A stretch of DNA of 64,000 nt from an uncultured Oribacterium sp. (GTDB taxonomy: Bacteria > Bacillota > Clostridia > Lachnospirales > Lachnospiraceae). The notes below the pieces were generated by a model, which was given only the letters and a program-made list of their open reading frames with translations, was not told the DNA's origin and did not search any database. Made by a program: the position numbers and the translations under genes. Below, piece after piece: positions 1-64,000 of this stretch. Location: NCBI GenBank assembly GCA_946413525.1, contig CAMKKZ010000014.1, forward strand, positions 1 to 64,000. Reading direction: 5' to 3'. Position 1 is the stretch's first letter, and every line of letters starts with the position of its first letter.

Positions 1-207
1 CAGGTATGTTTTTTCAGGATTCAACCGCAGCATTCCTTGTACTGCGGTTGAACCTAGGAAATAACAATGCATAAGGCATTGTTATTTCCGTATTTGGCGC
101 ATCCCACAGGGATGCGTCCTGAAAAAATATACCTTCAGGTATGTTTTTTCAGGATTCAACCGCAGCATTCCTTGTACTGCGGTTGAACCTGGGAAATAAC
201 AATGCAT
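1..207. repeat. Family E multi-hairpin repeat, tandem duplication (135-bp period)
   Basis: The first 72 bases recur at 136-207 with one difference. Each copy holds the hairpin CAACCGCAG/CTGCGGTTG. Copy 1 continues into a second hairpin (GGAAATAACAATGC/GCATTGTTATTTCC) and a third (GCGCATCCC/GGATGCG). The copy seems to be closed by CAGGTATG..TTCAGG pairing with CCTGAAAAAATATACCT. The third-hairpin segment with its TTTGGCGC flank returns in opposite orientation at 13521-13551. The window starts inside the array, so more copies may lie upstream. No coding capacity is evident. Confidence 0.8.
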
Positions 208-264
208 TTTAATAAGGGAAGCAAGGTTGCCATTTCAAGGATAAGAGAAAGCAAGGTTGCCATA

Positions 265-714
265 ATGAAGAAATTTCGTTATAGTCTGGAAACAGTGATG
301 CAGTACAAGGAGCAGATACTGGATCGCCTGAAAGAAGAATATGCGGCAAGGATGCTTTTGGTCCAGAATAAGCGGGACGAGATTGAAAAACTTAAGAGAG
401 ACCGGGAAAGCTATGAGGATGAGTTCCAGGAGGTGAAGCGCCAGGGTTCTTCCATTGAGAGGATCATGATTTACGTGACGGTCATAGAAAGGATGGGGGA
501 ACGCATAGAGGAGGAAAAGAAGAACCTCTTAAAGCTTGAACAAAGCGCGGAGGAAAAGAAGGCGGAAGTCATCGAGGCGAATATTGATTATAACAAATTT
601 GAGAAGCTGAAGGAAAGAAAGCTGGAACAGTACCATTTTGAGGAGCAGAAGGAACAGGAGAATTTTATTGAAGAATTCGTCTCCTTTGCTGACCGGGTGA
701 ATGCCAGTGCCTGA
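265..714 (+). CDS. fliJ: Flagellar export chaperone FliJ
   Basis: This 149-residue protein is highly charged and almost entirely coiled coil, as FliJ is. It starts MKKFRYSLETVMQYKE, the usual FliJ opening. FliJ is the central stalk of the type III export ATPase (FliI/FliH) and escorts substrates to the FlhA gate. The open frame extends upstream to 202, but those codons come from a repeat-derived leader with two copies of AAGCAAGGTTGCCAT (219 and 249), so I start at ATG 265. The only Shine-Dalgarno-like sequence is AAGG at 253-256, inside that repeat. fliF-fliI are expected just left of the window. fliK follows after a 364-base gap filled by a palindromic element. Confidence 0.9.
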   Translation: MKKFRYSLETVMQYKEQILDRLKEEYAARMLLVQNKRDEIEKLKRDRESYEDEFQEVKRQGSSIERIMIYVTVIERMGERIEEEKKNLLKLEQSAEEKKAEVIEANIDYNKFEKLKERKLEQYHFEEQKEQENFIEEFVSFADRVNASA

Positions 715-768
715 TCTTTTCGCGGCTGATTCGCCGGTGGAAATTGCGAATCAGGCAGCGAATATTTG

Positions 769-930
769 TAACTATTCAGCACCCTCTGGATTTCCGAGAA
801 TTCCAAATGGAAAGCTTGCTTTTCATTTGGAATTCTCGGAAATCCAGAGGGCGGACAAGGCGCGGAGCGCCTCTGAACGCCCACATGAGCAGTCGCCAAA
901 GGCGACTGCGAATAGGGTGCTGAATAGTTA
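769..930. repeat. Family D nested palindromic element (fliJ-fliK gap)
   Basis: The outer arms TAACTATTCAGCACCCT (769) and AGGGTGCTGAATAGTTA (914) are perfect inverted repeats, and pairing extends a few bases further out. Inside is a 28-bp perfect stem (from CCCTCTGG near 781 to CCAGAGGG near 851), then a GGCGC/GCGCC stem, then GCAGTCGCC-AAA-GGCGACTGC. As RNA this would fold into a multi-branched structure with a closing stem. The right half recurs at 33631-33689. The open frames crossing it are repeat artefacts. Confidence 0.8.
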
Positions 931-1078
931 CGAATATTTTAAAATAGGTATTTCTGTTTTTTGTTTTTTCGTTTATACTGATTAGGGCGTTGTTTTGTGC
1001 GCCTTTAATTAGCGGGGTATACAGTTCCTTGTATCCCGACAGACACTTTGCAAAAATTTTTCAAGAAAGGAGGTATGA

Positions 1079-2752
1079 GTGAAAGAAGTTTTGCTTAATA
1101 CGGCTCCGTCTTCCCGTGTAAATGCGGAGGACAGGGGCAGATCATTAAAGCGCAGCACGGATATCGGAAATAATTTCGCGTCCCTTCTGAAGAGCGGTTC
1201 TGAGGGCGGGACGGTGAGGAAGCAGTCGGATCAGAATTTCGGAAAGGAAGCGGATGCCGCAAGGCGCAGGGAAGCTGATTTGCCGGAAGATAAAAGTTCG
1301 GCAGGGAATGCATCCGATGAGAAAGCCGTGGATGCGGCAGCGGTTCAGAAATCCTCGGGTAACGAAGCCCGTTCCGAAAAGGACGGGAAGCAGCCGGAGG
1401 AGGACGCCCTGCAGGGACAGTCTGCTCAGGAATTACAGATTCTTTTCACGTTCTTGAACGCCCAGGGGGCAGACGGGGCCGGCGCCATGATCATGGCTGA
1501 TTTCAAAGAGGAAGGTCTTGGAGTTCCCGGGATGGATGGCCTGCAGGCTGTCGAAGAGCAGGTGAGCGACGCTTTGACCCTGGATGATTTTTCGGAGAAT
1601 GGTGAGAAGATGGCTTCTGTGCCGTTTTTTGAAACGGATTTGGAGAATGCAGCGGCGCTATCCGATGGAGACGCAGGGAAGCTGCAGGCGGATTTCCGTA
1701 CAGGCGGGGTAGTTGTACAGGGAGATCCTTCCGGGAACGCCGCATTGCGGGGGTCCTCCGAGGACGTTCTTGACGTGGAGGCTGTACTTACGAATCCAGC
1801 CGGAACAGGTGAATTCATTGATTCCTTCGGGAAAGGAGCCTTTGCTGACGGCGCGGCATCAGGAGACGCGTCTCAAAGCCCTGAATTCTCTACGGGGAGG
1901 GCGGTCGAAAGCACTGGCGGGACTTTGAATAATGAAGAAGGCATTAAAAGTGCCGGGGCTTCCGCACCGATGGAAAGCAACATTTCTTCCATCCGTGAAG
2001 CTGCTTTGACTCATGATGGCGGCAGGCCCGAGGGAATGGGCGAAACAGGAGCCGAAAGGGATGCTGCTGAAAACGGATTCATTGGTACGGAAAAAGACAT
2101 TTCCGAAGGTCCGGATAAGGATGGACTTTCCGCATACCGGGCAATGGATGATGGCAGGAGGAATGCGCAAGGGGTTTCAAGAGCAAAAGCGGCATCCTCC
2201 GGGAGAGAGGACAGCTCATCTGATGTGGAAAAGCTGGCCGGTCATGCGGCAGGCGGCAGTTCGGTACAGAATGTTTTCACAAATGGTTCCATGAGGGTGC
2301 ATTCCGAGAGAACGGTTCTCCCTACATCAGAGGCAAAGCTTCCGGAAGATCTGGCCAACATGATCGCGGACAGGGGTATCGGAAGGAGAGGCGAGCTGGT
2401 CATCGAACTGGAGCCCAGAAACCTTGGACAGATTACGATCCGGCTGAATTATGAAGGGGGCAGGGCCAGCCTTATGATTCTTTCTTCTAATCCGAAGACG
2501 CTGGAGCTGCTTTCAGAGCGGGCGGAGGATATGGCGAGAATACTTTCCCAGAAGACGGGAAATGATACAGAGGTACAGCTTCCCCAAAGGAATGAGGGCG
2601 GACATCAGATGAACTGGCAGGAGCAGCAGGGACGGGGCGATTCTGAGAACCGGCGGCATGCTGACCAGGCATTCCAGGATCGGAACAGGGAAAGGCAGCA
2701 TCAGGATCGTTCGGAATCATTCCTTCAGCAGATGCGACTGGGCCTTGTTTGA
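1079..2752 (+). CDS. fliK: Flagellar hook-length control protein FliK
   Basis: This 557-residue protein has a long, low-complexity Gly/Ala/Glu/Asp/Ser region (about 1-410). A conserved C-terminal Flg_hook domain follows at about 420-500 (..GELVIELEPRNLGQITIRL..). The tail is Gln/Arg-rich. FliK is a secreted ruler that tells FlhB to switch export from rod-hook to filament substrates. The start is GTG 1079 behind AAAGGAGGT (1067-1074); the ATG at 1075 is in another frame and stops after seven codons. flgD and flgE follow, the usual fliK-flgD-flgE order. The disordered part is not alignable by eye, so the assignment rests on the C-terminal domain and position. Confidence 0.92.
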   Translation: MKEVLLNTAPSSRVNAEDRGRSLKRSTDIGNNFASLLKSGSEGGTVRKQSDQNFGKEADAARRREADLPEDKSSAGNASDEKAVDAAAVQKSSGNEARSEKDGKQPEEDALQGQSAQELQILFTFLNAQGADGAGAMIMADFKEEGLGVPGMDGLQAVEEQVSDALTLDDFSENGEKMASVPFFETDLENAAALSDGDAGKLQADFRTGGVVVQGDPSGNAALRGSSEDVLDVEAVLTNPAGTGEFIDSFGKGAFADGAASGDASQSPEFSTGRAVESTGGTLNNEEGIKSAGASAPMESNISSIREAALTHDGGRPEGMGETGAERDAAENGFIGTEKDISEGPDKDGLSAYRAMDDGRRNAQGVSRAKAASSGREDSSSDVEKLAGHAAGGSSVQNVFTNGSMRVHSERTVLPTSEAKLPEDLANMIADRGIGRRGELVIELEPRNLGQITIRLNYEGGRASLMILSSNPKTLELLSERAEDMARILSQKTGNDTEVQLPQRNEGGHQMNWQEQQGRGDSENRRHADQAFQDRNRERQHQDRSESFLQQMRLGLV

Positions 2753-2891
2753 TATTGCTTGATTAATTTGTTTCATTGATTTACATGATAAATTGCCGAC
2801 TTTTTACATATTTATTTTCTATAATTAATTTGCGTGATTAAGTGATTAATACTGATTTATATCAGTGAGAATTTTATTGAAAGGAGGGAAC

Positions 2892-3425
2892 ATGGCAAAT
2901 AACATCAGCGGCATTTCCGGATCAACGAATCCCTATGCCACGAGTACGTATACTGCGGAAAGCAATGACAAGAACACTATGACCATTGAAAGTTATTTTA
3001 AGCTTCTGGCAGCGCAGCTCGCAAACCAGGATATGACAAATCCCATGGATAACAGCGAGCTGATGGCTCAGATGAGCAATATGGCAATGGTACAGTCACT
3101 GGCCACGCTGAATACAAACCTGAACCTGCAGATGGCAATGTCGAAGACAAGCTATCTGGCCAGCCTGATGGGGAAGGAAGTATCCGTTTCCGTTTCCGAT
3201 GACGATATGAAGTCGCTGCGGGAGGGGGACAATGGCGTGCGCTTCGGCACGATCGAATCCGTAAACCTTTCGGGTGATGAGCCGACCTTCCGCCTCAAAG
3301 GTGATCCCACGGATTATCTCCTGACAAAGCTTCTGAGCATTGGCTCTGATGTTACGGAGACCACGAAAAAGGCTCCGGACGGAAGCTCCAGTTCCGAGGA
3401 GATTGGACCGGGAGTCCAGGGATAG
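2892..3425 (+). CDS. flgD: Flagellar hook-capping protein FlgD
   Basis: The protein is 177 residues with the FlgD N-terminal core ..MTIESYFKLLAAQLANQDMTNPMDNSELMAQ.. at about 30-65. FlgD is the scaffold at the growing hook tip that assembles FlgE. It is short, lacking the long C-terminal Ig-like part of enterobacterial FlgD, as is usual in Firmicutes. The start is ATG 2892 after AAAGGAGGG (2880-2888); an upstream in-frame GTG at 2865 is rejected because it overlaps the ribosome site. The 112-base gap behind fliK is very AT-rich. Confidence 0.92.
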   Translation: MANNISGISGSTNPYATSTYTAESNDKNTMTIESYFKLLAAQLANQDMTNPMDNSELMAQMSNMAMVQSLATLNTNLNLQMAMSKTSYLASLMGKEVSVSVSDDDMKSLREGDNGVRFGTIESVNLSGDEPTFRLKGDPTDYLLTKLLSIGSDVTETTKKAPDGSSSSEEIGPGVQG

Positions 3426-3473
3426 ACGAGGCAGGTATATTATCAAGCTATATTCAGAATCGAGGAATGAAAA

Positions 3474-3959
3474 ATGACAGTTCAGGGGATTACGCCTTAT
3501 CATAATATTGATGAAATGAGGCAGGGAACGAGTGCCGCGTCCAACGATGGGCAGAATTCCTTCATGGCAGAGCTTGCGAACGCGCAGCAGTCCGGCGCGG
3601 AGGAGACACAGCAGGCTTATGTGAGCGGCAGCGCTTCGGAGACGGAGATTACCGAAAACTGGCTTGGCGGCGCTGTTCAGGCGTTGGCGGTTCAGGATAT
3701 CCAGAAGGAAATGCTGCTTCAGCCGGGACAGACGGAGTATACGGGCATTCCCGAGGGAACGGAGAAAATTCCCTGGGAGGGCAGTTCCGCAGAGCAGAAG
3801 ATTGCGGAGAACCTTGCTTCTGTCCATAACCCTTATGCGGTTCCGACCGGCGTGAATTTGTTGGAAGCCACCCAGGATGTGGAGCATGGCCCGGGCATTG
3901 ATTACGTGATGCGTTACCAGACACTGGACGACCTCAGGGCAATGGGCTATGATGGCTGA
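3474..3959 (+). CDS. Unknown 161-residue protein between flgD and the TIGR02530-type gene
   Basis: I do not recognise this gene. It encodes an acidic, Gln/Ala/Glu-rich soluble protein with no signal peptide or membrane segment. The N-terminal half looks disordered. The C-terminal half carries ..EKIAENLASVHNPYAVPTGVNLLEATQD.. -like sequence and ends RAMGYDG. It starts at ATG 3474, 48 bases after flgD, and is followed by the next gene after 27 bases, so it is almost certainly co-transcribed with hook genes. It could be an export substrate or chaperone of hook assembly, or a detached relative of a FlgD C-terminal region; both are guesses from position only. Confidence 0.6.
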   Translation: MTVQGITPYHNIDEMRQGTSAASNDGQNSFMAELANAQQSGAEETQQAYVSGSASETEITENWLGGAVQALAVQDIQKEMLLQPGQTEYTGIPEGTEKIPWEGSSAEQKIAENLASVHNPYAVPTGVNLLEATQDVEHGPGIDYVMRYQTLDDLRAMGYDG

Positions 3960-3986
3960 TGAAGCAGCCGGAAAGGGAGCCTTTGT

Positions 3987-4385
3987 ATGAAAGTTCAGGA
4001 TATGAAAGCTTTAAAGGCACTGCGTAACGGGGTGCAGGGCGGCAGTCCGGTGGCTGATACCCGGAAAAGCCCATCGTCTCCTGATGCTTCTTTTTCAAAA
4101 CAGCTCCAGCATGTCAGCAGCTTGAAGGCGGAAAGCCTGAGTTTTTCAAGACACGCCGAGAAACGCCTTTCGGAGCGGGGGATCTCCATTGATGAGGCAA
4201 GGATGGGCGAGCTCAACAACGCGGTGGAGCAGGCGCGGAAGAAGGGCGCGAAGGACGTAGCCATTATAGGGCGCGAGGGAATTTTCATCGTGAATGTCGA
4301 ACATAACGTCGTGGTTACCACCATGGGCGAAGAGGACATGAAGAACAGGATATTTACAAATATTGACAGCGCTGTACTGATGTAG
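3987..4385 (+). CDS. Flagellar operon protein, TIGR02530 type
   Basis: This 132-residue protein has a variable N-terminus (1-50), then a conserved block ..FSRHAEKRLSERGISI.. and ..FIVNVEHNVVVTTMGEEDMKNRIFTNID... It matches the small family found between flgD and flgE in Firmicutes (TIGR02530), whose biochemical role is not established. The start is ATG 3987 after AAAGGGAG (3973-3980 region). It has no signal peptide or transmembrane segment. The location between hook-cap and hook genes suggests a role in hook assembly or export. Confidence 0.85.
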   Translation: MKVQDMKALKALRNGVQGGSPVADTRKSPSSPDASFSKQLQHVSSLKAESLSFSRHAEKRLSERGISIDEARMGELNNAVEQARKKGAKDVAIIGREGIFIVNVEHNVVVTTMGEEDMKNRIFTNIDSAVLM

Positions 4386-4457
4386 GCCGGCCCTTTTCAG
4401 GAAGCCTGGGCCGGATGCGAATGATCCGGCCCGGTACAGCAGAAAGGATGGGAAAAT

Positions 4458-5489
4458 ATGTTAAGAGCAATGGACGCAGCTGTCGCGGGACTCCGGGCGC
4501 ACCAGAACAAGCTCGATGTTATCGGCAACAATATCGCGAATGTGAATACATTTGGATATAAGTCACAGAACTACACCTTCAAGGACACGATGTACCAGAC
4601 CCAGAGCGCTTCTACCGAGGGTAAGCCCGGCGAGGTCGGCGGCATGAACCCGTCCCAGTTCGGTTATGGCTCCCTGATGGGTTCGATTGCCACGGATTTC
4701 ACCAGCAGCACGCCTTCCTATGTTGGCGGCTTTAACGCGGCGATCAATGGATCCGGCTTTTTTGTCACAAGTGCCGGCAATATGGGAGCAATTGATTATG
4801 AGGATCCGGCGAACCCGGTAGGAGTCGCCGAGGTCATGAAGAGGGAAGCGGGCTTCACCTATACCAGGGTCGGCCAGTTCACCGTGGACGCGAACGGGTT
4901 TGTGGTGGACGCGACCGGAAGGTTTGTCTATGGCTTCCGTCCGGATGGAAATGTGCTTGAGCCCACTTCCTACGGTATGGGGGACGGTTCCGTGGCAGGT
5001 ACCCAGCTCCGGCCCCTGAAAGCGCCTACGACCTTTGATCCCACGGGAGATCCTCCTGAGGCAACATGGGATTGGGAGGCCGGCGAGGATTACCAGGTTG
5101 AGCAGCTTAAAAGCGTGGAAATCGGAACCGATGGCATTGTGAAGGGTGTTATCGATAAGGCGAATGAAGATACGGGATCGGTGAAGAGTTATTATGTAAT
5201 TCTCGGAAAGGTCGCCATAGCGAATTTCCAGAACCAGGAAGGTCTTACAAAGGCCGGCAACAACACGTTTACGGCACAGTTGGGAGATAACACCGGAACG
5301 ATGGCAGTCACTTGCCCGGGGGAGGGCGCCACACCCACGCTGATGGCCGGCTATCTGGAGGCTTCCAACGTAGACCTCGCGAAGGAGTTTTCCGACATGA
5401 TCCAGGCGGAGAGAGGTTTCCAGGCCAATACCAAGATGGTAACGGTCAGTGATGAGATCCTCCAGGAGCTTGTTAATATGAAGAGATAA
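4458..5489 (+). CDS. flgE: Flagellar hook protein FlgE
   Basis: The 343-residue protein opens MLRAMDAAVAGLRAHQNKLD and continues ..IGNNIANVNTFGYK.., the N-terminal rod/hook signature. It ends with the paired C-terminal helix ..AKEFSDMIQAERGFQANTKM... FlgE polymerises into the curved hook joining rod and filament and is exported through the FlhAB gate. The middle region (about 70-290) is the surface-exposed hook domain. The start is ATG 4458 after AGAAAGGATGGG. It is shorter than the roughly 400 residues of E. coli FlgE but within the Firmicutes range. A rod protein FlgG is the main alternative, but flgG-type genes lie at 19.4-21.1 kb. Confidence 0.92.
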   Translation: MLRAMDAAVAGLRAHQNKLDVIGNNIANVNTFGYKSQNYTFKDTMYQTQSASTEGKPGEVGGMNPSQFGYGSLMGSIATDFTSSTPSYVGGFNAAINGSGFFVTSAGNMGAIDYEDPANPVGVAEVMKREAGFTYTRVGQFTVDANGFVVDATGRFVYGFRPDGNVLEPTSYGMGDGSVAGTQLRPLKAPTTFDPTGDPPEATWDWEAGEDYQVEQLKSVEIGTDGIVKGVIDKANEDTGSVKSYYVILGKVAIANFQNQEGLTKAGNNTFTAQLGDNTGTMAVTCPGEGATPTLMAGYLEASNVDLAKEFSDMIQAERGFQANTKMVTVSDEILQELVNMKR

Positions 5490-5725
5490 CAGGCCTTTTA
5501 GGAATAGTTAGAGGACACTTAATAGTTACATAAATAATTGAACTTATATTAAGCTTGTCAATATAAAGAGATGATAGTAGAATGTTCTTTACATTTCGAA
5601 AGCTAAAAGAGATTTTCAATAGCGAAGAAACGAATGAGCCTTCCCGGATTGAGCATTTCCGGGAGGCATTTTCGCAGGAATCCGCAGTCCAAAAGAGAAG
5701 TGAGCTTAAGGAAAGGAGGGACTCG

Positions 5726-5941
5726 ATGATCAGGGTAGTGCGACTGAACGGAGAGGAGCTCTTTATTAATTATTTCCAGATTCTTTTTTTGGAGAGGATT
5801 CCCGAGACCAAGATCAAGCTGATTAATGGGGATTTTTACCTGGTGAAGGACAGTGTGGAATCAATTATCGAGCAGTCGCAGCGCTTCCTGCATGACGCGC
5901 TAACATTCCAGAATAAAGACAGCGAAGCCAAAGGGCAATAG
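5726..5941 (+). CDS. swrD: SwrD/FlbD (YlzI-type) flagellar protein
   Basis: This 71-residue protein begins MIRVVRLNGEELFINYF and carries ..LERIPETKIKLINGDFYLVKDS.., the signature of the small FlbD/YlzI family (SwrD in Bacillus subtilis). That family supports motor power and swarming. The start ATG 5726 follows GAAAGGAGGG (5711-5720) closely. The same frame stays open back to an ATG at 5582, adding 48 charged residues. That start lacks a good ribosome site and the added part does not belong to the family, so I leave it out; it may be a degenerate leader. The gene stands between flgE and motA, its normal position. Confidence 0.85.
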   Translation: MIRVVRLNGEELFINYFQILFLERIPETKIKLINGDFYLVKDSVESIIEQSQRFLHDALTFQNKDSEAKGQ

Positions 5942-5960
5942 GGCTATTTCAAAGCATATA

Positions 5961-6041
5961 TGGAGCCCCATGCAGCCTGCGATACCGCGGCTGTTTGTCG
6001 GCAATTAAAATGGCTCAAAATCACTTTATTTAATAGAGGAG
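5961..6041 (+). repeat. Family A repeat, one copy (upstream of motA)
   Basis: The copy reads GGAGCCCCATGCAGCCTGCG, then GATACCGCGGCTGTTTGTCG, then the hairpin core GCAATTAAAATGG..TCACTTTATTTAAT and the terminal AGAGGAG. Here the terminal AGAGGAG is not next to a start codon; motA has its own TAGGAGG at 6126-6132. Confidence 0.8.
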
Positions 6042-6144
6042 ATTCCAAATTTGGTTTCAGAATGATAGGATTCACTGCCGGCCGGGAATTTAGGGGTGAA
6101 TGAAAAGAAATGCAAAGGGCTTGTTGTAGGAGGCGCATTGTCAG

Positions 6145-6954
6145 ATGGATGTAACGACGTTAATCGGATGGGTTCTTGCCGCTGTTCTGATTGTCAACGG
6201 TATTACAGTTGAAAAGCTGGGGAACTTTTATGATATGCCAAGCCTTGTCATTGTTATCGGTGGGACGATAGCGGGACTGATCGCCTGCTATCCGTTTCGC
6301 ATATTGACGGGGATACCAAAGCATATCGGCATATGTTTCCGGGGGGGCAAGAAGTATGATGTCCCCAAGACTATCGACACATTGATTGATTTGGCAATGC
6401 TTGCGAGGGCCAACGGGCTTCTGGCATTGGAAGAGAAGGCTGAGGAGATCAAGGAACCCTTTTTCAAGCAGAGTGTCCTGATGATCGTGGATGCCAGCGA
6501 TCCGGACAAGGTCCGGGCTTCCCTGGAACGTCAGGTTGAGGATATGATGAGCCGCCATGACGAGGTGAGGGGCATGTATGTGAAGGGTTCCGCGCTGGCT
6601 CCGGCCTTCGGGATGATTGGTACGCTGGTCGGTCTTGTGAACATGCTTAAGGGCATGGACATGTCCGGTTCCGGCGGCGCGAGCACCCTGGGGCAGGACA
6701 TGGGCGTCGCCCTTATCACGACTTTCTACGGAAGTGCCTTTTCAAACATTATTTTCCACCCGATCGCGCAGAAGCTGGCAGTCAAGAACGATGAAGAGGT
6801 TCTGTACTGCATGACGATCATCGAGGGAGTTCTCGCCATACAGGGCGGCGACAATCCGAAGTCCATCCGCGAACGCCTGTTGGCCTCGCTCATGCAGTCG
6901 CAGCAGAAGAAGCTGCTTAAGAAAGCCGGCGCCGGCGGAGGCGCAGGAGGTTAA
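6145..6954 (+). CDS. motA: Flagellar stator protein MotA
   Basis: This 269-residue, four-helix membrane protein has helices near 5-20, 33-50, 150-170 and 185-205, with a large cytoplasmic loop between. The rotor-contact residues are recognisable: ..LARANGLLALEEKAEE.. places Arg88 and Glu96/97 where E. coli has Arg90 and Glu98. The channel proline is in ..APAFGMIGTLVG.. (Pro153). With MotB it forms the proton- or sodium-driven stator. The start is ATG 6145 behind TAGGAGG with rather long spacing. motB follows after two bases, so the pair is translationally coupled. Confidence 0.95.
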   Translation: MDVTTLIGWVLAAVLIVNGITVEKLGNFYDMPSLVIVIGGTIAGLIACYPFRILTGIPKHIGICFRGGKKYDVPKTIDTLIDLAMLARANGLLALEEKAEEIKEPFFKQSVLMIVDASDPDKVRASLERQVEDMMSRHDEVRGMYVKGSALAPAFGMIGTLVGLVNMLKGMDMSGSGGASTLGQDMGVALITTFYGSAFSNIIFHPIAQKLAVKNDEEVLYCMTIIEGVLAIQGGDNPKSIRERLLASLMQSQQKKLLKKAGAGGGAGG

Positions 6955-6956
6955 AG

Positions 6957-7931
6957 ATGAAAAAGAAGGGGGGAGGCGGTGACGAAGGCGGTAGCTGGAT
7001 GGACACATATGGTGACCTGGTCACGCTGCTTTTGTGCTTCTTTGTTCTCCTGTATTCCATGTCATCCATAGATTCCAACAAATGGGATTTGTTTGTCAAA
7101 AGTATTTTCCCGAACGGCCGGCCCGGTGAGAAATCTGCGGAGCAGGTCGTTTTGAACGGTGAAATTACCAATAATATTGATGCGGAAGAAGAGGATCTCG
7201 GCTCGATGGGCCAGCCAGAAATTCAGATGAATGAGCTGGAAGACATGGATCAGCTTTATATCATGCTCGCGAATTCGCTGAATGAGGCGGGCGTGGAGGA
7301 TGTCGAAGTCTCCCAGGGAGAGGATTATACCTTCGTAGTCTTTCAGGACAAGGCTTTTTTCACGGGGGACAGCTCGGCGCTGACGCAGCAGGGACAGGAT
7401 ACCCTGGAGGTGTTCTGCAATGCGCTGCGGCCCTTTAATGACAGGATTTCTCAGGTCAATATCATGGGGCATACGGCGCAGGCCGATCCCACGAGGCCCA
7501 ACAATCCCAGAAATGACCGTATGCTTTCCGTAATGCGTGCCGCGGAGGTTTGTGTTTTTATACAGACCAGGGAGGTCTTTAATCCGGAAAAGCTGATCTG
7601 CATAGGTTACGGGCAATATCGGCCAGTGGCTTCCAATGAAACGCCGGAGGGCAGATCCCAGAACCGGCGGGTTGAGATCCTCCTGATTGATGAGGGAGCC
7701 GAGGTCAAGGATCTGAATCATTATTTTGATGAATTCAATAGCGGAGCCAACGCGGATACAACGATCGTTACAAGCGGCAACGCGTCAGAGAATATATCGG
7801 ACGGCGCCGCGGCGCCGCCTGCTTCAGATGTGGGCGATGCTTCGCTCGCTGCCGCGGCGGCCGACGCGGAGATGATTGAGGCCGGCCAGGTTGCCGCGAA
7901 CGCTGCATTGGCTGCTAATGCAATACAATAG
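6957..7931 (+). CDS. motB: Flagellar stator protein MotB
   Basis: The 324-residue protein has a short cytoplasmic Lys/Gly-rich start and one transmembrane helix at about 18-36. The ion-carrying aspartate is in ..TYGDLVTLLLCFFVLLYS.. (Asp19). A plug/linker follows, then an OmpA-like peptidoglycan-binding domain at about 120-235 (..VNIMGHTAQAD.., ..IGYGQYRPVASNETPEGRSQ..). An Ala/Asp-rich tail of about 75 residues after the OmpA domain is unusual. The usual next gene in relatives, fliL, is absent; instead three 27-bp tandem repeats fill the gap to fliM. Confidence 0.95.
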   Translation: MKKKGGGGDEGGSWMDTYGDLVTLLLCFFVLLYSMSSIDSNKWDLFVKSIFPNGRPGEKSAEQVVLNGEITNNIDAEEEDLGSMGQPEIQMNELEDMDQLYIMLANSLNEAGVEDVEVSQGEDYTFVVFQDKAFFTGDSSALTQQGQDTLEVFCNALRPFNDRISQVNIMGHTAQADPTRPNNPRNDRMLSVMRAAEVCVFIQTREVFNPEKLICIGYGQYRPVASNETPEGRSQNRRVEILLIDEGAEVKDLNHYFDEFNSGANADTTIVTSGNASENISDGAAAPPASDVGDASLAAAAADAEMIEAGQVAANAALAANAIQ

Positions 7932-7947
7932 GCAGTCGCGATAATAT

Positions 7948-8028
7948 AAGCAGAGACTGTTTCCTGTCAACGTGAAGCAGAGGCCGTTTCCTGCCAATGT
8001 GAAGCAGAGGCTGTTTCCCGCTGACGTG
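7948..8028. repeat. Three 27-bp tandem repeats (motB-fliM gap)
   Basis: Copies begin with AAGCAGAG at 7948, 7975 and 8002, each exactly 27 bases, differing at several positions (core CTGTTTCCTGCCAA, end GTG). They directly follow the motB stop and precede the fliM ribosome site. The length is a multiple of three but no start or continuing frame supports translation. Confidence 0.85.
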
Positions 8029-8057
8029 AAATAAAAGCGGAGAGGAAGGAATGTTAC

Positions 8058-9218
8058 ATGGCAGATGTATTATCCCAAAGCCAGATTGACGCTCTGCTGA
8101 AGTCGATGGCAAGCGCGCCTGCAGAACCGGAGCCTGCGAAGGCTGCAGAGCAGCCAAAGGCCGCAGAAGCGAAAAAGCAAGAAAAGGTACAAAAAAGAGA
8201 AGAAAAGAAGTATAATAAATACGACTTTTATAGTCCACGTAAGTTCACAAAGGAGAAGATACGTCTCCTGAAGAGTATTTTTGAAAATTACGCCAGAATT
8301 CTCACCTCCCAGATCAATGGTATATTCCGTACGATGACGGATATCACGGTGCTTGAGCTCAGGGAGACGAGATATTATGAATATGCTAATTCCTTCCATG
8401 AGAACGACTGCATGACGCTGGTAGACACTTATGTCAAGGAAAAAGGGAAAAACAATGTCCCGATGATGATCTTCCTGACCCCGGGCCTGACGCTGACATT
8501 GGTAAACCATATGCTGGGTGGCGCCGACACGGTGGTGAAGGTTCAGGAGGATTATCGGTATTCTGATGTAGAAACAGCCTTGTACAGACGGATTATGGAA
8601 TATATTGTGCATGCCCTGGGGGATGGTTTCTCCAATTATATCAGTGCTGACTTCAAGATTCAGCGGGTGGAGGAAAACCCCACCATGGTGCAGGAGGTCG
8701 GTCTGGATGAGACGGTGGTCATCATTGTCCTGAATGTGGATGTTTCCGGACTTGCGGCGGAGAAGGTTCGATTCTGCCTTCCCGGAACGCTTCTGGAACA
8801 TATGTTCAAGATCATAGACAACCGGAAGCACCTGGCCAGAGGCTTTGCATATGAAAATAACGAGCTGACCATCATGGAACATCTGCGTACTTCGGAATTC
8901 ACTCTTACGGGTCAGCTTAGCGTGGTGAAACTTGATATTTCCGATCTTTTTCACTTGAAAGTAGGAGATGTGATAGACCTTAACAAGCCGAAGACCAGCC
9001 CGGTGAAGCTATTCGTGGGGAAGCAGCCCTGGTTTACCGGAAAGATGGGCGTGTACAAGAAGAACATAGCCATACGCATCGAGGACAGAATCATGCAGAA
9101 AACAATCGAGACAGAGGAGTCTACGGGCGGCTGGGATTCGGATGAAACAATAGAGGCGGCAATAGAAAGGGAGAAATCACAGAAGAAGAGGGATTTGGAT
9201 CTTCTTCAGAATGCCTGA
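8058..9218 (+). CDS. fliM: Flagellar motor switch protein FliM
   Basis: This 386-residue protein has an N-terminal CheY-P-binding motif LSQSQIDALLKSM (residues 5-17) and an Ala/Lys/Glu-rich linker (18-50). The middle FliM domain spans about 55-245 (..ITVLELRETRYYEY.., ..MLGGADTVVKV..). A C-terminal SpoA/FliN-like domain lies at about 265-335. FliM forms the middle of the C-ring, contacts FliG and receives CheY-P. The start is ATG 8058 after GAGAGGAAGG. The C-terminal tail from 340 is Glu/Lys-rich. cheY follows 114 bases downstream. Confidence 0.96.
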   Translation: MADVLSQSQIDALLKSMASAPAEPEPAKAAEQPKAAEAKKQEKVQKREEKKYNKYDFYSPRKFTKEKIRLLKSIFENYARILTSQINGIFRTMTDITVLELRETRYYEYANSFHENDCMTLVDTYVKEKGKNNVPMMIFLTPGLTLTLVNHMLGGADTVVKVQEDYRYSDVETALYRRIMEYIVHALGDGFSNYISADFKIQRVEENPTMVQEVGLDETVVIIVLNVDVSGLAAEKVRFCLPGTLLEHMFKIIDNRKHLARGFAYENNELTIMEHLRTSEFTLTGQLSVVKLDISDLFHLKVGDVIDLNKPKTSPVKLFVGKQPWFTGKMGVYKKNIAIRIEDRIMQKTIETEESTGGWDSDETIEAAIEREKSQKKRDLDLLQNA

Positions 9219-9332
9219 GCGGATAACTTTCCAATGGCATAGCGGCCTGGCCGCGTCGATAAAGGATATTTATCAGGAGCAATCCTTTTAAATATAATAC
9301 CACTATTTTAATTTGATAGGAGAAGAAATACG

Positions 9333-9701
9333 ATGGCAAAGATATTGTTGGTTGATGATGCAGCGTTCATGCGGATGATGGTTAAGAATTCTTTGACGAA
9401 GGGCGGATTCGAGGATTGTACATTCGTAGAGGCCCAGGACGGCGCAGAAGCAGTCAAGAAATATGATGAGGAAAGCCCGGATCTGGTAATCATGGATATA
9501 ACGATGCCGAATATGGATGGCCTGCAGGCCTTGAAGAAGATTCGTGAAAATCATGCGGACGCAAAGGTTGTCATGTGCACAGCCATGGGTCAGGAAAGCA
9601 TGGTTGTCGATGCCATCAAGTCAGGGGCGAAGGACTTCATTGTGAAGCCGTTTAACGCGGAACGTATCACGTCCACGGTGAAGACGATCCTGGGGCTTTG
9701 A
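9333..9701 (+). CDS. cheY: Chemotaxis response regulator CheY
   Basis: A single 122-residue receiver domain. It has the acidic pair in ILLVDDAAFMRMM, the phosphoacceptor Asp55 in VIMDITMPNMDG, Thr83 in VVMCTAMGQ and Lys105 in FIVKPF, a complete active site. CheY-P binds FliM and FliY at the switch to change motor bias. The start is ATG 9333 after AGGAGAAG. The gene lies between fliM and the displaced flgC rather than after fliY. No cheA is visible in the window, so the kinase must be elsewhere. Confidence 0.95.
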   Translation: MAKILLVDDAAFMRMMVKNSLTKGGFEDCTFVEAQDGAEAVKKYDEESPDLVIMDITMPNMDGLQALKKIRENHADAKVVMCTAMGQESMVVDAIKSGAKDFIVKPFNAERITSTVKTILGL

Positions 9702-9728
9702 GCATAGGCGCGCTGCCGCATTTGTATA

Positions 9729-9911
9729 CAGGCAATTGAAGAGGTCAAAAAAACCACTTTGATAGAGGAGCCATGTAGTTTGCGATACCTCAGCCGTTTG
9801 TCAGGAATTAAAATGGCCCAAAAACCACTTTAATAGAGGAGCTGTGTGGCTTGCGATACCGTAGCTGTATGTCGGCAATTAAAATGGCCAAAAACCACTT
9901 TAATAAAGGAG
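9729..9911 (+). repeat. Family A repeat, 2-3 tandem copies, ending as flgC ribosome site
   Basis: Two full units of about 70 bp (from 9771 and 9842) follow a partial one at 9729. Each contains ATTAAAATGG..CCACTTTAAT, an imperfect inverted repeat around CCAAAAA, then an AGAGGAG end. The last copy ends TAATAAAGGAG (9901-9911), nine bases before the flgC ATG at 9921, and so supplies its Shine-Dalgarno sequence. Confidence 0.85.
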
Positions 9912-9920
9912 TCAGGCAAT

Positions 9921-10370
9921 ATGTCATTTCTTACTTCATTTGATATCAGCGCGTCAGGCATGAGCGCGCAGAGGCTGCGTCTTGACGTGGCCGCGGAAAA
10001 TATCGCGAATGTGGATACAACCAGGACGGAGGCGGGGGGCGCGTATCGGCGGAAAGACATTGTTTTTGAAAGCTTTGGCTCAAATACTTTCCGCGCAGCC
10101 CTGAGGAACGCGGCCAGAGGCAAAGGGTTTCGCGGGCAGAAGGCAGGTGTAAGGGTTGCTGACATTATCACGGACGACCGCGAGATGAAGAGGGTTTACA
10201 ATCCGAACCATCCGGATGCGGATGAAATGGGTTATGTGGATTATCCCAATGTGGATATGCTGAAGGAGACAGTGGACAGCATGGCGGCTACCCGTTCCTA
10301 TGAGGCCAATGTCACTGCTTTGAATGCGATGAAGACAATGGCGCAAAAAGCGTTGGAAATAGGCAAGTGA
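9921..10370 (+). CDS. flgC: Flagellar basal-body rod protein FlgC
   Basis: The protein is 149 residues, the usual FlgC length. It has the N-terminal rod motif ..FDISASGMSAQRLRLDVAAE.. and ..NIANVDTTRT.., and the C-terminal ..VDMLKETVDSMAATRSYEAN... FlgC is a proximal rod subunit. The frame is open upstream through the family A repeat to 9846, but ATG 9921 follows AAAGGAG and fits the family. flgC normally sits in flgB-flgC-fliE at the head of the operon. Here it is between cheY and fliY, so it has either moved or is a second copy; the upstream genes are outside the window. Confidence 0.93.
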   Translation: MSFLTSFDISASGMSAQRLRLDVAAENIANVDTTRTEAGGAYRRKDIVFESFGSNTFRAALRNAARGKGFRGQKAGVRVADIITDDREMKRVYNPNHPDADEMGYVDYPNVDMLKETVDSMAATRSYEANVTALNAMKTMAQKALEIGK

Positions 10371-10404
10371 TTATGTAATGTCCCGCGGCGGGCAGTGTTT
10401 TTCA

Positions 10405-10577
10405 TAATCGTACGGATACCACTTTATTTAATAGAGGAGCCATTTGGATTGCGATACATCTGTATGTCGGCAATTAAAATGGCCAAAAAAACACTTTTAT
10501 AGAGGGGCCATTTGGATTGCGATACTGCAGCCGTTTGTCAGGAATTAAAATGGCCAAAAACCACTTTGATAGAGGAG
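10405..10577 (+). repeat. Family A repeat, three tandem copies, ending as fliY ribosome site
   Basis: A partial copy (ends AATAGAGGAG at 10430-10439) and two further copies of roughly 70 bp follow one another. The middle copy has ACACTTTTATAGAGGGG, the last CCACTTTGATAGAGGAG. The final AGAGGAG (10571-10577) stands directly before the fliY start. Confidence 0.85.
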
Positions 10578-10584
10578 TATGGAG

Positions 10585-12360
10585 ATGGGCGCTAGTATTT
10601 TTAATGAAATGGAAATCGATGCGATTGGCGAGATAATGAATATCAGTCTTGGCGCATCCGCAACTGCGGTTTCCACACTTCTAGGCGCCGTGGTTAATAT
10701 TACTACACCGGTGGCAACGGTACAGACAAGGGATGAATTTGAATTTAAGGAGATGGATCCGGCCGTCGGGGTAGAGATTTCCTATGTAGAAGGCCTTGAC
10801 GGCAAGAATATCATGATGTTCTCAAGGAATGATGTGCGCATCATTGTTGGCATGATGATGGGCATGGAGATTCCTGAGGATGAATTCGAGATGGACGAGA
10901 TTAATGCCAGCGCCATCCGAGAAGTCATGAATCAGATGATGGGCGCTTCCGCAACGGCCTTGTCAGAATTTCTGGGTACCACCGTCAATATCTCAACGCC
11001 CGTTTCCTATGAAATTCCGGATGAGAAGACGTTCAAGGATCAGAATTTCGATGGGGACAAGCCCCAGGTGGTCGTCCGTTTCAATCTGGAAATAGAAGGC
11101 AAGCTTTCCAGCGCTTTCCTGAACATTATGTCTGTCGGACTTGTCAAAAAGCTCCTGGCACCCTTTGCGGAGCAGTTTGGGCTGCCGACGGATTCCGATG
11201 CCTATGATTATGAAACCCCGGAGATTGTCACCGGTGTGCCGCTTTCTGAGATCACGGACGAAGACCGCGCAGCGGTCGGTGATTTGGTGCATCGCCCCAT
11301 GGATCAAAGCTCAACGGACGCCCTGCTGAGGGGCATGCAGCAGGAGGAGGCGCCAAAGGAGAGCTCGAAGCCGCTGGATCAGGACGCCGTCAATGCCCTT
11401 CTGGCCAGCATGGGCGCCGGCGGAGCCGCTCCAGAGCCTGCCCCGGCAGCAGAGGACGATACGGACGCGCTGGCACAGGCTATCTTCAAGGATACCAAGC
11501 GTACGCTGAATCAAGAGGAGATGGACGAGCTCTTTGCCAGCCTGAAAGCGCAGGCAGAATCAGAGTCAGACCCGGAGCCTGAGCCGGCTCCGGCACCGGT
11601 CGAAGAGGTGATGCCGGCTCCTGCGCCGGCATCAGCAGAAAGCAGTTCAGGATCCGGAATGCCGCTTTCCCAGGCTCAGATTGATGCTATGAAGGCTTCC
11701 GCGGCACCGCAGGATAATGCTGCTCCGTCAGGGGCACCGCAGCCGGCAGCCCAGATTCCCGAGCCGCAGGTCATTCCACAGGGGGCTCCTCAGGGATCTG
11801 CCCAGGCAGCACAGCAAATGGGGCAGGCGGCCGCTGCTCCACAGGCCATGGCCCCATATCCAATGGCTTACGCGCAGCCTGATCCGCTGATGGTGCAGCT
11901 GCTCAGCCAGATGCAGCAATCCCAGGCGCAGATGATGAGCCAGATGCAGCAGTCCCAGAATCAGATGATCGAGCTGATTCGGGATATGCGCGCGGAAAAG
12001 CAGCAGCCTCCTGTTCAGGAAGAGAAAAAGAAAGACGGGTCGCTGATCAAGCCGTTGAATTCAAGGGAGTTTGATGGGGATAACGGAAGCGAAGGGGAGA
12101 ATGAGGACAACCGGGAAATGCTTATGAAGGTTCCTCTGGAGATTTCCGTGGAAATCGGCAGGACCCGGAAGCTGGTGAAGGATATCCTTGAATTCACTCA
12201 GGGTTCGCTGGTCGTTCTTGACAAGATGGCCGGTGAACAGGCGGATCTCTATGTCAATGGAGAGTGCATAGCCCGCGGTGACATAGTGGTTGTTGAAGAT
12301 AATTTTGGCATCCGTATTACCGAGATTTTAAAGAAGGATATTAACGAGGAGAGCCTGTAA
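10585..12360 (+). CDS. fliY: Flagellar motor switch phosphatase FliY, long linker with FliM-type motifs
   Basis: The protein is 591 residues, much longer than the roughly 380 of B. subtilis FliY. It starts with a CheC-like CheY-P phosphatase module. Two active sites keep Glu and Asn: ..IGEIMNISLGASATA.. (about 10620-10670) and ..IREVMNQMMGASATA.. (about 10920-10970). The C-terminal SpoA/FliN domain spans about 12115-12350. The Pro/Ala/Gln linker between them holds four FliM-N-like motifs: MDQSSTDALLRGM (11299), LDQDAVNALLASM (11374), LNQEEMDELFASL (11506) and LSQAQIDAMKASA (11665). ATG 10579 lies one base after AGAGGAG; ATG 10585 has normal spacing, so I start there. FliY is both C-ring subunit and CheY-P phosphatase. 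Confidence 0.93.
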   Translation: MGASIFNEMEIDAIGEIMNISLGASATAVSTLLGAVVNITTPVATVQTRDEFEFKEMDPAVGVEISYVEGLDGKNIMMFSRNDVRIIVGMMMGMEIPEDEFEMDEINASAIREVMNQMMGASATALSEFLGTTVNISTPVSYEIPDEKTFKDQNFDGDKPQVVVRFNLEIEGKLSSAFLNIMSVGLVKKLLAPFAEQFGLPTDSDAYDYETPEIVTGVPLSEITDEDRAAVGDLVHRPMDQSSTDALLRGMQQEEAPKESSKPLDQDAVNALLASMGAGGAAPEPAPAAEDDTDALAQAIFKDTKRTLNQEEMDELFASLKAQAESESDPEPEPAPAPVEEVMPAPAPASAESSSGSGMPLSQAQIDAMKASAAPQDNAAPSGAPQPAAQIPEPQVIPQGAPQGSAQAAQQMGQAAAAPQAMAPYPMAYAQPDPLMVQLLSQMQQSQAQMMSQMQQSQNQMIELIRDMRAEKQQPPVQEEKKKDGSLIKPLNSREFDGDNGSEGENEDNREMLMKVPLEISVEIGRTRKLVKDILEFTQGSLVVLDKMAGEQADLYVNGECIARGDIVVVEDNFGIRITEILKKDINEESL

Positions 12361-12363
12361 AGA

Positions 12364-12756
12364 ATGAATGACTCCATTTCCATGGTCTCTGCTGTCTTGA
12401 TGACGATTCTGATACTTCTGATGGCTTATGGGGCAAGCCGTTTCCTGGGAAGACAGTGGAACGGCTTCCGTAACGGAAGATACATGAGGATTATAGACCA
12501 GCTTCCAATCGGTCAGGACAGGCAGCTTCTGATTCTGAAGATAGAACAGGAAGAGGATTGTTATCTCCTGGCCTCCAGCCCTGCCGGGGTCACTGTGCTG
12601 GGCAGGCTGGAAGGACAGTATCTTCCGGATTCCTTCCCTACTGCGCATGGAGGAAAGGGATCCTTTCATTTTCAAAGCACTTTTTCCTCGCTTCTTGAGA
12701 GAAGGAAGCAAAAGGATGGAAAGGGTAGAGACGGAGTCGATGAGGAAGGGAAATGA
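12364..12756 (+). CDS. fliO: Flagellar export gate assembly protein FliO
   Basis: A 130-residue protein with one N-terminal transmembrane helix (about 6-27) and a small cytoplasmic domain ..RYMRIIDQLPIGQDRQLLILKI.., the FliO/FliZ signature. FliO helps assemble the FliP-FliR export pore. Its start lies four bases after fliY and its stop overlaps the fliP start (ATGA), so fliY-fliO-fliP are tightly coupled. The Lys/Arg-rich C-terminus (about 100-130) looks disordered. Confidence 0.88.
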   Translation: MNDSISMVSAVLMTILILLMAYGASRFLGRQWNGFRNGRYMRIIDQLPIGQDRQLLILKIEQEEDCYLLASSPAGVTVLGRLEGQYLPDSFPTAHGGKGSFHFQSTFSSLLERRKQKDGKGRDGVDEEGK

Positions 12757-13409
12757 ATGAGCTTCTTTCGGGATTGAACGGGGGAAGCGTGCCTACGCTG
12801 GAATTGATCTATCTGATCACGCTGGTAACGCTTCTTCCATCCATTGTCCTTATGATGACGTCCTTTACGAGGACGATTATTATATTGTCTTTTACGCGGA
12901 ATGCCATGGGCGTGCAGCAAAACCCTCCAAGCATGGTGCTGGTCGGAATTTCACTTTTCCTGACTGTTTATATCATGAATCCTACGCTTTCAAGGATGAA
13001 CGAGGAAGCCTATCAGCCCTACAAGGAATCCGCGATCACCCAGGAGGAATGTCTTGAGCGGATGTCGACGTACATGAAGGAATTCATGCTGCGGAACACG
13101 GAGAAAAGGACTCTGGACAGGTTTGTGGAAATGTCGAAAACCGAGCTGCAGGGCGATCCCATGGATTATCCCCTGACGGTTGTCACGCCGGCTTTTATGA
13201 CCAGTGAATTGAAAAGAGGCTTCCTTGCCGGCTTCCTGATCTATTTACCCTTCCTCTTGGTGGATGTGGTGGTATCTACAACCCTGATGGCCATGGGCAT
13301 GGTCATGCTGCCTCCAACAATGGTTTCAATGCCTTTCAAGTTGTTATTGTTTGTGACCGTGGATGGCTGGACGCTGCTGTTTTCGACCATTGTCCAGAGC
13401 TTCCATTAA
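12753..13409 (+). CDS. fliP: Flagellar export gate protein FliP
   Basis: A 218-residue integral membrane protein. The family blocks are clear: ..TSFTRTIIILSFTRNAMGVQQNPP.. , ..VVTPAFMTSELKRGFLAGFLIYLPFL.. split across helices 1-4, and ..MGMVMLPPTMVSMPFKLLLF... Five FliP with FliQ and FliR form the export pore. It has no cleavable signal peptide comparable to that of enterobacterial FliP. The start ATG 12753 overlaps the fliO stop by four bases. fliQ follows after 226 bases occupied by a hairpin element, which breaks an otherwise tight operon. Confidence 0.96.
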   Translation: MNELLSGLNGGSVPTLELIYLITLVTLLPSIVLMMTSFTRTIIILSFTRNAMGVQQNPPSMVLVGISLFLTVYIMNPTLSRMNEEAYQPYKESAITQEECLERMSTYMKEFMLRNTEKRTLDRFVEMSKTELQGDPMDYPLTVVTPAFMTSELKRGFLAGFLIYLPFLLVDVVVSTTLMAMGMVMLPPTMVSMPFKLLLFVTVDGWTLLFSTIVQSFH

Positions 13410-13447
13410 GTTGGGCAGTTGACAATTGCGGCAGTCTTGTTATTTCT

Positions 13448-13551
13448 GGGTTTTTCCGCAGCACAAGGAATGCTGCGGAAAAATCTGAACAAAATATGCC
13501 AGAAAGCATATTTTGTTCAGACGCATCCCTGTGGGATGCGCCAAATACGGT
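13448..13551. repeat. Family E multi-hairpin element (fliP-fliQ gap)
   Basis: Three consecutive perfect hairpins: TTTTTCCGCAGCA/TGCTGCGGAAAAA (13451-13483), CTGAACAAAATATGC/GCATATTTTGTTCAG (13485-13520) and ACGCATCCC-tGT-GGGATGCG (13521-13540). They are followed by CCAAATACGG. The last hairpin with its flank is the reverse complement of part of the element at 1-207, and CTAAATACGG recurs at about 33803. None is followed by a run of T, so it is not a plain terminator. Confidence 0.8.
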
Positions 13552-13635
13552 ATAAACTATGCCTGAGTAAGTGTATGTAGACTTTTTCAAAAGGCATTTT
13601 TAGATAGATTGATAATAAACGCAGGAGGCGGCCGG

Positions 13636-13902
13636 ATGCTTAACAGCAACGAAATTTTGGAGATTTTAAATCAGACCTTTTTGCTTGCGTTAAGGATAGC
13701 GCTCCCTCTGCTGCTTGTAAGCATGATTATAGGCATTGTGATCGCCATATTTCAGGCAGCTACCTCAATTAATGAGCAGACACTGACATTTGTTCCAAAG
13801 CTTCTTTCCATAGTCGGGATGCTTGTTCTTCTGGGAGGTACGATGCTCCGCACCCTTCAGGAGTTTTTCATAAGGATTCTGACGATAATCCAGGGGGGCT
13901 AA
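13636..13902 (+). CDS. fliQ: Flagellar export gate protein FliQ
   Basis: An 88-residue protein with two transmembrane helices (about 15-37 and 52-72). It has the family sequence ..TFLLALRIALPLLLVSMIIG.. and ..IFQAATSINEQTLTFVPKLL... FliQ packs around the FliP5-FliR core of the export gate. The start is ATG 13636 after AGGAGG (13623-13628); the upstream in-frame start at 13609 is rejected because it lies ahead of the ribosome site. Confidence 0.95.
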   Translation: MLNSNEILEILNQTFLLALRIALPLLLVSMIIGIVIAIFQAATSINEQTLTFVPKLLSIVGMLVLLGGTMLRTLQEFFIRILTIIQGG

Positions 13903-14032
13903 CGAAGCAGTCGATGCAATGCCGCTTTTATTTCTGAATAATAATGAAAATCCTGAACGGGCCAGGCGGATGCTTCAGGCACTATGCAATATCCGTTTGC
14001 AAATTATCAAGGCCGTGAAAGGCTTTGTTAAC

Positions 14033-14110
14033 AGAGGATCCGTATAGCTAGCGATATCGCAGCTGTTAGTTGGCAATTAAAATAGCCCCAAAATCACTTT
14101 AATAGAGGAG
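14033..14110 (+). repeat. Family A repeat, single copy, ending as fliR ribosome site
   Basis: Starts AGAGGATCCGTATAGCTAGC, continues GATATCGCAGCTGTTAGTTG, then AATTAAAATAGCCCCAAAAT and CACTTTAATAGAGGAG. The AGAGGAGGAG end lies just before the fliR GTG at 14117. The 130 bases between fliQ and this repeat show no further feature. Confidence 0.8.
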
Positions 14111-14116
14111 GAGTGC

Positions 14117-14875
14117 GTGTTCCTGCTTTTTTGTCTCATTATCATGCGGATGAGCGGCGCGGTGATCATGCATCCGGTGCTTGGAAGAACAAACTATCCG
14201 GCAAGAGTGAAAGCCGCGCTGATTTTTTCGTTATCTTTGCTATTATACATATGGACGGGGGGAGTCCTGCAACAGGAGCCTTCGACACTGTTGGAATTTG
14301 GAGTTATGCTTGTGCAGGAGCTTTTCATAGGTTTCTGCATGGGCATAGGAATGGATCTTGTATTTTTTTCATTACGCTATGCTACAGCCGTCATAGATCA
14401 TGCAATGGGTCTTACTATGGCCCATGTGTTTGACCCGTCCACCAGCAGTCAGTCTACCGTAACCACAGGCTTGCTGTACGCCTTCCTTGTTCTGCTTTTC
14501 CTGGTGACGGATGGCCATCTTCGTTTTTTGGAACTGATCTTCCGCTCCGCGGAGCTGATCCCTTTTGGCGGCTTCCGTTACTCTTCAGAAATTCCGCAGT
14601 ATATGCTGCGCCTGTTTTCTGAATGCTTTGTGCGCGGTATGCAGATGGCTTTCCCTATTTTGGGAATTGAGCTCATGGTGGAGGTGGCGCTGGGCATTTT
14701 GATGCGCGTTGTGCAGCAGATTAATGTTTTCCAGGTGAATTTCCAGATCAAGATCATTGTAGGGCTTCTGATGCTTTTCTTCCTGCTCACGCCGATTGCG
14801 GACAGGATGAAAACGACCATTGAATATGGCTTTGAGGTATTGGAAAGCATACTTTCAATGCTTTTGCCACGTTAG
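14117..14875 (+). CDS. fliR: Flagellar export gate protein FliR
   Basis: This 252-residue protein has about six membrane helices. It matches FliR in ..VIMHPVLGRTNYPARVKAAL.. , ..GFCMGIGMDLVFFSLRYA.. and the C-terminal ..QINVFQVNFQIKIIVGLLML... FliR joins FliP in the export pore and contacts FlhB. The start appears to be GTG 14117 behind the repeat-borne AGAGGAGGAG. This makes the N-terminus some residues shorter than many FliR, because the first helix begins at once. Confidence 0.93.
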   Translation: MFLLFCLIIMRMSGAVIMHPVLGRTNYPARVKAALIFSLSLLLYIWTGGVLQQEPSTLLEFGVMLVQELFIGFCMGIGMDLVFFSLRYATAVIDHAMGLTMAHVFDPSTSSQSTVTTGLLYAFLVLLFLVTDGHLRFLELIFRSAELIPFGGFRYSSEIPQYMLRLFSECFVRGMQMAFPILGIELMVEVALGILMRVVQQINVFQVNFQIKIIVGLLMLFFLLTPIADRMKTTIEYGFEVLESILSMLLPR

Positions 14876-14879
14876 CGGA

Positions 14880-15030
14880 AAATTTTTGCAACTATTCAGT
14901 TCGCACCTTGCGCTTGCCGCAAGGTGCGTATGAAAGCCTCGAAAAGCACGCCTCGGGCGTACTCGGAATGCGCGTAAGTGCCACGCCCGAGGCGTAAGTG
15001 TTCAGATTGACTGAACAGTTACAAATTTTT
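14880..15030. repeat. Family D nested palindromic element (fliR-flhB gap)
   Basis: The outer arms AATTTTTGCAACTATTCAG and CTGAACAGTTACAAATTTTT are near-perfect inverted repeats. They enclose CGCACCTTGCG-cttgc-CGCAAGGTGCG and ACGCCTCGGGCGT/ACGCCCGAGGCGT. It begins right after the fliR stop and ends just before the flhB ribosome site. The core arm GTAACTGTTCAG/CTGAACAGTTAC occurs as a simple hairpin at 23820 and 31517. Confidence 0.8.
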
Positions 15031-15049
15031 ATAAAAGGAGGCACAATCA

Positions 15050-16123
15050 TTGGCAGAGGGTCCCGGCGGCGAGAAAACCGAACAACCTACCGCGAAAAAA
15101 CGGAGTGATGCCAGAAAGGAAGGAAATGTCCTTCAAAGCAAGGATGTTTCTACGGTAGTCGTGCTGCTTGGCATATTCTGCCTGCTCAGAATACTTCTTC
15201 CCTATATCTACCGAGATATGAGGGAGTTTATGATTTATATACTGAAGTTATGCGGCGCGGATGGAGCTTCGCCTGTTACTCCGCGACTCTTTATCCGATT
15301 TTTATTTTATGCCATGAAGTCAGCGTTACCGCTCCTGCTTACGACGATGCTGCTTGGCATCCTGGGCACCGGAGCCCAGACCAGGTTTAACATTACTTTC
15401 CAGAAGCTGAAATTCAAGCTTTCCAATATGAATCCTCTGAATGGCATTAAAAAAGTATTTTCACTCAAAAATCTGGTCGAGCTTTTGAAGAATCTCCTGA
15501 AGATAACGATTCTCATCGTGCTTTTATATACGATCCTTAAGGATGATATCCTGCCGATTGCCAGGATGATCAATATGAACCTGCTGAGTTCTACCGTTTT
15601 GCTCCTTCGGATGATATTTGATCTGGTAATCCGGGTGTGTATGGCCTTCATTGTCATCGCTTTTTTTGATTTTCTATACCAGAGATGGGATTACGAGAAC
15701 GGCCTGAAGATGACAAAGCAGGAAGTGAAGGATGAATTTAAGAATACAGAAGGGAATCCTGAAATCAAAGGACGTATACGTTCTCTCATGCGGCAGCGCG
15801 CGAACCAGCGTATGATGCAGCAGGTGCCGGAGGCGGATGTCATTATCCGTAACCCTACGCACCTGGCAATCGCATTGAAATACGACCCCGAAAAGGCGGG
15901 CGCCCCCCTGGTTTTGGCCAAGGGGCAGGATCAGGTGGCACTCCGTATCGTCAGGATAGCGGAGGAGCATGGCGTAATTGTAATGGAAAACAAAGATCTC
16001 GCGAGGGCCATGTACCCCATGTGCGAGCTTAACCGGGAAATACCTGCGGAGTTTTATGGCGCGGTGGCAGAGATACTTGTTTATATTTACAAGCAGCAGA
16101 ATCGGGAGGATATGTTGCTATAG
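15050..16123 (+). CDS. flhB: Flagellar export switch protein FlhB
   Basis: A 357-residue protein with a charged N-terminus (GEKTEQPTAKKRSDARKEG), four membrane helices (about 30-210) and a cytoplasmic C-terminal domain. The self-cleavage motif NPTH is at 268-271 (..IIRNPTHLAIALKY..). FlhB cleaves there and, with FliK, switches substrate class from rod-hook to filament. The start is TTG 15050 after AAAAGGAGG (15033-15041). flhA follows after 25 bases. A second gene for the cytoplasmic domain alone is at 42348. Confidence 0.96.
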   Translation: MAEGPGGEKTEQPTAKKRSDARKEGNVLQSKDVSTVVVLLGIFCLLRILLPYIYRDMREFMIYILKLCGADGASPVTPRLFIRFLFYAMKSALPLLLTTMLLGILGTGAQTRFNITFQKLKFKLSNMNPLNGIKKVFSLKNLVELLKNLLKITILIVLLYTILKDDILPIARMINMNLLSSTVLLLRMIFDLVIRVCMAFIVIAFFDFLYQRWDYENGLKMTKQEVKDEFKNTEGNPEIKGRIRSLMRQRANQRMMQQVPEADVIIRNPTHLAIALKYDPEKAGAPLVLAKGQDQVALRIVRIAEEHGVIVMENKDLARAMYPMCELNREIPAEFYGAVAEILVYIYKQQNREDMLL

Positions 16124-16148
16124 CGATAGGCAGTAGGAAAGCGTAGGA

Positions 16149-18293
16149 ATGATAAAAAGACTGCTTCAAAATTCAGTAGTACTGTTTGTGCTTACGATAG
16201 TATTGCTTTTGATCATACCATTGCCGGCGTGGCTGGTGGATGTGGCCATCATCGTGAATATGGGCCTGTCCATGATGATCCTGGTGATTACCATGACCAT
16301 TCATGAACCGCTGCAGCTGTCGGTGTTTCCGTCACTGCTTTTGATTACGACGCTGTTCCGTCTTGGAATCAATGTTTCCACTACGCGGAATATCCTTTCA
16401 AACGGCGGTTCTTCCGGGCAGGTGATCAAAGCTTTTGGTGATTTCGTCCTTCAGGGGAATGTGGTCGTCGGACTGGTCATCTACCTGATCATCGTTCTCA
16501 TGCAGTTTCTGGTCATTACCAAGGGTGCTGAGCGTGTTTCCGAAGTGGCGGCCAGATTCAAGCTGGACGCGATGCCGGGCAAGCAGATGGCAATTGATGC
16601 GGATCTGGGTTCCGGCCTTATTACAGAGCAGCAGGCCAGGGAACGGCGGGACAAGATTCAGATGGAGTCGGATTTTTATGGCTCCATGGACGGCGCCACG
16701 AAGTTCGTCAAGGGCGACAGCGTCATGTCCCTGATTACTACGGGCATCAACCTGGTGGGCGGCAGTATTATAGGCATCATTCAGTCCGGGCAGGAAATCG
16801 GTACGGTGCTCAGCACTTATTCCATCGCGACAGTGGGTGATGGCCTGGTCGGGCAGATTCCGTCCCTTTTGATTTCCGTGGCCACCGGTATGATCGTGAC
16901 CAGGGCTGTATCGGAGGGAAGTCTGAATGAGGACATCTCCGGTCAGTTTGTTTCCCAGCCCAGGGCTTTTGCCATTACCGGAGGCGTGCTGCTGGTTCTT
17001 TGCGTCATTCCCGGCATGCCGGTTTTCCAGATTCTCTTGATTGCCGTATTCCTGATCGCGGCGGGCGTGCTTTTGGAAAGGCGCATGACCCTTGAGCCGG
17101 AGATGGCAAGGGCGGCAGGATACGAAAAGGAGATGGCGGCCGCGCAGGGAAGAGCCGGAGAAGTCGGACAGGGAGAGGGTGGCGAAGAAGCTGAGCAGAA
17201 GCCGGTTTCCGAGGAAGATTATTTCAAGGATGTTAATAATGTTTACACCCTTCTGACCGTGGAGCCTATTGAAATGGATTTTGGCTACAGTCTGATTCCA
17301 TTGGCGGATGAATCCGTAGGCGGCAGGCTCATTTCCCGTATCGTCATTTTCCGAAGGCAGTATGCTCAGGACATGGGCTTTGTAGTGCCTTCCATCCGGC
17401 TGCGGGACAGTTCCAACCTTGGCACGAACGAGTATGTCATCAAGATTAAGGGCGAGGAGGTCGCCAGGGGCGAGATTCTGACGGATTACTACCTTGCTTT
17501 GGAGCCTGATGACATTGCCCAGGAGGTTGACGGCATAGATACGATTGAACCGGCCTACGGCATCCCCAGCAAATGGATTCGGCCGGAGAACAGGGAGAGG
17601 GCGGAGCTCTACGGGTATACGGTCATTGACCCGCTTTCCGTCATGCTGTCGCATCTGTCCGAGACGGTTAAGCAGCATGCCTACGAGCTGATGACCAGGC
17701 AGGAAATTGTCCGACTGGTGGAAAATCTTCGGAAGACCGCGCCGGAGCTTTGTGAGGAAGCTTTCCCGAATGTCATAAGCTATAATCTGCTTCAGCGCGT
17801 CCTCATTATTCTCCTGAAGGAGGGCGTGGCAATCAAGGATCTCGAGACAATTGTAGAGACATTGTTTGAAGCAATTTCGGAGACAGGGCTTCCCGTAAAA
17901 GATATTGACCAGGTTGTGGAGCGGGTGCGGATCGCCTTGAAGCGAACCATTACCAGAATGTACTGCGAGGATGGGAACATGAGGGTGGTGACGCTGGACT
18001 CGGATCTGGAACGCACCATGGTGAACTCATTGGCAAAGGGCGAGGGCGGTTTTTATCTCGCTTTAAGTCCGGAAATTCTTCAGAGCCTGGTACGGCAGGT
18101 GGCGGAGGAACTTCGGAAATTCAACAGCCTTTCCTCCACGCCGGTTATACTCACATCCCAGGTGATGCGCGTACATTTTTATCATTTGATAGAGCAGTTT
18201 TACCCGAATGTACGGGTGCTTTCGTTTAACGAAATCTCGAATAACATTCAGATACAGGCCATTGGAAGCCTCCGTCTGGAAGATAACAGATAG
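16149..18293 (+). CDS. flhA: Flagellar export gate protein FlhA
   Basis: The 714-residue protein has an N-terminal membrane half of about eight helices (residues 10-310) with the conserved FHIPEP-type region around ..LDAMPGKQMAIDADL... A Glu/Gly-rich linker lies near 330-355 and the cytoplasmic domain spans about 360-705 (..GYSLIPLADESVGG.. , ..VILTSQVMRVHFYHLIEQ..). FlhA forms the nonameric export ring that receives chaperone-substrate complexes. flhF and flhG, which often follow flhA in Firmicutes, are absent; fliA comes next after 62 bases. Confidence 0.96.
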   Translation: MIKRLLQNSVVLFVLTIVLLLIIPLPAWLVDVAIIVNMGLSMMILVITMTIHEPLQLSVFPSLLLITTLFRLGINVSTTRNILSNGGSSGQVIKAFGDFVLQGNVVVGLVIYLIIVLMQFLVITKGAERVSEVAARFKLDAMPGKQMAIDADLGSGLITEQQARERRDKIQMESDFYGSMDGATKFVKGDSVMSLITTGINLVGGSIIGIIQSGQEIGTVLSTYSIATVGDGLVGQIPSLLISVATGMIVTRAVSEGSLNEDISGQFVSQPRAFAITGGVLLVLCVIPGMPVFQILLIAVFLIAAGVLLERRMTLEPEMARAAGYEKEMAAAQGRAGEVGQGEGGEEAEQKPVSEEDYFKDVNNVYTLLTVEPIEMDFGYSLIPLADESVGGRLISRIVIFRRQYAQDMGFVVPSIRLRDSSNLGTNEYVIKIKGEEVARGEILTDYYLALEPDDIAQEVDGIDTIEPAYGIPSKWIRPENRERAELYGYTVIDPLSVMLSHLSETVKQHAYELMTRQEIVRLVENLRKTAPELCEEAFPNVISYNLLQRVLIILLKEGVAIKDLETIVETLFEAISETGLPVKDIDQVVERVRIALKRTITRMYCEDGNMRVVTLDSDLERTMVNSLAKGEGGFYLALSPEILQSLVRQVAEELRKFNSLSSTPVILTSQVMRVHFYHLIEQFYPNVRVLSFNEISNNIQIQAIGSLRLEDNR

Positions 18294-18355
18294 CTGGACG
18301 GATGTTCGTGACCCTGTCACAGGGAGGTGGGGGGATTTTTTGAGGATGGTGCGTC

Positions 18356-19120
18356 ATGGATAATCTTGCATTTGCCGAAAAAACAAATGAAGAGCTGTTC
18401 GATATGTACAGGGAGAGTCAGGATCGAGCGGTGAAGCAGGAGCTTACGATGCGATATGTATATATCGTCAAAGCCGTGGCTTACCAGATGAGGGATATGT
18501 ACAGTGACTTCATGCAGGTCGAGGATATCGTCAATGAGGGCGTGATTGAAATCATGAAGGCCATAGAAAGGTACGATTTCACAAAAGACAACAAGTTCGA
18601 AACGTTCATCTCCCGCCGAATCCGCGGCATGGTTATCGACATGATCCGTAAGAATGACTGGCTTCCCAGAAATTTCCACAAGGACAGCCGGAATATGGAA
18701 GCCGCGACGGCCACGCTTACGGAGAAGCTTGGAAGGCAGCCCACGGAAGCCGAGCTTTCGGAATATCTCAAAATAGACGTCCGCAAGCTTCACAGGCTTC
18801 GTCGTATGAGCACAATGGTAAATGTATTGTCGTTGGATATGACATACGATGAAAGCGAGCAGCTCCTGCTCCAGATTCCTACGGAGGATGTAACGGCCCA
18901 GCCTGAACGGAATTTTTTGAGAAAAGAAAATTTCCGTCTTTTGACAGAGGCCATTGAAAAGCTTCAGGAAAAAGAAAAGCTGGTCATCTCCCTGTATTAT
19001 GTGGAGGAGCTTAACATGAATCAGATTGCGGAGATTCTTGAGGTGAGCCAGCCCAGAGTTTCCCAGCTCCATAGCACGGCGGTACGCAAGCTGAGGAAAT
19101 ATATGCTGAACCAGGAATGA
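18356..19120 (+). CDS. fliA: Flagellar sigma factor FliA (sigma-28/SigD)
   Basis: A 254-residue group 3 sigma factor. Region 2 holds ..FMQVEDIVNEGVIEIMKAIERYD.. and ..FETFISRRIRGMVIDMIRKNDW... Region 3 has ..LGRQPTEAELSEYLKI... Region 4 has the helix-turn-helix ..MNQIAEILEVSQPRVSQLHSTAVRKLR... It directs late flagellar transcription. Candidate targets in the window carry GCCGATAT (fliD, flagellin). Its anti-sigma FlgM is encoded at 40098 on the other strand. The start is ATG 18356. Confidence 0.95.
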   Translation: MDNLAFAEKTNEELFDMYRESQDRAVKQELTMRYVYIVKAVAYQMRDMYSDFMQVEDIVNEGVIEIMKAIERYDFTKDNKFETFISRRIRGMVIDMIRKNDWLPRNFHKDSRNMEAATATLTEKLGRQPTEAELSEYLKIDVRKLHRLRRMSTMVNVLSLDMTYDESEQLLLQIPTEDVTAQPERNFLRKENFRLLTEAIEKLQEKEKLVISLYYVEELNMNQIAEILEVSQPRVSQLHSTAVRKLRKYMLNQE

Positions 19121-19198
19121 TTTCGCAAAGAGAACGCATGGAATAAGCGCAAGTATTTGGGAAAAAAATCTTTCATTGTTTTCCGGAATGTTATATAT

Positions 19199-19350
19199 TA
19201 TAGAGGAGCCATGTAGCTTTCAATACCGCAGATGTTTGACGGGAATTAAAGCGGCCAGGAAACCACTATAAAAGAGGAGCCACGGAGTTTGCGATACCGC
19301 AGATGTTTGTCAGGGATTAAAATGGCTCAAAAACCAGTTTGATTGAGGAG
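19199..19350 (+). repeat. Family A repeat, two copies, ending as flgF ribosome site
   Basis: Two units with cores ATTAAAGCGGCCAGGAAACC/ACTATAAAAGAGGAG and ATTAAAATGGCTCAAAAACC/AGTTTGATTGAGGAG. The final GAGGAGGAG precedes the ATG at 19358. This copy has the most divergent stems of the family. The 80 bases before it, after fliA, are AT-rich without a clear terminator. Confidence 0.8.
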
Positions 19351-19357
19351 GAGGGCC

Positions 19358-20170
19358 ATGTACCAGGGTTTTTATGATCTTGCTTCCGGCATTATTACCC
19401 AAAGACGGAATCTTAATAACATCAGTAACAATATGGTTAATGTCCAGACGGCAGGCTACAAGAAGGACAACATGGTGAGCACGACCTTCCAGGAACAAAT
19501 GCTGATCCGGACCGGCAGGTATAATAAAAGGAATCCCTCGGATATTGAGATTACCAGCAAGATCAAGTCTGCATCCAGGACATATACGGATTATGAGCAG
19601 GGGGCTTTCGAGATAACCGACAATGTTTATGACTTTGCCATAGCGGGCCAGGGCTTTTTCGCAATTCAGACGGAGGAGGGCATCCGTTATACGAGAGGGG
19701 GGACCTTTTCCGTTGATCAGGAGGGCTTTCTGGAACTGCCCGGGCTCGGTTATGTCATGGACACGAACAATCAGCGCATACAGCTTGCCAATGAGTTTTT
19801 CAATGTAGATCAGGACGGCAGCATTTATCAGGAGCAGATTTCCATGGTGGATGAGGCGGGAAACCCCATTTTCAATGAAGGAGACAATGCTGAACGGGGA
19901 GCGGTGGCAAGGCTTAAGCTTGTGGATTTCCAAAACTATGAGGATCTTCATAAAGAGGACAATGGCATTTTTTCTACAAATCAGGCGGAGCAGGCGGCAG
20001 CGGGAGGCACCAGCGTTGTCTGGAAGGCACTGGAGAAATCAAATGTGAACATGGTGGAGGAGATGGCCAACATGATGTCATCCCAGAGGGCGCTGCAGAG
20101 CGCGGCCCAGGTTTTGAAGATGTATGACAACATTATGGGCAAATCTTCCAGTGATGTGGGTAGACTGTAG
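19358..20170 (+). CDS. flgF: Flagellar rod protein FlgF/FlhO type
   Basis: A 270-residue rod protein with the N-terminal motif ..RRNLNNISNNMVNVQTAGYK.. , a central ..FAIAGQGFFAIQTEEGIRYTRGGTFSVD.. block and the C-terminal ..NVNMVEEMANMMSSQRALQS... These are shared by the FlgE/F/G family. By order (first of two adjacent rod genes) and length it corresponds to FlgF or FlhO. It builds the distal rod. The start is ATG 19358 after the repeat-derived GAGGAGGAG; a TTG at 19343 inside the repeat is rejected. Confidence 0.9.
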   Translation: MYQGFYDLASGIITQRRNLNNISNNMVNVQTAGYKKDNMVSTTFQEQMLIRTGRYNKRNPSDIEITSKIKSASRTYTDYEQGAFEITDNVYDFAIAGQGFFAIQTEEGIRYTRGGTFSVDQEGFLELPGLGYVMDTNNQRIQLANEFFNVDQDGSIYQEQISMVDEAGNPIFNEGDNAERGAVARLKLVDFQNYEDLHKEDNGIFSTNQAEQAAAGGTSVVWKALEKSNVNMVEEMANMMSSQRALQSAAQVLKMYDNIMGKSSSDVGRL

Positions 20171-20264
20171 TGAAGAGTGTGAAAATCATGATATTGCGTC
20201 AGCTTTGCGTGGGCTTAACGACTTTTATAGAGGGAAGAATCACTTTGACCGGGGAGGATTTCAT

Positions 20265-21065
20265 ATGAATATGTCATTCTTTGTAGGCGCCATCGGGGCC
20301 GATGCGTGCCAGAAGAAGCTTTCAGTGGTTTCCAACAATCTGGCGAACATAAATAACTATGGTTTCAAGCCGAAGACTGCCGTTTTTGAAGAGCTTCTGA
20401 ACTATAACCTGAATGATTCAAGGGACGCAAGGACAGAGCTGCAGGCGGGGGCTTCCGCGACGGTTGCCAGGACCAGTACCAGTGTATGTTTTGACGTATC
20501 TCCTTTCAGGGCTACGGAAAGCATGACAGACTATGCGCTTGGGGATAAGAATACCTTTTTCATGCTCAGGGATCCTGCCACTGGCGAAATCACTTATACC
20601 AGGAATGGGCATTTTCATGTGGCGGATATGGGAGCCGAAGGATTGCTGCTGATGACAGAGTCAGGAAAATATGTCCTTGATCAGAACAGGCAGCCCTTGT
20701 CCGCCGAGATGCAGGATGTGGAACGTCTGGCAAGAGAGGCATGGGGCGGGGATAACGCTGAGAATGAGGAGACCGAGCTTGATAATGAGGATCTGCCTCA
20801 TCTTGCCGTCTATACCCTGAAGTATCCCAGCCGCCTCTTGAACGTGGGCGACAACGAGTTTGCCGTACAGGAGGGGGATACAGAGAATACGGTATCCAGA
20901 GTCATGCGCCCTTATCTTCAGAGCAAGGCGGTGGAAAGCTCAGGTACGGATCTTGCCAGGGAGATGACGCGGATGATTGAGGCTCAGCGCGCCTTCCAGT
21001 ACGCGCTTCGTATGGTTACCACTTCTGATGAGGTGGAAGATACGATTAATCGGCTCAGAGGCTAG
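20265..21065 (+). CDS. flgG: Flagellar rod protein FlgG/FlhP type
   Basis: A 266-residue rod protein paralogous to the previous gene. It has an N-terminal ..CQKKLSVVSNNLANINNYGFK.. , a central ..ITYTRNGHFHVADMG.. and a C-terminal ..AREMTRMIEAQRAFQYALRM... It probably forms the distal rod with the FlgF-type protein. The start is ATG 20265 after GGGGAGGA (20251-20258); the longer open frame from 20124 overlaps the preceding gene and lacks family similarity. The region at 100-115 is less conserved than in typical FlgG, so the exact paralogue name is tentative. Confidence 0.88.
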   Translation: MNMSFFVGAIGADACQKKLSVVSNNLANINNYGFKPKTAVFEELLNYNLNDSRDARTELQAGASATVARTSTSVCFDVSPFRATESMTDYALGDKNTFFMLRDPATGEITYTRNGHFHVADMGAEGLLLMTESGKYVLDQNRQPLSAEMQDVERLAREAWGGDNAENEETELDNEDLPHLAVYTLKYPSRLLNVGDNEFAVQEGDTENTVSRVMRPYLQSKAVESSGTDLAREMTRMIEAQRAFQYALRMVTTSDEVEDTINRLRG

Positions 21066-21123
21066 AACTGACTGTCAGGAGTGTGGCATGCCTGATAGAG
21101 GCACAGTATAGTCTGTGAGAACA

Positions 21124-21317
21124 CAGTCGTTTTGTCGGCAATTAGAATGGCCAAAAAACCACTTTAATAGAGGAGCCATATAGCCTGCGATACCGCAGCT
21201 GTTAGTCGGCAATTAAAATGGCCAAAAAACTACTTTAATAGGGGAGCCATATAGCCTGCGATAACGAGGCTGTTTGTCAGGAATTAAAATGGCTCAAAAA
21301 CCACTTTAATAGAGGAG
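21124..21317 (+). repeat. Family A repeat, three tandem copies, ending as cheC ribosome site
   Basis: The best-conserved array of the family: cores at 21135, 21207 and 21280. Each has TGTCGGCAATTAAAATGG or TGTCAGGAATTAAAATGG, CCAAAAAACC, ACTTTAATAGAGGAG, followed by CCATATAGCCTGCGATA. The last AGAGGAG (21311-21317) is six bases from the cheC ATG. Confidence 0.88.
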
Positions 21318-21323
21318 TACTGG

Positions 21324-21941
21324 ATGAAGATCAACAGTTATGAAGAAATGAACCTTCAGGAACTGGATGTGATGAGGGAAATCGGCAGTATTGGGACAAG
21401 CCATGCAGCCACGGCTCTTTCCCAGCTTGTTCAGAAAGAGATTCGGATCACAATTCCTATGGTGCATATTCTGGGCTATAATGAGGCTGTCAGACGGATC
21501 GGCAACGAGGAAGAGATTGTTGGTGCCACACTGGTCAAGATGAGCGGCGACCTGAATGGTCTTATGCTATTCCTGTATAATATCCAGTTCGCGAACAAGC
21601 TCCTTGAAAAGCTCCTTTCTGAGGAATTCAAAGCTTTTGAGGAAATGGACGATCTCGCCAGGTCGGCCCTGGTGGAGGTGGGCAATATTATCATCTGTTC
21701 TTATATCAATGCCTTCACCCAGTTTGTAAACATGGATGTCTCCCTTTCTGTCCCCAGTTCCACTGTCAATATGCTGGGAAGCATACTGACGGTGCCAATG
21801 GCGGAATTCGGGTATGAAACGGATAAGCTGATGTACTGCAACGCGGATTTCCTGATGGAAGGCAGCGTGCTTCCATCGTGGCTTTTGATGCTTCCGGACA
21901 TGAAGTCGCTGAATGAGATTCTAGAAAGATTAGGGGTTTAA
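21324..21941 (+). CDS. cheC: CheY-P phosphatase CheC
   Basis: A 205-residue CheC protein (FliY/CheC/CheX family). The first active-site helix reads ..MREIGSIGTSHAATALSQL.. and keeps Glu19, but Ser22 stands where Asn is normal. The second, ..SALVEVGNIIICSYINAF.. , keeps Glu118 and Asn121. CheC removes phosphate from CheY-P and is stimulated by CheD, which is encoded nine bases downstream. The start is ATG 21324 after the repeat-borne AGAGGAG. Loss of Asn in site 1 suggests only the second site is active. Confidence 0.93.
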   Translation: MKINSYEEMNLQELDVMREIGSIGTSHAATALSQLVQKEIRITIPMVHILGYNEAVRRIGNEEEIVGATLVKMSGDLNGLMLFLYNIQFANKLLEKLLSEEFKAFEEMDDLARSALVEVGNIIICSYINAFTQFVNMDVSLSVPSSTVNMLGSILTVPMAEFGYETDKLMYCNADFLMEGSVLPSWLLMLPDMKSLNEILERLGV

Positions 21942-21950
21942 TGACATTTT

Positions 21951-22433
21951 ATGGAAAAGTCATTGAAGGTTGGCATTGGCGACATGAAACTGACACGCGG
22001 CAGCGGTGAAATTATCACATATGCTTTGGGTTCCTGCATTGGTTTGGCATTCTATGATCCGAATATAAAGCTGGCTGCCCTGCTCCATATCATGTTGCCG
22101 GAGCGTATGAATCCAAAGGATCAGAATGTTTTCAAATACGCAGATACCGGGATAAAGGAAACGGTGCGGAAGCTGATGGCTTTTGGAATGGTGAAGGCCA
22201 GGACCGTTGTCAAGATTGCCGGTGGGGCAAAGATGTTTGAAATCAGTGGGAATCCTAATTTTGGGAATATTGGCATCCGCAATGCGGACAGTTGCAAAAA
22301 AATTTTACGGGCAGAAGGCCTGAGGCTTGTCGCGGAGGACACAGGCGCAAATTATGCCCGTACCATGAGCATTGACGTGGGAACAGGAACTGTACTGGTC
22401 AGGACCTTCGGACGGCCTCTGCTGCGGCTTTGA
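21951..22433 (+). CDS. cheD: Chemoreceptor glutamine deamidase CheD
   Basis: A 160-residue CheD with the catalytic Cys29 in ..ITYALGSCIGLAFYDP.. and His46 in ..LAALLHIMLPE... It also has ..GGAKMFEISGNPNFGNIGIRN... It deamidates receptor glutamines and binds CheC, stimulating CheY-P dephosphorylation. It starts at ATG 21951, nine bases after cheC, with only a weak ribosome site, which implies translational coupling. A 413-base repeat-rich gap follows. Confidence 0.95.
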   Translation: MEKSLKVGIGDMKLTRGSGEIITYALGSCIGLAFYDPNIKLAALLHIMLPERMNPKDQNVFKYADTGIKETVRKLMAFGMVKARTVVKIAGGAKMFEISGNPNFGNIGIRNADSCKKILRAEGLRLVAEDTGANYARTMSIDVGTGTVLVRTFGRPLLRL

Positions 22434-22459
22434 AGCCGATAGTAGGCCGACAGGATTCC

Positions 22460-22665
22460 CCGTCCGCGTGACGAAGTATGAAAAGCAAGCTTTTCATACT
22501 TCATTTGTGCCGCTGGCGTGACACAAATGGGACTCAATGCCTGCGGCATCAAGTCAAAGTATGAATGGATCTTTCATGATTTTTTTGTGAGGCGGGATTT
22601 CATGACCGGAAGTATGAAAAAGCAAGCCTTTCGTACGTGCCTTGCGCAATGTGCGAGGTGGAAAC
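22460..22665. repeat. Family C composite palindromic element (cheD-cheV gap)
   Basis: Contains AAGTATGAAAAGCAAGCTTT/TCATACTT, GTGCCGCTGGCGTGACAC, ATGCCTGCGGCAT and GGATCTTTCATGATTTTTT followed by GGATTTCATGACC. The same modules occur at 30250-30480 and 61512-61657, where the central module is in the other orientation. The rest of the gap up to 22846 shows degenerate pieces only and no gene or clear terminator. Confidence 0.75.
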
Positions 22666-22846
22666 CGGACAGCCACATTTTTCATCCATGATCCTGGATG
22701 TTTGGCAGAAGCATAAGAACTTATCCTCCGCGAAAAGGCCTGATCTTGTATTTCGCAGATTATAGAGTCTTTGAGTAGGCCAGAACATGGCAAATGCAGC
22801 ATTTCAATGTCTCAGCAGTCTCAGCAAAGTTGAAAGGTGAGGAGCA

Positions 22847-23797
22847 ATGAAAAAGAAAAACGAAAAGGAAGGGATTCTTTTAGAGACCGGTACAAATGAA
22901 ATAGAGATCATGAAATTCCGGGTTATGGGGGAGTTTTATGGCATTAACGTGGCTAAAGTTACCGAAATTATGCGTACCGACAAAGTAAAGCCCATGCCTC
23001 ATTCCCATCCCTCTGTAGAAGGCTTTTTCAAGCCCAGAGATCAGCTCATCACCGTTATCAATCTTGCAAATTATCTGAACGGGGTCGAAATCGAGAATGG
23101 GCTTAGGGATCTTTTTGTCGTCACGAATTTCAACAAGATGATGGTTGCTTTCAGGGTTAATTCCATCGATGGCATCAGCAGGATTTCCTGGAAGAGCATA
23201 CAGAAGCCGGACAAGGCCCTGGCGAATGGGGCGGAAAGTATCGCGACCGGGATTGCCCAGTGCGAGGGGCAGCTTGTGACCATCCTTGACTTTGAGAAGA
23301 TCGTAGCGGAGATTTCTCCCGAATCGACAATCCAGGTTTCCGAAGTGGAAAAGATGGGGGACAGGCAGATTAATAGCGCGCCTATCATCGTGGCGGAGGA
23401 TTCCGTCCTCCTGCAGCGCATGATTCAGGATTCCCTTGAAAGGGCCGGCTTCACACGAGTGCGCATGTATAACAACGGACAGGAAGCCTGGGACTATCTT
23501 TCCTCTATCAAAAACGATCCGGATATTTATGACAAAATTAACATTCTCATTACTGACCTTGAAATGCCGATGATGGATGGCCATAGGCTCACAAAGCTGA
23601 TGAAGGATGACAAGCGGCTCAGGCACATCCCGATTGTTATTTTCTCATCCCTCATAAACGAGCAGATGCGCTTGAAGGGAAAAGAGCTTGGGGCGGACGA
23701 GCAGCTTTCAAAGCCTGAAATCGGACATCTGGTCATGGTCCTTGATTCCCTGATCGAACGTTTCCAGACATCATTGGAGCATGGGTTTAACGATTGA
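22847..23797 (+). CDS. cheV: Chemotaxis coupling protein CheV
   Basis: A 316-residue fusion of a CheW domain (about 15-165) and a receiver domain (about 178-310). The receiver has the acidic pocket in ..IIVAEDSVLLQRMI.. and the phosphoacceptor Asp237 in ..ILITDLEMPMMDGH... CheV couples receptors to CheA and adapts through phosphorylation. The start is ATG 22847 after GAGGAG (22838-22843). No separate cheW or cheA is present in the window, so CheV is the only coupling protein seen here. Confidence 0.93.
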   Translation: MKKKNEKEGILLETGTNEIEIMKFRVMGEFYGINVAKVTEIMRTDKVKPMPHSHPSVEGFFKPRDQLITVINLANYLNGVEIENGLRDLFVVTNFNKMMVAFRVNSIDGISRISWKSIQKPDKALANGAESIATGIAQCEGQLVTILDFEKIVAEISPESTIQVSEVEKMGDRQINSAPIIVAEDSVLLQRMIQDSLERAGFTRVRMYNNGQEAWDYLSSIKNDPDIYDKINILITDLEMPMMDGHRLTKLMKDDKRLRHIPIVIFSSLINEQMRLKGKELGADEQLSKPEIGHLVMVLDSLIERFQTSLEHGFND

Positions 23798-23817
23798 TCG
23801 TTACAGGAGTTTTGTTT

Positions 23818-23879
23818 TGTAACTGTTCAGTCAGGCTGAACAGTTACGTATCGGGTGTAATGCTTATTGAATAGTTACT
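23818..23879. repeat. Family D minimal hairpin plus half element
   Basis: GTAACTGTTCAG-tcagg-CTGAACAGTTAC (23820-23848) is the bare core of family D. It is followed by TATTGAATAGTTAC at 23866-23879. The second half abuts the next open frame. The hairpin lies just after cheV but has no following T run. Confidence 0.75.
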
Positions 23880-24965
23880 TTGTCTTTCTATCAAAGAATG
23901 AGTGGTCCGAAGATGGATGCGCGTATTTTAAAAAAAGAATATGTTTATAGCCTCAGGGCTGCGGCAGGATCCACAGCCCTGTTTTTTCCATGCCCTCATG
24001 TAATCTTATTTTCACTTCTTTTCTTCCTTCTGCTTTCTCTGAAAGCCTTTCCATCTCAAGCTGGCGACTGGGTTCAGGAAAAAGGAAAATGGTATTTTTA
24101 TGAGGCTTCCGGGGTGCCGCTGGAAAACGAGTGGCTTGAATGGAACGGCAAGTGGTACTATTTTGGCAACGGGGGTCAGATGAAGACAGGATTCTTCACG
24201 GATCCCGGAGATGGAAGAAGGTATTATCTGGGACCGGACGGCGTCCTTGTTTATAATACCTTTGTGGAAGACGGAAAGTATTATATCGGGGACTGGGGGA
24301 TCGAGCTTACAAGGTTTGATGACTATAGGAAGAAAACGGAAAAAGCCTTAAAGGCTTTGGTGATAAAGAACAGGCCGAACAGGCTGGAAACGGATACGAT
24401 GACCGGTGTGTTCATGGATCTGCCGGTTTTTGCCCTTTATGACCTTAACGAAGACGGTTTCAGGGATATCCTGGCTTTTAACAGGGCGGACAATCCCGAC
24501 CGTGTCCTTTCCGTGCAGATATGGCAGCCGGAAGAGTCAGAATATGCGGCACTGACGGAATCAGACCCGGATGACTTTCGTTATTCCTTCTTAAGACGGA
24601 ATAACGACACGGGCTTCATATGGCTTCATATAACGGACGGGAATTATCTCCATGATTTTTTCTATTTCGACATGTGGGTCTATCGCTTTGTGCATCAGGA
24701 GCATTACGACGCGGATGTAGATGAATATGGTGAGGTCATCTATTATTATGGGGAAAATGACGTACAGCCCTATCAATGGGGGGATTCGGTGAATACGATG
24801 GAAGAATTTATCGGACAGCCGATCCCTATGCAGCTTGCCTTTTTGCATGAGAGCATAATCAGTGATGTGATGCTGGAAACGCCTTCCCAGGAGGAACTTC
24901 ACCTTTGGGAAAGCGTGGAAGAAAGCTATGAGGAAGCAACGAAAAAGGAGACGCCCAGGCAGTGA
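23880..24965 (+). CDS. Secreted protein with cell-wall-binding (Trp/Tyr) repeats
   Basis: A 361-residue protein with a hydrophobic segment at about 38-58 that looks like a signal peptide, then CW_binding_1-type repeats at about 62-140 (..KGKWYFYEASGVPLENEW.. , ..WNGKWYYFGNGGQMKTGFF..). The Asp/Tyr-rich C-terminal domain of about 220 residues is one I do not recognise. It is probably anchored on the cell wall. The start is uncertain: TTG 23880, ATG 23898 and ATG 23913 all lack a clear ribosome site. It precedes parA by 24 bases, so it may be co-transcribed with parA. Similar repeat proteins are at 42697 and 44477. Confidence 0.75.
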   Translation: MSFYQRMSGPKMDARILKKEYVYSLRAAAGSTALFFPCPHVILFSLLFFLLLSLKAFPSQAGDWVQEKGKWYFYEASGVPLENEWLEWNGKWYYFGNGGQMKTGFFTDPGDGRRYYLGPDGVLVYNTFVEDGKYYIGDWGIELTRFDDYRKKTEKALKALVIKNRPNRLETDTMTGVFMDLPVFALYDLNEDGFRDILAFNRADNPDRVLSVQIWQPEESEYAALTESDPDDFRYSFLRRNNDTGFIWLHITDGNYLHDFFYFDMWVYRFVHQEHYDADVDEYGEVIYYYGENDVQPYQWGDSVNTMEEFIGQPIPMQLAFLHESIISDVMLETPSQEELHLWESVEESYEEATKKETPRQ

Positions 24966-24989
24966 ATAAAGGGATAGGAGGTAGCTGTT

Positions 24990-25793
24990 TTGTCCATAAT
25001 TATTACCGTATCTAATCAGAAGGGCGGCGTAGGAAAGACGACGACCTCCGCTGCCATGTGCGCGGGCATAGCCAGAAGGGGCGCGAAAGTTCTTGGCATT
25101 GATCTGGACCCTCAGGGAAACCTGGGCTTCTGCATGGGCCTTGAAGGAAATGCCGGCCCCACCGTTTTGGATGCGTTGAATAAGCGTGTGCGCGTCCAGC
25201 AGGCCATCCGCCGTCTGGAGCTTTGCGACATTCTCACCTCGGATATCACGCTTTCCAGTTCCGGGCTCGAAAGGCTTGAGCCCGGGAAAAGGGAGTTTGC
25301 TTTGCGTGATATGCTAAGGCCGGTGGTGGATTATTACGATTATATAATCATTGACACGCCGCCAGCCCTGAATCTCCTGACCATTAACGCCTATACCGTT
25401 TCTCATTTTCTGATTATTCCTATGGCCGCGGATATTCTGAGCCTTGTGGGTCTTTCGCAGTTAAGGGAGACCATTGATTCCGTGCAGCACAGCGTGAACA
25501 AGCATCTCCGTGTTCTTGGCATACTCGTGAATAAATATAACAAGAGGACGGCACTTTGCAGGGACGTCCTGGAAATGGCAGAGCAGCTTGCTAACCAGAT
25601 CAATACAAAGGTTTTTGTCACAAAGATTCGTAATGGAGTCTCCATTGCCGAGGCGCCCGCCCATGGACGGGATATTTTCAGCTATGCGCCCAAATCGGGT
25701 GCTGTTCAGGACTATCTGGAGTTTATTAATGAAATTTCCGATGATATCCATCTCTCGGAGGTGATGCAGTATGGCACGGAAATCAGTCATTAA
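24990..25793 (+). CDS. ParA/Soj-type ATPase
   Basis: A 267-residue P-loop ATPase with the deviant Walker [13 protein letters not shown] near residue 8, [10 protein letters not shown] (A') and [10 protein letters not shown] (Walker B). This pattern is ParA/Soj, not FlhG, which has a different Walker A context and an N-terminal extension. ParA proteins position DNA or protein clusters by dimerising on DNA. The start is TTG 24990 after ATAGGAGG. The end overlaps the next gene by 23 bases, so the two products are coupled. Because flhG is absent, it might serve flagellar or chemoreceptor placement; that is inference. Confidence 0.9.
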
Positions 25794-27255
25794 TAAATCG
25801 AATAAAACCTCACATATCATGAACCTTCTGACAAACGGTACGAATGACATGGAGGTGGGAGAAGGAGCTTCGGAGGATTCCGGGCAGGGAGAGGGCGGTG
25901 CCGGCAGCTCGGGTGGTGAACCCGGGAGTGGCCGGGGACGAGGAGCCAGCTCGGGACAGCCGGGAGTCATGGATCCGGTATCCGCTGCCGCGTTTCGCGA
26001 GGCAGCCGAGGCGACTAAGGAGGCGGCCGCAAATTTCAGCGGTGCCGTCAGCAGCTTTCGCGGCGCGATCAGCGACCTGGGCTCGGTAGGCGAGCTGGAC
26101 AGCCAGAACCACGAAAAGGCCAGGGAGCGTGCTGTGGCTGAAAAGGCCAGGGCTGAGGCGGAAACGGAAAAGGCCAGGGCCGAGCTGGAAGCGGAAAGAG
26201 CCAGGACAGAGGCGGAGAAAGCCCGCGTGGAGGCGGAAGAGGCCAGGGCCAGAGCTGAACAGGAGGCCAGGCAGAAGGCAGAGGAGGAGGCCAGGCGCAG
26301 GGCTGAGGAAGAAATAAGGGCGAGGGAAGAAGCCCGGCAAAAAGCTCAGGAGGAAGCCCGACGGAAGGCTGAGGAAGAAGCCAGGATCAAGGCGGAAACG
26401 GAGCTTCGTATTCGCGCAGAGGCGGAAGCTAAGGTAAAGGCCGAGCAGGAAGCAAGACGAAAGGCGGAGGAAGAGGCCAGGCAGAGAGCCGAGGAAGCAG
26501 CGAGGATTCAGGCGGAGAGGGAAGCCGCAATCAAGGCGGAAGCCGAGGCGAAGGTACGGGCCGAGGTGGAGGCAAGGAAAAAAGCGGAGGAAGAGGCAAG
26601 GATCCGAGCGGAGGCAGAGGCCAAGGTACGGGTGGAGGCGGAAAGGCGAGCCCAGGAAGAACACCTGAAAAGGATTCAGGAAGAGGCTCTTCAAAGGGAA
26701 GAGGAGGATCGGAAAAAGCGTGAGGAAAGCCTGAGACAGCCTGAAACGGGAATCGTTCAGAGCCTGACGCCGGAACAGGAGGAGGCGGTCATCGCATCCC
26801 TTGAGCGCGATAATGCCGCCCGGGAAAACCGTCTGGCCGCTAACGCGGATCCATCCAGGCTTGCCGCTTTCGAACCCGGGGGCAAGGTCATCGTCGTGAA
26901 CGAGACTTCTGAAAACGACATGATCTCCAACGAAATATTAAAGAACCTGGAGATGGACTATTTGGAGGAGACCAGGGAAGCCGAGCCGCCGTTCAAGACC
27001 ATCAACGTCATGGAGGAGCTGCTTTCGGAAATGGATATTCCAGCCTATATTGAGGGCGATGGAGGCTGCAGTTGCAAAAGATGCGTTGCGGATGTACGCG
27101 CCCTGGCACTTACCAGGCTCCCTTCAAAAACCGTAGTGCTGGACAGGGAACAGGCCCCTCCCATGATGGGCTTTTACCGCAGCAAGTTTCATACCCGGAT
27201 CTTCACGGAAATCGTTCAGGCCGCCATGCAGGTGAAGGCTTCGCCCAGGCATTAA
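25771..27255 (+). CDS. Long charged-helix protein with C-terminal ComFB-like domain
   Basis: The 494-residue protein has four parts. A short basic N-terminus (1-28) is followed by a Gly/Ser-rich disordered stretch (30-70). A very long Glu/Ala/Arg/Lys helix spans about 110-325, built of 8-residue units such as ARRKAEEE and ARIRAEAE. The C-terminal domain (about 405-490) has CSCKRC at 433-438, then [18 protein letters not shown]. This matches the ComFB family: cysteines, then DVxALALxxLPxxYV-like sequence. ComFB proteins of cyanobacteria have been reported to bind cyclic dinucleotides. The start ATG 25771 overlaps parA and follows GGAGGTG. It is probably the partner of the ParA ATPase. Confidence 0.82.
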
Positions 27256-27422
27256 GGCTTGCGGGATTCATTGCGTATGCGTGAGCCTTATGATTCATCG
27301 TGCTTAGATAGTTATATCCCGTTATTTCGCGAAAGACTCTGGCGTGGTCAAAAAATACTTCTTTGTTACAAACTTAGGTATCTGAGAATTAGTCACAAAC
27401 GGCCTGAAATTAGCAGAAAAGG

Positions 27423-27450
27423 TTATTTTTGAAGCTGTTTCAGCCGATAT
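27423..27450 (+). promoter_or_regulatory. Candidate sigma-28 promoter for fliD
   Basis: GCCGATAT (27443-27450) matches the sigma-28/SigD -10 element exactly. TTAT lies 16 bases upstream, a weak -35. The flagellin promoter has the same TTAT and GCCGATAT with 15 bases between. Transcription would start about 170 bases before fliD. The rest of the 371-base gap (27256-27626) holds an imperfect palindrome, CAAAGTATGGCATG..TACTTACTTTG, near 27481-27522. Confidence 0.65.
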
Positions 27451-27626
27451 TATTAAAGATAGATGGTATCATTGTTATTTCAAAGTATGGCATGTTTCGC
27501 ATGCTTTCTTACTTACTTTGAATCCTTTTATAGCTGCGCCAGGAGTGGCGAGGGAGAGCGTATGTTCTGGCATATCTGGCAGCTTTTTAGTATGTTGAAC
27601 TCTGTATAGGAAAAGGAGTGAAGACT

Positions 27627-30242
27627 ATGGCAAGTATATCCTCAACAAATGGCACATCCTCAAGTTCCAGCCTTGGCAATACATCTCTCAGGGGCTTCGG
27701 GGGAATGGTTTCCGGTCTTGACCGGGATGGCTTGATCGAGGCCATGACGACTGGCACGCAGACAAAGATTACGAAGGCGCAGCAAACAACGACCAAGCTG
27801 GAATGGAAGCAGGAAGCATATCAGGAGATTACGGACAAGGTGCTGGATCTGGAAGATACGTTTTTCTCCATGACCAGCGGCAAAAGTATCAAAAACGCAG
27901 ATATCTTTTCGTCCAATGTGGTAACGACCCATGGAGCGGAAGATTCCACGAAATATGTTACGGTATCCGGCAGCTCCGACATGACTTCCTTTATCAAGCT
28001 TAAGGGCGTTTCCAGTTTGGCTACATCGGCCGCGGTACTGTCCTCCGCAAAAGGAGACGGAACCTCAGCAATTACTACGAATCTCAGTATTGAGAATCCG
28101 GCGCATGTGAACAAGTTTAAGGGAATTTCGCTAGAATTTTCAACGAAAAACGCTGATGGATCTTATTCTGATAAAATCACCGTTGGCTTGCCTGAGAAAT
28201 ATAAAAACGCACAGGGCGAAACGGTAGAGATCAACTACGACGCAAAGACTCCGGAGGATATTCAGAAGCTGGTGGATGATCTGAACGGGGCGAAGCTGAA
28301 GGCAGGCGAAAACCAGGTGACGTTTTCTTATGAGAATGAGAAGCTTTCCATCCATATGGAGAATAACGCGGATGAGGACATTTATCTTTCCATTTCCGGC
28401 AGCTCTGAGAAGCTTAGTGCCTGGTTTGGGGATGGACAAGGACTTGATACTTACCGGGCAAGTCTGGCTGATGTAAATAATAATCAGGAGACAGGCGCAT
28501 TCAAAAACAGCCTTCAGGCTCCGATCAATACCTTCGACTATCTTGCGGATAACCAGCTCAGCATTACCTTCGGTGGCAGCAGCAAGACAATGGCGCTTCT
28601 CACAAATGAGCAGGCCGCTGCCGTTTCTCAGATTTATGGCGATGGGCAGGATCCCGACAAAAATGTGCAAGCCCAGCAGGCCATGGTGGATTATATTCAG
28701 ACGAATCTTGACAAGCAGTTCGGGAAGGGCAAGATTGATGTCAGCGGTTTTTCAAAGGATCCGCTTGGGAACGATACCACGAATATCACGGGTATTACTT
28801 TAAGCGTCAATCAAAGCCAGATTGAAGACGGAAATGCCCCTGTGCTCTCGATTAATTCCGGCAATGAGAGCGTACGGGAGAATTTGGGAATCGTTGAAAA
28901 TCAGTCCAGCAGGATCAGCGTGTCCAGCAAGCTGAAGGATGTCTGGGAGAAGCTTACGGGCGAAGCCTATGATGAAGACAGCGCAAACAGCCAGCTTGCG
29001 AATTTCAAGATTAATGGGGAGACGATTGAAAAGTCAGCGGGCAAGCCTCTGACGGCAGATATGACGGTATCTGAGTTGCTTTCCGCTATTAACAATTCCT
29101 CGGCCGGCGTCAGGGCCAGCTACATGAGCAGTACCGGTCAGTTTTCATTGGTGGCAGCAAATACCGGAACCGGAAGGATGATTGACCTGGGAGCAGACGG
29201 TGCGGGCAGCGATATGGCAGGCGGGGCGAATGTCAACCTTTCCATGAAGATTTTTGGTTTCGATTCCTCCAAGGGTGATGACGCGTCAGTACATGCCATG
29301 GATGGAAAGGACGCAGTCCTGTATTATGACAATGGGAGCGGCGTGGCCCAGAAGCTTACGAGCAGCAGCAACAGTTTTGAGCTGGAAGGGCTGACGATTA
29401 ATGTCAGCGGCACCTTCGGCATCAAAGATGTGGACGATCTTGGCAATCCTGTGACTTATGGCACGACAGGTCAATATCGTTTTGATACATCCAAGTCCGT
29501 GAGCCTGACTTCCGCGGCAAACGTGGATAAAGCTACAGAAAATGTCAAAGCCTTTGTGGAGGCGTTTAATGATATTGTAAAGCTCGTCAACACGCAGAAT
29601 ACAACTCGTCCGAATAGCTCTTACAAGCCGTTGACAGACGCCCAGAAGGATGAGATGTCGGAAAAATCCATTGAAAACTGGGAGAAGAAGGCGAAGGAAG
29701 GCATATTATATGGCGACAGCGCGGTCACAAGTTTCGCGGACACTCTTCGGAACGTGATGAGCAACATTATGGCGGATGTTCGAAAGGCCGGTTATAATTA
29801 CGAGGATTTGAAATCAATCGGCATCAGCATGTCTGATGACATTTATGACGGCGGCACTATTGCTTTTGATGAGGATACCTTTAAAAAGGCAATGGAAACA
29901 AATCCGGACAAGGTCGGCAAGATTTTTAACGGCACGGGAGACAGTTCGGGCCTTGCGCAGGTAGTGGAGGATTCCCTCACGCCTTATGCCACAAGATACA
30001 GCTACAAAAATGGCGGTTCCTATGGAAGGCTGGTGAAGGAAGCGGGTTCCAGCAAGCTTGTTCTGTCAAAAACGGATAACTACATTTACAAGATGCTGCA
30101 GCAAAACCAGACCGAGATTACAAAACTGAGAACTCTTTTAAAGAAGCAGCAGGATCGGGCAATATCTCAGTTCAGCAGCATTGAGAAGTTGATCAATAAT
30201 ATGAATGCCCAGTCTTCTTATATTACGTCCATGCAGGGATAA
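27627..30242 (+). CDS. fliD: Flagellar filament cap protein FliD
   Basis: An 871-residue FliD, long for the family. The FliD_N domain spans about 15-120 (..LRGFGGMVSGLDRDGLIEAM.. , ..QTTTKLEWKQEAYQEI..). The variable Ser/Asp/Gly-rich middle (about 130-620) is exposed. FliD_C spans about 630-860 and ends in coiled-coil ..LKKQQDRAISQFSSIEKLIN... It caps the filament and folds flagellin. The start is ATG 27627 after AAAAGGAG; an in-frame GTG at 27618 overlaps the ribosome site. fliS and a FliT-like gene follow, as expected. Confidence 0.95.
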   Translation: MASISSTNGTSSSSSLGNTSLRGFGGMVSGLDRDGLIEAMTTGTQTKITKAQQTTTKLEWKQEAYQEITDKVLDLEDTFFSMTSGKSIKNADIFSSNVVTTHGAEDSTKYVTVSGSSDMTSFIKLKGVSSLATSAAVLSSAKGDGTSAITTNLSIENPAHVNKFKGISLEFSTKNADGSYSDKITVGLPEKYKNAQGETVEINYDAKTPEDIQKLVDDLNGAKLKAGENQVTFSYENEKLSIHMENNADEDIYLSISGSSEKLSAWFGDGQGLDTYRASLADVNNNQETGAFKNSLQAPINTFDYLADNQLSITFGGSSKTMALLTNEQAAAVSQIYGDGQDPDKNVQAQQAMVDYIQTNLDKQFGKGKIDVSGFSKDPLGNDTTNITGITLSVNQSQIEDGNAPVLSINSGNESVRENLGIVENQSSRISVSSKLKDVWEKLTGEAYDEDSANSQLANFKINGETIEKSAGKPLTADMTVSELLSAINNSSAGVRASYMSSTGQFSLVAANTGTGRMIDLGADGAGSDMAGGANVNLSMKIFGFDSSKGDDASVHAMDGKDAVLYYDNGSGVAQKLTSSSNSFELEGLTINVSGTFGIKDVDDLGNPVTYGTTGQYRFDTSKSVSLTSAANVDKATENVKAFVEAFNDIVKLVNTQNTTRPNSSYKPLTDAQKDEMSEKSIENWEKKAKEGILYGDSAVTSFADTLRNVMSNIMADVRKAGYNYEDLKSIGISMSDDIYDGGTIAFDEDTFKKAMETNPDKVGKIFNGTGDSSGLAQVVEDSLTPYATRYSYKNGGSYGRLVKEAGSSKLVLSKTDNYIYKMLQQNQTEITKLRTLLKKQQDRAISQFSSIEKLINNMNAQSSYITSMQG

Positions 30243-30249
30243 GTTTCCT

Positions 30250-30480
30250 GTTTTCGCATACTTTAACTTGATGCCGGAGGCATTGAGTCCAGTTTGTGGC
30301 GTGCCGGCGGCACAAATGAAGTATGAAGGGATCTTTCATGATTTTTGTGGGGCGTGGTGCCATGACCACAAGTAAGAAAGGCAAGCCTTTCATAATCCAT
30401 ATGTGCCGCTGTTGTCTCATGTATGGGGCAGCGATGCTTGTGGCATTAAGTCATAGCATGAACGGGGTAAGAAGACGGGA
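30250..30480. repeat. Family C composite palindromic element (fliD-fliS gap)
   Basis: Modules in order: TTGATGCCGGAGGCATTGAG, GTGCCGGCGGCAC, AAGTATGAAGGGATCTTTCA, TGATTTTTGTGGGG followed by CATGACCACAAGTA, AGAAAGGCAAGCCTTTC, and a degenerate GTGCCGC end. The central module matches the reverse complement of the one at 61512-61657. The open frame crossing it (30323-30520) is not a gene. Confidence 0.75.
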
Positions 30481-30531
30481 TTTATTGGTTTCGTCACAAA
30501 GAAATTTAGCCAGGATATAAGGGAGTTTCTT

Positions 30532-30942
30532 ATGAACCCATATCAAAACAAGAAAAAGTACAGGGAGCAGGCTATTATGCAAATGAATTCAGCTGAGTTG
30601 CTGTTGACATTATATGACGAGATTCTCAGTCGTTTAAAAAAGGCTGAACTTGCTCTGGAAGACAGAAATTATGAGATTTTCGATGATTCTCTTAACCGAG
30701 TTGTCCGCATTATTCGTTATCTCAATCAGATTCTGGATTCTCAACAGGAAATCAGTATGGATTTAAGGAGATTGTATGAATTTGCCATTTATGACATTAA
30801 CCTCCTGAAGGCAGGACGTCATAGGAGGAAGGCTGAAATCCCGGCACTGATAGAAATATTCCAGAATTTAAGGGATGGTTTTGCGGAGGCCGGTAAGAAA
30901 TTCCCAAATGCCAGGCCACAGGAATCACGGTTTTTGGTTTGA
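30532..30942 (+). CDS. fliS: Flagellin export chaperone FliS
   Basis: A 136-residue all-helical protein with ..QAIMQMNSAELLLTLYDEILSRL.. near 17-38 and ..VVRIIRYLNQILDSQQEISMD.. , typical of FliS. FliS binds the C-terminal helices of flagellin to keep it unfolded and delivers it to FlhA. In B. subtilis it also affects FliW-CsrA homeostasis, and both are encoded nearby. The start is ATG 30532. The last 25 residues are less conserved. Confidence 0.92.
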   Translation: MNPYQNKKKYREQAIMQMNSAELLLTLYDEILSRLKKAELALEDRNYEIFDDSLNRVVRIIRYLNQILDSQQEISMDLRRLYEFAIYDINLLKAGRHRRKAEIPALIEIFQNLRDGFAEAGKKFPNARPQESRFLV

Positions 30943-30971
30943 CAAGTTGAATATAATTGATGAGGTGAGAC

Positions 30972-31409
30972 ATGATGGAAGGCAGCTCGTCCGTGGATTT
31001 CAACTATTCTGAAAAAATGGAAGCTTTGGAAGAGGTGCTGATTCTTTTGCAAAGACGTTATAATATTTTGCGCGATGTCAAACAGTCTACGGATGAGTTA
31101 GGGGATGCTCTGTCCAGGAAGGATGATGTTTCTGCCGAATTAATTATGGATATGCGTCAGGACTTGCTTGGAAAATGCGATCTTTCCTGGCAGGAGATAT
31201 ATCTGCTTCAGGAGAAGGGTACCATATATAAAGAGATTTTAAAAAGACTTGTGTTTTCGGATCTTTCTTCCATTCATCCAAAAGACAGGATGGAGAGGAA
31301 GCTTCTCGAGATACGACAGCACAACCAGAAGTTGATTAAGGATATTCAGGAGAAGGACAAGGCAATCAGTATGCATATTGCGAAGAGCCAGTCTTTTTAC
31401 AGTTCTTGA
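30972..31409 (+). CDS. FliT-like small helical chaperone
   Basis: A 145-residue helical protein of charged heptads (..YSEKMEALEEVLILLQRRYN.. and ..HPKDRMERKLLEIRQHNQKL..). By position directly after fliS (29 bases) and by shape it is probably the FliD chaperone FliT or a FlgN-like protein. The sequence is too divergent to be certain by eye. It starts with ATGATG at 30972; either codon could serve after GAGGTGAG. Confidence 0.65.
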   Translation: MMEGSSSVDFNYSEKMEALEEVLILLQRRYNILRDVKQSTDELGDALSRKDDVSAELIMDMRQDLLGKCDLSWQEIYLLQEKGTIYKEILKRLVFSDLSSIHPKDRMERKLLEIRQHNQKLIKDIQEKDKAISMHIAKSQSFYSS

Positions 31410-31424
31410 GAATTCAATCAGAAA

Positions 31425-31545
31425 GTGGTATTGCGTAGCTTATGATATCGCCGCTGTTTGTCAGGAATTAAAGCGGCCAAAAACCACTTTAATAGACGAG
31501 ATATATTTAATTCCGTAACTGTTCAGTCCTGCTGAACAGTTACCA
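31425..31545. repeat. Family A copy followed by minimal family D hairpin
   Basis: A family A unit (GATATCGCCGCTGTTTGTCA, GGAATTAAAGCGGCCAAAAA, CCACTTTAATAGACGAG, ending 31501) is followed by GTAACTGTTCAG-tcctg-CTGAACAGTTAC (31517-31545). Here the AGAGGAG end is altered to AGACGAG, and it lies 60 bases before the next start, so it gives no ribosome site. Confidence 0.8.
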
Positions 31546-31562
31546 TTTTTTATGGTATTATC

Positions 31563-33581
31563 ATGAGTAAAATTGTTTTTGAAGCAAAGTATCTGCTTAG
31601 TTTGCTCGGGGTTATTTTTCGTCAGGATTATTCATATCCATTACAGAAAAAACCGGATTGGGAGAAGCTTTACCGCCTTGCGGATTATCATGATACTTCA
31701 AGTGCCGTGCATCTGGCCATGATGGGGAATGTTCAGGGGATTCCGGAAAAATGGAGAGAACGTTTTCATACACGGTATCAGGAATCTCTCGAGTATACCA
31801 GGATATTTGAAGGAGCCGAGACGGAAGTTCTGTCATCCTTGAACGAGCAGAAGCTTTCCGCTGTGATCTTGTCCTCTTCCGCAATTCGAAAGCTCTACCC
31901 TATTCCCGAGACGGCGGCCAATAGCCCACTGGTCTTATATTTTGGAGAATCCTCATACAGTATAGGAAGAGGGTATTTGATCGATCTTGGATATGAAACC
32001 AATGTTTTTTATGAGGGTTTTGGGGAGCATATGCGGAGAGCTGATGGTTTGGAGATAGATATTTATCATACTCTTCCATATCTTGCAAAAACGTACAAAA
32101 AAAATATTCTTTCTTTTTTGGAAAGCAGCCATTCTGACGAGAGATATCCTAATTTGAGAAGCTTTTCTCCGGAAGGATTCTTTCTTTACCGTATGTTGGA
32201 TTCCTGCTATCATTATTGTACTGATTCTTTGAAAATAAGGGAGCTTTTGGATCTTTATTTCTTTTACGTTCATTATCATGAGCAGATGGATCTTGAATAT
32301 GTTTCGTCCAAATGTGAGGATTTTTCCATCTCCGAATTGTCGGAAAACCTGATGCACATTGCCGAGATGTGGGTCGGGAAAAAGGGATCGAATCTATTTT
32401 CTGAAAACAGGAATGATGTCAGCATATACGATGCTTTGGAAAACAGGATTCTTACAAATGGAAAATCCGAACTGGATACTCTTCCTGACGCATCGCTCAT
32501 ACGCAAGGAAATTCAAGTAGAGCTAAATAAATTAGACAAGGAGGAGCAGAAAAAGCTTCGCAAAGAAAAGATCAGGAATTTCTTCATTAATATTAAAAAG
32601 ACAATTCGATGGATTTTTCCGGATTATAAATATATGGCATCCCTTCATCCGTTCCTGGAAAAGCTGCCGATTCTTCTGCCAATTTTCTGGATTTTCAGAG
32701 GGCTCAATATGCTGAAAATAGAAATAAAGCTTTTTTTCAGCAATATGGGAAAGAAAAAGGAGCAGCCTGAGGATGATGTGATATTGGATGACAGCCTTTC
32801 CGCGGAAAGATCCTATCGTACGTCATCAGGGGGCAGGAGAGAGAGAAAGAAGACAGCCTGGAAGCCCAAACAGGTTGATGGAAAACCGGTTGCCTCTTAT
32901 GAATTTGTCGGACAGAAGGGGAAAAGTGTTATTATTTCCGGAGCGAATATGCCCGTTGCCAATCAGGAAACAGCGGGTGGGGATTTGAACGCGAATGCGG
33001 CCTTTCTTTCAGGTAATGCGGCAAATCCCAGCGGAGACGCCTCTATGCCCTCATCCTTCTCTTCAGAAGGTCCTTCCTCGGCCACGCCTGCTTCTGCTTT
33101 TGGTACTGCATCTATGCCATCCTCTATAGGGGTACAAGGTATAAATAGAGCGAACAGGCCAGAGGAAAATAGGAATAATGTAAATGGCGCAGGTGGATTA
33201 AATAATAGCCCGATCAGGCCTTCCGCTGCAAATGATTCGGAAAGGAGGCTGTCAGGAGGGGAGGCGACTATATGGGAATTTCCAAGAGTCAGTCTATCCG
33301 GGTCGGATTTCACAAACCGTGCTACCACAAATCAGCCGCTCTCTCAAAGCAGACCGCAAAATCACCAGTTCGGCAAAAGAAACCTGATTGTTCCGGATTC
33401 CTCCTTCTCAGACAAGGACAATCTTTTCCAGGATAGCTTTACAATTTCCCATGGCGCTTCTTCCGATGAAAGCCATAATTTGGAAGATACTACGACCACT
33501 ATAGATGGGAGAGAAGTGAACGTAAGCAAATGGACTTTTCCATCCATAGAGGATCTCGAGGATGAGGGGGATGGACAATAG
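31563..33581 (+). CDS. Nucleotidyltransferase-like (NTP_transf_5) protein with disordered tail
   Basis: A 672-residue protein. Residues 1-390 resemble the uncharacterised nucleotidyltransferase family NTP_transf_5 (PF14907): an all-helical start, a core with ..ADGLEIDIYHTLPY.. and ..EGFFLYRMLDSCYHY.. , and a C-terminal ..YKYMASLHPFLEKLPILLP.. segment that may touch the membrane. Residues 395-672 are Ser/Asn/Gly/Pro-rich and disordered, ending in an acidic patch. The start ATG 31563 has no evident ribosome site and follows a palindrome. It is the last gene before a terminator. Its role in a flagellar locus is unknown. Confidence 0.7.
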   Translation: MSKIVFEAKYLLSLLGVIFRQDYSYPLQKKPDWEKLYRLADYHDTSSAVHLAMMGNVQGIPEKWRERFHTRYQESLEYTRIFEGAETEVLSSLNEQKLSAVILSSSAIRKLYPIPETAANSPLVLYFGESSYSIGRGYLIDLGYETNVFYEGFGEHMRRADGLEIDIYHTLPYLAKTYKKNILSFLESSHSDERYPNLRSFSPEGFFLYRMLDSCYHYCTDSLKIRELLDLYFFYVHYHEQMDLEYVSSKCEDFSISELSENLMHIAEMWVGKKGSNLFSENRNDVSIYDALENRILTNGKSELDTLPDASLIRKEIQVELNKLDKEEQKKLRKEKIRNFFINIKKTIRWIFPDYKYMASLHPFLEKLPILLPIFWIFRGLNMLKIEIKLFFSNMGKKKEQPEDDVILDDSLSAERSYRTSSGGRRERKKTAWKPKQVDGKPVASYEFVGQKGKSVIISGANMPVANQETAGGDLNANAAFLSGNAANPSGDASMPSSFSSEGPSSATPASAFGTASMPSSIGVQGINRANRPEENRNNVNGAGGLNNSPIRPSAANDSERRLSGGEATIWEFPRVSLSGSDFTNRATTNQPLSQSRPQNHQFGKRNLIVPDSSFSDKDNLFQDSFTISHGASSDESHNLEDTTTTIDGREVNVSKWTFPSIEDLEDEGDGQ

Positions 33582-33589
33582 TTTAACGG

Positions 33590-33860
33590 CCACACAAGGA
33601 ATGCTGCATTTAAATCCTGAAACAACATGCCTGAACGCCCACATGAGCAGTCGCCCAGGCTACTGCGAATAGGCTGCTGAATAGTTACCATATTTCTCAG
33701 AAAGCGTTCCTGTGGTAAAATAGGTTTTGACGCGCGTCAAGGAGATGGGAGTCAAAATCCTCCCTTTGGTCGGACAAACCCCTGCGGGGTTCGCTAAATA
33801 CGGACATGAATGTTCCTGAAGGAACATTCATGTCCTACGCATATTGCATGTGTTTTATTC
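33590..33860. repeat. Composite of family D and E pieces
   Basis: The 396-base gap is packed with palindromes. 33631-33689 repeats the right half of the family D element at 769-930 (TGAACGCCCACATGAGCAGT, CTGAATAGTTACC). Then come TTGACGCGCGTCAA (33727-33740, perfect palindrome), CCCCTGCGGGG, CTAAATACGG and ACATGAATGTTCC-tgaa-GGAACATTCATGT. No gene is present. Confidence 0.75.
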
Positions 33861-33878
33861 ATGCGGATTTGCAAAATA

Positions 33879-33927
33879 AAAAAAGACTGTAAATGGAGCT
33901 TGAGACCTCTGTTTACAGTCTTTTTGT
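33879..33927. terminator. Bidirectional intrinsic terminator
   Basis: GACTGTAAA (33885-33893) pairs with TTTACAGTC (33912-33920). On the plus strand it is followed by TTTTTGTG; on the minus strand by TTTTTTTATTTTGC. It ends the plus-strand fliD-side transcript and the minus-strand csrA operon. Confidence 0.88.
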
Positions 33928-33977
33928 GTGGATTAAACAATTTGCCTGAATAGCTGGTTTGTCAGAAAGTGAAAAAC

Positions 33978-34244
33978 CTAGTCCTTATTTGATGAATTAT
34001 CATTTGCCTGAATATGCGCGACTTTCAGTAGTTTGTTTTGCAAAGAGAGGACAGCGTCCGTTCCAGGGGCAATGGCCTTTCTGTTTTCCTCCTCAGCGTG
34101 TGAGAGCTCCTCGCGGAGGATGGAAATCTGTTTCGGCGCATCTATAGCTAAACGGACACCATCGGAAGCTGTCTCTATCACTGTTATCCTGATATTCTCA
34201 CCTATCAGAATGCTCTCATTCTTTTTACGTCTTAATATCAGCAT
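33978..34244 (-). CDS. csrA: RNA-binding translational regulator CsrA
   Basis: An 88-residue protein. It begins MLILRRKKNESILIGENIRI and continues ..GVRLAIDAPKQISILREEL.. , the full CsrA beta-sheet fold with its conserved Arg and Leu positions. A longer C-terminal tail than usual (about 60-88) follows. CsrA binds GGA-containing hairpins and blocks flagellin translation; FliW antagonises it. It is the last gene of the minus-strand operon, 15 bases after fliW, and ends just before the bidirectional terminator. The ribosome site is AAGGAAT. Confidence 0.96.
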   Translation of the reverse strand: MLILRRKKNESILIGENIRITVIETASDGVRLAIDAPKQISILREELSHAEEENRKAIAPGTDAVLSLQNKLLKVAHIQANDNSSNKD

Positions 34245-34259
34245 AGAAATATTCCTTAT

Positions 34260-34706
34260 CTATCGTTTGTTTATAAATGAAGCCAGTGTATGTCGATAAT
34301 CATAGTTGCTGTCGCTAAGTATTACCTGCATGCCCTTGTGTGTTTCAGGATTGATGACAAGAGGACATTTCATATTAATGGTATTTTCAAGATAATTTTC
34401 TTTAAAAACGCAAATAACGTAATAGCTAAGCTCGTTTGAAGCCTTTACGCCAAGATAGGAAAGTTCTTCATTGGTAAGCCTGGGACTGTAATTTTCATCC
34501 AATGCGAACGGGTCGATTACGCCAAAAGCTGTGTTTGGATTCTCTATTCCATGGAAGAGGAGCATTGTAGTGTCTTCCTGTTCATTCAAGCAAAGAGGAA
34601 GAAAATGTTTGATTTCCTGGAAACCGAAAATGCCATCTGGAAAATAAAACAAATCCTGTTCTTCATAATCGATCGTGCCATAATCTTTGGTATGCAGTTG
34701 TTTCAT
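34260..34706 (-). CDS. fliW: Flagellar assembly factor FliW
   Basis: A 148-residue FliW with ..FYFPDGIFGFQEIKHFLPL.. , ..FGVIDPFALDENYSPRL.. and ..NINPETHKG-type sequence (here VINPETHKGMQVIL). FliW is held by free flagellin; when flagellin is exported, FliW is released and sequesters CsrA. Start codon complement is at 34704-34706 with GAGGA upstream. It lies directly before csrA, the normal pair in Firmicutes. Confidence 0.95.
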   Translation of the reverse strand: MKQLHTKDYGTIDYEEQDLFYFPDGIFGFQEIKHFLPLCLNEQEDTTMLLFHGIENPNTAFGVIDPFALDENYSPRLTNEELSYLGVKASNELSYYVICVFKENYLENTINMKCPLVINPETHKGMQVILSDSNYDYRHTLASFINKR

Positions 34707-34781
34707 ATAAAAATCCTCTATGCAATATAAGTGAATTTCCCGTGTTCAGGTAAAGATTAAGCGTGTGATGTCTGCCATAAG

Positions 34782-34814
34782 ATTTTGGCGGATGATAGTT
34801 TCATCCGCCAAAAT
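34782..34814 (-). promoter_or_regulatory. Strong stem-loop in the fliW leader
   Basis: A perfect 14-bp stem, ATTTTGGCGGATGA (34782-34795) with TCATCCGCCAAAAT (34801-34814), and a 5-base loop. It lies about 75 bases before the fliW start on the minus strand, just after the preceding gene. There is no following T run on either strand, so a processing or stabilising stem, or an attenuator, fits better than a simple terminator. Confidence 0.6.
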
Positions 34815-34855
34815 GTTTGAAAACCCATAAGGAACGTCTTGTTTAGTATCTCCAC

Positions 34856-35440
34856 TCAGGTTTCAATATTCAAATTTGAACCGGGATTATGAGGAGGTTC
34901 AGGGAAATAATGGAAATCGCCGGTATATTCAATTTTCACCTCAGGACGCTGGGTGACAATGGTCATGGACAGAGGAGGAAGGAAAGAAAGATCTCCGCGC
35001 TGCACCCTCATTTCCAGCGATCCGCGTTCCTGCAAATAGCTGGCATTCGATTCCTGGCTAATATTGGCATTGGCAGCGGCTGTTTCAGCGGCTGCGCTAA
35101 CTGTTTCAGTCGGAATCGTTGCCGCTTCTGCTACAGCAGCCCCTGCCTGTCCGGCTGCAGGGGCTGTTGCAGGAGCGACGGCCTTTGGCTGCACGCTGGC
35201 AGAAGAGGTTTTCTTTATAGCTGATTCCATCTGTACAGCTTTTTCTGAAGTGCTATATGCCTGATTAACCTTATTCACATAGGGCGTACTGGAATGGTGT
35301 GTCTGCATGGCTGTTGACATGCTTCGGCGTAGAGCTCTCCTTCGCTCCGCATCTACCTGGTCAGATGAAACAAACTTCCCGCCCTGCGAAATTTTCACGG
35401 ACTCAAACGGTACCGATGTAATTTTCAGCAGCTGTCCCAT
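34856..35440 (-). CDS. DUF6470-like (YviE-type) protein
   Basis: A 194-residue protein in the place between flgL and fliW where B. subtilis has yviE. The N-terminus MGQLLKITSVPFESVKIS and the C-terminus ..RPEVKIEYTGDFHYFPEPP.. resemble the DUF6470 family. The middle (about 65-135) is Ala/Thr-rich and low in complexity. Function is not known; conservation next to fliW suggests a link with filament assembly. Start codon complement is at 35438-35440 after AAAGGAG. Confidence 0.7.
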   Translation of the reverse strand: MGQLLKITSVPFESVKISQGGKFVSSDQVDAERRRALRRSMSTAMQTHHSSTPYVNKVNQAYSTSEKAVQMESAIKKTSSASVQPKAVAPATAPAAGQAGAAVAEAATIPTETVSAAAETAAANANISQESNASYLQERGSLEMRVQRGDLSFLPPLSMTIVTQRPEVKIEYTGDFHYFPEPPHNPGSNLNIET

Positions 35441-35598
35441 AAGTTACTCCTTTCTCCTGAATCTTTTCTCTTAATCGAATCTGCCTTTATATTAATTCTG
35501 AATATAGAAGAAAAGCGATATGATAAATCTATAATAAATTCTTAATGCCTTGAAATTTAATGGTTTATATAATGCATAATGCTTAGTACTTAATTTTA

Positions 35599-35627
35599 GT
35601 TATAATGCTGTAATCCTAAATATTCAA
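35599..35627 (-). promoter_or_regulatory. Candidate vegetative promoter for the DUF6470-fliW-csrA genes
   Basis: On the minus strand TTGAAT (35622-35627) and TATAAC (35599-35604) are 17 bases apart in a 260-base, very AT-rich gap between flgL and the DUF6470 gene. It could give fliW and csrA expression independent of flgM-flgL. In such AT-rich sequence a match by chance is possible. Confidence 0.4.
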
Positions 35628-35700
35628 TGCCTTATTCAAAATGCTTGTTGCCTGTTTCAAATCTTATAATTCTGTATGTTGAGAATCAAGCTTTGTGGCA

Positions 35701-36984
35701 CTAACGTACAAAGTCAAACAACGAAGACTGCATAATGTTGGAACCAACCTTCATCGCGGCATTGTAGGCATATTGATTGGAATACATTTTGACGATGGCT
35801 TCATAAGGGTCTATGCCAAGCTTGTCCGTATATTCAATTGTCAAGGAATCCATGCTTTGAGCCAGTCGGTCTTTCGTGACCTCCATTGCTTCGTATTTAA
35901 CTCCAAGGGCACGGTATGTATTGCTCACCCTGCTTTCAGCATCATTATTATTCTGAATGTAGTATCCTAAATCGTCATGGAAACGCTGAAATGAGTCATC
36001 CAAATCGGTTTGAGATATTTGATCACGTTTGAACTCTGTCATGCTGGTCTCATACTGCTGTGATGTCAGTATAGCTCGGGAAACAAGCGCAAAGGTGGAA
36101 TTCAACATGGAATCGTTTGTTTCGGGGACGACTTTGCCATCCGCGACGCCCTCACCGGTAATACGTTTGATTGCCTCTTCATCATCCAGGGCTCTCAGCG
36201 TATCCGAGCTTAAGCCTGTAATCATGTTCAGGCCGCCGGTATAGGTGTCCAGCAGCGTGCTGCGATCCCGCAGGCTACCATAGCCGGTACTCATACGTCC
36301 CTGTTCCCTCATGGCTGATAAGAGATATTTCAGAGCCGTTTCCTCGGAACTGTCATCCGTTTCATTCCCCTGATCATCTACAAGGGAGTAGGAGGCTTTG
36401 TACGCTTCCGTTCCCTCATCGAACTTGTAGGTGATCTTGATATTTTTGACCTCGTTTTCCGATGGGAAATTGTGGCTGTAGGTCAGGGAAATGCTGTTTT
36501 CATTAAGCTCTGAGCCCTCATGCTCAAGATCGGTATCCAGTTTGAACGGGACGGTGGTCATGTCGTTTCCACCGTAAATGAAAAAGCCGTCATAGGTGGA
36601 ATTCATGGAATTCACTATTGATTTTAATCTTTGCAGGAATTCCGTCTTGTAAGTATTGACATTGACTTCATTTCCGCTGTTGGTGCCGTTCCGAAGCTCT
36701 ACGACATTCTCATTCACCTGGTTCATGTCAGTCTGTATGCTTCTTGCGCCCAGTTCCTGCTGGTAAATACGGTTCTGGATGTCCCGTATGATCGTGTCCT
36801 TCGCATCCGCGTCGGTGTACTGATTATCCATTCTCTTCCCGGCATAATAAGCCAGGGGATTTTCAGAGGCATCCTTGTATTTGCGCCCAGTGGAGACCTG
36901 TTCCATGGCTTCGTTCAAATTGCTGTGAAGATTGTTGACCGTCTGGGCATAGTCCATATAATAGGTTCTTGCCGTAACTCTCAT
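35701..36984 (-). CDS. flgL: Hook-filament junction protein FlgL
   Basis: A 427-residue flagellin-like protein with N-terminal ..VNNLHSNLNEAMEQVSTGRK.. and ..ASENPLAYYAGKRMDNQ... The C-terminal coiled coil ends ..KVGSNIMQSSLFDFVR. FlgL forms the second ring between hook and filament. The start is after AAAGGAGGT. The middle region (about 150-280) is variable. flgK precedes it by 173 bases. Confidence 0.93.
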   Translation of the reverse strand: MRVTARTYYMDYAQTVNNLHSNLNEAMEQVSTGRKYKDASENPLAYYAGKRMDNQYTDADAKDTIIRDIQNRIYQQELGARSIQTDMNQVNENVVELRNGTNSGNEVNVNTYKTEFLQRLKSIVNSMNSTYDGFFIYGGNDMTTVPFKLDTDLEHEGSELNENSISLTYSHNFPSENEVKNIKITYKFDEGTEAYKASYSLVDDQGNETDDSSEETALKYLLSAMREQGRMSTGYGSLRDRSTLLDTYTGGLNMITGLSSDTLRALDDEEAIKRITGEGVADGKVVPETNDSMLNSTFALVSRAILTSQQYETSMTEFKRDQISQTDLDDSFQRFHDDLGYYIQNNNDAESRVSNTYRALGVKYEAMEVTKDRLAQSMDSLTIEYTDKLGIDPYEAIVKMYSNQYAYNAAMKVGSNIMQSSLFDFVR

Positions 36985-37157
36985 CCCTGTACCTCCTTTT
37001 CAGCGGCTTCCCTGCCGTTGAATTTGCCGCATAAGCTTCATCTGTGATGAAACGCGGCTATTTTTATGTCAAGTCCAGCATCAGAAAAATTGTCCTGCTG
37101 TTAATTTACTTTTGTCTGGCGGCATATGATCAGCTTTAGTATTTAAGAATGCTTATA

Positions 37158-39020
37158 TTACGCTCCGATACCCAGAAGCGTCTGCAGAGTTTCGTCCAAT
37201 GCTGTCATCAGGCGGGCGGCCGCATTATAGGCCGTCGTGAAGGTCATCATGTTGGCGGCTTCCTCATCCAGGCTGACGCCGGAAAGCTGATCCCTCGATA
37301 CATTCAGGCTTTCAAGAACCGTCTTGTTGATCGTAAGGGCGGTATTATTATTGTACTTGTCCGTTGCCATGACGGTGGAGACATTGTTCATATAATCCGC
37401 GTAGCTGGTTTTTGTCCTGTTCATCTCCATCATCGGAGAGGTCATATATTCCAGCATTTTGAGGATCGTATCCGTATTGTCGCCCTGATCGGTTTTTGTT
37501 CGCATGCCATCGCTGTCAACATGTTCAAAACCGTTCAGCCCTATATGAGTTGTGCCGTTCACCCAGCCGGTGGAAACGGAGATATTCGCTGCTGTGATTT
37601 CCTCATCGGAATCGTCATCGGTATAATTTTTGTTAATGAGCAGAAGGTAAGGATCCTCAATTGTCTTTCCGGCGAAATCGTTTTTATCCAATTCGCCATT
37701 TTTCACGCTGCCATTATATTCGTCTATTGTGGAATTGCCCATCTTGTTGACAAGGTTCATATCGTAAGCGAAGGTCTTTGCCAGAATATCCAGTCGATCC
37801 ATATAGTAATCGTAGCTGTAATAATTCATCTGGTTGCTGGCACGCAAATCCCCCGGTGTGTAGGGAGGATCTAGTTCTACCATATCATCCGAGTAGAGAT
37901 TGGATTTGGAGAGCATATCAAGGCTCGCTTGTACGGTGCCGCTGGCAAAACGAAGAGTGGATGTGTCCGTCGTCATGCTGTCCCGGTTATCCGAGCCGGA
38001 GGAGTTCTCGTCAAAATAGCCTATGAAGGTGAGGCTTGTGTCCCTGGGCTCGTCCTGAGAGCCTGTCGCCAAAACGACCTTACCTACATTATGAGGCGTA
38101 CCATCTTCATCCTGCGCTTCAAAATCAAGGGCTCCGTTTACCAGCGTAAGCTTCCTCGTTTCCGCCGGGTTTGAGCTGTAATCCGAATAGACGAGACTGA
38201 CACGGAGATCCTCCGGCCAGTCGGACCTGCCGCAGATATTCCCGGCAGAATCGTAATTATAGATTCGGAAATGGGTCTCGCCGTCCACCTCGTAGCTTTC
38301 CGAGAAGTTCTCGACCTCGATGGGAATGTAGTGGGAAAGCTCGTCCAGCTTCTGGTTCCGTTGATCCTGAAGCTCCAGCGCGGGATTTCCGAGAATCTGG
38401 TTCCGTTTGATTTTCGCGTTCAGGGAACCGATGTCCAGAAGGAGATGGTTGATGGTCTCTATCGCGCCGTTCTCGCTGGTGCCGCCCCCGTTCAGGTTCT
38501 GGAATTCATTGATTTCCGCCATGGTCACCGTCTCGGCCGCCGTATTCAAAAGGGAAGTCAAGGCCTGCATCCGTCCCATCAGCTCGCCCTCGTAAACCGG
38601 ATCCTGCACCTTGGAGGGATCCTGCATATTGGTGAGGGAGGTCTGGATATTATCGAAAGCGGAACGTATTCCGTCAATGGTGGTCTCGTCAAAAAAATTG
38701 GATATGGATTTCAGGGAATCCGAAATGGTCTCATTATAGCCTGTTTTCGCGTTCTGTTCGCGGAACTGCTTGTCCAGGAACTGATCACGAAGCTGGCGAA
38801 CCTCGTCCATCGCAACGCCGAAGCCAACATTGACATCGTTCTGATTCATATAGAAGGAGGTCGGATTTTCATAATTGATGCTGGAAGTCTTGAGTTCCTG
38901 ACGCGTATATCCTTCTGTATTCATGTTAGCCAGGTTCTGGCCGACTATGTCCAGTTTTTTGGAATTCATGCGGAGCGAGCTTAGCGCAGCGTCAAAACCC
39001 GCAAAGGTTGCTCTTACCAT
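37158..39020 (-). CDS. flgK: Hook-filament junction protein FlgK
   Basis: A 620-residue FlgK. The N-terminal part reads ..ALSSLRMNSKKLDIVGQNLA.. and NMNTEGYTRQ; the C-terminal part reads ..SGVSLDEEAANMMTFTTAYN.. and AAARLMTALDETLQTLLGI. FlgK forms the first junction ring at the hook end. The variable middle (about 200-520) is Asp/Ser/Thr-rich. The start codon complement is at 39018-39020 with GGAAGG upstream. A 235-base AT-rich gap with a perfect palindrome separates it from flgN. Confidence 0.95.
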   Translation of the reverse strand: MVRATFAGFDAALSSLRMNSKKLDIVGQNLANMNTEGYTRQELKTSSINYENPTSFYMNQNDVNVGFGVAMDEVRQLRDQFLDKQFREQNAKTGYNETISDSLKSISNFFDETTIDGIRSAFDNIQTSLTNMQDPSKVQDPVYEGELMGRMQALTSLLNTAAETVTMAEINEFQNLNGGGTSENGAIETINHLLLDIGSLNAKIKRNQILGNPALELQDQRNQKLDELSHYIPIEVENFSESYEVDGETHFRIYNYDSAGNICGRSDWPEDLRVSLVYSDYSSNPAETRKLTLVNGALDFEAQDEDGTPHNVGKVVLATGSQDEPRDTSLTFIGYFDENSSGSDNRDSMTTDTSTLRFASGTVQASLDMLSKSNLYSDDMVELDPPYTPGDLRASNQMNYYSYDYYMDRLDILAKTFAYDMNLVNKMGNSTIDEYNGSVKNGELDKNDFAGKTIEDPYLLLINKNYTDDDSDEEITAANISVSTGWVNGTTHIGLNGFEHVDSDGMRTKTDQGDNTDTILKMLEYMTSPMMEMNRTKTSYADYMNNVSTVMATDKYNNNTALTINKTVLESLNVSRDQLSGVSLDEEAANMMTFTTAYNAAARLMTALDETLQTLLGIGA

Positions 39021-39140
39021 TGTTTTCCTTCCTTTCTTCTATCTTTTTCTTCTGGCTTTCTATGATTCTTCTCTTTAATGCTTTTTCTTTAAAGATTTTT
39101 TCTTTGAACCTTGCTGTGTGATTTTTTGAGCGGTCCTATA

Positions 39141-39173
39141 TAATAATTATATTCTATAACAATATAATTATTA
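39141..39173. promoter_or_regulatory. Perfect AT palindrome upstream of flgK
   Basis: TAATAATTATATT (39141-39153) and AATATAATTATTA (39161-39173) are perfect 13-base inverted repeats around CTATAAC. It lies about 120-150 bases before flgK. The all-AT composition makes a stable RNA hairpin unlikely; a protein operator or promoter region is plausible. Confidence 0.5.
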
Positions 39174-39255
39174 TTTATCCGTTGTTCTATATATTATTCC
39201 GGTATCCGCTGACAACGACATCGCATCTATAGATATTAAGAACTCGGGCAGTGAC

Positions 39256-39684
39256 TCAGGCCAGGCTGTCATGAAAGGCATGCGGCTGAGGCGAGCCGGC
39301 CAGCGCGATCTGTATATCTTTCAATCGGACCTGCATGATGGTTTCCGCGGCGTCCCGGGCTTCCTGAAAGAGTCGAAGTTCTGCTTCAAGATTCTCGGCC
39401 ACGGGAGAGAGGGCATTCCTTCCCTCGGGTGGAAGAACCGCCAATATGTCCGAAAGCTTCATGTCTTTCCAGCCATTCCGCTCCTGAAACTGCAGACGCT
39501 TGTGGTCAAGACCCCGAAACTGCATCAGATCCGGCTGGGCGCCGGTAACAAGTCGGTTCAGTTCATCGGTATCATTCCGGGATGCGGCTTCCGCAATCGC
39601 TTTCTCAAGAGCGCAAAGCTTTTTCGTGATTTTCAAAAGGCCGTCCAGAATCTTCCTGAAATCCCTCACAGATGCGTCATCCAT
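39256..39684 (-). CDS. flgN: FlgK/FlgL export chaperone FlgN
   Basis: A 142-residue helical protein with heptads (..FRKILDGLLKITKKLCALEK.. , ..FRGLDHKRLQFQERNGWKDM..), the shape and position of FlgN between flgM and flgK. It keeps FlgK and FlgL export-competent. I start at ATG 39684 because GGGGAG stands nine bases before it; the longer frame begins at 39705 but contains that ribosome site. The C-terminus is Gln/Ala/His-rich. Confidence 0.85.
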   Translation of the reverse strand: MDDASVRDFRKILDGLLKITKKLCALEKAIAEAASRNDTDELNRLVTGAQPDLMQFRGLDHKRLQFQERNGWKDMKLSDILAVLPPEGRNALSPVAENLEAELRLFQEARDAAETIMQVRLKDIQIALAGSPQPHAFHDSLA

Positions 39685-39774
39685 ATAGCATGGCTCCCCT
39701 TCCATATTTTAAATTTGTCTATGCCTTGTTTATGCTCTGTGTCATGCCGGTATGTCGAAGGATGACTTCATAAA

Positions 39775-40098
39775 TCAGACGGCGTAACCCAGCAGACGTT
39801 CGGCAATGCGAGAGGCATTCGGAACATACTCGCCAGCCTGCACCTGCTTGTGAAGCTCGGCCAGATATTTCTCCGGCACCTCTTCCTTCATGGCTTCCAC
39901 TGTGGATTTGGACAAAACGCGGGCAAAGCTTTCATCATCCATCGGTTCCCTGTCCTGTAGGATGACTCTGTCGAAATTTTTTTCCTTTTCGGGCAAGGAA
40001 ATAAGCCTGTCCCTTTCCCGTGTCCTGTTCCGGGAGAAAATCAGACGGCTTTCTGCTTCTGCCCTGTATGCTGTATCAGTTCTGACTGCAACGCTCAT
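39775..40098 (-). CDS. flgM: Anti-sigma-28 factor FlgM
   Basis: A 107-residue protein. The C-terminal half, ..YLAELHKQVQAGEYVPNASR.. then IAERLLGYAV, is the FlgM sigma-28-binding pattern (K/H-x-x-V-x-x-G-x-Y ... IAxxLL). The N-terminal half is charged and probably disordered. FlgM holds FliA until the hook is finished and is then exported. It is the first gene of the minus operon; GGAGGT lies before the ATG. The N-terminus is longer and more basic than in typical FlgM. Confidence 0.88.
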   Translation of the reverse strand: MSVAVRTDTAYRAEAESRLIFSRNRTRERDRLISLPEKEKNFDRVILQDREPMDDESFARVLSKSTVEAMKEEVPEKYLAELHKQVQAGEYVPNASRIAERLLGYAV

Positions 40099-40240
40099 CA
40101 GACACCTCCAATCCCTTATCTGTAGCCGCGGATTCCTTTTTATATTCCTTTTTTATTCGTATTTGCTCGTTTGTATTTGCTCATATTTGATTGCGTTTGA
40201 ATGTTTTTGAATGCTTTCGAATCCTCTTGGATTAGATTTG

Positions 40241-40278
40241 TTCGTTCATTCGTTCGTTCGCTCATTCATTCGCTCATT
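40241..40278. repeat. Tetranucleotide (TTCG/TTCA) tract in the flgM-ylqG intergenic region
   Basis: TTCGTTCATTCGTTCGTTCG continues as CTCATTCATTCGCTCATT, about nine imperfect tetranucleotide units. It sits between the divergent flgM and ylqG-like genes. Upstream of it the T-rich sequence also drifts in short repeats (TTTGCTC, TTTGAATG). Such tracts are prone to slippage and change the spacing between the two promoters. Confidence 0.7.
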
Positions 40279-40319
40279 TTTCTTTGCAAGCTCATCCGTT
40301 TTTGAGAAGGAATGAAATG

Positions 40320-40348
40320 TTGAATATCAGCGGTACTTGTTGTATAAT
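40320..40348 (+). promoter_or_regulatory. Vegetative promoter of the ylqG-like operon
   Basis: TTGAAT (40320-40325), 17 bases, TATAAT (40343-40348). The -10 is perfect and has TTG just upstream. The ylqG-like ATG is 138 bases downstream. This is the best sigma-A promoter I see in the window and would serve the plus-strand genes from 40487. Confidence 0.65.
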
Positions 40349-40486
40349 GGAATTCGGAATTTTGCTTAGATTCAGAATTCTTTACTTTATTTATCGTCTG
40401 AAATTGCTTTGGTATAAGGAAATTGGAAGCTTTACTTTCCATTCGCTTCCTTTTTCCTATCCTTTGCAATTGCCCAGGGAGGATTC

Positions 40487-41926
40487 ATGGCAAATATTTT
40501 ACAGGTCACCCCGCCGCCGCTGAATACGGATACCCAGATACAAAACAGTCAGCAGAGGCTCCAGAATCAGGCTCAGAATCCGGCCATCCATAATCTCGCG
40601 AACCCGGAGGTCGTAAACCGGGCGGACGGACAGGATACGGGGCAGTCCGGCACGGCCACCAGCGAGGGAGCGCTGGCCGGCCGGGTGATAGATTTTCAAG
40701 GGACATACGCGAATTTCCTGCAAGCTCTCCAGGGAACCCAGGATCTTCCGCAGGCAATATCGGACATCCTCTTTGGCAATGGGGCCATGATACTGTTCCA
40801 GCATCAGGAAGGGCTGGAAACGGTACTGGAAGAGCTTTTTTCTTCTATAGAAATGGAGAACCCGGAGCAGCTTCGGGAGTTCTTTGAGAATCAGCAGCTT
40901 TCTCAGGTCAAATTCTCGGGCCCTTTTTTCAACGGGCTCCGGGCCATGCTTTCGGAAAATATTTCGGAACCGCTGAGGCAGACCATTCAGGATTTTGTGA
41001 AGAGCTACGCAAGCTTCACCTCCAGCGAGCATTACTTAAACCAGATGGAGACGGTCGCGAAGGACGTGGGGAATCTCATGCTCCAATCCTCCAGGGGGGA
41101 ATTTCAGGAGCTTTTGCAGTTGGTGGATTGGGAGGCCGCGCCGGGGGACACAGAGGAAAACGCGGATGTGATTAACAACCAGATCATCCCTTTCCTTTCT
41201 AAATATATTTCAAAAACCCACGATTACGGCCCGGTCCGGTCCGCCACGATGATGTTCATATTATACGCGGTGAAATACGAGAATGGAAACAAGGCCAATC
41301 TGGCCAACCTCCTTAATAAGCTGATGAAAAATGGCGATTTCCAGCTTCTTTTCCGGGGCAATCCGGAGGAGGCCTGGGAGAAGAATATCGAGCAGTACCA
41401 GGACGCGGACAAGGTCAACCGATTTTCCGATCTTTTTTCCAAGTTCCTGCTGGAGGGAGCGGACGGGAAGGCCGGTGCTGAGAACGTGGGGAAGTTCCAG
41501 CAGGTGATGAACGGCCTCCTTGTGAACGAAAGCGTCTATATGCCCCTGCTTCATGTCCTTCTGCCCTTCCGTTATGAGGGCAAGGACGTCATGAGTGAGA
41601 TGTGGGTGGATCCCGATGCCGGGGAGGAACGGGGAGGGCAGGGCGGGAAAGCCATGAAGCTCCTTCTCAAATTCAATATCCAGTCGGTAGGGAATTTTGA
41701 AATGGTGACCATGATGCGGGACCGGCGGGTCGATATGCAGCTCTATCTCCCAAAGGAATTGATGGGGGAGCAGAAGAAAATCGAGGGCAATGTCAGCGGC
41801 ATTCTCCGCAGGAACGGATTGAGCGTCGCGAATGTCGGCATTTTCAGAAAAATGAGGGATCTTCGCCTTACGGATGTCTTTCCTAATATTAGGAAGGCGG
41901 AAAAAGGTGTGAATATAAAGGTTTGA
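40487..41926 (+). CDS. YlqG-like protein (partner of FlhX)
   Basis: A 479-residue soluble protein. The N-terminus (1-70) is Gln/Asn-rich and disordered. Residues about 75-320 are helical (..FLQALQGTQDLPQAISDILF..). The C-terminus (about 390-475) has strands ..KLLLKFNIQSVGNFEMVTMM.. like a Flg_hook-type fold. In B. subtilis ylqG and ylqH stand together; YlqH resembles the FlhB cytoplasmic domain, as does the next gene here, so I infer a YlqG relative. It may be an alternative FliK-like substrate or switch factor. The start is ATG 40487 after GGGAGG. Confidence 0.65.
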   Translation: MANILQVTPPPLNTDTQIQNSQQRLQNQAQNPAIHNLANPEVVNRADGQDTGQSGTATSEGALAGRVIDFQGTYANFLQALQGTQDLPQAISDILFGNGAMILFQHQEGLETVLEELFSSIEMENPEQLREFFENQQLSQVKFSGPFFNGLRAMLSENISEPLRQTIQDFVKSYASFTSSEHYLNQMETVAKDVGNLMLQSSRGEFQELLQLVDWEAAPGDTEENADVINNQIIPFLSKYISKTHDYGPVRSATMMFILYAVKYENGNKANLANLLNKLMKNGDFQLLFRGNPEEAWEKNIEQYQDADKVNRFSDLFSKFLLEGADGKAGAENVGKFQQVMNGLLVNESVYMPLLHVLLPFRYEGKDVMSEMWVDPDAGEERGGQGGKAMKLLLKFNIQSVGNFEMVTMMRDRRVDMQLYLPKELMGEQKKIEGNVSGILRRNGLSVANVGIFRKMRDLRLTDVFPNIRKAEKGVNIKV

Positions 41927-42055
41927 AAAAGCCGTTCGCGCAGAGCTTTGAACAAGGCGCATACGTGGAGCTTTTAACAAGGCGCGCAGAGCTTTGAAAA
42001 AGATTTGAATATAAAGCTTTGAGCAGGATTTGAGACAGGGCAAGGCAGGGAGGAT

Positions 42056-42126
42056 CCATTTAGCCTTCGATACCGCGGCTGTTAGTCAGGAATTAAAGCG
42101 GCCTAAAACCACTTTGATAAAAGAGA
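42056..42126 (+). repeat. Family A repeat, single copy (upstream of flhX)
   Basis: GCCTTCGATACCGCGGCTGT, TAGTCAGGAATTAAAGCGGC, CTAAAACCACTTTGATAAAA, GAG. The AGAGGAG end has decayed to AAAAGAG. The 421-base gap also holds imperfect repeats of GAGCTTTGAACAAGGCGC (41945-42025) and GCGGTAT-aata-ATACCGC (42215-42232). flhX begins 220 bases later with its own ribosome site. Confidence 0.8.
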
Positions 42127-42347
42127 TGGAAAAAGGAAAAGAGAGCCGAAAGGTGAAAACAAAGTGAAATTTCCCCTGCCATCTTATAATAGAATTAATT
42201 GATGCGGTATAATAATACCGCGACATGGCAAGTATCATATGCTAAAGGCATGGTTGATGACCGGGATACATAAGTTTTTGGCCTGAGCGGGCTATTAAGG
42301 CAGTAAAATTTGTAATTAGTAGTTAGTGGTTAAAGGAAGAGGGGGAA

Positions 42348-42713
42348 ATGGCGGAATTCAGGAGTATTTTGGAAAAGAAGGCAGCCGCCCTGAAATATGA
42401 TCCCGAGAGGAACGGGGCTCCGGTAGTAGTGGCTTCCGGGATGGGCTTTATGGCGGAAAGAATTACCGAAAGCGCCATGAAGGCGGGTGTTCCCGTTTAT
42501 GAGGATGACTCCCTCGCCTCACTTCTGACGCAGATGAAGCTGGGGACAGAAATTCCTCCGGAGCTTTTTCAGGCGATTGTGGAAATCTATGTTTATTTCC
42601 TGGGCTTTACCGGGGATCCGGAGAAGGACAAGAAAAAGCGGGCCGAGATTGCCTTGTCGCAGGCGGAAGCGGCAGCCCGGGAAGACGAGAAAGGCGATGA
42701 CTATGTGGAATAG
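42348..42713 (+). CDS. flhX: FlhX/YlqH: stand-alone FlhB cytoplasmic-domain protein
   Basis: A 121-residue protein. Residues 8-90 align with the FlhB C-terminal domain after the cleavage site: ..AAALKYDPERNGAPVVVASG.. against ..AIALKYDPEKAGAPLVLAKG.. in FlhB here, and ..PPELFQAIVEIYVYFLGF... It lacks membrane helices and the NPTH motif. Such FlhX/YlqH proteins can partly replace the FlhB domain in some bacteria. The start is ATG 42348 after AAAGGAAGAGGG. The next gene overlaps it by 17 bases. Confidence 0.85.
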   Translation: MAEFRSILEKKAAALKYDPERNGAPVVVASGMGFMAERITESAMKAGVPVYEDDSLASLLTQMKLGTEIPPELFQAIVEIYVYFLGFTGDPEKDKKKRAEIALSQAEAAAREDEKGDDYVE

Positions 42714-44223
42714 GGATGCGGGATTATTGCGCGATGTGACAATGCGTGGGAATCAGGCAGATCTTTGGGGGCGGGCGGAAGAGGGCAAGCGGCGAAAAAG
42801 GAAGCTGTTTATGATGCAGTTCGCTTTTCCGCGGCTTTTCGCGTTTCTTCTCGCTGTTTTCATTTTCCTCCAGATACCTGAATATGCGGCGCCGCGCTTC
42901 GTGCCTCTGCCCCATATTCTGGAGGCTTACGCTGCGTCGAGCCCCATAAGCCAGATAAAGATCATGGTCAAGTCCAAACTGGAGGTGGGGCAGAGCCTTC
43001 CGGATCTCGGGATTGAAGAAACGGAAGTGGAGGACCGGGGGGTCAGCATCTATACGACCGGTAATCAATATGTTATTTCCGATGCGAAATGGAAGAATTC
43101 CGTCAAGGAGCTGCTTTCGGGAGATGAACCCCAGATCGTTGTAACCCTGACGCCGATGGATATCGCGGAGTTTTATTTCCTTGCGAGCTACAAGGCCGGG
43201 AAGGTTTCCATTAACGGGGGCAGCTTCGTGTCGGCCAGGCGGGACGGGGACGATCTTTTGGTCACGCTAAAGGTCAAAATGGTGACGGGCCGCTATGACC
43301 CGCCGAATGACGTGTACTGGAATGAAAAGAGCATAGGCACTATCCGCTGGACGAAGCCGGACAATACATCGGGACTTTATGAGGCCATACTGCTTCGGGA
43401 TGAGAAGCCGGTCTATACGGCGCAGGTCAGCGCGCTGCAGTACAATTTCTACCCTTACATGACAAGGACCGGGGAATATTCCGTAAAGGTGCGCACCGTC
43501 ACAAAGGACAAGCGCGTCGGTGCCAGCAGCGACTATCTGCAGTCGGGTGATCTGGTCATCGGGGAGTGGGACGTGTCCGACGGCAAGGGGCAGGACAGCA
43601 GGAACGCGCAGGCTTCCACCCCGACGCAGAAGGTGGGCTGGTCCAGGGAAGGGAATTCCTGGGTTTACCGTTACCCTACGGGGGAGCTCCAGCAGCCCGG
43701 ATTTGCAAATATCGAGAGCCAATGGTATTATTTCGACAATGCTGGCCGGGCCGTGACGGGATGGCAGTTCCTTTACAACAAATGGTTTTTCTTCTATGAT
43801 ACTGGCGTCATGGCGCTGGGCTGGGTGCATCTTGACAACAAATGGTATTACCTGATCCCTGTTACTGAGCTTAAGAGCGGCGAGATGGAGGGACAGATGA
43901 TGGCGGGCGGATGGCGTGTCATCGGGGAATACTACTATTATTTTAATGGGGATGGCAGCATCTATACGGGATGGCTCCAGTCCCAGGGAAAATGGTATTA
44001 TCTGAATGAGATTCAGAACAGCCTGGAGGGCGTGATGTTCACCGGCTGGCTTCGGCGGGATCAGAACACCTATTTTCTGGATTATAACGGGGCGATGGTG
44101 GAGGGATGGTATCAGATCGATGGCATCTGGCATTATTTCTATCCCGGAAGCGGCGAGATGGCCAGAAATACGGTCATCGATGGTCTGGCAATCGACGGGG
44201 ACGGCATCTGGTGGACTTCCTGA
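42697..44223 (+). CDS. Secreted wall-binding repeat protein 1
   Basis: A 508-residue protein with a signal/anchor helix near 32-50 (..FPRLFAFLLAVFIFLQIP..) and a beta-rich domain (about 75-300) with possible fibronectin-like strands. CW_binding_1 repeats follow at about 312-500 (..ESQWYYFDNAGRAVTGWQF.. , ..SQGKWYYLNEIQNSL..). It is probably exported and bound to the wall. The start is ATG 42697 or 42703, overlapping flhX; ATG 42697 is chosen. It stands in one operon with flhX, a second repeat protein and a lytic transglycosylase. Confidence 0.78.
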   Translation: MTMWNRDAGLLRDVTMRGNQADLWGRAEEGKRRKRKLFMMQFAFPRLFAFLLAVFIFLQIPEYAAPRFVPLPHILEAYAASSPISQIKIMVKSKLEVGQSLPDLGIEETEVEDRGVSIYTTGNQYVISDAKWKNSVKELLSGDEPQIVVTLTPMDIAEFYFLASYKAGKVSINGGSFVSARRDGDDLLVTLKVKMVTGRYDPPNDVYWNEKSIGTIRWTKPDNTSGLYEAILLRDEKPVYTAQVSALQYNFYPYMTRTGEYSVKVRTVTKDKRVGASSDYLQSGDLVIGEWDVSDGKGQDSRNAQASTPTQKVGWSREGNSWVYRYPTGELQQPGFANIESQWYYFDNAGRAVTGWQFLYNKWFFFYDTGVMALGWVHLDNKWYYLIPVTELKSGEMEGQMMAGGWRVIGEYYYYFNGDGSIYTGWLQSQGKWYYLNEIQNSLEGVMFTGWLRRDQNTYFLDYNGAMVEGWYQIDGIWHYFYPGSGEMARNTVIDGLAIDGDGIWWTS

Positions 44224-44265
44224 GGCGCGTGCTTCGCACAGTCGCGGGCTTTGGGGACAGGGTTG

Positions 44266-44470
44266 CTCTGTCCCACGGGCGGCTCGCCATGTCAGAGCCG
44301 AGATGGCTGAGCCCGCTCTGGTAAGATGAGTTGATTTACCCCACGGGCGGCTCGCCATGTCGGAGCCCGAATTGCTTAAAAGCCTTTCTGATAATAGATG
44401 ATTTGATTTACCCCGCAGGTGGTTCGCCTGTTGATTTTAGAGCGGCCAAAACCCGATCTGACAGGGGAGG
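44266..44470 (+). repeat. Family A variant, three tandem copies, ending as ribosome site
   Basis: Units starting near 44270, 44337 and 44405 share CCCCACGGGCGGCTCGCCAT, GTCGGAGCC and TGATTTA. The last unit has TTTTAGAGCGGCCAAAACCC and ends GACAGGGGAGG, seven bases before the next ATG. This CGCCATGTCAGA-type 5' half links the intergenic family A with the copies inside the genes at 49769 and 58488. Confidence 0.78.
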
Positions 44471-44476
44471 TGTGCT

Positions 44477-45823
44477 ATGAAAATGTACAGAGGAGGCGTC
44501 CGGCAGATGCTTTTTGCCTCGTTTCTCTTTCTGCTGTTTGTATTCGCCTTTTCCGGAGGCACCGGAAGAGCCTTCGCGGCGGAATCCAGCGTGATTGAGT
44601 CTGTTGAGATCACCTTCAAGGATCTTTACGGGGAGCAGGAGGAAATCCTGACGCCGGACATTACAACGAAAACGAAGGGAGCCTTCCTCAGCGATGTCAC
44701 TTTCCAGAAGGATGTGGGCAAGTGGGTTCCCGGGAAGCGCGTCCGCGTCAAGGTGCAGCTCAGCGCGGACGAGGGGAGGCATTTCTCCACGAAGATCAAC
44801 CACTCCACCTGCAAGGTTACCGGGGCTGTGTTTGACGGCTATCAGACGGACAGGGAGGATCATTTCACCGTATGGGCCTACTATACGCCTGTCAGCGTGC
44901 TGGGGGATACGGAAAAGGCAGGATGGAACGCGGCAAGGACGAAGGCCATCTGGACGAAGGTGCCCCACGCCCCGGGCTACAGGGTGGAGCTCTATGCCGA
45001 CGACAAGAAGATCAAGTCCTTCAACAATGTCCGGACCAGCTTCCTTGACCTTGCGGAGTTTGTCGGCGATACCAGCAAGATTTACTATTACGAGGTGAAG
45101 GCCATTCCCCTCACAAGCGATGAGAAGAAATATTTAAAGGAAGGGAACTTCGTCCTATCGGTCACGGAGGAATTTCCGGACAGTGAAGAGGATGAAGGCG
45201 GAGATGAGGACGGAGACGAGACGGAATCGGAGGTGGCTCCCCGGGGCACGGGTAGCAGCACGGCCTACGATACCTGGCGGTACGTGGAGAGGGAATGGTA
45301 TTACATAGACAGCAACGGCCAGCCGGTGGTCGGATGGCTTTATAAGGATGGGAACTGGTACTACATGGACAGGAACGGCGCCATGTGCACGGGCTGGTGG
45401 GATACCGGGCTGGATGGTCGCTGGTGCTTTTTTGCAGGAAACGGCGTGCTTCAGATGAACACGTGGATTCAGTCAACGCCCGGTTCCTGGTACCATGTGG
45501 ATGTCAATGGCTATATGCAGACGGGTTGGTACAGGGATTCGAACGGCTTCTGGTACTGGCTGGATCCCGTCACGGGTCGCATGCAGATTGGTTGGATCCT
45601 TCTGGACGGGAGCTGGTACTATTTTAATGACAGGGGCGAGATGCATACGGGCTGGCTTCTGTTCAACAAGAAATGGTACTATCTTGCCGAAGACGGCAAA
45701 ATGCTTTTTGATACGACGGTGGGAGAGTATCAGTTCGGATCGGACGGGGCATTGGTGAACAGTGAAAGACTGACGGAGGGGCTTTACTATGGCATTGATC
45801 CAAAGTATGCAGGAATTGAATGA
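44477..45823 (+). CDS. Secreted wall-binding repeat protein 2
   Basis: A 448-residue protein with a clear signal peptide (1-36, ..FASFLFLLFVFAFSGGTGRAFA). A beta-rich domain (about 40-215) follows, then an acidic Glu/Asp/Gly linker (about 235-255) and about eight CW_binding_1 repeats (265-445; ..EREWYYIDSNGQPVVGWLY.. and similar). It resembles the preceding gene in layout. The start is ATG 44477 after GGGGAGG. Its end overlaps the lytic transglycosylase start by 35 bases, so the two are coupled. Confidence 0.82.
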   Translation: MKMYRGGVRQMLFASFLFLLFVFAFSGGTGRAFAAESSVIESVEITFKDLYGEQEEILTPDITTKTKGAFLSDVTFQKDVGKWVPGKRVRVKVQLSADEGRHFSTKINHSTCKVTGAVFDGYQTDREDHFTVWAYYTPVSVLGDTEKAGWNAARTKAIWTKVPHAPGYRVELYADDKKIKSFNNVRTSFLDLAEFVGDTSKIYYYEVKAIPLTSDEKKYLKEGNFVLSVTEEFPDSEEDEGGDEDGDETESEVAPRGTGSSTAYDTWRYVEREWYYIDSNGQPVVGWLYKDGNWYYMDRNGAMCTGWWDTGLDGRWCFFAGNGVLQMNTWIQSTPGSWYHVDVNGYMQTGWYRDSNGFWYWLDPVTGRMQIGWILLDGSWYYFNDRGEMHTGWLLFNKKWYYLAEDGKMLFDTTVGEYQFGSDGALVNSERLTEGLYYGIDPKYAGIE

Positions 45824-47822
45824 GATCAGGGCGGCTAAGTCCAACCGCACCCAGAATATCCGTGTGGGAAATTCTTCCTATGGACGTCAATATTCGCAGA
45901 CCTCCGGCATGACAAGCTCCGCGGTGGGCTTTCAGAATGCCCTGGCCAGCGCGAGGGAAGCGTCCTCCGTATCCTCCGGAATCGGCGTGAACAACAAATA
46001 TGATTCGATTTTTACGCATGCCGCGAGGACATACGGCATTTCCAAGCGTCTCCTTATGGCTGTCGCAAAGATCGAGTCCGACTTTGTTCCGACGGCGGTT
46101 TCCCGCGCAGGGGCACAGGGCATCATGCAGATTATGCCCTATGAATCGAAGGAGCTGGGGGTCAAAAATCCCTTTGACCCGTTTGAGAACATCATGGCGG
46201 GGGCGAAGATGCTCAGGGATCACCTGAAGACTTTCGGATCAGTCCCTCTGGCACTGGCGGCATACAACGCCGGGCCGGACGCAGTGCGGAAGTACAAGGG
46301 CGTTCCTCCCTATAATGAGACGCAGGCCTATGTCAAAGCCATCACGAAACTTCTGGGCGACAGCAGCTTTCAGGTTTCCGGCACCGACTATGGTCTGGGC
46401 GGTTCCTACGGGGCGTACGGGGTAAATGGGACATATGCTTCCGGAACGCCTTACGGGAATGGACCGACAGTGTATGCCGATTACGCGAACGCGGCCTATC
46501 CCCAGCAGGGCTCGCAGAATTACGCCTACCTTGTCAACGCCATGCTTTCCTCCGGGCTTTCCGCGAACAGCGGGGCCATCGGCAATCTGGGCAGCGCCCT
46601 GCTGGGGGCGTCCAGCCTGCTCGGAGGGACTTCCCTGCTGAATTCTACGGGAGACGCCAGCCTCTTTGGAAGCCTCTCCGGCAACAGCCTGCTGGGGGGC
46701 TTTTATGCCAATGCCCTTTCCAATCTGGCTTCATCCCAGAGCTTTGGCGGCTTCTCGCCGTACCAGGCAGCGCCAAATTACGGATACGGCAGCAATGCGT
46801 ATAATATGTATAACGCTTATAATACAAATAATGGCTATAATGCTGGCTACAACAATGGCTATAATTATAATTATGGCGGCATCCCTAATAACGCGTATAA
46901 TTCCTATGCCAATCCCGCTTTTAACCCCAATGCCGGGGCGGCAGCTTTCCAGGCATCGAATGCTGCGGATCCATATGTAAATAATGCCGCCTATACGGCA
47001 TCAACATCCGGAACATCTGGAACAAGCGGGGATCCTGGCACCGCGGCCATTTCTGCCCCTGCCGGGTCCGTCCAAAGCTCCACAGGCCTTGACGCGGAAA
47101 AGGCAGGCGTGATGTCAACGGACACTGTTTCCAGGGCATCAACGAATGAAGCCGCCGCAGCCAGCACAATGGATGCCTACGGGGGAGGCGGGGCGGCCAA
47201 CGTAAACGGAAGTCAGGGGGCGGCTGCCGCGTATGATGCGGGTACGTCCGGGCTTCCGGCCTCGGGCGGCGCCGTGGCGGCCGATCAGATGATTTCTGTA
47301 AGCGGGCAGCAGGCACCGGCAGTAGACGGGATGAGCGAGGCGGAGAAAATGGCATTCGGGCCGGCAGCCTACATGTCCTATGGATACAGCCAGGTCCGGG
47401 CAACTGAAAACGAAAATTCCATAGGCCCGGGCGCTTACATAAGCGATGTGCAAAGCCGCGTCCGGTATCCTGAGGCGCCGAATTCCATAGGGCCGGATGC
47501 TTTCATCGCGTCTCGCGGGGGGGACGCCGTGAATTCGGCAAATGTAATAAATACGGTTCATTCCCGGAATTCGGCAAATACAGTAAATGCAGGTAACCCC
47601 CAAATCAGTCTGAATCTTGCAAATGCGGGAAGTACGGCAGGTATTGAAAATACTGCGAATGTCGTCTACAGCACCAATGTAAAGGTTCCGGGAGGCAGTC
47701 AGCTCACTGCCGGAAATTACGGCCCCGGCACCCTGCGGGAGGTGGTGGAGAACAAGGTACTGAATAACGCGATCACCTCCGTGCTCGAGACCGCCGAGCT
47801 GCCTGGCAGTAAAGCCGAATGA
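45789..47822 (+). CDS. Lytic transglycosylase (SLT domain) with low-complexity tail
   Basis: A 677-residue protein. Residues about 68-195 form a Slt-type domain with catalytic Glu96 in ..LLMAVAKIESDFVPTAVS.. , then ..AGAQGIMQIMP.. and ..ALAAYNAGPDAVRKYKG... It cleaves peptidoglycan glycan strands. No signal peptide is seen, so it may leave through the flagellar export system, as FlgJ-type enzymes do; this is inference. The rest is low complexity: an Asn/Tyr-rich stretch (about 335-375), Ala/Gly/Ser regions and three xxGPxAyis units (about 518-580). The start is ATG 45789 after GGAGGGG inside the preceding gene. Confidence 0.85.
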   Translation: MALIQSMQELNEIRAAKSNRTQNIRVGNSSYGRQYSQTSGMTSSAVGFQNALASAREASSVSSGIGVNNKYDSIFTHAARTYGISKRLLMAVAKIESDFVPTAVSRAGAQGIMQIMPYESKELGVKNPFDPFENIMAGAKMLRDHLKTFGSVPLALAAYNAGPDAVRKYKGVPPYNETQAYVKAITKLLGDSSFQVSGTDYGLGGSYGAYGVNGTYASGTPYGNGPTVYADYANAAYPQQGSQNYAYLVNAMLSSGLSANSGAIGNLGSALLGASSLLGGTSLLNSTGDASLFGSLSGNSLLGGFYANALSNLASSQSFGGFSPYQAAPNYGYGSNAYNMYNAYNTNNGYNAGYNNGYNYNYGGIPNNAYNSYANPAFNPNAGAAAFQASNAADPYVNNAAYTASTSGTSGTSGDPGTAAISAPAGSVQSSTGLDAEKAGVMSTDTVSRASTNEAAAASTMDAYGGGGAANVNGSQGAAAAYDAGTSGLPASGGAVAADQMISVSGQQAPAVDGMSEAEKMAFGPAAYMSYGYSQVRATENENSIGPGAYISDVQSRVRYPEAPNSIGPDAFIASRGGDAVNSANVINTVHSRNSANTVNAGNPQISLNLANAGSTAGIENTANVVYSTNVKVPGGSQLTAGNYGPGTLREVVENKVLNNAITSVLETAELPGSKAE

Positions 47823-47932
47823 TCAATAAAAAGATTCCCGACGCGGATATCTGCGTCAAGCTTTATGACGGCAATAAATATCAATATCTGTGAAGTTTCT
47901 CTCACCTCATTATGCCTGGATAGGGGGAGTTA

Positions 47933-49747
47933 ATGATTTTCGAACTATCTTTAGACTACAGCCCAAAGGATAATCTGATACTGGCCTCGGATTCCTCGCG
48001 GGTTCCGGGCTTTCGGATGCTCGCTGTTGGGAGAGGGGCTTATATCGCCGGTTTAAAGGTTAATTGCTGGCTTACGGGGAAGGAGCAGCATTATCACGTC
48101 CAGATAGGGAGATATACATCTATCGGAAATGAGACGCTGCTTATCCTTGATATGGATCATGACTATTCCGCTGTTTACCAGGGGGTGATCCGGGAATTCG
48201 CGTCAGCGGGGGCAGAGGACCGTCTGAGCATGGGCCAGATGCAGAAGAAGCTCCACAGGAAGGGCGAGATTATTATTGGCAATGACTGTTGGATTGGCGA
48301 CAGAACAACGATACTGGGAGGCGTCCATATACATGACGGGGCCGTGGTGGCTGCCGGCAGCGTGGTTACGAAAGATGTACCCCCCTATGCCATTGTTGGA
48401 GGCAATCCGGCAAGGATTATAAAGTACCGTTTCCCGGAGGATCTGATCAACGGTCTGCTTCAGATTTCCTGGTGGACATGGGATACGGCAAGGCTGCGCG
48501 GCGCACAAGCTGATCTGCAGGGGGACGTCAGGGCTTTTGTCGCGAAATATCTGGAAGAGGACGCGTCAGATCCGTTCAATGATCCTCATGGGCGCCCTGC
48601 TTCATCAGGAAAGAGACATCCTTGCATCCCCAGAATATCTGAGGATGTTCCGATGTTTTTGCACTTTCTTGACGGCGAGGATCCATATCCGCTTTTTTTA
48701 TCTATTATCATGAATTTCATTTCGTCCTTTCCGGAAGCGGAAGCAGAGCTGGTTCTCGCTTATGATGTGGAACGTGAGGAAATGGAAGAATTGTGCTCAA
48801 GGCTCGTCAATTCCCTTGCCGCTTATGATGACATTCACAGCCTGATCAATTTATGTGGAATTGAAAAAAAGGATGAGGAGCAGGTCTTGCGAGAGGCTGA
48901 TTATTACTTGCCGAACAGGTCGCTTGAAGAGATTTCGAGATTATCCTATGCGGCAAAGTATGGAATCAAAATCATTTCTCCTGTGGATGTCCCTGTTTTC
49001 CCTGAGGCTTTCTGTGAAGAAATCCGGCATTCTTTCCAGCTTTTCGTCATGGGTCACGCCGCATTCCATGTTCCTCCTGTGAAAGGCTACATTCCGCTGC
49101 AGCTTGGAAAAAGCTGCAGCAAGATGGAACTGGGGATTCTTTCGGATGACGCCGGTGAGAATATTTCTTTCAAAAATCCACAATATTGCGAGCTTACGGG
49201 TCTATACTGGGTCTTGAAAAACAGGATGCCGTTTCTGAATGAACAGGATATAGTGGGTTTTTGTCATTACCGGAGGTTCTTCACGGACACATCAGGCAAG
49301 AGGTTCTTAAACAAGTGGGATGCGGAACAGCTTCTACAAAAGTATGATTTTATTACGCCGAGGGCCTTTTCCCTGACCATGTCGGCAGAGGATTATTACT
49401 GTGCCTGCGCCGGCGTGAAAAAAGACCTGCTGCTTCTCGGGAGCGTTCTGGAAAAGGAATACCCTTTCTTCCTGGATGCATGGAATCGAAGGTTGAAAGG
49501 GAACAAGGGGCATTATTGCAATATATTCATTTCGAGGGCTGGTAAATGCAGGGAATTTCTTTCCTGGCTTTTTGAGCTTCTTTTCAAGGTGGAATCGGGG
49601 ATTGATACCAGGGGATATACCAGGGAGCAGAACCGGGTGATGGGCTATCTTTCCGAATTTCTCCTTGATGTCTGGATGGAAACAAAGAAATTGTCTTATT
49701 TTGATGTTCCTGTGATTGAAACGCAAAAGAGCGGCCAATACGTATAG
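47933..49747 (+). CDS. Hexapeptide acetyltransferase fused to DUF4422 glycosyltransferase
   Basis: A 604-residue protein. Residues 1-185 form a CatB-like left-handed beta-helix acyltransferase with ..[20 protein letters not shown].. , ..[20 protein letters not shown].. and IVGGNPAR. A middle region (about 235-370) has weak glycosyltransferase character. Residues about 375-600 match DUF4422 (..[19 protein letters not shown].. , ..[12 protein letters not shown]..), a GT family of surface polysaccharide loci. It could both add and acetylate a sugar. It is the first gene of the glycosylation island. The start is ATG 47933 after GGGGGAG. Confidence 0.82.
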
Positions 49748-49768
49748 GGAGAGGGAGCGGCCATTAGC

Positions 49769-51382
49769 ATGAATGATATTATTAGGACATATGAGAGGCT
49801 TCTCAGTGAAATCGCCCTTAGCTCGGATAATGGGAAATTATCCGCCCTTGATGAAGAATTATGTCGTTTGGAAAATGAGCATGCCAATTTATTGCTTCAA
49901 TGGAAAGAATACGTTTGCCTTTTGTCGGGTGTGGCAAAAGATGCCTCGATATGCATTGGCATTCTGGGTCCTTCCGGTCATTCTCTTTGTCATCTTATTG
50001 AGCTTCTTTATCCTATGTCGAGGGTTTATTGGCTGATGAGCGCCGGGGATGCGGAGGAATTGCCGGAAAAACTTGATTTCCTGATCATTATGGAGGACTT
50101 CCTTTCCCCTGAAAATGTTTCTTTACCAGGGCTGGGCGAGCCGACTTGCCCCTCAGACGGTTCGCCATGTCAGAACTCAGAGCGGCCAAAAACTATTCTG
50201 ATAGAAGAGAATGGGCTTGATAACTGCCTTTCCATAAAAGGAAAGGCTGCTTTTTTATTAAAAAAAGAAGACAAAAAAGAGAGTCTGGCCTGGGATTTCG
50301 CCGTAAGGACCGGCTGGATTACGGACAGTCAGGACGTAATTTCCCTGGGGAATACCGGGCAATACAGGAGGCTTTATTTCAGGAGGAGGGAAAGGGAGCG
50401 GGTTCTCGAGACAGCATCGGCTCCCAAATATAAAACAATATACGCGCTTTGTCCTGCCTATCTGAAAACCGGGGGTACTGAGCTTGTCCATCAGCTTGTT
50501 TATTGGTTGAACAGGCTCTGGGAGGGATGCGCGTACATCGTCTATATTGAAAAAGATGGAAGTTCAAGGCCTTGCTGTCCCCCGGAATTCATGGATTATG
50601 TCAGCGGGCATGTCGCTTTGGAAGAGGAGATCAAGGAGGAACCGGAAAACGCGCTTGTGATCCCGGAGGGCTATGCAAAATACATCCTCCGTCGAAAAAA
50701 TCTGTGCCGTATTTTATGGTGGCTCAGCGTTGACAATTTTGTTGAGTCAACGGAGGGAAGAGAGACAGAAATACTCGCGCTTATTCGGCCGCGGATCGAT
50801 GTCAATCTGTATCAGTCTCATTATGCCTTTGCTTACCTTTTGGAAAAGGGATTTGATCCCTCGAAAATGAAATATTTGTCTGATTACCTTAACCACCAGT
50901 ATCTTGATCATCAGGCGGAAGCCCTGTCCAGCCCGAAAGAGGACATCGTCCTGTACAACCCCAGCAAGGGGTATGAATTTGTCAAGAAGCTCGTGAAAAG
51001 CTCTGAGGACATCCAATATTGCGCAATCAATAATCTGACGACAAAGGAGGTATACGATCTGCTTTGCCGGGCAAAAATATACATAGACTTTGGAAATCAT
51101 CCCGGCAAGGACAGGATCCCCAGGGAGGCGGCCAGTTGCGGTTGTCTGGTCATTACCGGAAGGTATGGAAGCGCGCAGTATTATGAGGATGTTCCTATTC
51201 CGGAGGGGTACAAATTTGACCAGGATAGGGCAGGATTTGACACGATTAGCGCATTTATTCGTTTGTGCCTTAAGGAATATGCTGAGAGGAGAGGGGATTT
51301 TGACTTTTACCGGCAGTGGATCAATGAAGAAAAGGGCAGATTTATTAAGGATGTGGAGGCTGTCTTTGGTATTGTTTCGTGA
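49769..51382 (+). CDS. Glycosyltransferase (GT-B fold) containing an in-frame family A repeat
   Basis: A 537-residue protein. The N-terminus (1-45) is helical. A divergent first domain (about 50-120) is followed by the repeat-derived insert (about 126-148) and then a GT-B type domain from about 215 (..IYALCPAYLKTGGTELVHQL.. , ..KIYIDFGNHPGKDRIPREAA.. and SCGC, the C-terminal donor-binding end). It probably adds a sugar to flagellin or a surface glycan. The start is ATG 49769. It is the last gene before the converging flagellin gene. The repeat insert does not interrupt the frame. Confidence 0.78.
   Translation: MNDIIRTYERLLSEIALSSDNGKLSALDEELCRLENEHANLLLQWKEYVCLLSGVAKDASICIGILGPSGHSLCHLIELLYPMSRVYWLMSAGDAEELPEKLDFLIIMEDFLSPENVSLPGLGEPTCPSDGSPCQNSERPKTILIEENGLDNCLSIKGKAAFLLKKEDKKESLAWDFAVRTGWITDSQDVISLGNTGQYRRLYFRRRERERVLETASAPKYKTIYALCPAYLKTGGTELVHQLVYWLNRLWEGCAYIVYIEKDGSSRPCCPPEFMDYVSGHVALEEEIKEEPENALVIPEGYAKYILRRKNLCRILWWLSVDNFVESTEGRETEILALIRPRIDVNLYQSHYAFAYLLEKGFDPSKMKYLSDYLNHQYLDHQAEALSSPKEDIVLYNPSKGYEFVKKLVKSSEDIQYCAINNLTTKEVYDLLCRAKIYIDFGNHPGKDRIPREAASCGCLVITGRYGSAQYYEDVPIPEGYKFDQDRAGFDTISAFIRLCLKEYAERRGDFDFYRQWINEEKGRFIKDVEAVFGIVS
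50145..50212 (+). repeat. Family A copy inside a coding sequence
   Basis: CCCCTCAGACGGTTCGCCAT, GTCAGAACTCAGAGCGGCCA, AAAACTATTCTGATAGAAGA, G. It reads in frame as CPSDGSPCQNSERPKTILIE. The same peptide (SPCQN / CQNSERP) and frame occur at 59478-59614. The TCAGA/TCTGA stem is kept. Confidence 0.82.
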
Positions 51383-51529
51383 CTGAAAGGCAGGAACCTT
51401 GGAGTTGTCTGCTTCGCAGCCTGTATTGTTTGAGAGACGAAAAAGAAGATAAAAGGCTGCGGCATAGAGCGCTACCGTAAAGCGTTGCCGCATAGACGAA
51501 AAAGAAGATAAAATGTTTTCGCAAAGCAA

Positions 51530-51561
51530 AAGCCGGGACTTCAATAATGAAATCCCGGCTT
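51530..51561 (-). terminator. Intrinsic terminator of the flagellin gene
   Basis: On the minus strand AAGCCGGGATTTC, loop ATTATTG, then AAGTCCCGGCTT, followed by TTTGCTTTGCG. It lies about 65 bases after the flagellin stop. The rest of the 245-base gap holds two imperfect copies of GACGAAAAAGAAGATAAAA (51437 and 51496) and no gene. Confidence 0.75.
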
Positions 51562-51627
51562 CCGTTAGGTCATACAACATGTATAAGCTTGCTGCACGAC
51601 TGGAATAATACCATAGAAATTCAACAA

Positions 51628-52407
51628 TTACTGGAGCAGAGAAAGGACATTCTGAGGCTGTGAATTCGCCTGTGCCAGCATGGACTGAGCAGCCTGGTTC
51701 AGGATGTTGTTCTTTGTGAATGCCGAAATCTCTTTTGCCATATCCGTATCACGAATACGAGACTCTGCAGCTGTCAGGTTCTCAGAAGCGGCCTCAAGGT
51801 TGCTGATGGTATGCTCAAGCCTGTTCTGCTTTGCACCAAGGTCGGCACGGCTGACGGAAAGGCTGTTAATCATACTCTTCAGAGAGTCAAGCTTGCTGGC
51901 TCCGAGCTTGCTGACACCGGCTGCGATGGTCGTCAAACTCACCTTGCTAAGCTGGATTGTCTCGGTGCTGGTTGGCCCAACCTGGAATGTGGCATCAGAG
52001 AATACATTAACATCATTGAACGTAGAGCTGGTAGCAATCCTGGAAATCTCGGACTTCAACTGCTGAAGCTCTTTCTCGATAGCTTCCTTAGATGTCTTGT
52101 TCTGGATGCCGTTCTGACCTTCTTCTACCAGTGTGGTCATACGCTGCAACATGCTGTGTACTTCGGTCAGAGCACCTTCTGCGGTCTGAATGAAACCAAC
52201 AGCGTCCTTCGCGTTCACAATAGCCTGGTCAGTCGCATTAATCTGGTGACGCATCTGCTCGGAAATGGCAAGACCTGCGGCATCATCACCGGCCCTGTTG
52301 ATCCTGTAGCCGGAAGAAAGCTTCTCAAGGTTCTTGTTCAGGTTGGTGACATTGGAGCTCTGATTCCTGTACGAGTTGATTGAAGCGATATTGTGCTGAA
52401 TAACCAT
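51628..52407 (-). CDS. fliC: Flagellin
   Basis: A 259-residue flagellin, short because the variable D2/D3 region is nearly absent. The conserved N-terminus is MVIQHNIASINSYRNQS with ..LEKLSSGYRINRAGDDAAGL... The D1 helix ..EVHSMLQRMTTLVEEGQNG.. follows. The C-terminal ..SRIRDTDMAKEISAFTKNNI.. ends QPQNVLSLLQ. It is the filament subunit, exported through FlhAB with FliS. It lies on the minus strand inside the glycosylation island. AGGAGG stands before the ATG. The leader has CsrA-type sites and a sigma-28 promoter. No second flagellin gene is in the window. Confidence 0.97.
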   Translation of the reverse strand: MVIQHNIASINSYRNQSSNVTNLNKNLEKLSSGYRINRAGDDAAGLAISEQMRHQINATDQAIVNAKDAVGFIQTAEGALTEVHSMLQRMTTLVEEGQNGIQNKTSKEAIEKELQQLKSEISRIATSSTFNDVNVFSDATFQVGPTSTETIQLSKVSLTTIAAGVSKLGASKLDSLKSMINSLSVSRADLGAKQNRLEHTISNLEAASENLTAAESRIRDTDMAKEISAFTKNNILNQAAQSMLAQANSQPQNVLSLLQ

Positions 52408-52412
52408 ATTAT

Positions 52413-52452
52413 CCTCCTGTTTTCAACTTCGCTGTGACTTCCCTGTCCCAGC
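52413..52452 (-). promoter_or_regulatory. Candidate CsrA sites in the flagellin leader
   Basis: On the minus strand, GCTGGGAC-AGGGAA-GTCACAGC (52431-52452) is a hairpin with one mismatch. Its six-base loop contains GGA, inside ACAGGGAAGT (52437-52446), close to the CsrA consensus ACARGGAWGT. A second AACAGGAGGAT overlaps the Shine-Dalgarno (52413-52418). This two-site layout matches the B. subtilis hag leader. Confidence 0.65.
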
Positions 52453-52536
52453 TATGTCCTGTTTCATGTGCACCTGATTGCAGGACAAGGTAATTTGTTA
52501 ACTGAATGTACATAAAGATCCGTCTTTACATTTATT

Positions 52537-52563
52537 ATATCGGCTCTTGAAAACAGAATATAA
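52537..52563 (-). promoter_or_regulatory. Sigma-28 promoter of flagellin
   Basis: On the minus strand TTAT (52560-52563), 15 bases, GCCGATAT (52537-52544). The -10 is a perfect sigma-28/SigD match and the -35 is weak. The leader to the flagellin start is about 125 bases. The fliD promoter at 27423 has the same elements. Confidence 0.72.
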
Positions 52564-52593
52564 GACATATAAACTTCTTTTTTTGAAAATTCA

Positions 52594-52622
52594 TTGAAAA
52601 ATTTACCTTGTTACGGTACATT
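52594..52622 (+). promoter_or_regulatory. Weak candidate promoter for the second glycosylation block
   Basis: TTGAAA (52594-52599), 17 bases, TACATT (52617-52622) on the plus strand, divergent from flagellin. The first gene starts 225 bases downstream. The -10 is poor. The remaining gap to 52846 has only a duplicated TTCGTCAAACC (52680, 52746). Confidence 0.3.
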
Positions 52623-52846
52623 ATGTATGGCATTTTTCAAACTCATGATTAAGATAGTCATAGAAGTGGGCAAACAAATTCGTCAAACCTGTATCAAACC
52701 TGACGCCGGATGGGTAGCGGAACAAAAAGACTTATGTAAATAGAAGTTCGTCAAACCCGCATAGAACTTTGCTTTAGGGCTTGACGGGATGGGAAGGAAG
52801 CGGCAAAGGACCGTTCTGATCGGGAAGAAGCGGAGGGGATGGCTTC

Positions 52847-54019
52847 ATGCGGATAGTCGCGCATCGTTATGGCAGCATTTGTGAACCGGATTATATTGAA
52901 GCTTTTCGGCGCTTCGGCCTGGAAGTGGAAGAGGACTGCGATGAAATCAGGAGGAAGAATATTCCTCCCGGGGAGAGAGTGGAAAGGCTGGGCAGGTTGA
53001 TCCTGGAACATAAACCCATTTTCGTTTTTTCCATAAATTTTTTTCCTTACATTTCCGCAATCTGCCAGCGCCTCTCAGTAATCTACGTTGCCTTGACGGT
53101 GGACTGCCCTGTTCCCGAAATCTATGATGTGCAGATCAGAAATCCCTGCAACCGGGTTTTTCTGTTTGATTACGCCCAATATCTTTCAGTTAAAGATGAA
53201 AATCCCGGAAATATTTTTCATCTCCCTCTGGGCTCGGCTGTCGACCGTTTTGACAAAGTGTTGGGGAATTTGACCGGATATCTTTATGATGTTTCCTTCG
53301 TAGGATCATTATATAATGAAAAGGATCCTTTCTTGAAGCTCTCCTTCCCGGATTATGAGAGGGGTTATTATGACGCGTTGATCCAAATGCAGGAAATGCT
53401 GCCCCCGGGCCAGACATTGGAGGAGCTTGTTTCATCAAGAGACGCGGATAATTTCAAAAAAGCGGATGATTCTTTTTATTCCAGCGCTGACAACGTGGAG
53501 AGTGTTCGGCAGATTGATGCCTTTATTGTCTGGGATTATTATATATGCCCGCATCTTACCTACAGGGAACGTGTTCGGCTTCTCAATACGGCTGCCGCGA
53601 GGCTTGCGCCCCGGGAGCTCCATTTTTTCACCAGAAGCGATGTATCGGAGCTTCGGGGGGTCTTGTGCCATACGGAAGGCGCCGAGACCATGTATGAAAT
53701 GCCCCGGATATTCCGTCAAAGCAAAGTCAATATACATCACACGGCCAGGGCAATCCGAAGCGGCCTTTCGCAAAGGATATGGGACGTATTGGGCTGCGGA
53801 GGTTTCCTGCTGACAAACCGGCAGCCGGAGCTGGACATGGAACTTGATGGAAAATGTTTTTCGGTTTATGATGACCCGGAGGATTTGTCAGACAAGGCAT
53901 GTTATTACCTTTTGCATGAAGCGGAAAGGGAGACTATTGCCCGAAATGGTTATGAATATGTTAAAGACAGGCACTCTGTCCTTATGCGCGCTGCTGAAAT
54001 AATCAAAAGGCTGCTCTGA
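52847..54019 (+). CDS. CgeB-like glycosyltransferase 1 (DUF3880 type)
   Basis: A 390-residue GT-B protein. The N-terminal DUF3880-like half has ..FVFSINFFPYISAICQRLSV.. and ..YDVSFVGSLYNEKDPF... The C-terminal Glyco_trans_1_2 half has ..RQSKVNIHHTARAIRSGLSQ.. and RIWDVLGCGGFLLTN. The same pattern is in the paralogue at 62399. CgeB-like proteins occur in spore-coat and flagellar glycosylation loci. The start is ATG 52847 after GGAGGGG, with slightly long spacing. The next LicD-type gene follows at once. Confidence 0.85.
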   Translation: MRIVAHRYGSICEPDYIEAFRRFGLEVEEDCDEIRRKNIPPGERVERLGRLILEHKPIFVFSINFFPYISAICQRLSVIYVALTVDCPVPEIYDVQIRNPCNRVFLFDYAQYLSVKDENPGNIFHLPLGSAVDRFDKVLGNLTGYLYDVSFVGSLYNEKDPFLKLSFPDYERGYYDALIQMQEMLPPGQTLEELVSSRDADNFKKADDSFYSSADNVESVRQIDAFIVWDYYICPHLTYRERVRLLNTAAARLAPRELHFFTRSDVSELRGVLCHTEGAETMYEMPRIFRQSKVNIHHTARAIRSGLSQRIWDVLGCGGFLLTNRQPELDMELDGKCFSVYDDPEDLSDKACYYLLHEAERETIARNGYEYVKDRHSVLMRAAEIIKRLL

Positions 54020-54045
54020 TGGATACAGCCGCGGGGAGGGCGGGA

Positions 54046-56040
54046 ATGTTTGCGGATGATTATTTTGAGGATGAAGTGAGGGATGGCTTTTATGTACCTG
54101 CCATCATGAAAAGAAGCTGGGCCGCCATGCTGGAGCTCCTGTCCATGATTGCCGAGCTTTGCGATAAGCATTCCATAAAGTGGTATGCGGCTTACGGGAC
54201 GTTGCTTGGGGCGGCGCGTCATGGGGGCTTCATTCCCTGGGATGATGACCTGGATATCTGCATGCTGAGAGAGGATTTTGAGCTTTTTTTGAATTATGCA
54301 AGGGAAGAACTGTCCGGATGTTACATTGCCAATAGTTTTTCTGATGAAAAAGGGACTTTCCTCGCCCCGTGCGTTACGGTGAGAAATAGCCTCACCCCTC
54401 TCTTCAGGGAGCCGAATACTCTTTCCCGATATCATGGCTTCCCTTACCCGGTCTTTGTGGATGTATTCCCCTATGACAATCTGTCCAGGAATCCGGAGCG
54501 GGAGCGTCTCCGGGATCATATCTGGCTTGACTTGAATGACATAGCGTCCTTTTTGGCAAAAGGGGAATTTTCCGAACGGGATATTGAGTCGGCCTTGAGC
54601 CGGTCGGAATCTGTTTTGGGGATTCATAACATGAACCGGGGATTGCCCATCCGGGAGCGGATTGTCAGGCTGGACAGGGAAGCGTCAGCACTGTTTCGGG
54701 GGGAGGCGGCAGATTATGTGGGAAACGTGGGCTTATATGCCATCCTGGGGGCAAAGTACCCGAAATCGGCCTTTTCAGAAACGATAATGCTGCCTTTTGA
54801 GGGTATGAGCATGAGGGTGCCCGCGGCCTATGAGGAGGTACTCAGGGCGTGTTACGGCAATTGGAGGAAGAAGGTCCGCGGGGGGACGGCCCACGGCTAC
54901 CCTTTTTTCAAGGACATGGCCAGCTCGATTGAAGCTATTTCTAGTCCATCGCATCTTTTCCCGATGAAGATTAACGAAGATATGCTGCGAAATAAAGGGC
55001 AGACGGACTGCCTGCCTGCCCAATTCCGGGCGGGACGGCATCTTGGAGAGTGGCAGGAAATTCTGTCCCGCATCCCTGCCCTTATTTCCTATATGGGCGC
55101 GGAGGAAATCCTGGGACTGCTGAAAAAGCTGCAGGATGACGTTGTCCATACAGGGACCCTTCTGGAAAAGTCTGGGGCGGAACAGATGGGGACTGCCGTT
55201 TCCATGCTGGAATCATTTTGCGAATCTGTTTACAGGGCTTACCTTTTCTTCTCATCCGGGAGCCGCGGGGATGGAAGGGATATTGTTTCGCAGGATGAGT
55301 TTTCCAATGCGTCCGCCACGATCTCTTCATTAAAAGATGAATTGAAAAAGATTGTCGATTTCATTTTGTCAAGTAATGGCACGCGCCGGGAAGTGGCGTT
55401 CTTTCCACGAAGGGCTCGTGATTGGAAAGCCATGGAAAGCATCTGGAAAGCTGCAAAGGAGGATCCGGAATGGAATGTTTCCGTAGTCCCTGTTCCCTGG
55501 CGGTACCGGGACGGGAACGGGGAGACAGCGGGAGAGACATACTATGAGGGAGGGGAGTTCCCGGACTACGTGCCCATTGTCCCTTTTCAGGATTATGATG
55601 TCGCGGCACGCTGCCCGGACATTGTGATTATCCAGATTCCTTATGATGAATATAATAACGCCATGAGCATTCATCCCGATTTTTATGCCAGGGAGCTGAG
55701 AAAGCATACGCGGCGCCTCGTCTATATCCCCTGGTTTGTGACGGATGAATTTGACGCTGGAAAGAAGATGGACCCGGCGGACTATACAATGCTTTATTAT
55801 GCCTTGACGCCGGGGGTGGTCTTTTCCGATTTAATTATTGTCCAGTCTGAAAAGATGAAGGAAACGTATGTCCGGAAGCTTACGGAGATGGCGGGGGAAG
55901 GGACGGAGGGCGTTTGGAAGGAAAAAATCCAGGGCCTTGGTTCTCCGGTCATGGAGGCTCCTCCGGGAGAAGGCTATGGCTATGGGGAGATTCGGAAGTC
56001 CGCGTTATGGGAGACGATTTCAAAGTATTCAGGTTTATAG
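54046..56040 (+). CDS. LicD-family fusion protein 1
   Basis: A 664-residue protein. Residues about 20-250 are a LicD domain (..WYAAYGTLLGAARHGGFIPW.. then DDDLDICM), the phosphocholine/phosphosugar transferase family with its Asp cluster. A helical middle (about 330-440) follows. The C-terminal part (about 445-660; ..PEWNVSVVPVPWRYRDGNG.. , ..VYIPWFVTDEFD..) resembles part of CDP-glycerol phosphotransferase-type GT-B proteins; that is inference. The frame is open from ATG 54019, which overlaps the previous stop. I prefer ATG 54046 after GGGGAGGG, because the paralogue at 56422 starts at the matching residue. Confidence 0.85.
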   Translation: MFADDYFEDEVRDGFYVPAIMKRSWAAMLELLSMIAELCDKHSIKWYAAYGTLLGAARHGGFIPWDDDLDICMLREDFELFLNYAREELSGCYIANSFSDEKGTFLAPCVTVRNSLTPLFREPNTLSRYHGFPYPVFVDVFPYDNLSRNPERERLRDHIWLDLNDIASFLAKGEFSERDIESALSRSESVLGIHNMNRGLPIRERIVRLDREASALFRGEAADYVGNVGLYAILGAKYPKSAFSETIMLPFEGMSMRVPAAYEEVLRACYGNWRKKVRGGTAHGYPFFKDMASSIEAISSPSHLFPMKINEDMLRNKGQTDCLPAQFRAGRHLGEWQEILSRIPALISYMGAEEILGLLKKLQDDVVHTGTLLEKSGAEQMGTAVSMLESFCESVYRAYLFFSSGSRGDGRDIVSQDEFSNASATISSLKDELKKIVDFILSSNGTRREVAFFPRRARDWKAMESIWKAAKEDPEWNVSVVPVPWRYRDGNGETAGETYYEGGEFPDYVPIVPFQDYDVAARCPDIVIIQIPYDEYNNAMSIHPDFYARELRKHTRRLVYIPWFVTDEFDAGKKMDPADYTMLYYALTPGVVFSDLIIVQSEKMKETYVRKLTEMAGEGTEGVWKEKIQGLGSPVMEAPPGEGYGYGEIRKSALWETISKYSGL

Positions 56041-56125
56041 TTAGGGAAATGCTGATTTAAGCGTTTCCGGCGCCGAAAACGCACCGCCCAGCGGCAAATT
56101 TCCTTTGCGTTTTCGTGTGCATCAT

Positions 56126-56156
56126 AGGGAAATGCTGATTCAATCAGCATTTCCCT
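56126..56156 (+). terminator. Possible terminator stem after LicD 1
   Basis: AGGGAAATGCTGAT (56126-56139) and ATCAGCATTTCCCT (56143-56156) form a perfect 14-bp stem with a 3-base loop, followed by GGCTTTTCG. AGGGAAATGCTGATT also occurs alone at 56043, suggesting a duplicated arm. The T run is short, so termination is uncertain. Confidence 0.5.
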
Positions 56157-56199
56157 GGCTTTTCGCATGCATGGCTGACTGAATAACTGTGGTAATTTT

Positions 56200-56400
56200 C
56201 CAGATCAAAGTGGTTTTTCCCGCTCTGATTATGTGAGAAGCCGATGCGGCACTACAGCAGCAAGGCTTTGGAATCAAAGTGGTTTTTGCCGCTCTGATTA
56301 TATGATAAACCGATGTGGCACTGCAGCAGCAAGGCTTTCGGATCAGAGTGGTTTTTTGCCGCTCTGATTATGTGAGAAGCTGATGCGCTGTCGCGTTGGC
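56200..56400 (-). repeat. Family A repeat in reverse orientation, three copies
   Basis: Three units of about 69 bp beginning near 56203, 56271 and 56340: ATCAAAGTGGTTTTTCCCGC, TCTGATTATGTGAGAAGCCG, ATGCGGCACTACAGCAGCAA, GGCTTTGG. The reverse complement gives ATCAGAGCGG..CCACTTTGAT, the family core. Read on the plus strand it does not give a ribosome site; the next gene has AAGGGGG outside the repeat. Confidence 0.8.
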
Positions 56401-56421
56401 AAGGCTTCGCAAGGGGGAAAA

Positions 56422-58464
56422 ATGCGTTTTTCTGAAGACTGGTTTGAGGATGAGGTGAGAGAGGGCTTTTATGTTCCTGGCATAATCAAGCGGTACTGGG
56501 CCGCTGCCCTGGAAATTCTGGAAATCATCGATGGAATCTGTCGGAAGCATAACATCCGTTGGTTTGCCATGTATGGGACGCTTCTGGGCGCGGCGCGCCA
56601 TCAGGGCTTTGTTCCATGGGACGACGATGTGGACGTTTGCATGCTGCGAGAGGATTTTGACAGCTTTCTCGCGGCGGCAAAGGATGAACTGCCGGAAGGC
56701 TTTTCCATAGAGAGCTTTGCCACGGACAGGGACGAAACGGTCAATGGCTTTTCGCCGGGGGTTTCCATAAGGAATTATCCGAGATTATATCATAGCGAGC
56801 CGGAGGTTCTCAGGCAGTTTCATGGCTTCCCTTATCAGGCTTTGATCGACGTGTTCCCTTTGGACAATATCAGCCCTGATACTAAGCGGGAAAACTACAG
56901 GGACATCATCTGGATTGAGATTAATGAAATCGCCCGCATGTATACAGGCCATGAATTTTCCGAGGATATGGAGGACGCGATCAGCCGGGTGGAAGGGATT
57001 CTGAATGTTTCGGAGGATGGGGCAGAACAGGGGCTTTCTTTCCGGGAAAGGCTGCAGAGGCTCCAAATGAAGGCCTGCACTCTTTTTCAAAATGAGAAAA
57101 CCGGGATTGTGGGAAATGTGCCGAACTTCATCTCCTACAACGCCTCTTTCCCCATTGAGTTTTTCAGTCAGACGGATCGCCTTCCTTTCGAACAGTTCAG
57201 TATTCCGGTCCCGTGGAAATACAGGGGGGTATTGCGTAGGATTTATGGCAACTGGGAATTAAAGACAAGGGGCGGGACGATACATTCCTATCCTTATTTT
57301 TCCATCGCTTCCGAGAGGCTGGGCAAACATATGAGGCCTTCCCATTTATTTCCTTATGAGATTAAAGGGGAAGATATAAAAAAGAGCCTGGAAGCCCAAA
57401 AGCTTCTTTCACCGGCAGAATGGGCCAGGTCATCCCTTTCCGCGCTGAAGTCCGCCGTCCTGTCCCTTTCCGCAGCTTTTTCATCTCTTGAAAAGGCTGC
57501 GGCCGCGGAGATGCTGGCTGATTTTCAGCAGGTGGCGGTTGGCATTGGCACGGGCCTGGAACAGTCCGGTCTGGAAGAGGCTCCGGGCCTGGTTTCCATG
57601 CTGGAAACGTTTGCCGATCATCTCTATCAGCTTTATGAATACATAGCGGCTGACAATTCCGCCGCGGAGAAGGAAACCGTCCGGGCCCATGGAGCTGATG
57701 ATGGCGGGCCGACCATGCTTGCCGTCCTGCGGGAAGACCTGGATTCGATGCTGGAATTTGCCGGGACTAGGCTTTGGAAGAAAAAGGAAGTAGTGTTCCT
57801 GCCTCGCAGGGCTTCTGACTGGGCGGCCATGGAAAGCGTCTTCAGCGCGGCCATGGAGGATGAGGAATGGAAGGTTTCGGTCATCCCCGTCCCATGGTAT
57901 TACCGGGATGTGGATGGAACAATGCTGCAGGAACAATGGTACGATGGGGGGCTTTTTCCGGATTATGTCCCCATTACCGGATACAGGGATTATGCCTTTT
58001 CTCTGAGGCATCCGGATGTGATTATTACTCAAAACCCCTATGATGAATATAATAATTCCATGAGCGTCCATCCGGCCTTTTACATAAGGGAGCTACGGAA
58101 GCATACGGAATGCCTTGTATATATCCCGTGGTTTGTGACGGAGGAATTAGACGGGAGGCAGAAGAATGACCCGGCTGCGCGCAATGCGGTTTATTACGTG
58201 ACGACGCCGGGAGTCGTATTCTCCGATCTGGTTATTGTACAGTCTGATAATATGAAAAAATTTTATGTAGATGTGCTGTCGGAAGCAGCCGGGGAGGAAA
58301 GCCGGAGCTTATGGGAGGAAAAGGTTCAGGGGCTGGGCTCTCCCCTTTCTGACAAGGAGGGGGGAGGGCGCGCTTATGGAAACGCTGTCGCATCATCTCT
58401 GTGGGAGGCGATTCGAAAGAAGGCAGAGGACGGGAAGAGCAGGGAGGGGAAGGCTGATATATAG
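56422..58464 (+). CDS. LicD-family fusion protein 2
   Basis: A 680-residue paralogue of the protein at 54046, similar along its whole length. The LicD domain spans about 20-250 (..WFAMYGTLLGAARHQGFVPW.. then DDDVDVCM). A helical middle (about 340-450) and the same C-terminal part (about 455-670; ..EEWKVSVIPVPWYYRDVDG.. , ..VYIPWFVTEELDG..) follow. The two probably add similar phospho-substituents, each with its own specificity. The start is ATG 56422 after AAGGGGG. The repeat block 56200-56400 separates the two genes, suggesting duplication with repeat spread. Confidence 0.85.
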   Translation: MRFSEDWFEDEVREGFYVPGIIKRYWAAALEILEIIDGICRKHNIRWFAMYGTLLGAARHQGFVPWDDDVDVCMLREDFDSFLAAAKDELPEGFSIESFATDRDETVNGFSPGVSIRNYPRLYHSEPEVLRQFHGFPYQALIDVFPLDNISPDTKRENYRDIIWIEINEIARMYTGHEFSEDMEDAISRVEGILNVSEDGAEQGLSFRERLQRLQMKACTLFQNEKTGIVGNVPNFISYNASFPIEFFSQTDRLPFEQFSIPVPWKYRGVLRRIYGNWELKTRGGTIHSYPYFSIASERLGKHMRPSHLFPYEIKGEDIKKSLEAQKLLSPAEWARSSLSALKSAVLSLSAAFSSLEKAAAAEMLADFQQVAVGIGTGLEQSGLEEAPGLVSMLETFADHLYQLYEYIAADNSAAEKETVRAHGADDGGPTMLAVLREDLDSMLEFAGTRLWKKKEVVFLPRRASDWAAMESVFSAAMEDEEWKVSVIPVPWYYRDVDGTMLQEQWYDGGLFPDYVPITGYRDYAFSLRHPDVIITQNPYDEYNNSMSVHPAFYIRELRKHTECLVYIPWFVTEELDGRQKNDPAARNAVYYVTTPGVVFSDLVIVQSDNMKKFYVDVLSEAAGEESRSLWEEKVQGLGSPLSDKEGGGRAYGNAVASSLWEAIRKKAEDGKSREGKADI

Positions 58465-58487
58465 AGAGAAGGATGGCATAGAAAAGG

Positions 58488-60872
58488 ATGGAATTAAAGA
58501 AAAAACTTGCGGCGAGGGAATATGACACGCTGGTCGTAACCACGGCGGAGGATTTCCGGCGCCTTGCCATGCACCACCACAGGCTTTGGGAACACCTTGA
58601 GAGCAGGAAGCTGATCTTTGTCGGAAATAAGGATGTGGGAAGCCTGCTGGAGAAGGCGGGATATCCGGAAAACGTGCTATTCCTCGATGAAAATGACATT
58701 ATCCCTTTTTCCGATGTGGCGGCCGTGATGACGGAATGCCTGAGGGAAAGAGGGGAACTGGCGGGCCGTGAGGCACCCAGGGGCGTCGTGGGCTGGTATT
58801 ACCAGCAGTTTCTGAAGATGCAGTATTCAAGGATCTGTCAGGATGATTATTATATGAGCTGGGACGGGGATACGGTTCCCTGCGTGGATATTTCCATGTT
58901 TGACCCGAAAAGCGACCGTCCTTTTATGGACTTAAAGAATGAATATGATGAGAATTTTTTCATTACGATGAAAAGGCTGCTGCCGGACCTTAAAAAGATC
59001 ATCAGGAAAAGCTGCATTTCCGAGCATATGCTTTTTCATTGCGGCATTATGAGAAGCATGCTGGCAGACATTGAAAAAAACGGGAATTTCAAGGGTGATG
59101 TTTTCTGGGAAAAGATACTTCGTTCTATTCCAAAGCTCAGGGACGCCTGCTTCAGTGAATTTGAGACCTATGGGTCTTACGCGGCGCTGCATTATCCTTC
59201 GCAATATCTATTCAGGAACTGGCATTCCTTCCGGAGATGCGGCATTTTTTTCGACCCGTCGGATACAGGGGACGGAGATTTCATCTGGTTTGGGAAGGAT
59301 TTCGAGGCGGTTTCTTTTGAAAAGATTGACAAGCCGGACTGGATGACAGAGAACATTTTCAGGAATCCTAAATTCCGAAGCCGTTTGTCCGCAAGGAAAA
59401 TGGTGGAGATCGTGCAGAAGGATTTTGGATTTTATCACCAGGAGGAATGGGAGGACGGGCCGGATCAGGATCCGATTTCCCTTTCAGGCGCTTCGCCATG
59501 TCAGAACGCAGAGCAGTTAAACCCTGCTCTGATAGATGAGCTGATTTCCCCTTCAGGCGCTTCGTTGTGTCAGAATTCAGAGCGGCCAAACCCCACTGTG
59601 ATAGATGAGTGGAGGGAATATGAGCTTCTGGGGGATGCCCGCGCCCCGGAAAACCCGGATCACGCGTTTCTATGCTATGAAAACGCGGAATTCCTCTGTA
59701 CGGATTCGGCTGAAAAAGAAAGGCTCCGGGCGAGAAAAGCCGCGCTGCTACAGTCCGGCCTCGCGCATGTACGGCATGTCACCATCGTTATCGTAACACG
59801 CAATGAACATTATATGACGGAGAAGTGCGTCGAGAGCATCCGTGCCTACTGCAGCCCGGACGCGTATGGCATCCTGGTACTGGACAATGCCTCGGATGAT
59901 GGCACGGCGGAATGGCTGAAAGCGCAGGGGGACATAGGGCTTTTGCTGAGTGATGAGAACATGGGTTATGTCCGGGGCTTAAACGAGGCATTATCCTATG
60001 TGCCGGAGGGGGATGATGTCCTGCTTCTTCATCAGGACGCGCGGATGGCTCCAAACGCCCTTTTCTGGCTCCGCATGGGGCTGTATGAAGATTCCGGCGT
60101 AGGCGCGGCGGGCTGCGTTTCCAATTACGCGCCGATAGACCAGCTCGCGGGGCCGTTTTTCCCGTTGCCGGCAGAGTACCTTGCGTATGGAAGGGAGAGA
60201 AATGTGCCGATGGAGGGGGCACATGAAGAAAAGGCAAAGCTTTCCGGCTTCGCGCTGCTGCTTCGAAGGGACGCGCTCGACCGGGTGGGCGGCCGGCTGG
60301 ATGAGGCCTTTTCCCCGGCCTATCTTGAGGACGACGACCTTTGCATGCGCCTCCGGAAAGCCGGGTTCCGCCTGCTCTGCTGTCATAACAGTTTTGTTTA
60401 TCATGCGGGGCTGGGAGGCTACCTTTCTTCGAATGACGCATCGGGGCTTGAAAAAAAGAACTCGGAAACATTTCTTCGTAAGTGGGGAGGCTTCATATAC
60501 GCCATGACAGAGGAGGAAGCCCGCTTTCTCCCGAGGATCGAGAGGGGAAGGCATGAGTCCTTCCGCTTTCTATACCTGGGAGCCGGGAGCGGCGCCATGC
60601 TGGACAGGGTGAAACGGCTGTTTCCCCATGCCATCCTTTTCGGCACGGAAGAGGACAAGGGGGCTGCTTCCCAGTCCGCGTCCGTACCGCTGACCTGTCT
60701 GAACTGGAAAAGCGAAGCGCTTCCTTTTCCTGAGCGCTATTTTGATTATATTATCGTTAATGAGAAGCGAAGCGGTGGCACTCTCTCCCTTGCTTCTCTT
60801 CGGAATTTACTGGATCATTACCTTCGCGAAGATGGGGTTTTGTTGAAGCTTGCGGCTGTCAGGGGAGGATGA
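58488..60872 (+). CDS. DUF6492-GT2-methyltransferase fusion with in-frame family A repeats
   Basis: A 794-residue protein. Residues 1-320 resemble DUF6492 glycosyltransferases (..GWYYQQFLKMQYSRICQDDY.. then YMSWDGDTVP). Residues about 330-376 come from two tandem family A repeats in frame. A GT2 domain spans about 425-670 (..VTIVIVTRNEHYMTEKCVES.. , ..VLDNASDDGTAEWL.. , ..FSPAYLEDDDLCMRLRKAGF..). A class I methyltransferase-like end follows at about 688-794 (..FRFLYLGAGSGAMLDRV..). Such a protein could add two sugars and methylate the glycan. The repeat makes the linker between the first two domains. The start is ATG 58488. Confidence 0.82.
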   Translation: MELKKKLAAREYDTLVVTTAEDFRRLAMHHHRLWEHLESRKLIFVGNKDVGSLLEKAGYPENVLFLDENDIIPFSDVAAVMTECLRERGELAGREAPRGVVGWYYQQFLKMQYSRICQDDYYMSWDGDTVPCVDISMFDPKSDRPFMDLKNEYDENFFITMKRLLPDLKKIIRKSCISEHMLFHCGIMRSMLADIEKNGNFKGDVFWEKILRSIPKLRDACFSEFETYGSYAALHYPSQYLFRNWHSFRRCGIFFDPSDTGDGDFIWFGKDFEAVSFEKIDKPDWMTENIFRNPKFRSRLSARKMVEIVQKDFGFYHQEEWEDGPDQDPISLSGASPCQNAEQLNPALIDELISPSGASLCQNSERPNPTVIDEWREYELLGDARAPENPDHAFLCYENAEFLCTDSAEKERLRARKAALLQSGLAHVRHVTIVIVTRNEHYMTEKCVESIRAYCSPDAYGILVLDNASDDGTAEWLKAQGDIGLLLSDENMGYVRGLNEALSYVPEGDDVLLLHQDARMAPNALFWLRMGLYEDSGVGAAGCVSNYAPIDQLAGPFFPLPAEYLAYGRERNVPMEGAHEEKAKLSGFALLLRRDALDRVGGRLDEAFSPAYLEDDDLCMRLRKAGFRLLCCHNSFVYHAGLGGYLSSNDASGLEKKNSETFLRKWGGFIYAMTEEEARFLPRIERGRHESFRFLYLGAGSGAMLDRVKRLFPHAILFGTEEDKGAASQSASVPLTCLNWKSEALPFPERYFDYIIVNEKRSGGTLSLASLRNLLDHYLREDGVLLKLAAVRGG
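59478..59614 (+). repeat. Two tandem 69-bp family A copies inside a coding sequence
   Basis: Units with TTCAGGCGCTTCG at 59483 and 59552, exactly 69 bases (23 codons) apart. They read ISLSGASPCQNAEQLNPALI and ISPSGASLCQNSERPNPTVI, each followed by DE. Stem CAGAGCAG/CTGCTCTG in copy 1 is perfect although its sequence differs from CAGAGCGG/CCACTGTG in copy 2. Confidence 0.85.
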
Positions 60873-60881
60873 TTTGAAAAA

Positions 60882-62190
60882 ATGAGAGAAAATAAGTACC
60901 ATTTTATTTTCAGCAAAGGGGTTCTCCCTGTCCTTGATGAACTGACGGAAGAATTATGCGGGGCTGTTGCCGCCCTGGGCATGGACTATTACATTATAAA
61001 TCCATCTGTCCCGGAAAGCTTCACGTCGGACGCCTTTTTTTCCTATCTGTCACAGGGCGGCTGCATTGGGCTTTTTTTCAATCAAATAGGAACACTGCTT
61101 TCGCTAAAGGATGGCAGGAATCTTTGGGAAGCATTCTCTGTCCCTGTTTATACATGGGTTGTCGATCATCCGAGGAACTTTCCTTCCGCGTTTCTGAACC
61201 CTGTTCCCAATCTGCATGTTATCTGTACGGATCGGGACCATGCGGCATTTGTGAAAGCGTATTATCCCAAGGTGGAGAAGCTGTATTTTTTGCCCTGCGG
61301 AGGCAGCAGGGCGGAAACGGAAACGCCATACGGGGAACGGGATATAGAGCTCCTTTATATCGGAAATTGCGAGAATGAGGTCGGATAGCTTCCTTAAAAG
61401 AGATGAAAGACGGAGAGTGGGAATTCTGGCAGCATGTCGTTTCGTCTATGATTGGGAATCCTGCCCTTACCACGGAGGAGACTGTCCATCGTTACCTTGC
61501 CGGGAATGGAATGGAGTATGAAAGGCAAGACATTCATACTTGTGGTCATGGGGCCCCGCCCCACAAAAATTCATGAAAGTATCCTTTCATACTTCATTTA
61601 TGCCGCTGACGCGTCAAAAATGGGACGTCAATGCCTGCGGTATCAGGTCAAAGGATGAGGATGTCTTTTTTGACATTATTACAAAACATGCCCTGACGAT
61701 TGAGAAGTATGTGCGGAGGTATTTTAAAATAAATATTATCCGCGCGCTGGACAGAGCGGGCGTGCATGTGGAGATAATTGGGAAAAACTGGAATCCGGAC
61801 CTGCCGTTTAGCGGCAATGTGACTGTTCACGAGGACTTTGTCAGCCGGGAGGAATGCCTCAAAAGAATCCAGCGCGCGAAGCTTGCCCTGAACCTGACGC
61901 CATGGAGCAAAAACGGTTGCAGTGAAAGAGTGTTTGACATCATGTTGAATGGGGCGGTCTGTCTTTCTGAATCGAATCATTATCTTCATGAACGCTTTCA
62001 GGATGGAAAGGAGCTTGTTTTCTTCGATCTGCTTAATCTGCCGCAGATGGCTGAGGATGCCAGATGGCTTTTGGAACACCCGCAAGCCGCCGCGAAAATT
62101 GCCGGGGAGGGGCAGCTCGCGGCTTCCATGAAGGATACCTGGAAGGAAAGGGTGCAATGCCTCGTTTCGCTTTTCGATGATGAGGCGTAA
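60882..62190 (+). pseudogene. Broken GT-B (CgeB-like) glycosyltransferase gene
   Basis: Three pieces in different frames make one GT-B protein. Piece 1 (60882-61388; MRENKYHFIFSKGVLPVLDE..) runs to ..LLYIGNCENEV then stops. Piece 2 (about 61385-61515; ..SLKEMKDGEWEFWQHVVSS..) is in another frame, so a frameshift lies near 61378-61391. Piece 3 (about 61658-62190; ..DEDVFFDIITKHALTIEKYV.. and ..CSERVFDIMLNGAVCLSESN..) is in the third frame after a family C element. Piece 3 has the C-terminal donor-binding half. The two independent lesions make a full-length product unlikely. A truncated C-terminal protein from 61540 would begin inside the repeat. Confidence 0.85.
61512..61657. repeat. Family C element inserted in a glycosyltransferase gene
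   Basis: AGTATGAAAGGCAAGACATT, CATACTTGTGGTCATGGGG, CCCCGCCCCACAAAAATTCA, TGAAAGTATCCTTTCATACT, then GCCGCTGACGCGTC and CAATGCCTGCGGTATCAGG. It matches the intergenic copies at 22460 and 30250, with the central module inverted relative to 30250. Its length shifts the reading frame of the host gene. Confidence 0.82.
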
Positions 62191-62238
62191 TTATTCCTGG
62201 GATTCAGCCGGATTGAACAGTCCCCTTTTGTGATTTTT

Positions 62239-62396
62239 CTGAGTCAGGAAACTTTTTTGAGTCAGCAGTCTGTTTTTCTGAGTCAGGAAACTTTTTTGAG
62301 TCAGCAGTCTATTTTTCTGAGTCAGGAAACTTTTTTTGAGTCAGCAGTCTATATATATGAGTCAGGAGCTCGTTTTTATATGAGTCAGGAGCCCAT
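62239..62396 (+). repeat. 39-bp tandem repeat carrying the downstream ribosome site
   Basis: CTGAGTCAGGAAACTTTTTT then GAGTCAGCAGTCTGTTTTT repeats at 62239, 62278 and 62317, followed by two degenerate GAGTCAGGAG units. The last CAGGAG (62386-62391) is the Shine-Dalgarno of the gene at 62399. One frame reads FLSQETFLSQQSV per unit, but copy 3 has an extra T that breaks it, so translation is doubtful. Confidence 0.85.
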
Positions 62397-62398
62397 TT

Positions 62399-63598
62399 AT
62401 GAAGATATTCTACCTTTTTGATGAGAATGCCCTGTGCAACCGGGATATGGCAGAGGCTTTCAGGGGCTATCGGAGAAAAGGGGAAGAGACCGTCCTTGTC
62501 CCATATTCGTTTAAAAACGTTCATGGCCGCAGAAACCCGGGAGAGGAGGGCAGGATGGGGGAAGCGATCCGGCAGGCGGCTCCAGATTTCGTTTTTTCCT
62601 TTAATTTTTTTCCTCTGGTTTCCGAGGTCTGCCACAAGGAAGGGCTTCCTTATGTGAGCTGGACCTATGACAGCCCCCAGGTCAACCTTTATTCCAGGAC
62701 GATTCGGTATCCGGAGAATTACGCTTTCCTCTTTGATTCCCAGACCTACGAGGATCTGGCAGGGAGGGGCATTCCCACGGTGTATTATTTGCCCATGGCC
62801 GCTTCCACGGAGCGTCTGGACGCGCTGGTCCCGGATGCGGAGAAGGAAGCACGCTTTTCGGCGGACATCGCCTTTGTCGGTTCCCTGTATAATGAAAAGC
62901 ATAATCTTTATGAGCGAATGCTTTCGAAGCTTCCTCCCTATGCCCACGGTTATGTGGACGGGCTTATGCGGGCACAGATGCAGGTGGGCGGGTACAGCTT
63001 TTTGGAAGAGTGCCTGTCCGGGACAGTCCTTCCGTCCCTTCAGGAGGCGCTTCCCCTGTACCCCCACGAGGAGGGGATGGAAACAGGCGCGTACCTTTTT
63101 TCGGAGTATGTTCTTTGCAGGAGGATGGCTACCCTGGAACGCATGGAAATCCTCCGGATGATTGGGGAAAAATATCCGGTTTCGTTATATACCTATGAGG
63201 AGAATAGGGGCTTTTCCCCGAAGGGGGTTTCGAATAAAGGAAGGGCCGACTATTATGACGATATGCCCTATGTTTTTAAGTGCAGCAGGATCAATCTGAA
63301 CATAAGCCTGCGCAGCATACGGAAGGGCATCCCCCTGCGCTGCTTCGACATCATGGGGGCCGGAGGCTTTCTCCTTAGTAATTACCAGGAGGACTTTCTG
63401 CGTTTCTTTGTGCCGGGGGAGGATTTTGTATATTATGAGAGCAGGCAGGACCTGATGGACAAAATCGCGTATTACCTTTCCCATGAAGAGGAGCGGCGGG
63501 ATATTTGCGGGAACGGTCACAGGAAAATAGCCGAAAAGCATACCTTTTCTGTCCGGGTCGGACAGATGATGGAAGTGGTCCATGCCGGAATGCGTTGA
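62399..63598 (+). CDS. CgeB-like glycosyltransferase 2 (DUF3880 type)
   Basis: A 399-residue GT-B protein, paralogue of the one at 52847. The N-terminal half has ..FVFSFNFFPLVSEVCHKEGL.. , ..YVSWTYDSPQVNLYS.. and ..DIAFVGSLYNEKHNLYERM... The C-terminal half has ..KCSRINLNISLRSIRKGIPL.. and RCFDIMGAGGFLLSN. It probably transfers a sugar to flagellin or a surface glycan. The start is ATG 62399, seven bases after CAGGAG from the tandem repeat. The gene stops shortly before a converging GT2 gene. Confidence 0.87.
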   Translation: MKIFYLFDENALCNRDMAEAFRGYRRKGEETVLVPYSFKNVHGRRNPGEEGRMGEAIRQAAPDFVFSFNFFPLVSEVCHKEGLPYVSWTYDSPQVNLYSRTIRYPENYAFLFDSQTYEDLAGRGIPTVYYLPMAASTERLDALVPDAEKEARFSADIAFVGSLYNEKHNLYERMLSKLPPYAHGYVDGLMRAQMQVGGYSFLEECLSGTVLPSLQEALPLYPHEEGMETGAYLFSEYVLCRRMATLERMEILRMIGEKYPVSLYTYEENRGFSPKGVSNKGRADYYDDMPYVFKCSRINLNISLRSIRKGIPLRCFDIMGAGGFLLSNYQEDFLRFFVPGEDFVYYESRQDLMDKIAYYLSHEEERRDICGNGHRKIAEKHTFSVRVGQMMEVVHAGMR

Positions 63599-63682
63599 GT
63601 ATTTTTACGTGATGCCGCATTGCGACAGGACTTTTCCCGGCCCGGCAGGCAATTGCCATGCCGGTTTCCCTGCATGGCTGCA

Positions 63683-64000
63683 TTAGGCTAATGTGGAAAG
63701 CAAGTGCTGCTCCAGGAGCGTTCCAACCTGTCTCGCGATCCCTCTTTCAGCAGCATGATTCAAAAGGGAGGCTGTCGCGTCCTGAAAGCAGCCATTTTTC
63801 AGGAGAGTTTCTTTGTGCTTCGCAATCATCCTGCAGCGGTTATCGTAAAACTTCGCAATATCCGAGGACAGACCCGAGGGAAGCATGCTGGATTGCAGCA
63901 GGATTTCATGAGCGCAGCCAATCTGGTATTTCAGGGAAAAACGAAAGGCGAATTCCCAGTCCTCCAGGGCAGTGAAGGCTGTATCGAAAGCGCCGACGGA
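63683..64000 (-). CDS. C-terminal part of a GT2 family glycosyltransferase (runs off the window)
   Basis: The minus frame is open from the right edge to the stop at 63683 (105 residues visible). It reads ..FDTAFTALEDWEFAFRFSL.. and ..KYQIGCAHEILLQSSML.. , the conserved end of GT2 (GT-A fold) domains, where ED-W lies near the catalytic site. A helical tail follows. It converges on the CgeB-like gene with an 84-base gap that has no clear terminator. The start and N-terminal part lie beyond 64000. Confidence 0.75.
   Translation of the reverse strand, partial: SVGAFDTAFTALEDWEFAFRFSLKYQIGCAHEILLQSSMLPSGLSSDIAKFYDNRCRMIAKHKETLLKNGCFQDATASLLNHAAERGIARQVGTLLEQHLLSTLA

Follow-up and report, generated by a model that had tools for sequence, protein, structure and literature searches.

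A REP-like palindromic repeat family lies in frame inside dozens of genes of one Oribacterium genome

A 69-bp palindromic repeat, here called family A, lies in frame inside dozens of unrelated genes of an uncultured Oribacterium sp. At a probability of about 0.78, we propose that family A is a mobile REP-like element that was amplified in one species, probably by its single intact REP-associated tyrosine transposase (RAYT), and that the in-frame inserts are tolerated by their host proteins.

Family A in the window and across the genome

The window, the whole stretch of 64,000 nt that was analysed, contains three family A copies in two coding sequences:

49769..51382, + strand: host protein 1, 537 aa, without a Pfam match
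50138..50209, + strand: in-frame family A unit of ORF 49769-51382, 69-nt step, 72 nt long when the shared GAG is counted
58488..60872, + strand: host protein 2, 794 aa, with DUF6492 at residues 20-278 and GT2 at about 431-640
59469..59540, + strand: unit 1 of a tandem pair of family A, in frame in ORF 58488-60872
59538..59609, + strand: unit 2 of the same pair, in frame in ORF 58488-60872

The preliminary description had placed these copies in both genes, a few bases away from the coordinates given here, and had proposed a common reading frame, related peptides and a tandem unit of exactly 69 bases, all of which hold. Each copy is in codon phase 0, SPCQNSERP, SPCQNAEQL and SLCQNSERP are read from the three copies (the unit at 50138-50209 encodes EPTCPSDGSPCQNSERPKTILIEE), and the step between the copies at 59469 and 59538 is 69. 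The positions of the Pfam matches also agree with the proposal that the insert forms the linker in host protein 2, between the DUF6492 match and the GT2 match that starts at residue 431. Both hosts had been called glycosyltransferases; the GT2 match supports this for protein 2, but no family match stands behind the label of protein 1. The suggested alignment with insert-free homologues is a weaker test for these two proteins: host protein 1 has distant homologues of its C-terminal part in two congeners, both covering residues 222-533 only and thus not the insert site, while L146, the own-genome paralogue of host protein 2, has conserved flanks and an unrelated, longer, low-complexity linker at the insert site. 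A search for named relatives of host protein 2 returned none.

A genome-wide search with the 24-base core, allowing up to 3 mismatches, gave 198 matches in the 4.02-Mb genome and 0 for the reversed control; the copies are therefore not due to chance, and the phenomenon is larger than first described. The 69-bp unit was absent from 115 of 115 relatives searched at the DNA level, 16 congeners among these. The core 20-mer likewise had 0 exact matches in the 84,980 species of genome_contigs, a collection from which the genome's own or closely similar records may be missing. Family A is apparently restricted to one species.

Sorting 100 copies sampled by DNA pattern alone into coding and intergenic, as had been proposed, placed 30 in genes, 63 between genes and 7 at gene edges. 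A survey of 105 stretches (623 kb), selected for carrying copies, found 70 of 191 good copies in sense orientation within 44 predicted genes, 34 of which carry copies internally, and 3 antisense copies in 2 genes. The host genes belong to unrelated families, housekeeping enzymes among them. Tandem copies with a 69-nt step are common (62 neighbouring pairs), and neighbouring units are mostly non-identical.

Reading frame, inserted peptide and conserved host enzymes

All 70 sense in-gene copies are in phase 0. The family A consensus contains 0, 2 and 1 stops in its forward frames and 2, 1 and 0 in its reverse frames, leaving one sense and one antisense frame stop-free and no others. This single open sense frame, together with a unit length that is a multiple of three, would limit survival to one phase. 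Among the tandem pairs within genes, all 31 have a step divisible by three, compared with 37 of 51 pairs outside genes. A frameshifting indel or in-frame stop occurs in 1 of 70 in-gene copies vs 48 of 109 intergenic ones, the lack of stops in genes being partly by construction, as genes were called from open frames. Selection for an open frame was not found in the intergenic copies, where in-frame stops interrupt 26 of 109 and 30.3 are expected when the same substitutions are placed at random.

Counted by gene, 44 hosts carry sense copies and 2 antisense copies. Intergenic clusters between codirectional genes are sense-biased as well (37 vs 12), so translation is not needed for part of this bias, which is nevertheless stronger in genes (Fisher p 0.008).

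The peptide, 23 residues per unit, is mildly hydrophilic and contains Pro, Gly and Ser. In-gene substitution rates at codon positions 1 to 3 are.147,.139 and.153, and the synonymous share is 216/697 (0.31) in genes, 271/855 (0.32) between genes and 0.275 at random; neither measure revealed purifying selection on the peptide of in-gene copies. These are slightly more diverged than intergenic copies (9.7 vs 7.6 substitutions per copy). Since the in-gene copies are in frame yet show no codon-position bias, the peptide looks, from its sequence, like a neutral passenger that is tolerated rather than useful.

Conserved enzymes reveal the empty sites. In IspH the gain is exactly two units, or 2x69 nt and 46 residues, and 16 of 16 congeners are shorter by exactly 46 residues. 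The HisD insert is missing from all 11 aligned congeners, which are 65 residues shorter, and the MnmG repeat from all 14 congeners having a match; PrmC likewise bears an insert. IspH and HisD each have one match in their own genome at E <= 1e-20, and MnmG has one full-length match. Homologues that lack the repeat and still share the insert residues, which had been named as evidence against an insertion, were thus not encountered among these congeners of IspH, HisD and MnmG. Residues 131-165 of MnmG lie opposite the single residue 153 of the solved MnmG (3cp2), and alignments suggest a surface position for the inserts.

Candidate transposase, sister family and rival explanations

The genome has one intact RAYT, at L019 2097-2834 on the minus strand (NF047646 match, 82.2 bits vs a cut-off of 80), whose motifs, assigned by eye (HuH NHVH, Y YILNNP), fit the published subclasses 2.4 and 2.7. 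An array of three strong family A units lies upstream, the nearest ending 97 nt before the predicted ATG; no copy was found within 2.1 kb downstream, and no strong copy inside the gene or adjoining a truncated second RAYT (C56). In a passage of PMC2817692, RAYT genes are described as always flanked by two inverted REPs. As background, among 466 genes of at least 100 aa in the sampled stretches, 39 are preceded by a copy at most 150 nt away, a value probably above the true one because these stretches were chosen for their copies. This neighbourhood is circumstantial and makes the intact RAYT the likely mover of family A.

We infer that the amplification was recent. The RAYT would copy the 69-bp unit to new sites without aiming at the reading frame, and the survivors would be insertions that are in the stop-free phase and fall where the protein tolerates them, for instance in linkers or turns. 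Translation would then turn each unit into a 23-residue spacer, and the frame would be preserved as units multiply in tandem.

The window also contains other repeat units:

9748..10578, + strand: units of the sister family, family B, at 9748-9912 and 10414-10578, step 71 nt
21082..21370, + strand: family B tandem array, step 71 nt
44262..44469, + strand: diverged units of the family A superfamily, at about 44265-44330, 44328-44398 and 44404-44469
56204..56411, - strand: tandem array of three units with 69-nt and 70-nt steps, matching the family A profile weakly

Family B is internal to genes in 1 of 118 copies vs 59 of 205 for family A. We speculate, tentatively, that family A derives from a family-B-like ancestor and that its steady 69-bp unit and one stop-free sense frame opened coding DNA as a new habitat; if so, a REP lineage would inhabit genes plus intergenic space. 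We rate this reading lower since the family B step is less uniform (among 29 pairs, 71 in 8 and 69 in 7) and a single family B consensus likewise has open frames.

A 9-pair stem is standard-paired in 82.8% of cells in family A, not above all shuffles, and in 86.0% in family B and 84.0% in A+B, both above all 300 shuffles; swaps between T-A and C-G and between A-T and G-C are seen in the B and A+B sets. Single-sequence folds are weak (best z -2.2 of 5), and RNAalifold found no supported stem in 55 family A copies. The REP foot tag GTAG/GTGG (or CGTC) is absent from the family A consensus, GTAG being contained in 12 of 218 copies, and the tetranucleotide before the first hairpin of family B is mixed (ATAG 25, GCTG 22, GTAG 10, others).

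Several other explanations deserve weighing. Copies could have spread by recombination, slippage, gene conversion among copies or another transposase, without the intact RAYT; the many 69-nt-step tandems would suit such a process, and the RAYT is linked to family A by neighbourhood alone. However, tandem slippage alone is insufficient for unrelated host genes with an empty site in congeners, and a RAYT equivalog adjoins a unit array, so we regard this as unlikely. More improbable still is a peptide with a selected function, such as a common tag, linker or regulatory module, recruited into many proteins. The one peptide frame in all sense hosts, the strong sense bias by gene and the linker position in host protein 2 would be expected of it; yet codon positions are equally variable, the synonymous share is at the intergenic level, the hosts come from unrelated families, the IspH, HisD and MnmG of congeners do without the insert, and the sense bias is partly present without translation, even if stronger in genes.

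The insert might instead be removed after transcription or skipped in translation, intron-like or in the manner of mitochondrial bypass, leaving normal proteins, which would suit housekeeping hosts with a single genome match. Phase 0 without stops in 70 sense copies and steps that are multiples of three would then be superfluous, and known self-splicing introns far exceed 69 nt; we consider this very improbable. An assembly or binning artefact is scarcely credible: although the genome is a draft of 70 contigs, copies lie mid-contig on many of them with host gene sequence on both flanks, frames are open throughout, and tandem neighbours mostly differ. Assembly error, raised in the preliminary description, is therefore a very improbable source of the repeats.

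Comparison with known repeat systems

The proposed REP-like family combines dozens of in-frame insertions in one genome, missing from congeners where compared, with a related family that avoids gene interiors. With such a system one can test directly how peptides inserted at random get past the constraints of protein function, which structural sites accept 23 residues and whether adaptation to coding sequence is possible for a REP family. The case also extends protein-embedded palindromic repeats to one more lineage. Family A is high-copy, dispersed and chiefly intergenic, as REPs are, and occupies, in frame, a large number of conserved genes from unrelated families, as do the Rickettsia palindromic elements (RPEs), on which Ogata reportedly published studies in 2000 and 2002.

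In-frame REPs within genes have been published for several bacteria (Di Nocera et al. 2013, PMC3733652), in a paper whose main text contains 0 occurrences of 'clostridi'. As described there, GTAG REPs and REPtrons share with family A short palindromic repeats in high copy, mainly intergenic with some in frame in genes, RAYT genes that adjoin the repeats and, for some families, species specificity. Family A differs from them in its 69-bp unit, its head-to-tail tandems with a 69-nt step, a consensus without GTAG or CGTC, and the share of copies in genes, 30 of the 100 sampled by pattern. RAYT subclass 2.4 also has in-frame REP insertions (PMC6006769), but inside tnpAREP genes, whereas those of family A are in dozens of host genes with no strong copy in the RAYT gene.

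PMC10969869 and PMC3767692 describe RPEs as palindromic repeats that have entered numerous conserved genes of unrelated kinds without disturbing the frame, the inserts being solvent-exposed. RPEs differ from family A in being about 100-150 bp long and in belonging to Rickettsia, and PMC3733652 gives the CGTC class as having no associated transposase gene; both the likeness and the difference are drawn from published descriptions. The analogy with Rickettsia offered earlier stands for the in-frame embedding, which extends far beyond the two window genes, but the type looks like REP/RAYT rather than RPE because a RAYT gene is present. Overall, family A looks like a coding-compatible and apparently species-restricted REP-like family, which joins the in-frame REPs and RPEs already known.

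Placement of family A copies in and between genes

The family A unit is 69 bp long (72 nt counting the GAG common to neighbours), has the majority consensus GAGCCGATTTGCCCCGCAGGCGGTTCGCTATGTCAGAATTCAGAGCGGCAAAAACCCACTCTGATAGATGAG and reads as the 23-codon peptide EPICPAGGSLCQNSERQKPTLID. The three units that the preliminary description had placed inside genes are indeed present on the plus strand, each starting in codon phase 0:

50138-50209, + strand: family A unit, codon phase 0 of the ORF at 49769-51382 (window protein 1)
59469-59540 and 59538-59609, + strand: family A tandem pair, both starting in codon phase 0 of the ORF at 58488-60872 (window protein 2)

The genome-wide search which that description proposed, run with a 24-base core of family A and tolerating up to 3 mismatches, gave 198 matches across the 4.02 Mb of the genome, 87 of them forward and 111 reverse, versus 0 for the reversed core used as a control. 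The proposed sorting of copies was carried out on the 100 of these 198 matches for which places were listed, a sample defined by DNA pattern alone: 30 lie in genes, all in sense and none antisense, while 63 are intergenic and 7 are at a gene edge. Of the in-gene copies, 23 are internal (19 genes) and 7 are near a gene end.

We further analysed 105 stretches around family A copies (622,895 bases, the window among them; L095 was excluded because it is contained in L146). Genes were called by a custom dicodon score, so the coding and intergenic numbers are approximate, and 20 stretches were picked mostly because protein searches showed the peptide, which inflates the coding share. Among the 191 copies with a score above 38, none of which is counted twice, 70 lie in genes in sense, all 70 in phase 0 and none in phases 1 or 2; 109 are intergenic, 9 cross a gene edge and 3 are antisense, in two genes encoding a GDSL lipase-like and an acyltransferase-like protein. 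The sense copies occupy 44 genes, a few of them short predicted genes without family matches, and in 34 a copy lies 20 or more residues from the start and 45 or more from the end. By family match the hosts include MnmG, IspH, RimM, PrmC, NagA, HisD, type III pantothenate kinase, an RsmF-like methyltransferase, an FAD oxidoreductase, an ABC ATPase, a DnaB_2 protein, a flavodoxin-fold protein, LysR-type and sigma-type regulators, and others. A UvrD-type helicase and the adjoining PD-(D/E)XK nuclease protein, probably an AddA/AddB-like pair, carry two units each. A 1746-residue protein (L147 3257-8494, minus strand) with two in-frame units matches Pfam RdRP (PF05183, E 3.2e-12).

Grouped into 121 clusters, family A shows 44 in-gene sense and 2 in-gene antisense cases; between genes, 37 clusters are codirectional with both neighbours, 12 are opposed to both, and 10 and 8 lie between convergent and divergent genes, respectively, with the remainder at edges or at the ends of contigs. 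The consensus can be read without stops in forward frame 0 and in one reverse frame, so the sense bias needs more than stops to explain it. Because it is also seen between genes, part of it may stem from the direction of insertion relative to replication or transcription.

Homologues without the repeat

The units had been read as embedded inserts, and the alignments with congeners agree: the repeat is absent from every aligned homologue of IspH (16/16), HisD (11/11), MnmG (14/14) and PrmC (11/11). IspH, with one match in the own genome, is shorter by exactly 46 residues, or two units, in all 16 congeners. HisD has matches in 13 congeners, and the 11 aligned across the site are all shorter by 65 residues, the own insert being one family A unit and one unit of the sister family B. 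The MnmG alignments took in every congener with a match, 14 in total: in 13 the protein falls short by 22-32 residues, and that on L111 (congener G002) is just 3 residues shorter because an unrelated loop occupies the site. Residues 131-165 of our MnmG (35 residues) lie opposite one residue of the solved E. coli MnmG chain 3cp2. The PrmC alignments cover 11 of 16 congeners, the one on L214 having another loop extension. For the two window proteins the comparison is weaker: protein 2 has an own-genome paralogue that agrees in the flanks and has an unrelated linker, and no homologue of protein 1 spans the site. We conclude that the invasion of protein genes by this REP-like element is real and large.

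Constraint on the inserts and comparison with family B

In a profile alignment, 1 of the 70 in-gene copies carries a frameshifting indel and none an in-frame stop, the latter in part by construction, versus 27 and 26, respectively, of the 109 intergenic copies (48 with either). Random placement of the same substitutions would give stops in 21/70 in-gene and 30/109 intergenic copies, and the intergenic count is close to this expectation. Taking the consensus as ancestor, a simplification, the three codon positions differ little in substitution rate within genes (.147,.139 and.153 for positions 1, 2 and 3), and the synonymous share (216/697) equals that between genes (271/855). In genes, then, it is the reading frame that is conserved and not the peptide sequence, and the best-supported reading is that the inserted peptides are neutral passengers.

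Family B, whose hairpin is related to that of family A, is rare inside genes: the same stretches contain 118 copies, of which 6 are in genes and only the HisD copy is internal, versus 74 and 59 of 205 for family A (Fisher p about 2e-12). In this comparison the family B sample is by-catch of family A copies, the family A sample over-represents coding copies, and its total counts one weak copy twice (overlap on contig C38). The family B tandem step is uneven (71 in 8 and 69 in 7 of 29 pairs), and 18 of 29 steps are not divisible by three. As open forward frames exist in a single family B consensus too, uneven unit length is the more likely cause of this scarcity. Family B matches occur in the own genome and in 0 of 16 congeners.

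The window holds other repeats. A third dispersed family with a CATTTGTGCCGCTG-like core (22474-22531, 30370-30461, 61567-61680) is by eye unrelated to families A and B. Units of 39-40 nt with GAGTCAG motifs stand three in tandem at 62234-62351, a repeat present in three copies (14993-15032, 23818-23857, 31514-31553) has the look of an inverted repeat, GTAACTGTTCAG...CTGAACAGTTAC, and two 72-nt repeats (1-72 and 136-207), 99% identical, 135 nt apart, are hairpin-like in appearance.

Candidate mover and known systems

The proposed mover is a RAYT (L019 2097-2834, minus strand). One intact protein in the own genome matches Y1_Tnp, and it exceeds the cut-off of the NCBIfam 'REP-associated tyrosine transposase' model slightly; a second RAYT copy, on contig C56 (L239 4186-4603), is truncated and frameshifted. 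Three strong family A units lie upstream of the intact gene, the nearest ending 97 nt before the ATG. As a background, a family A copy lies at most 150 nt upstream of 39 out of 466 genes across the sampled stretches, so the neighbourhood argument is weak taken alone. Among 200 family genomes, 36 have a relative of the RAYT at E <= 1e-25, the own one counted, the closest full-length relative elsewhere being 49% identical. Short or inverted repeats recur near the RAYT at 6 of the 7 relatives' loci examined and were not found at the seventh (L243); neither family A nor family B scores convincingly at any of the 7. Five congener loci, with RAYTs 29-39% identical, likewise gave no family A match.

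Among these five, only at L174 (congener G004, 3013-4797) is the RAYT flanked by clear palindromes on either side; these are near-perfect and 44-47 nt long, with copies at 3784 and 4735 and a third at 3013, a TIRtron-like layout. The same genome has thirty Y1_Tnp matches, many partial, which suggests an active IS200-like element there.

Our searches of open-licence papers turned up no account of in-frame REPs from Lachnospiraceae or from other Clostridia. In-frame REPs inside genes are on record, being most numerous in Opitutus terrae and Rickettsia conorii (PMC3733652), RAYT genes themselves carry them (PMC6006769), and the RPEs of Rickettsia are described (PMC10969869, PMC3767692). In-gene REPs are already known; to these, family A adds a REP-like invasion of protein genes that is apparently restricted to one species.
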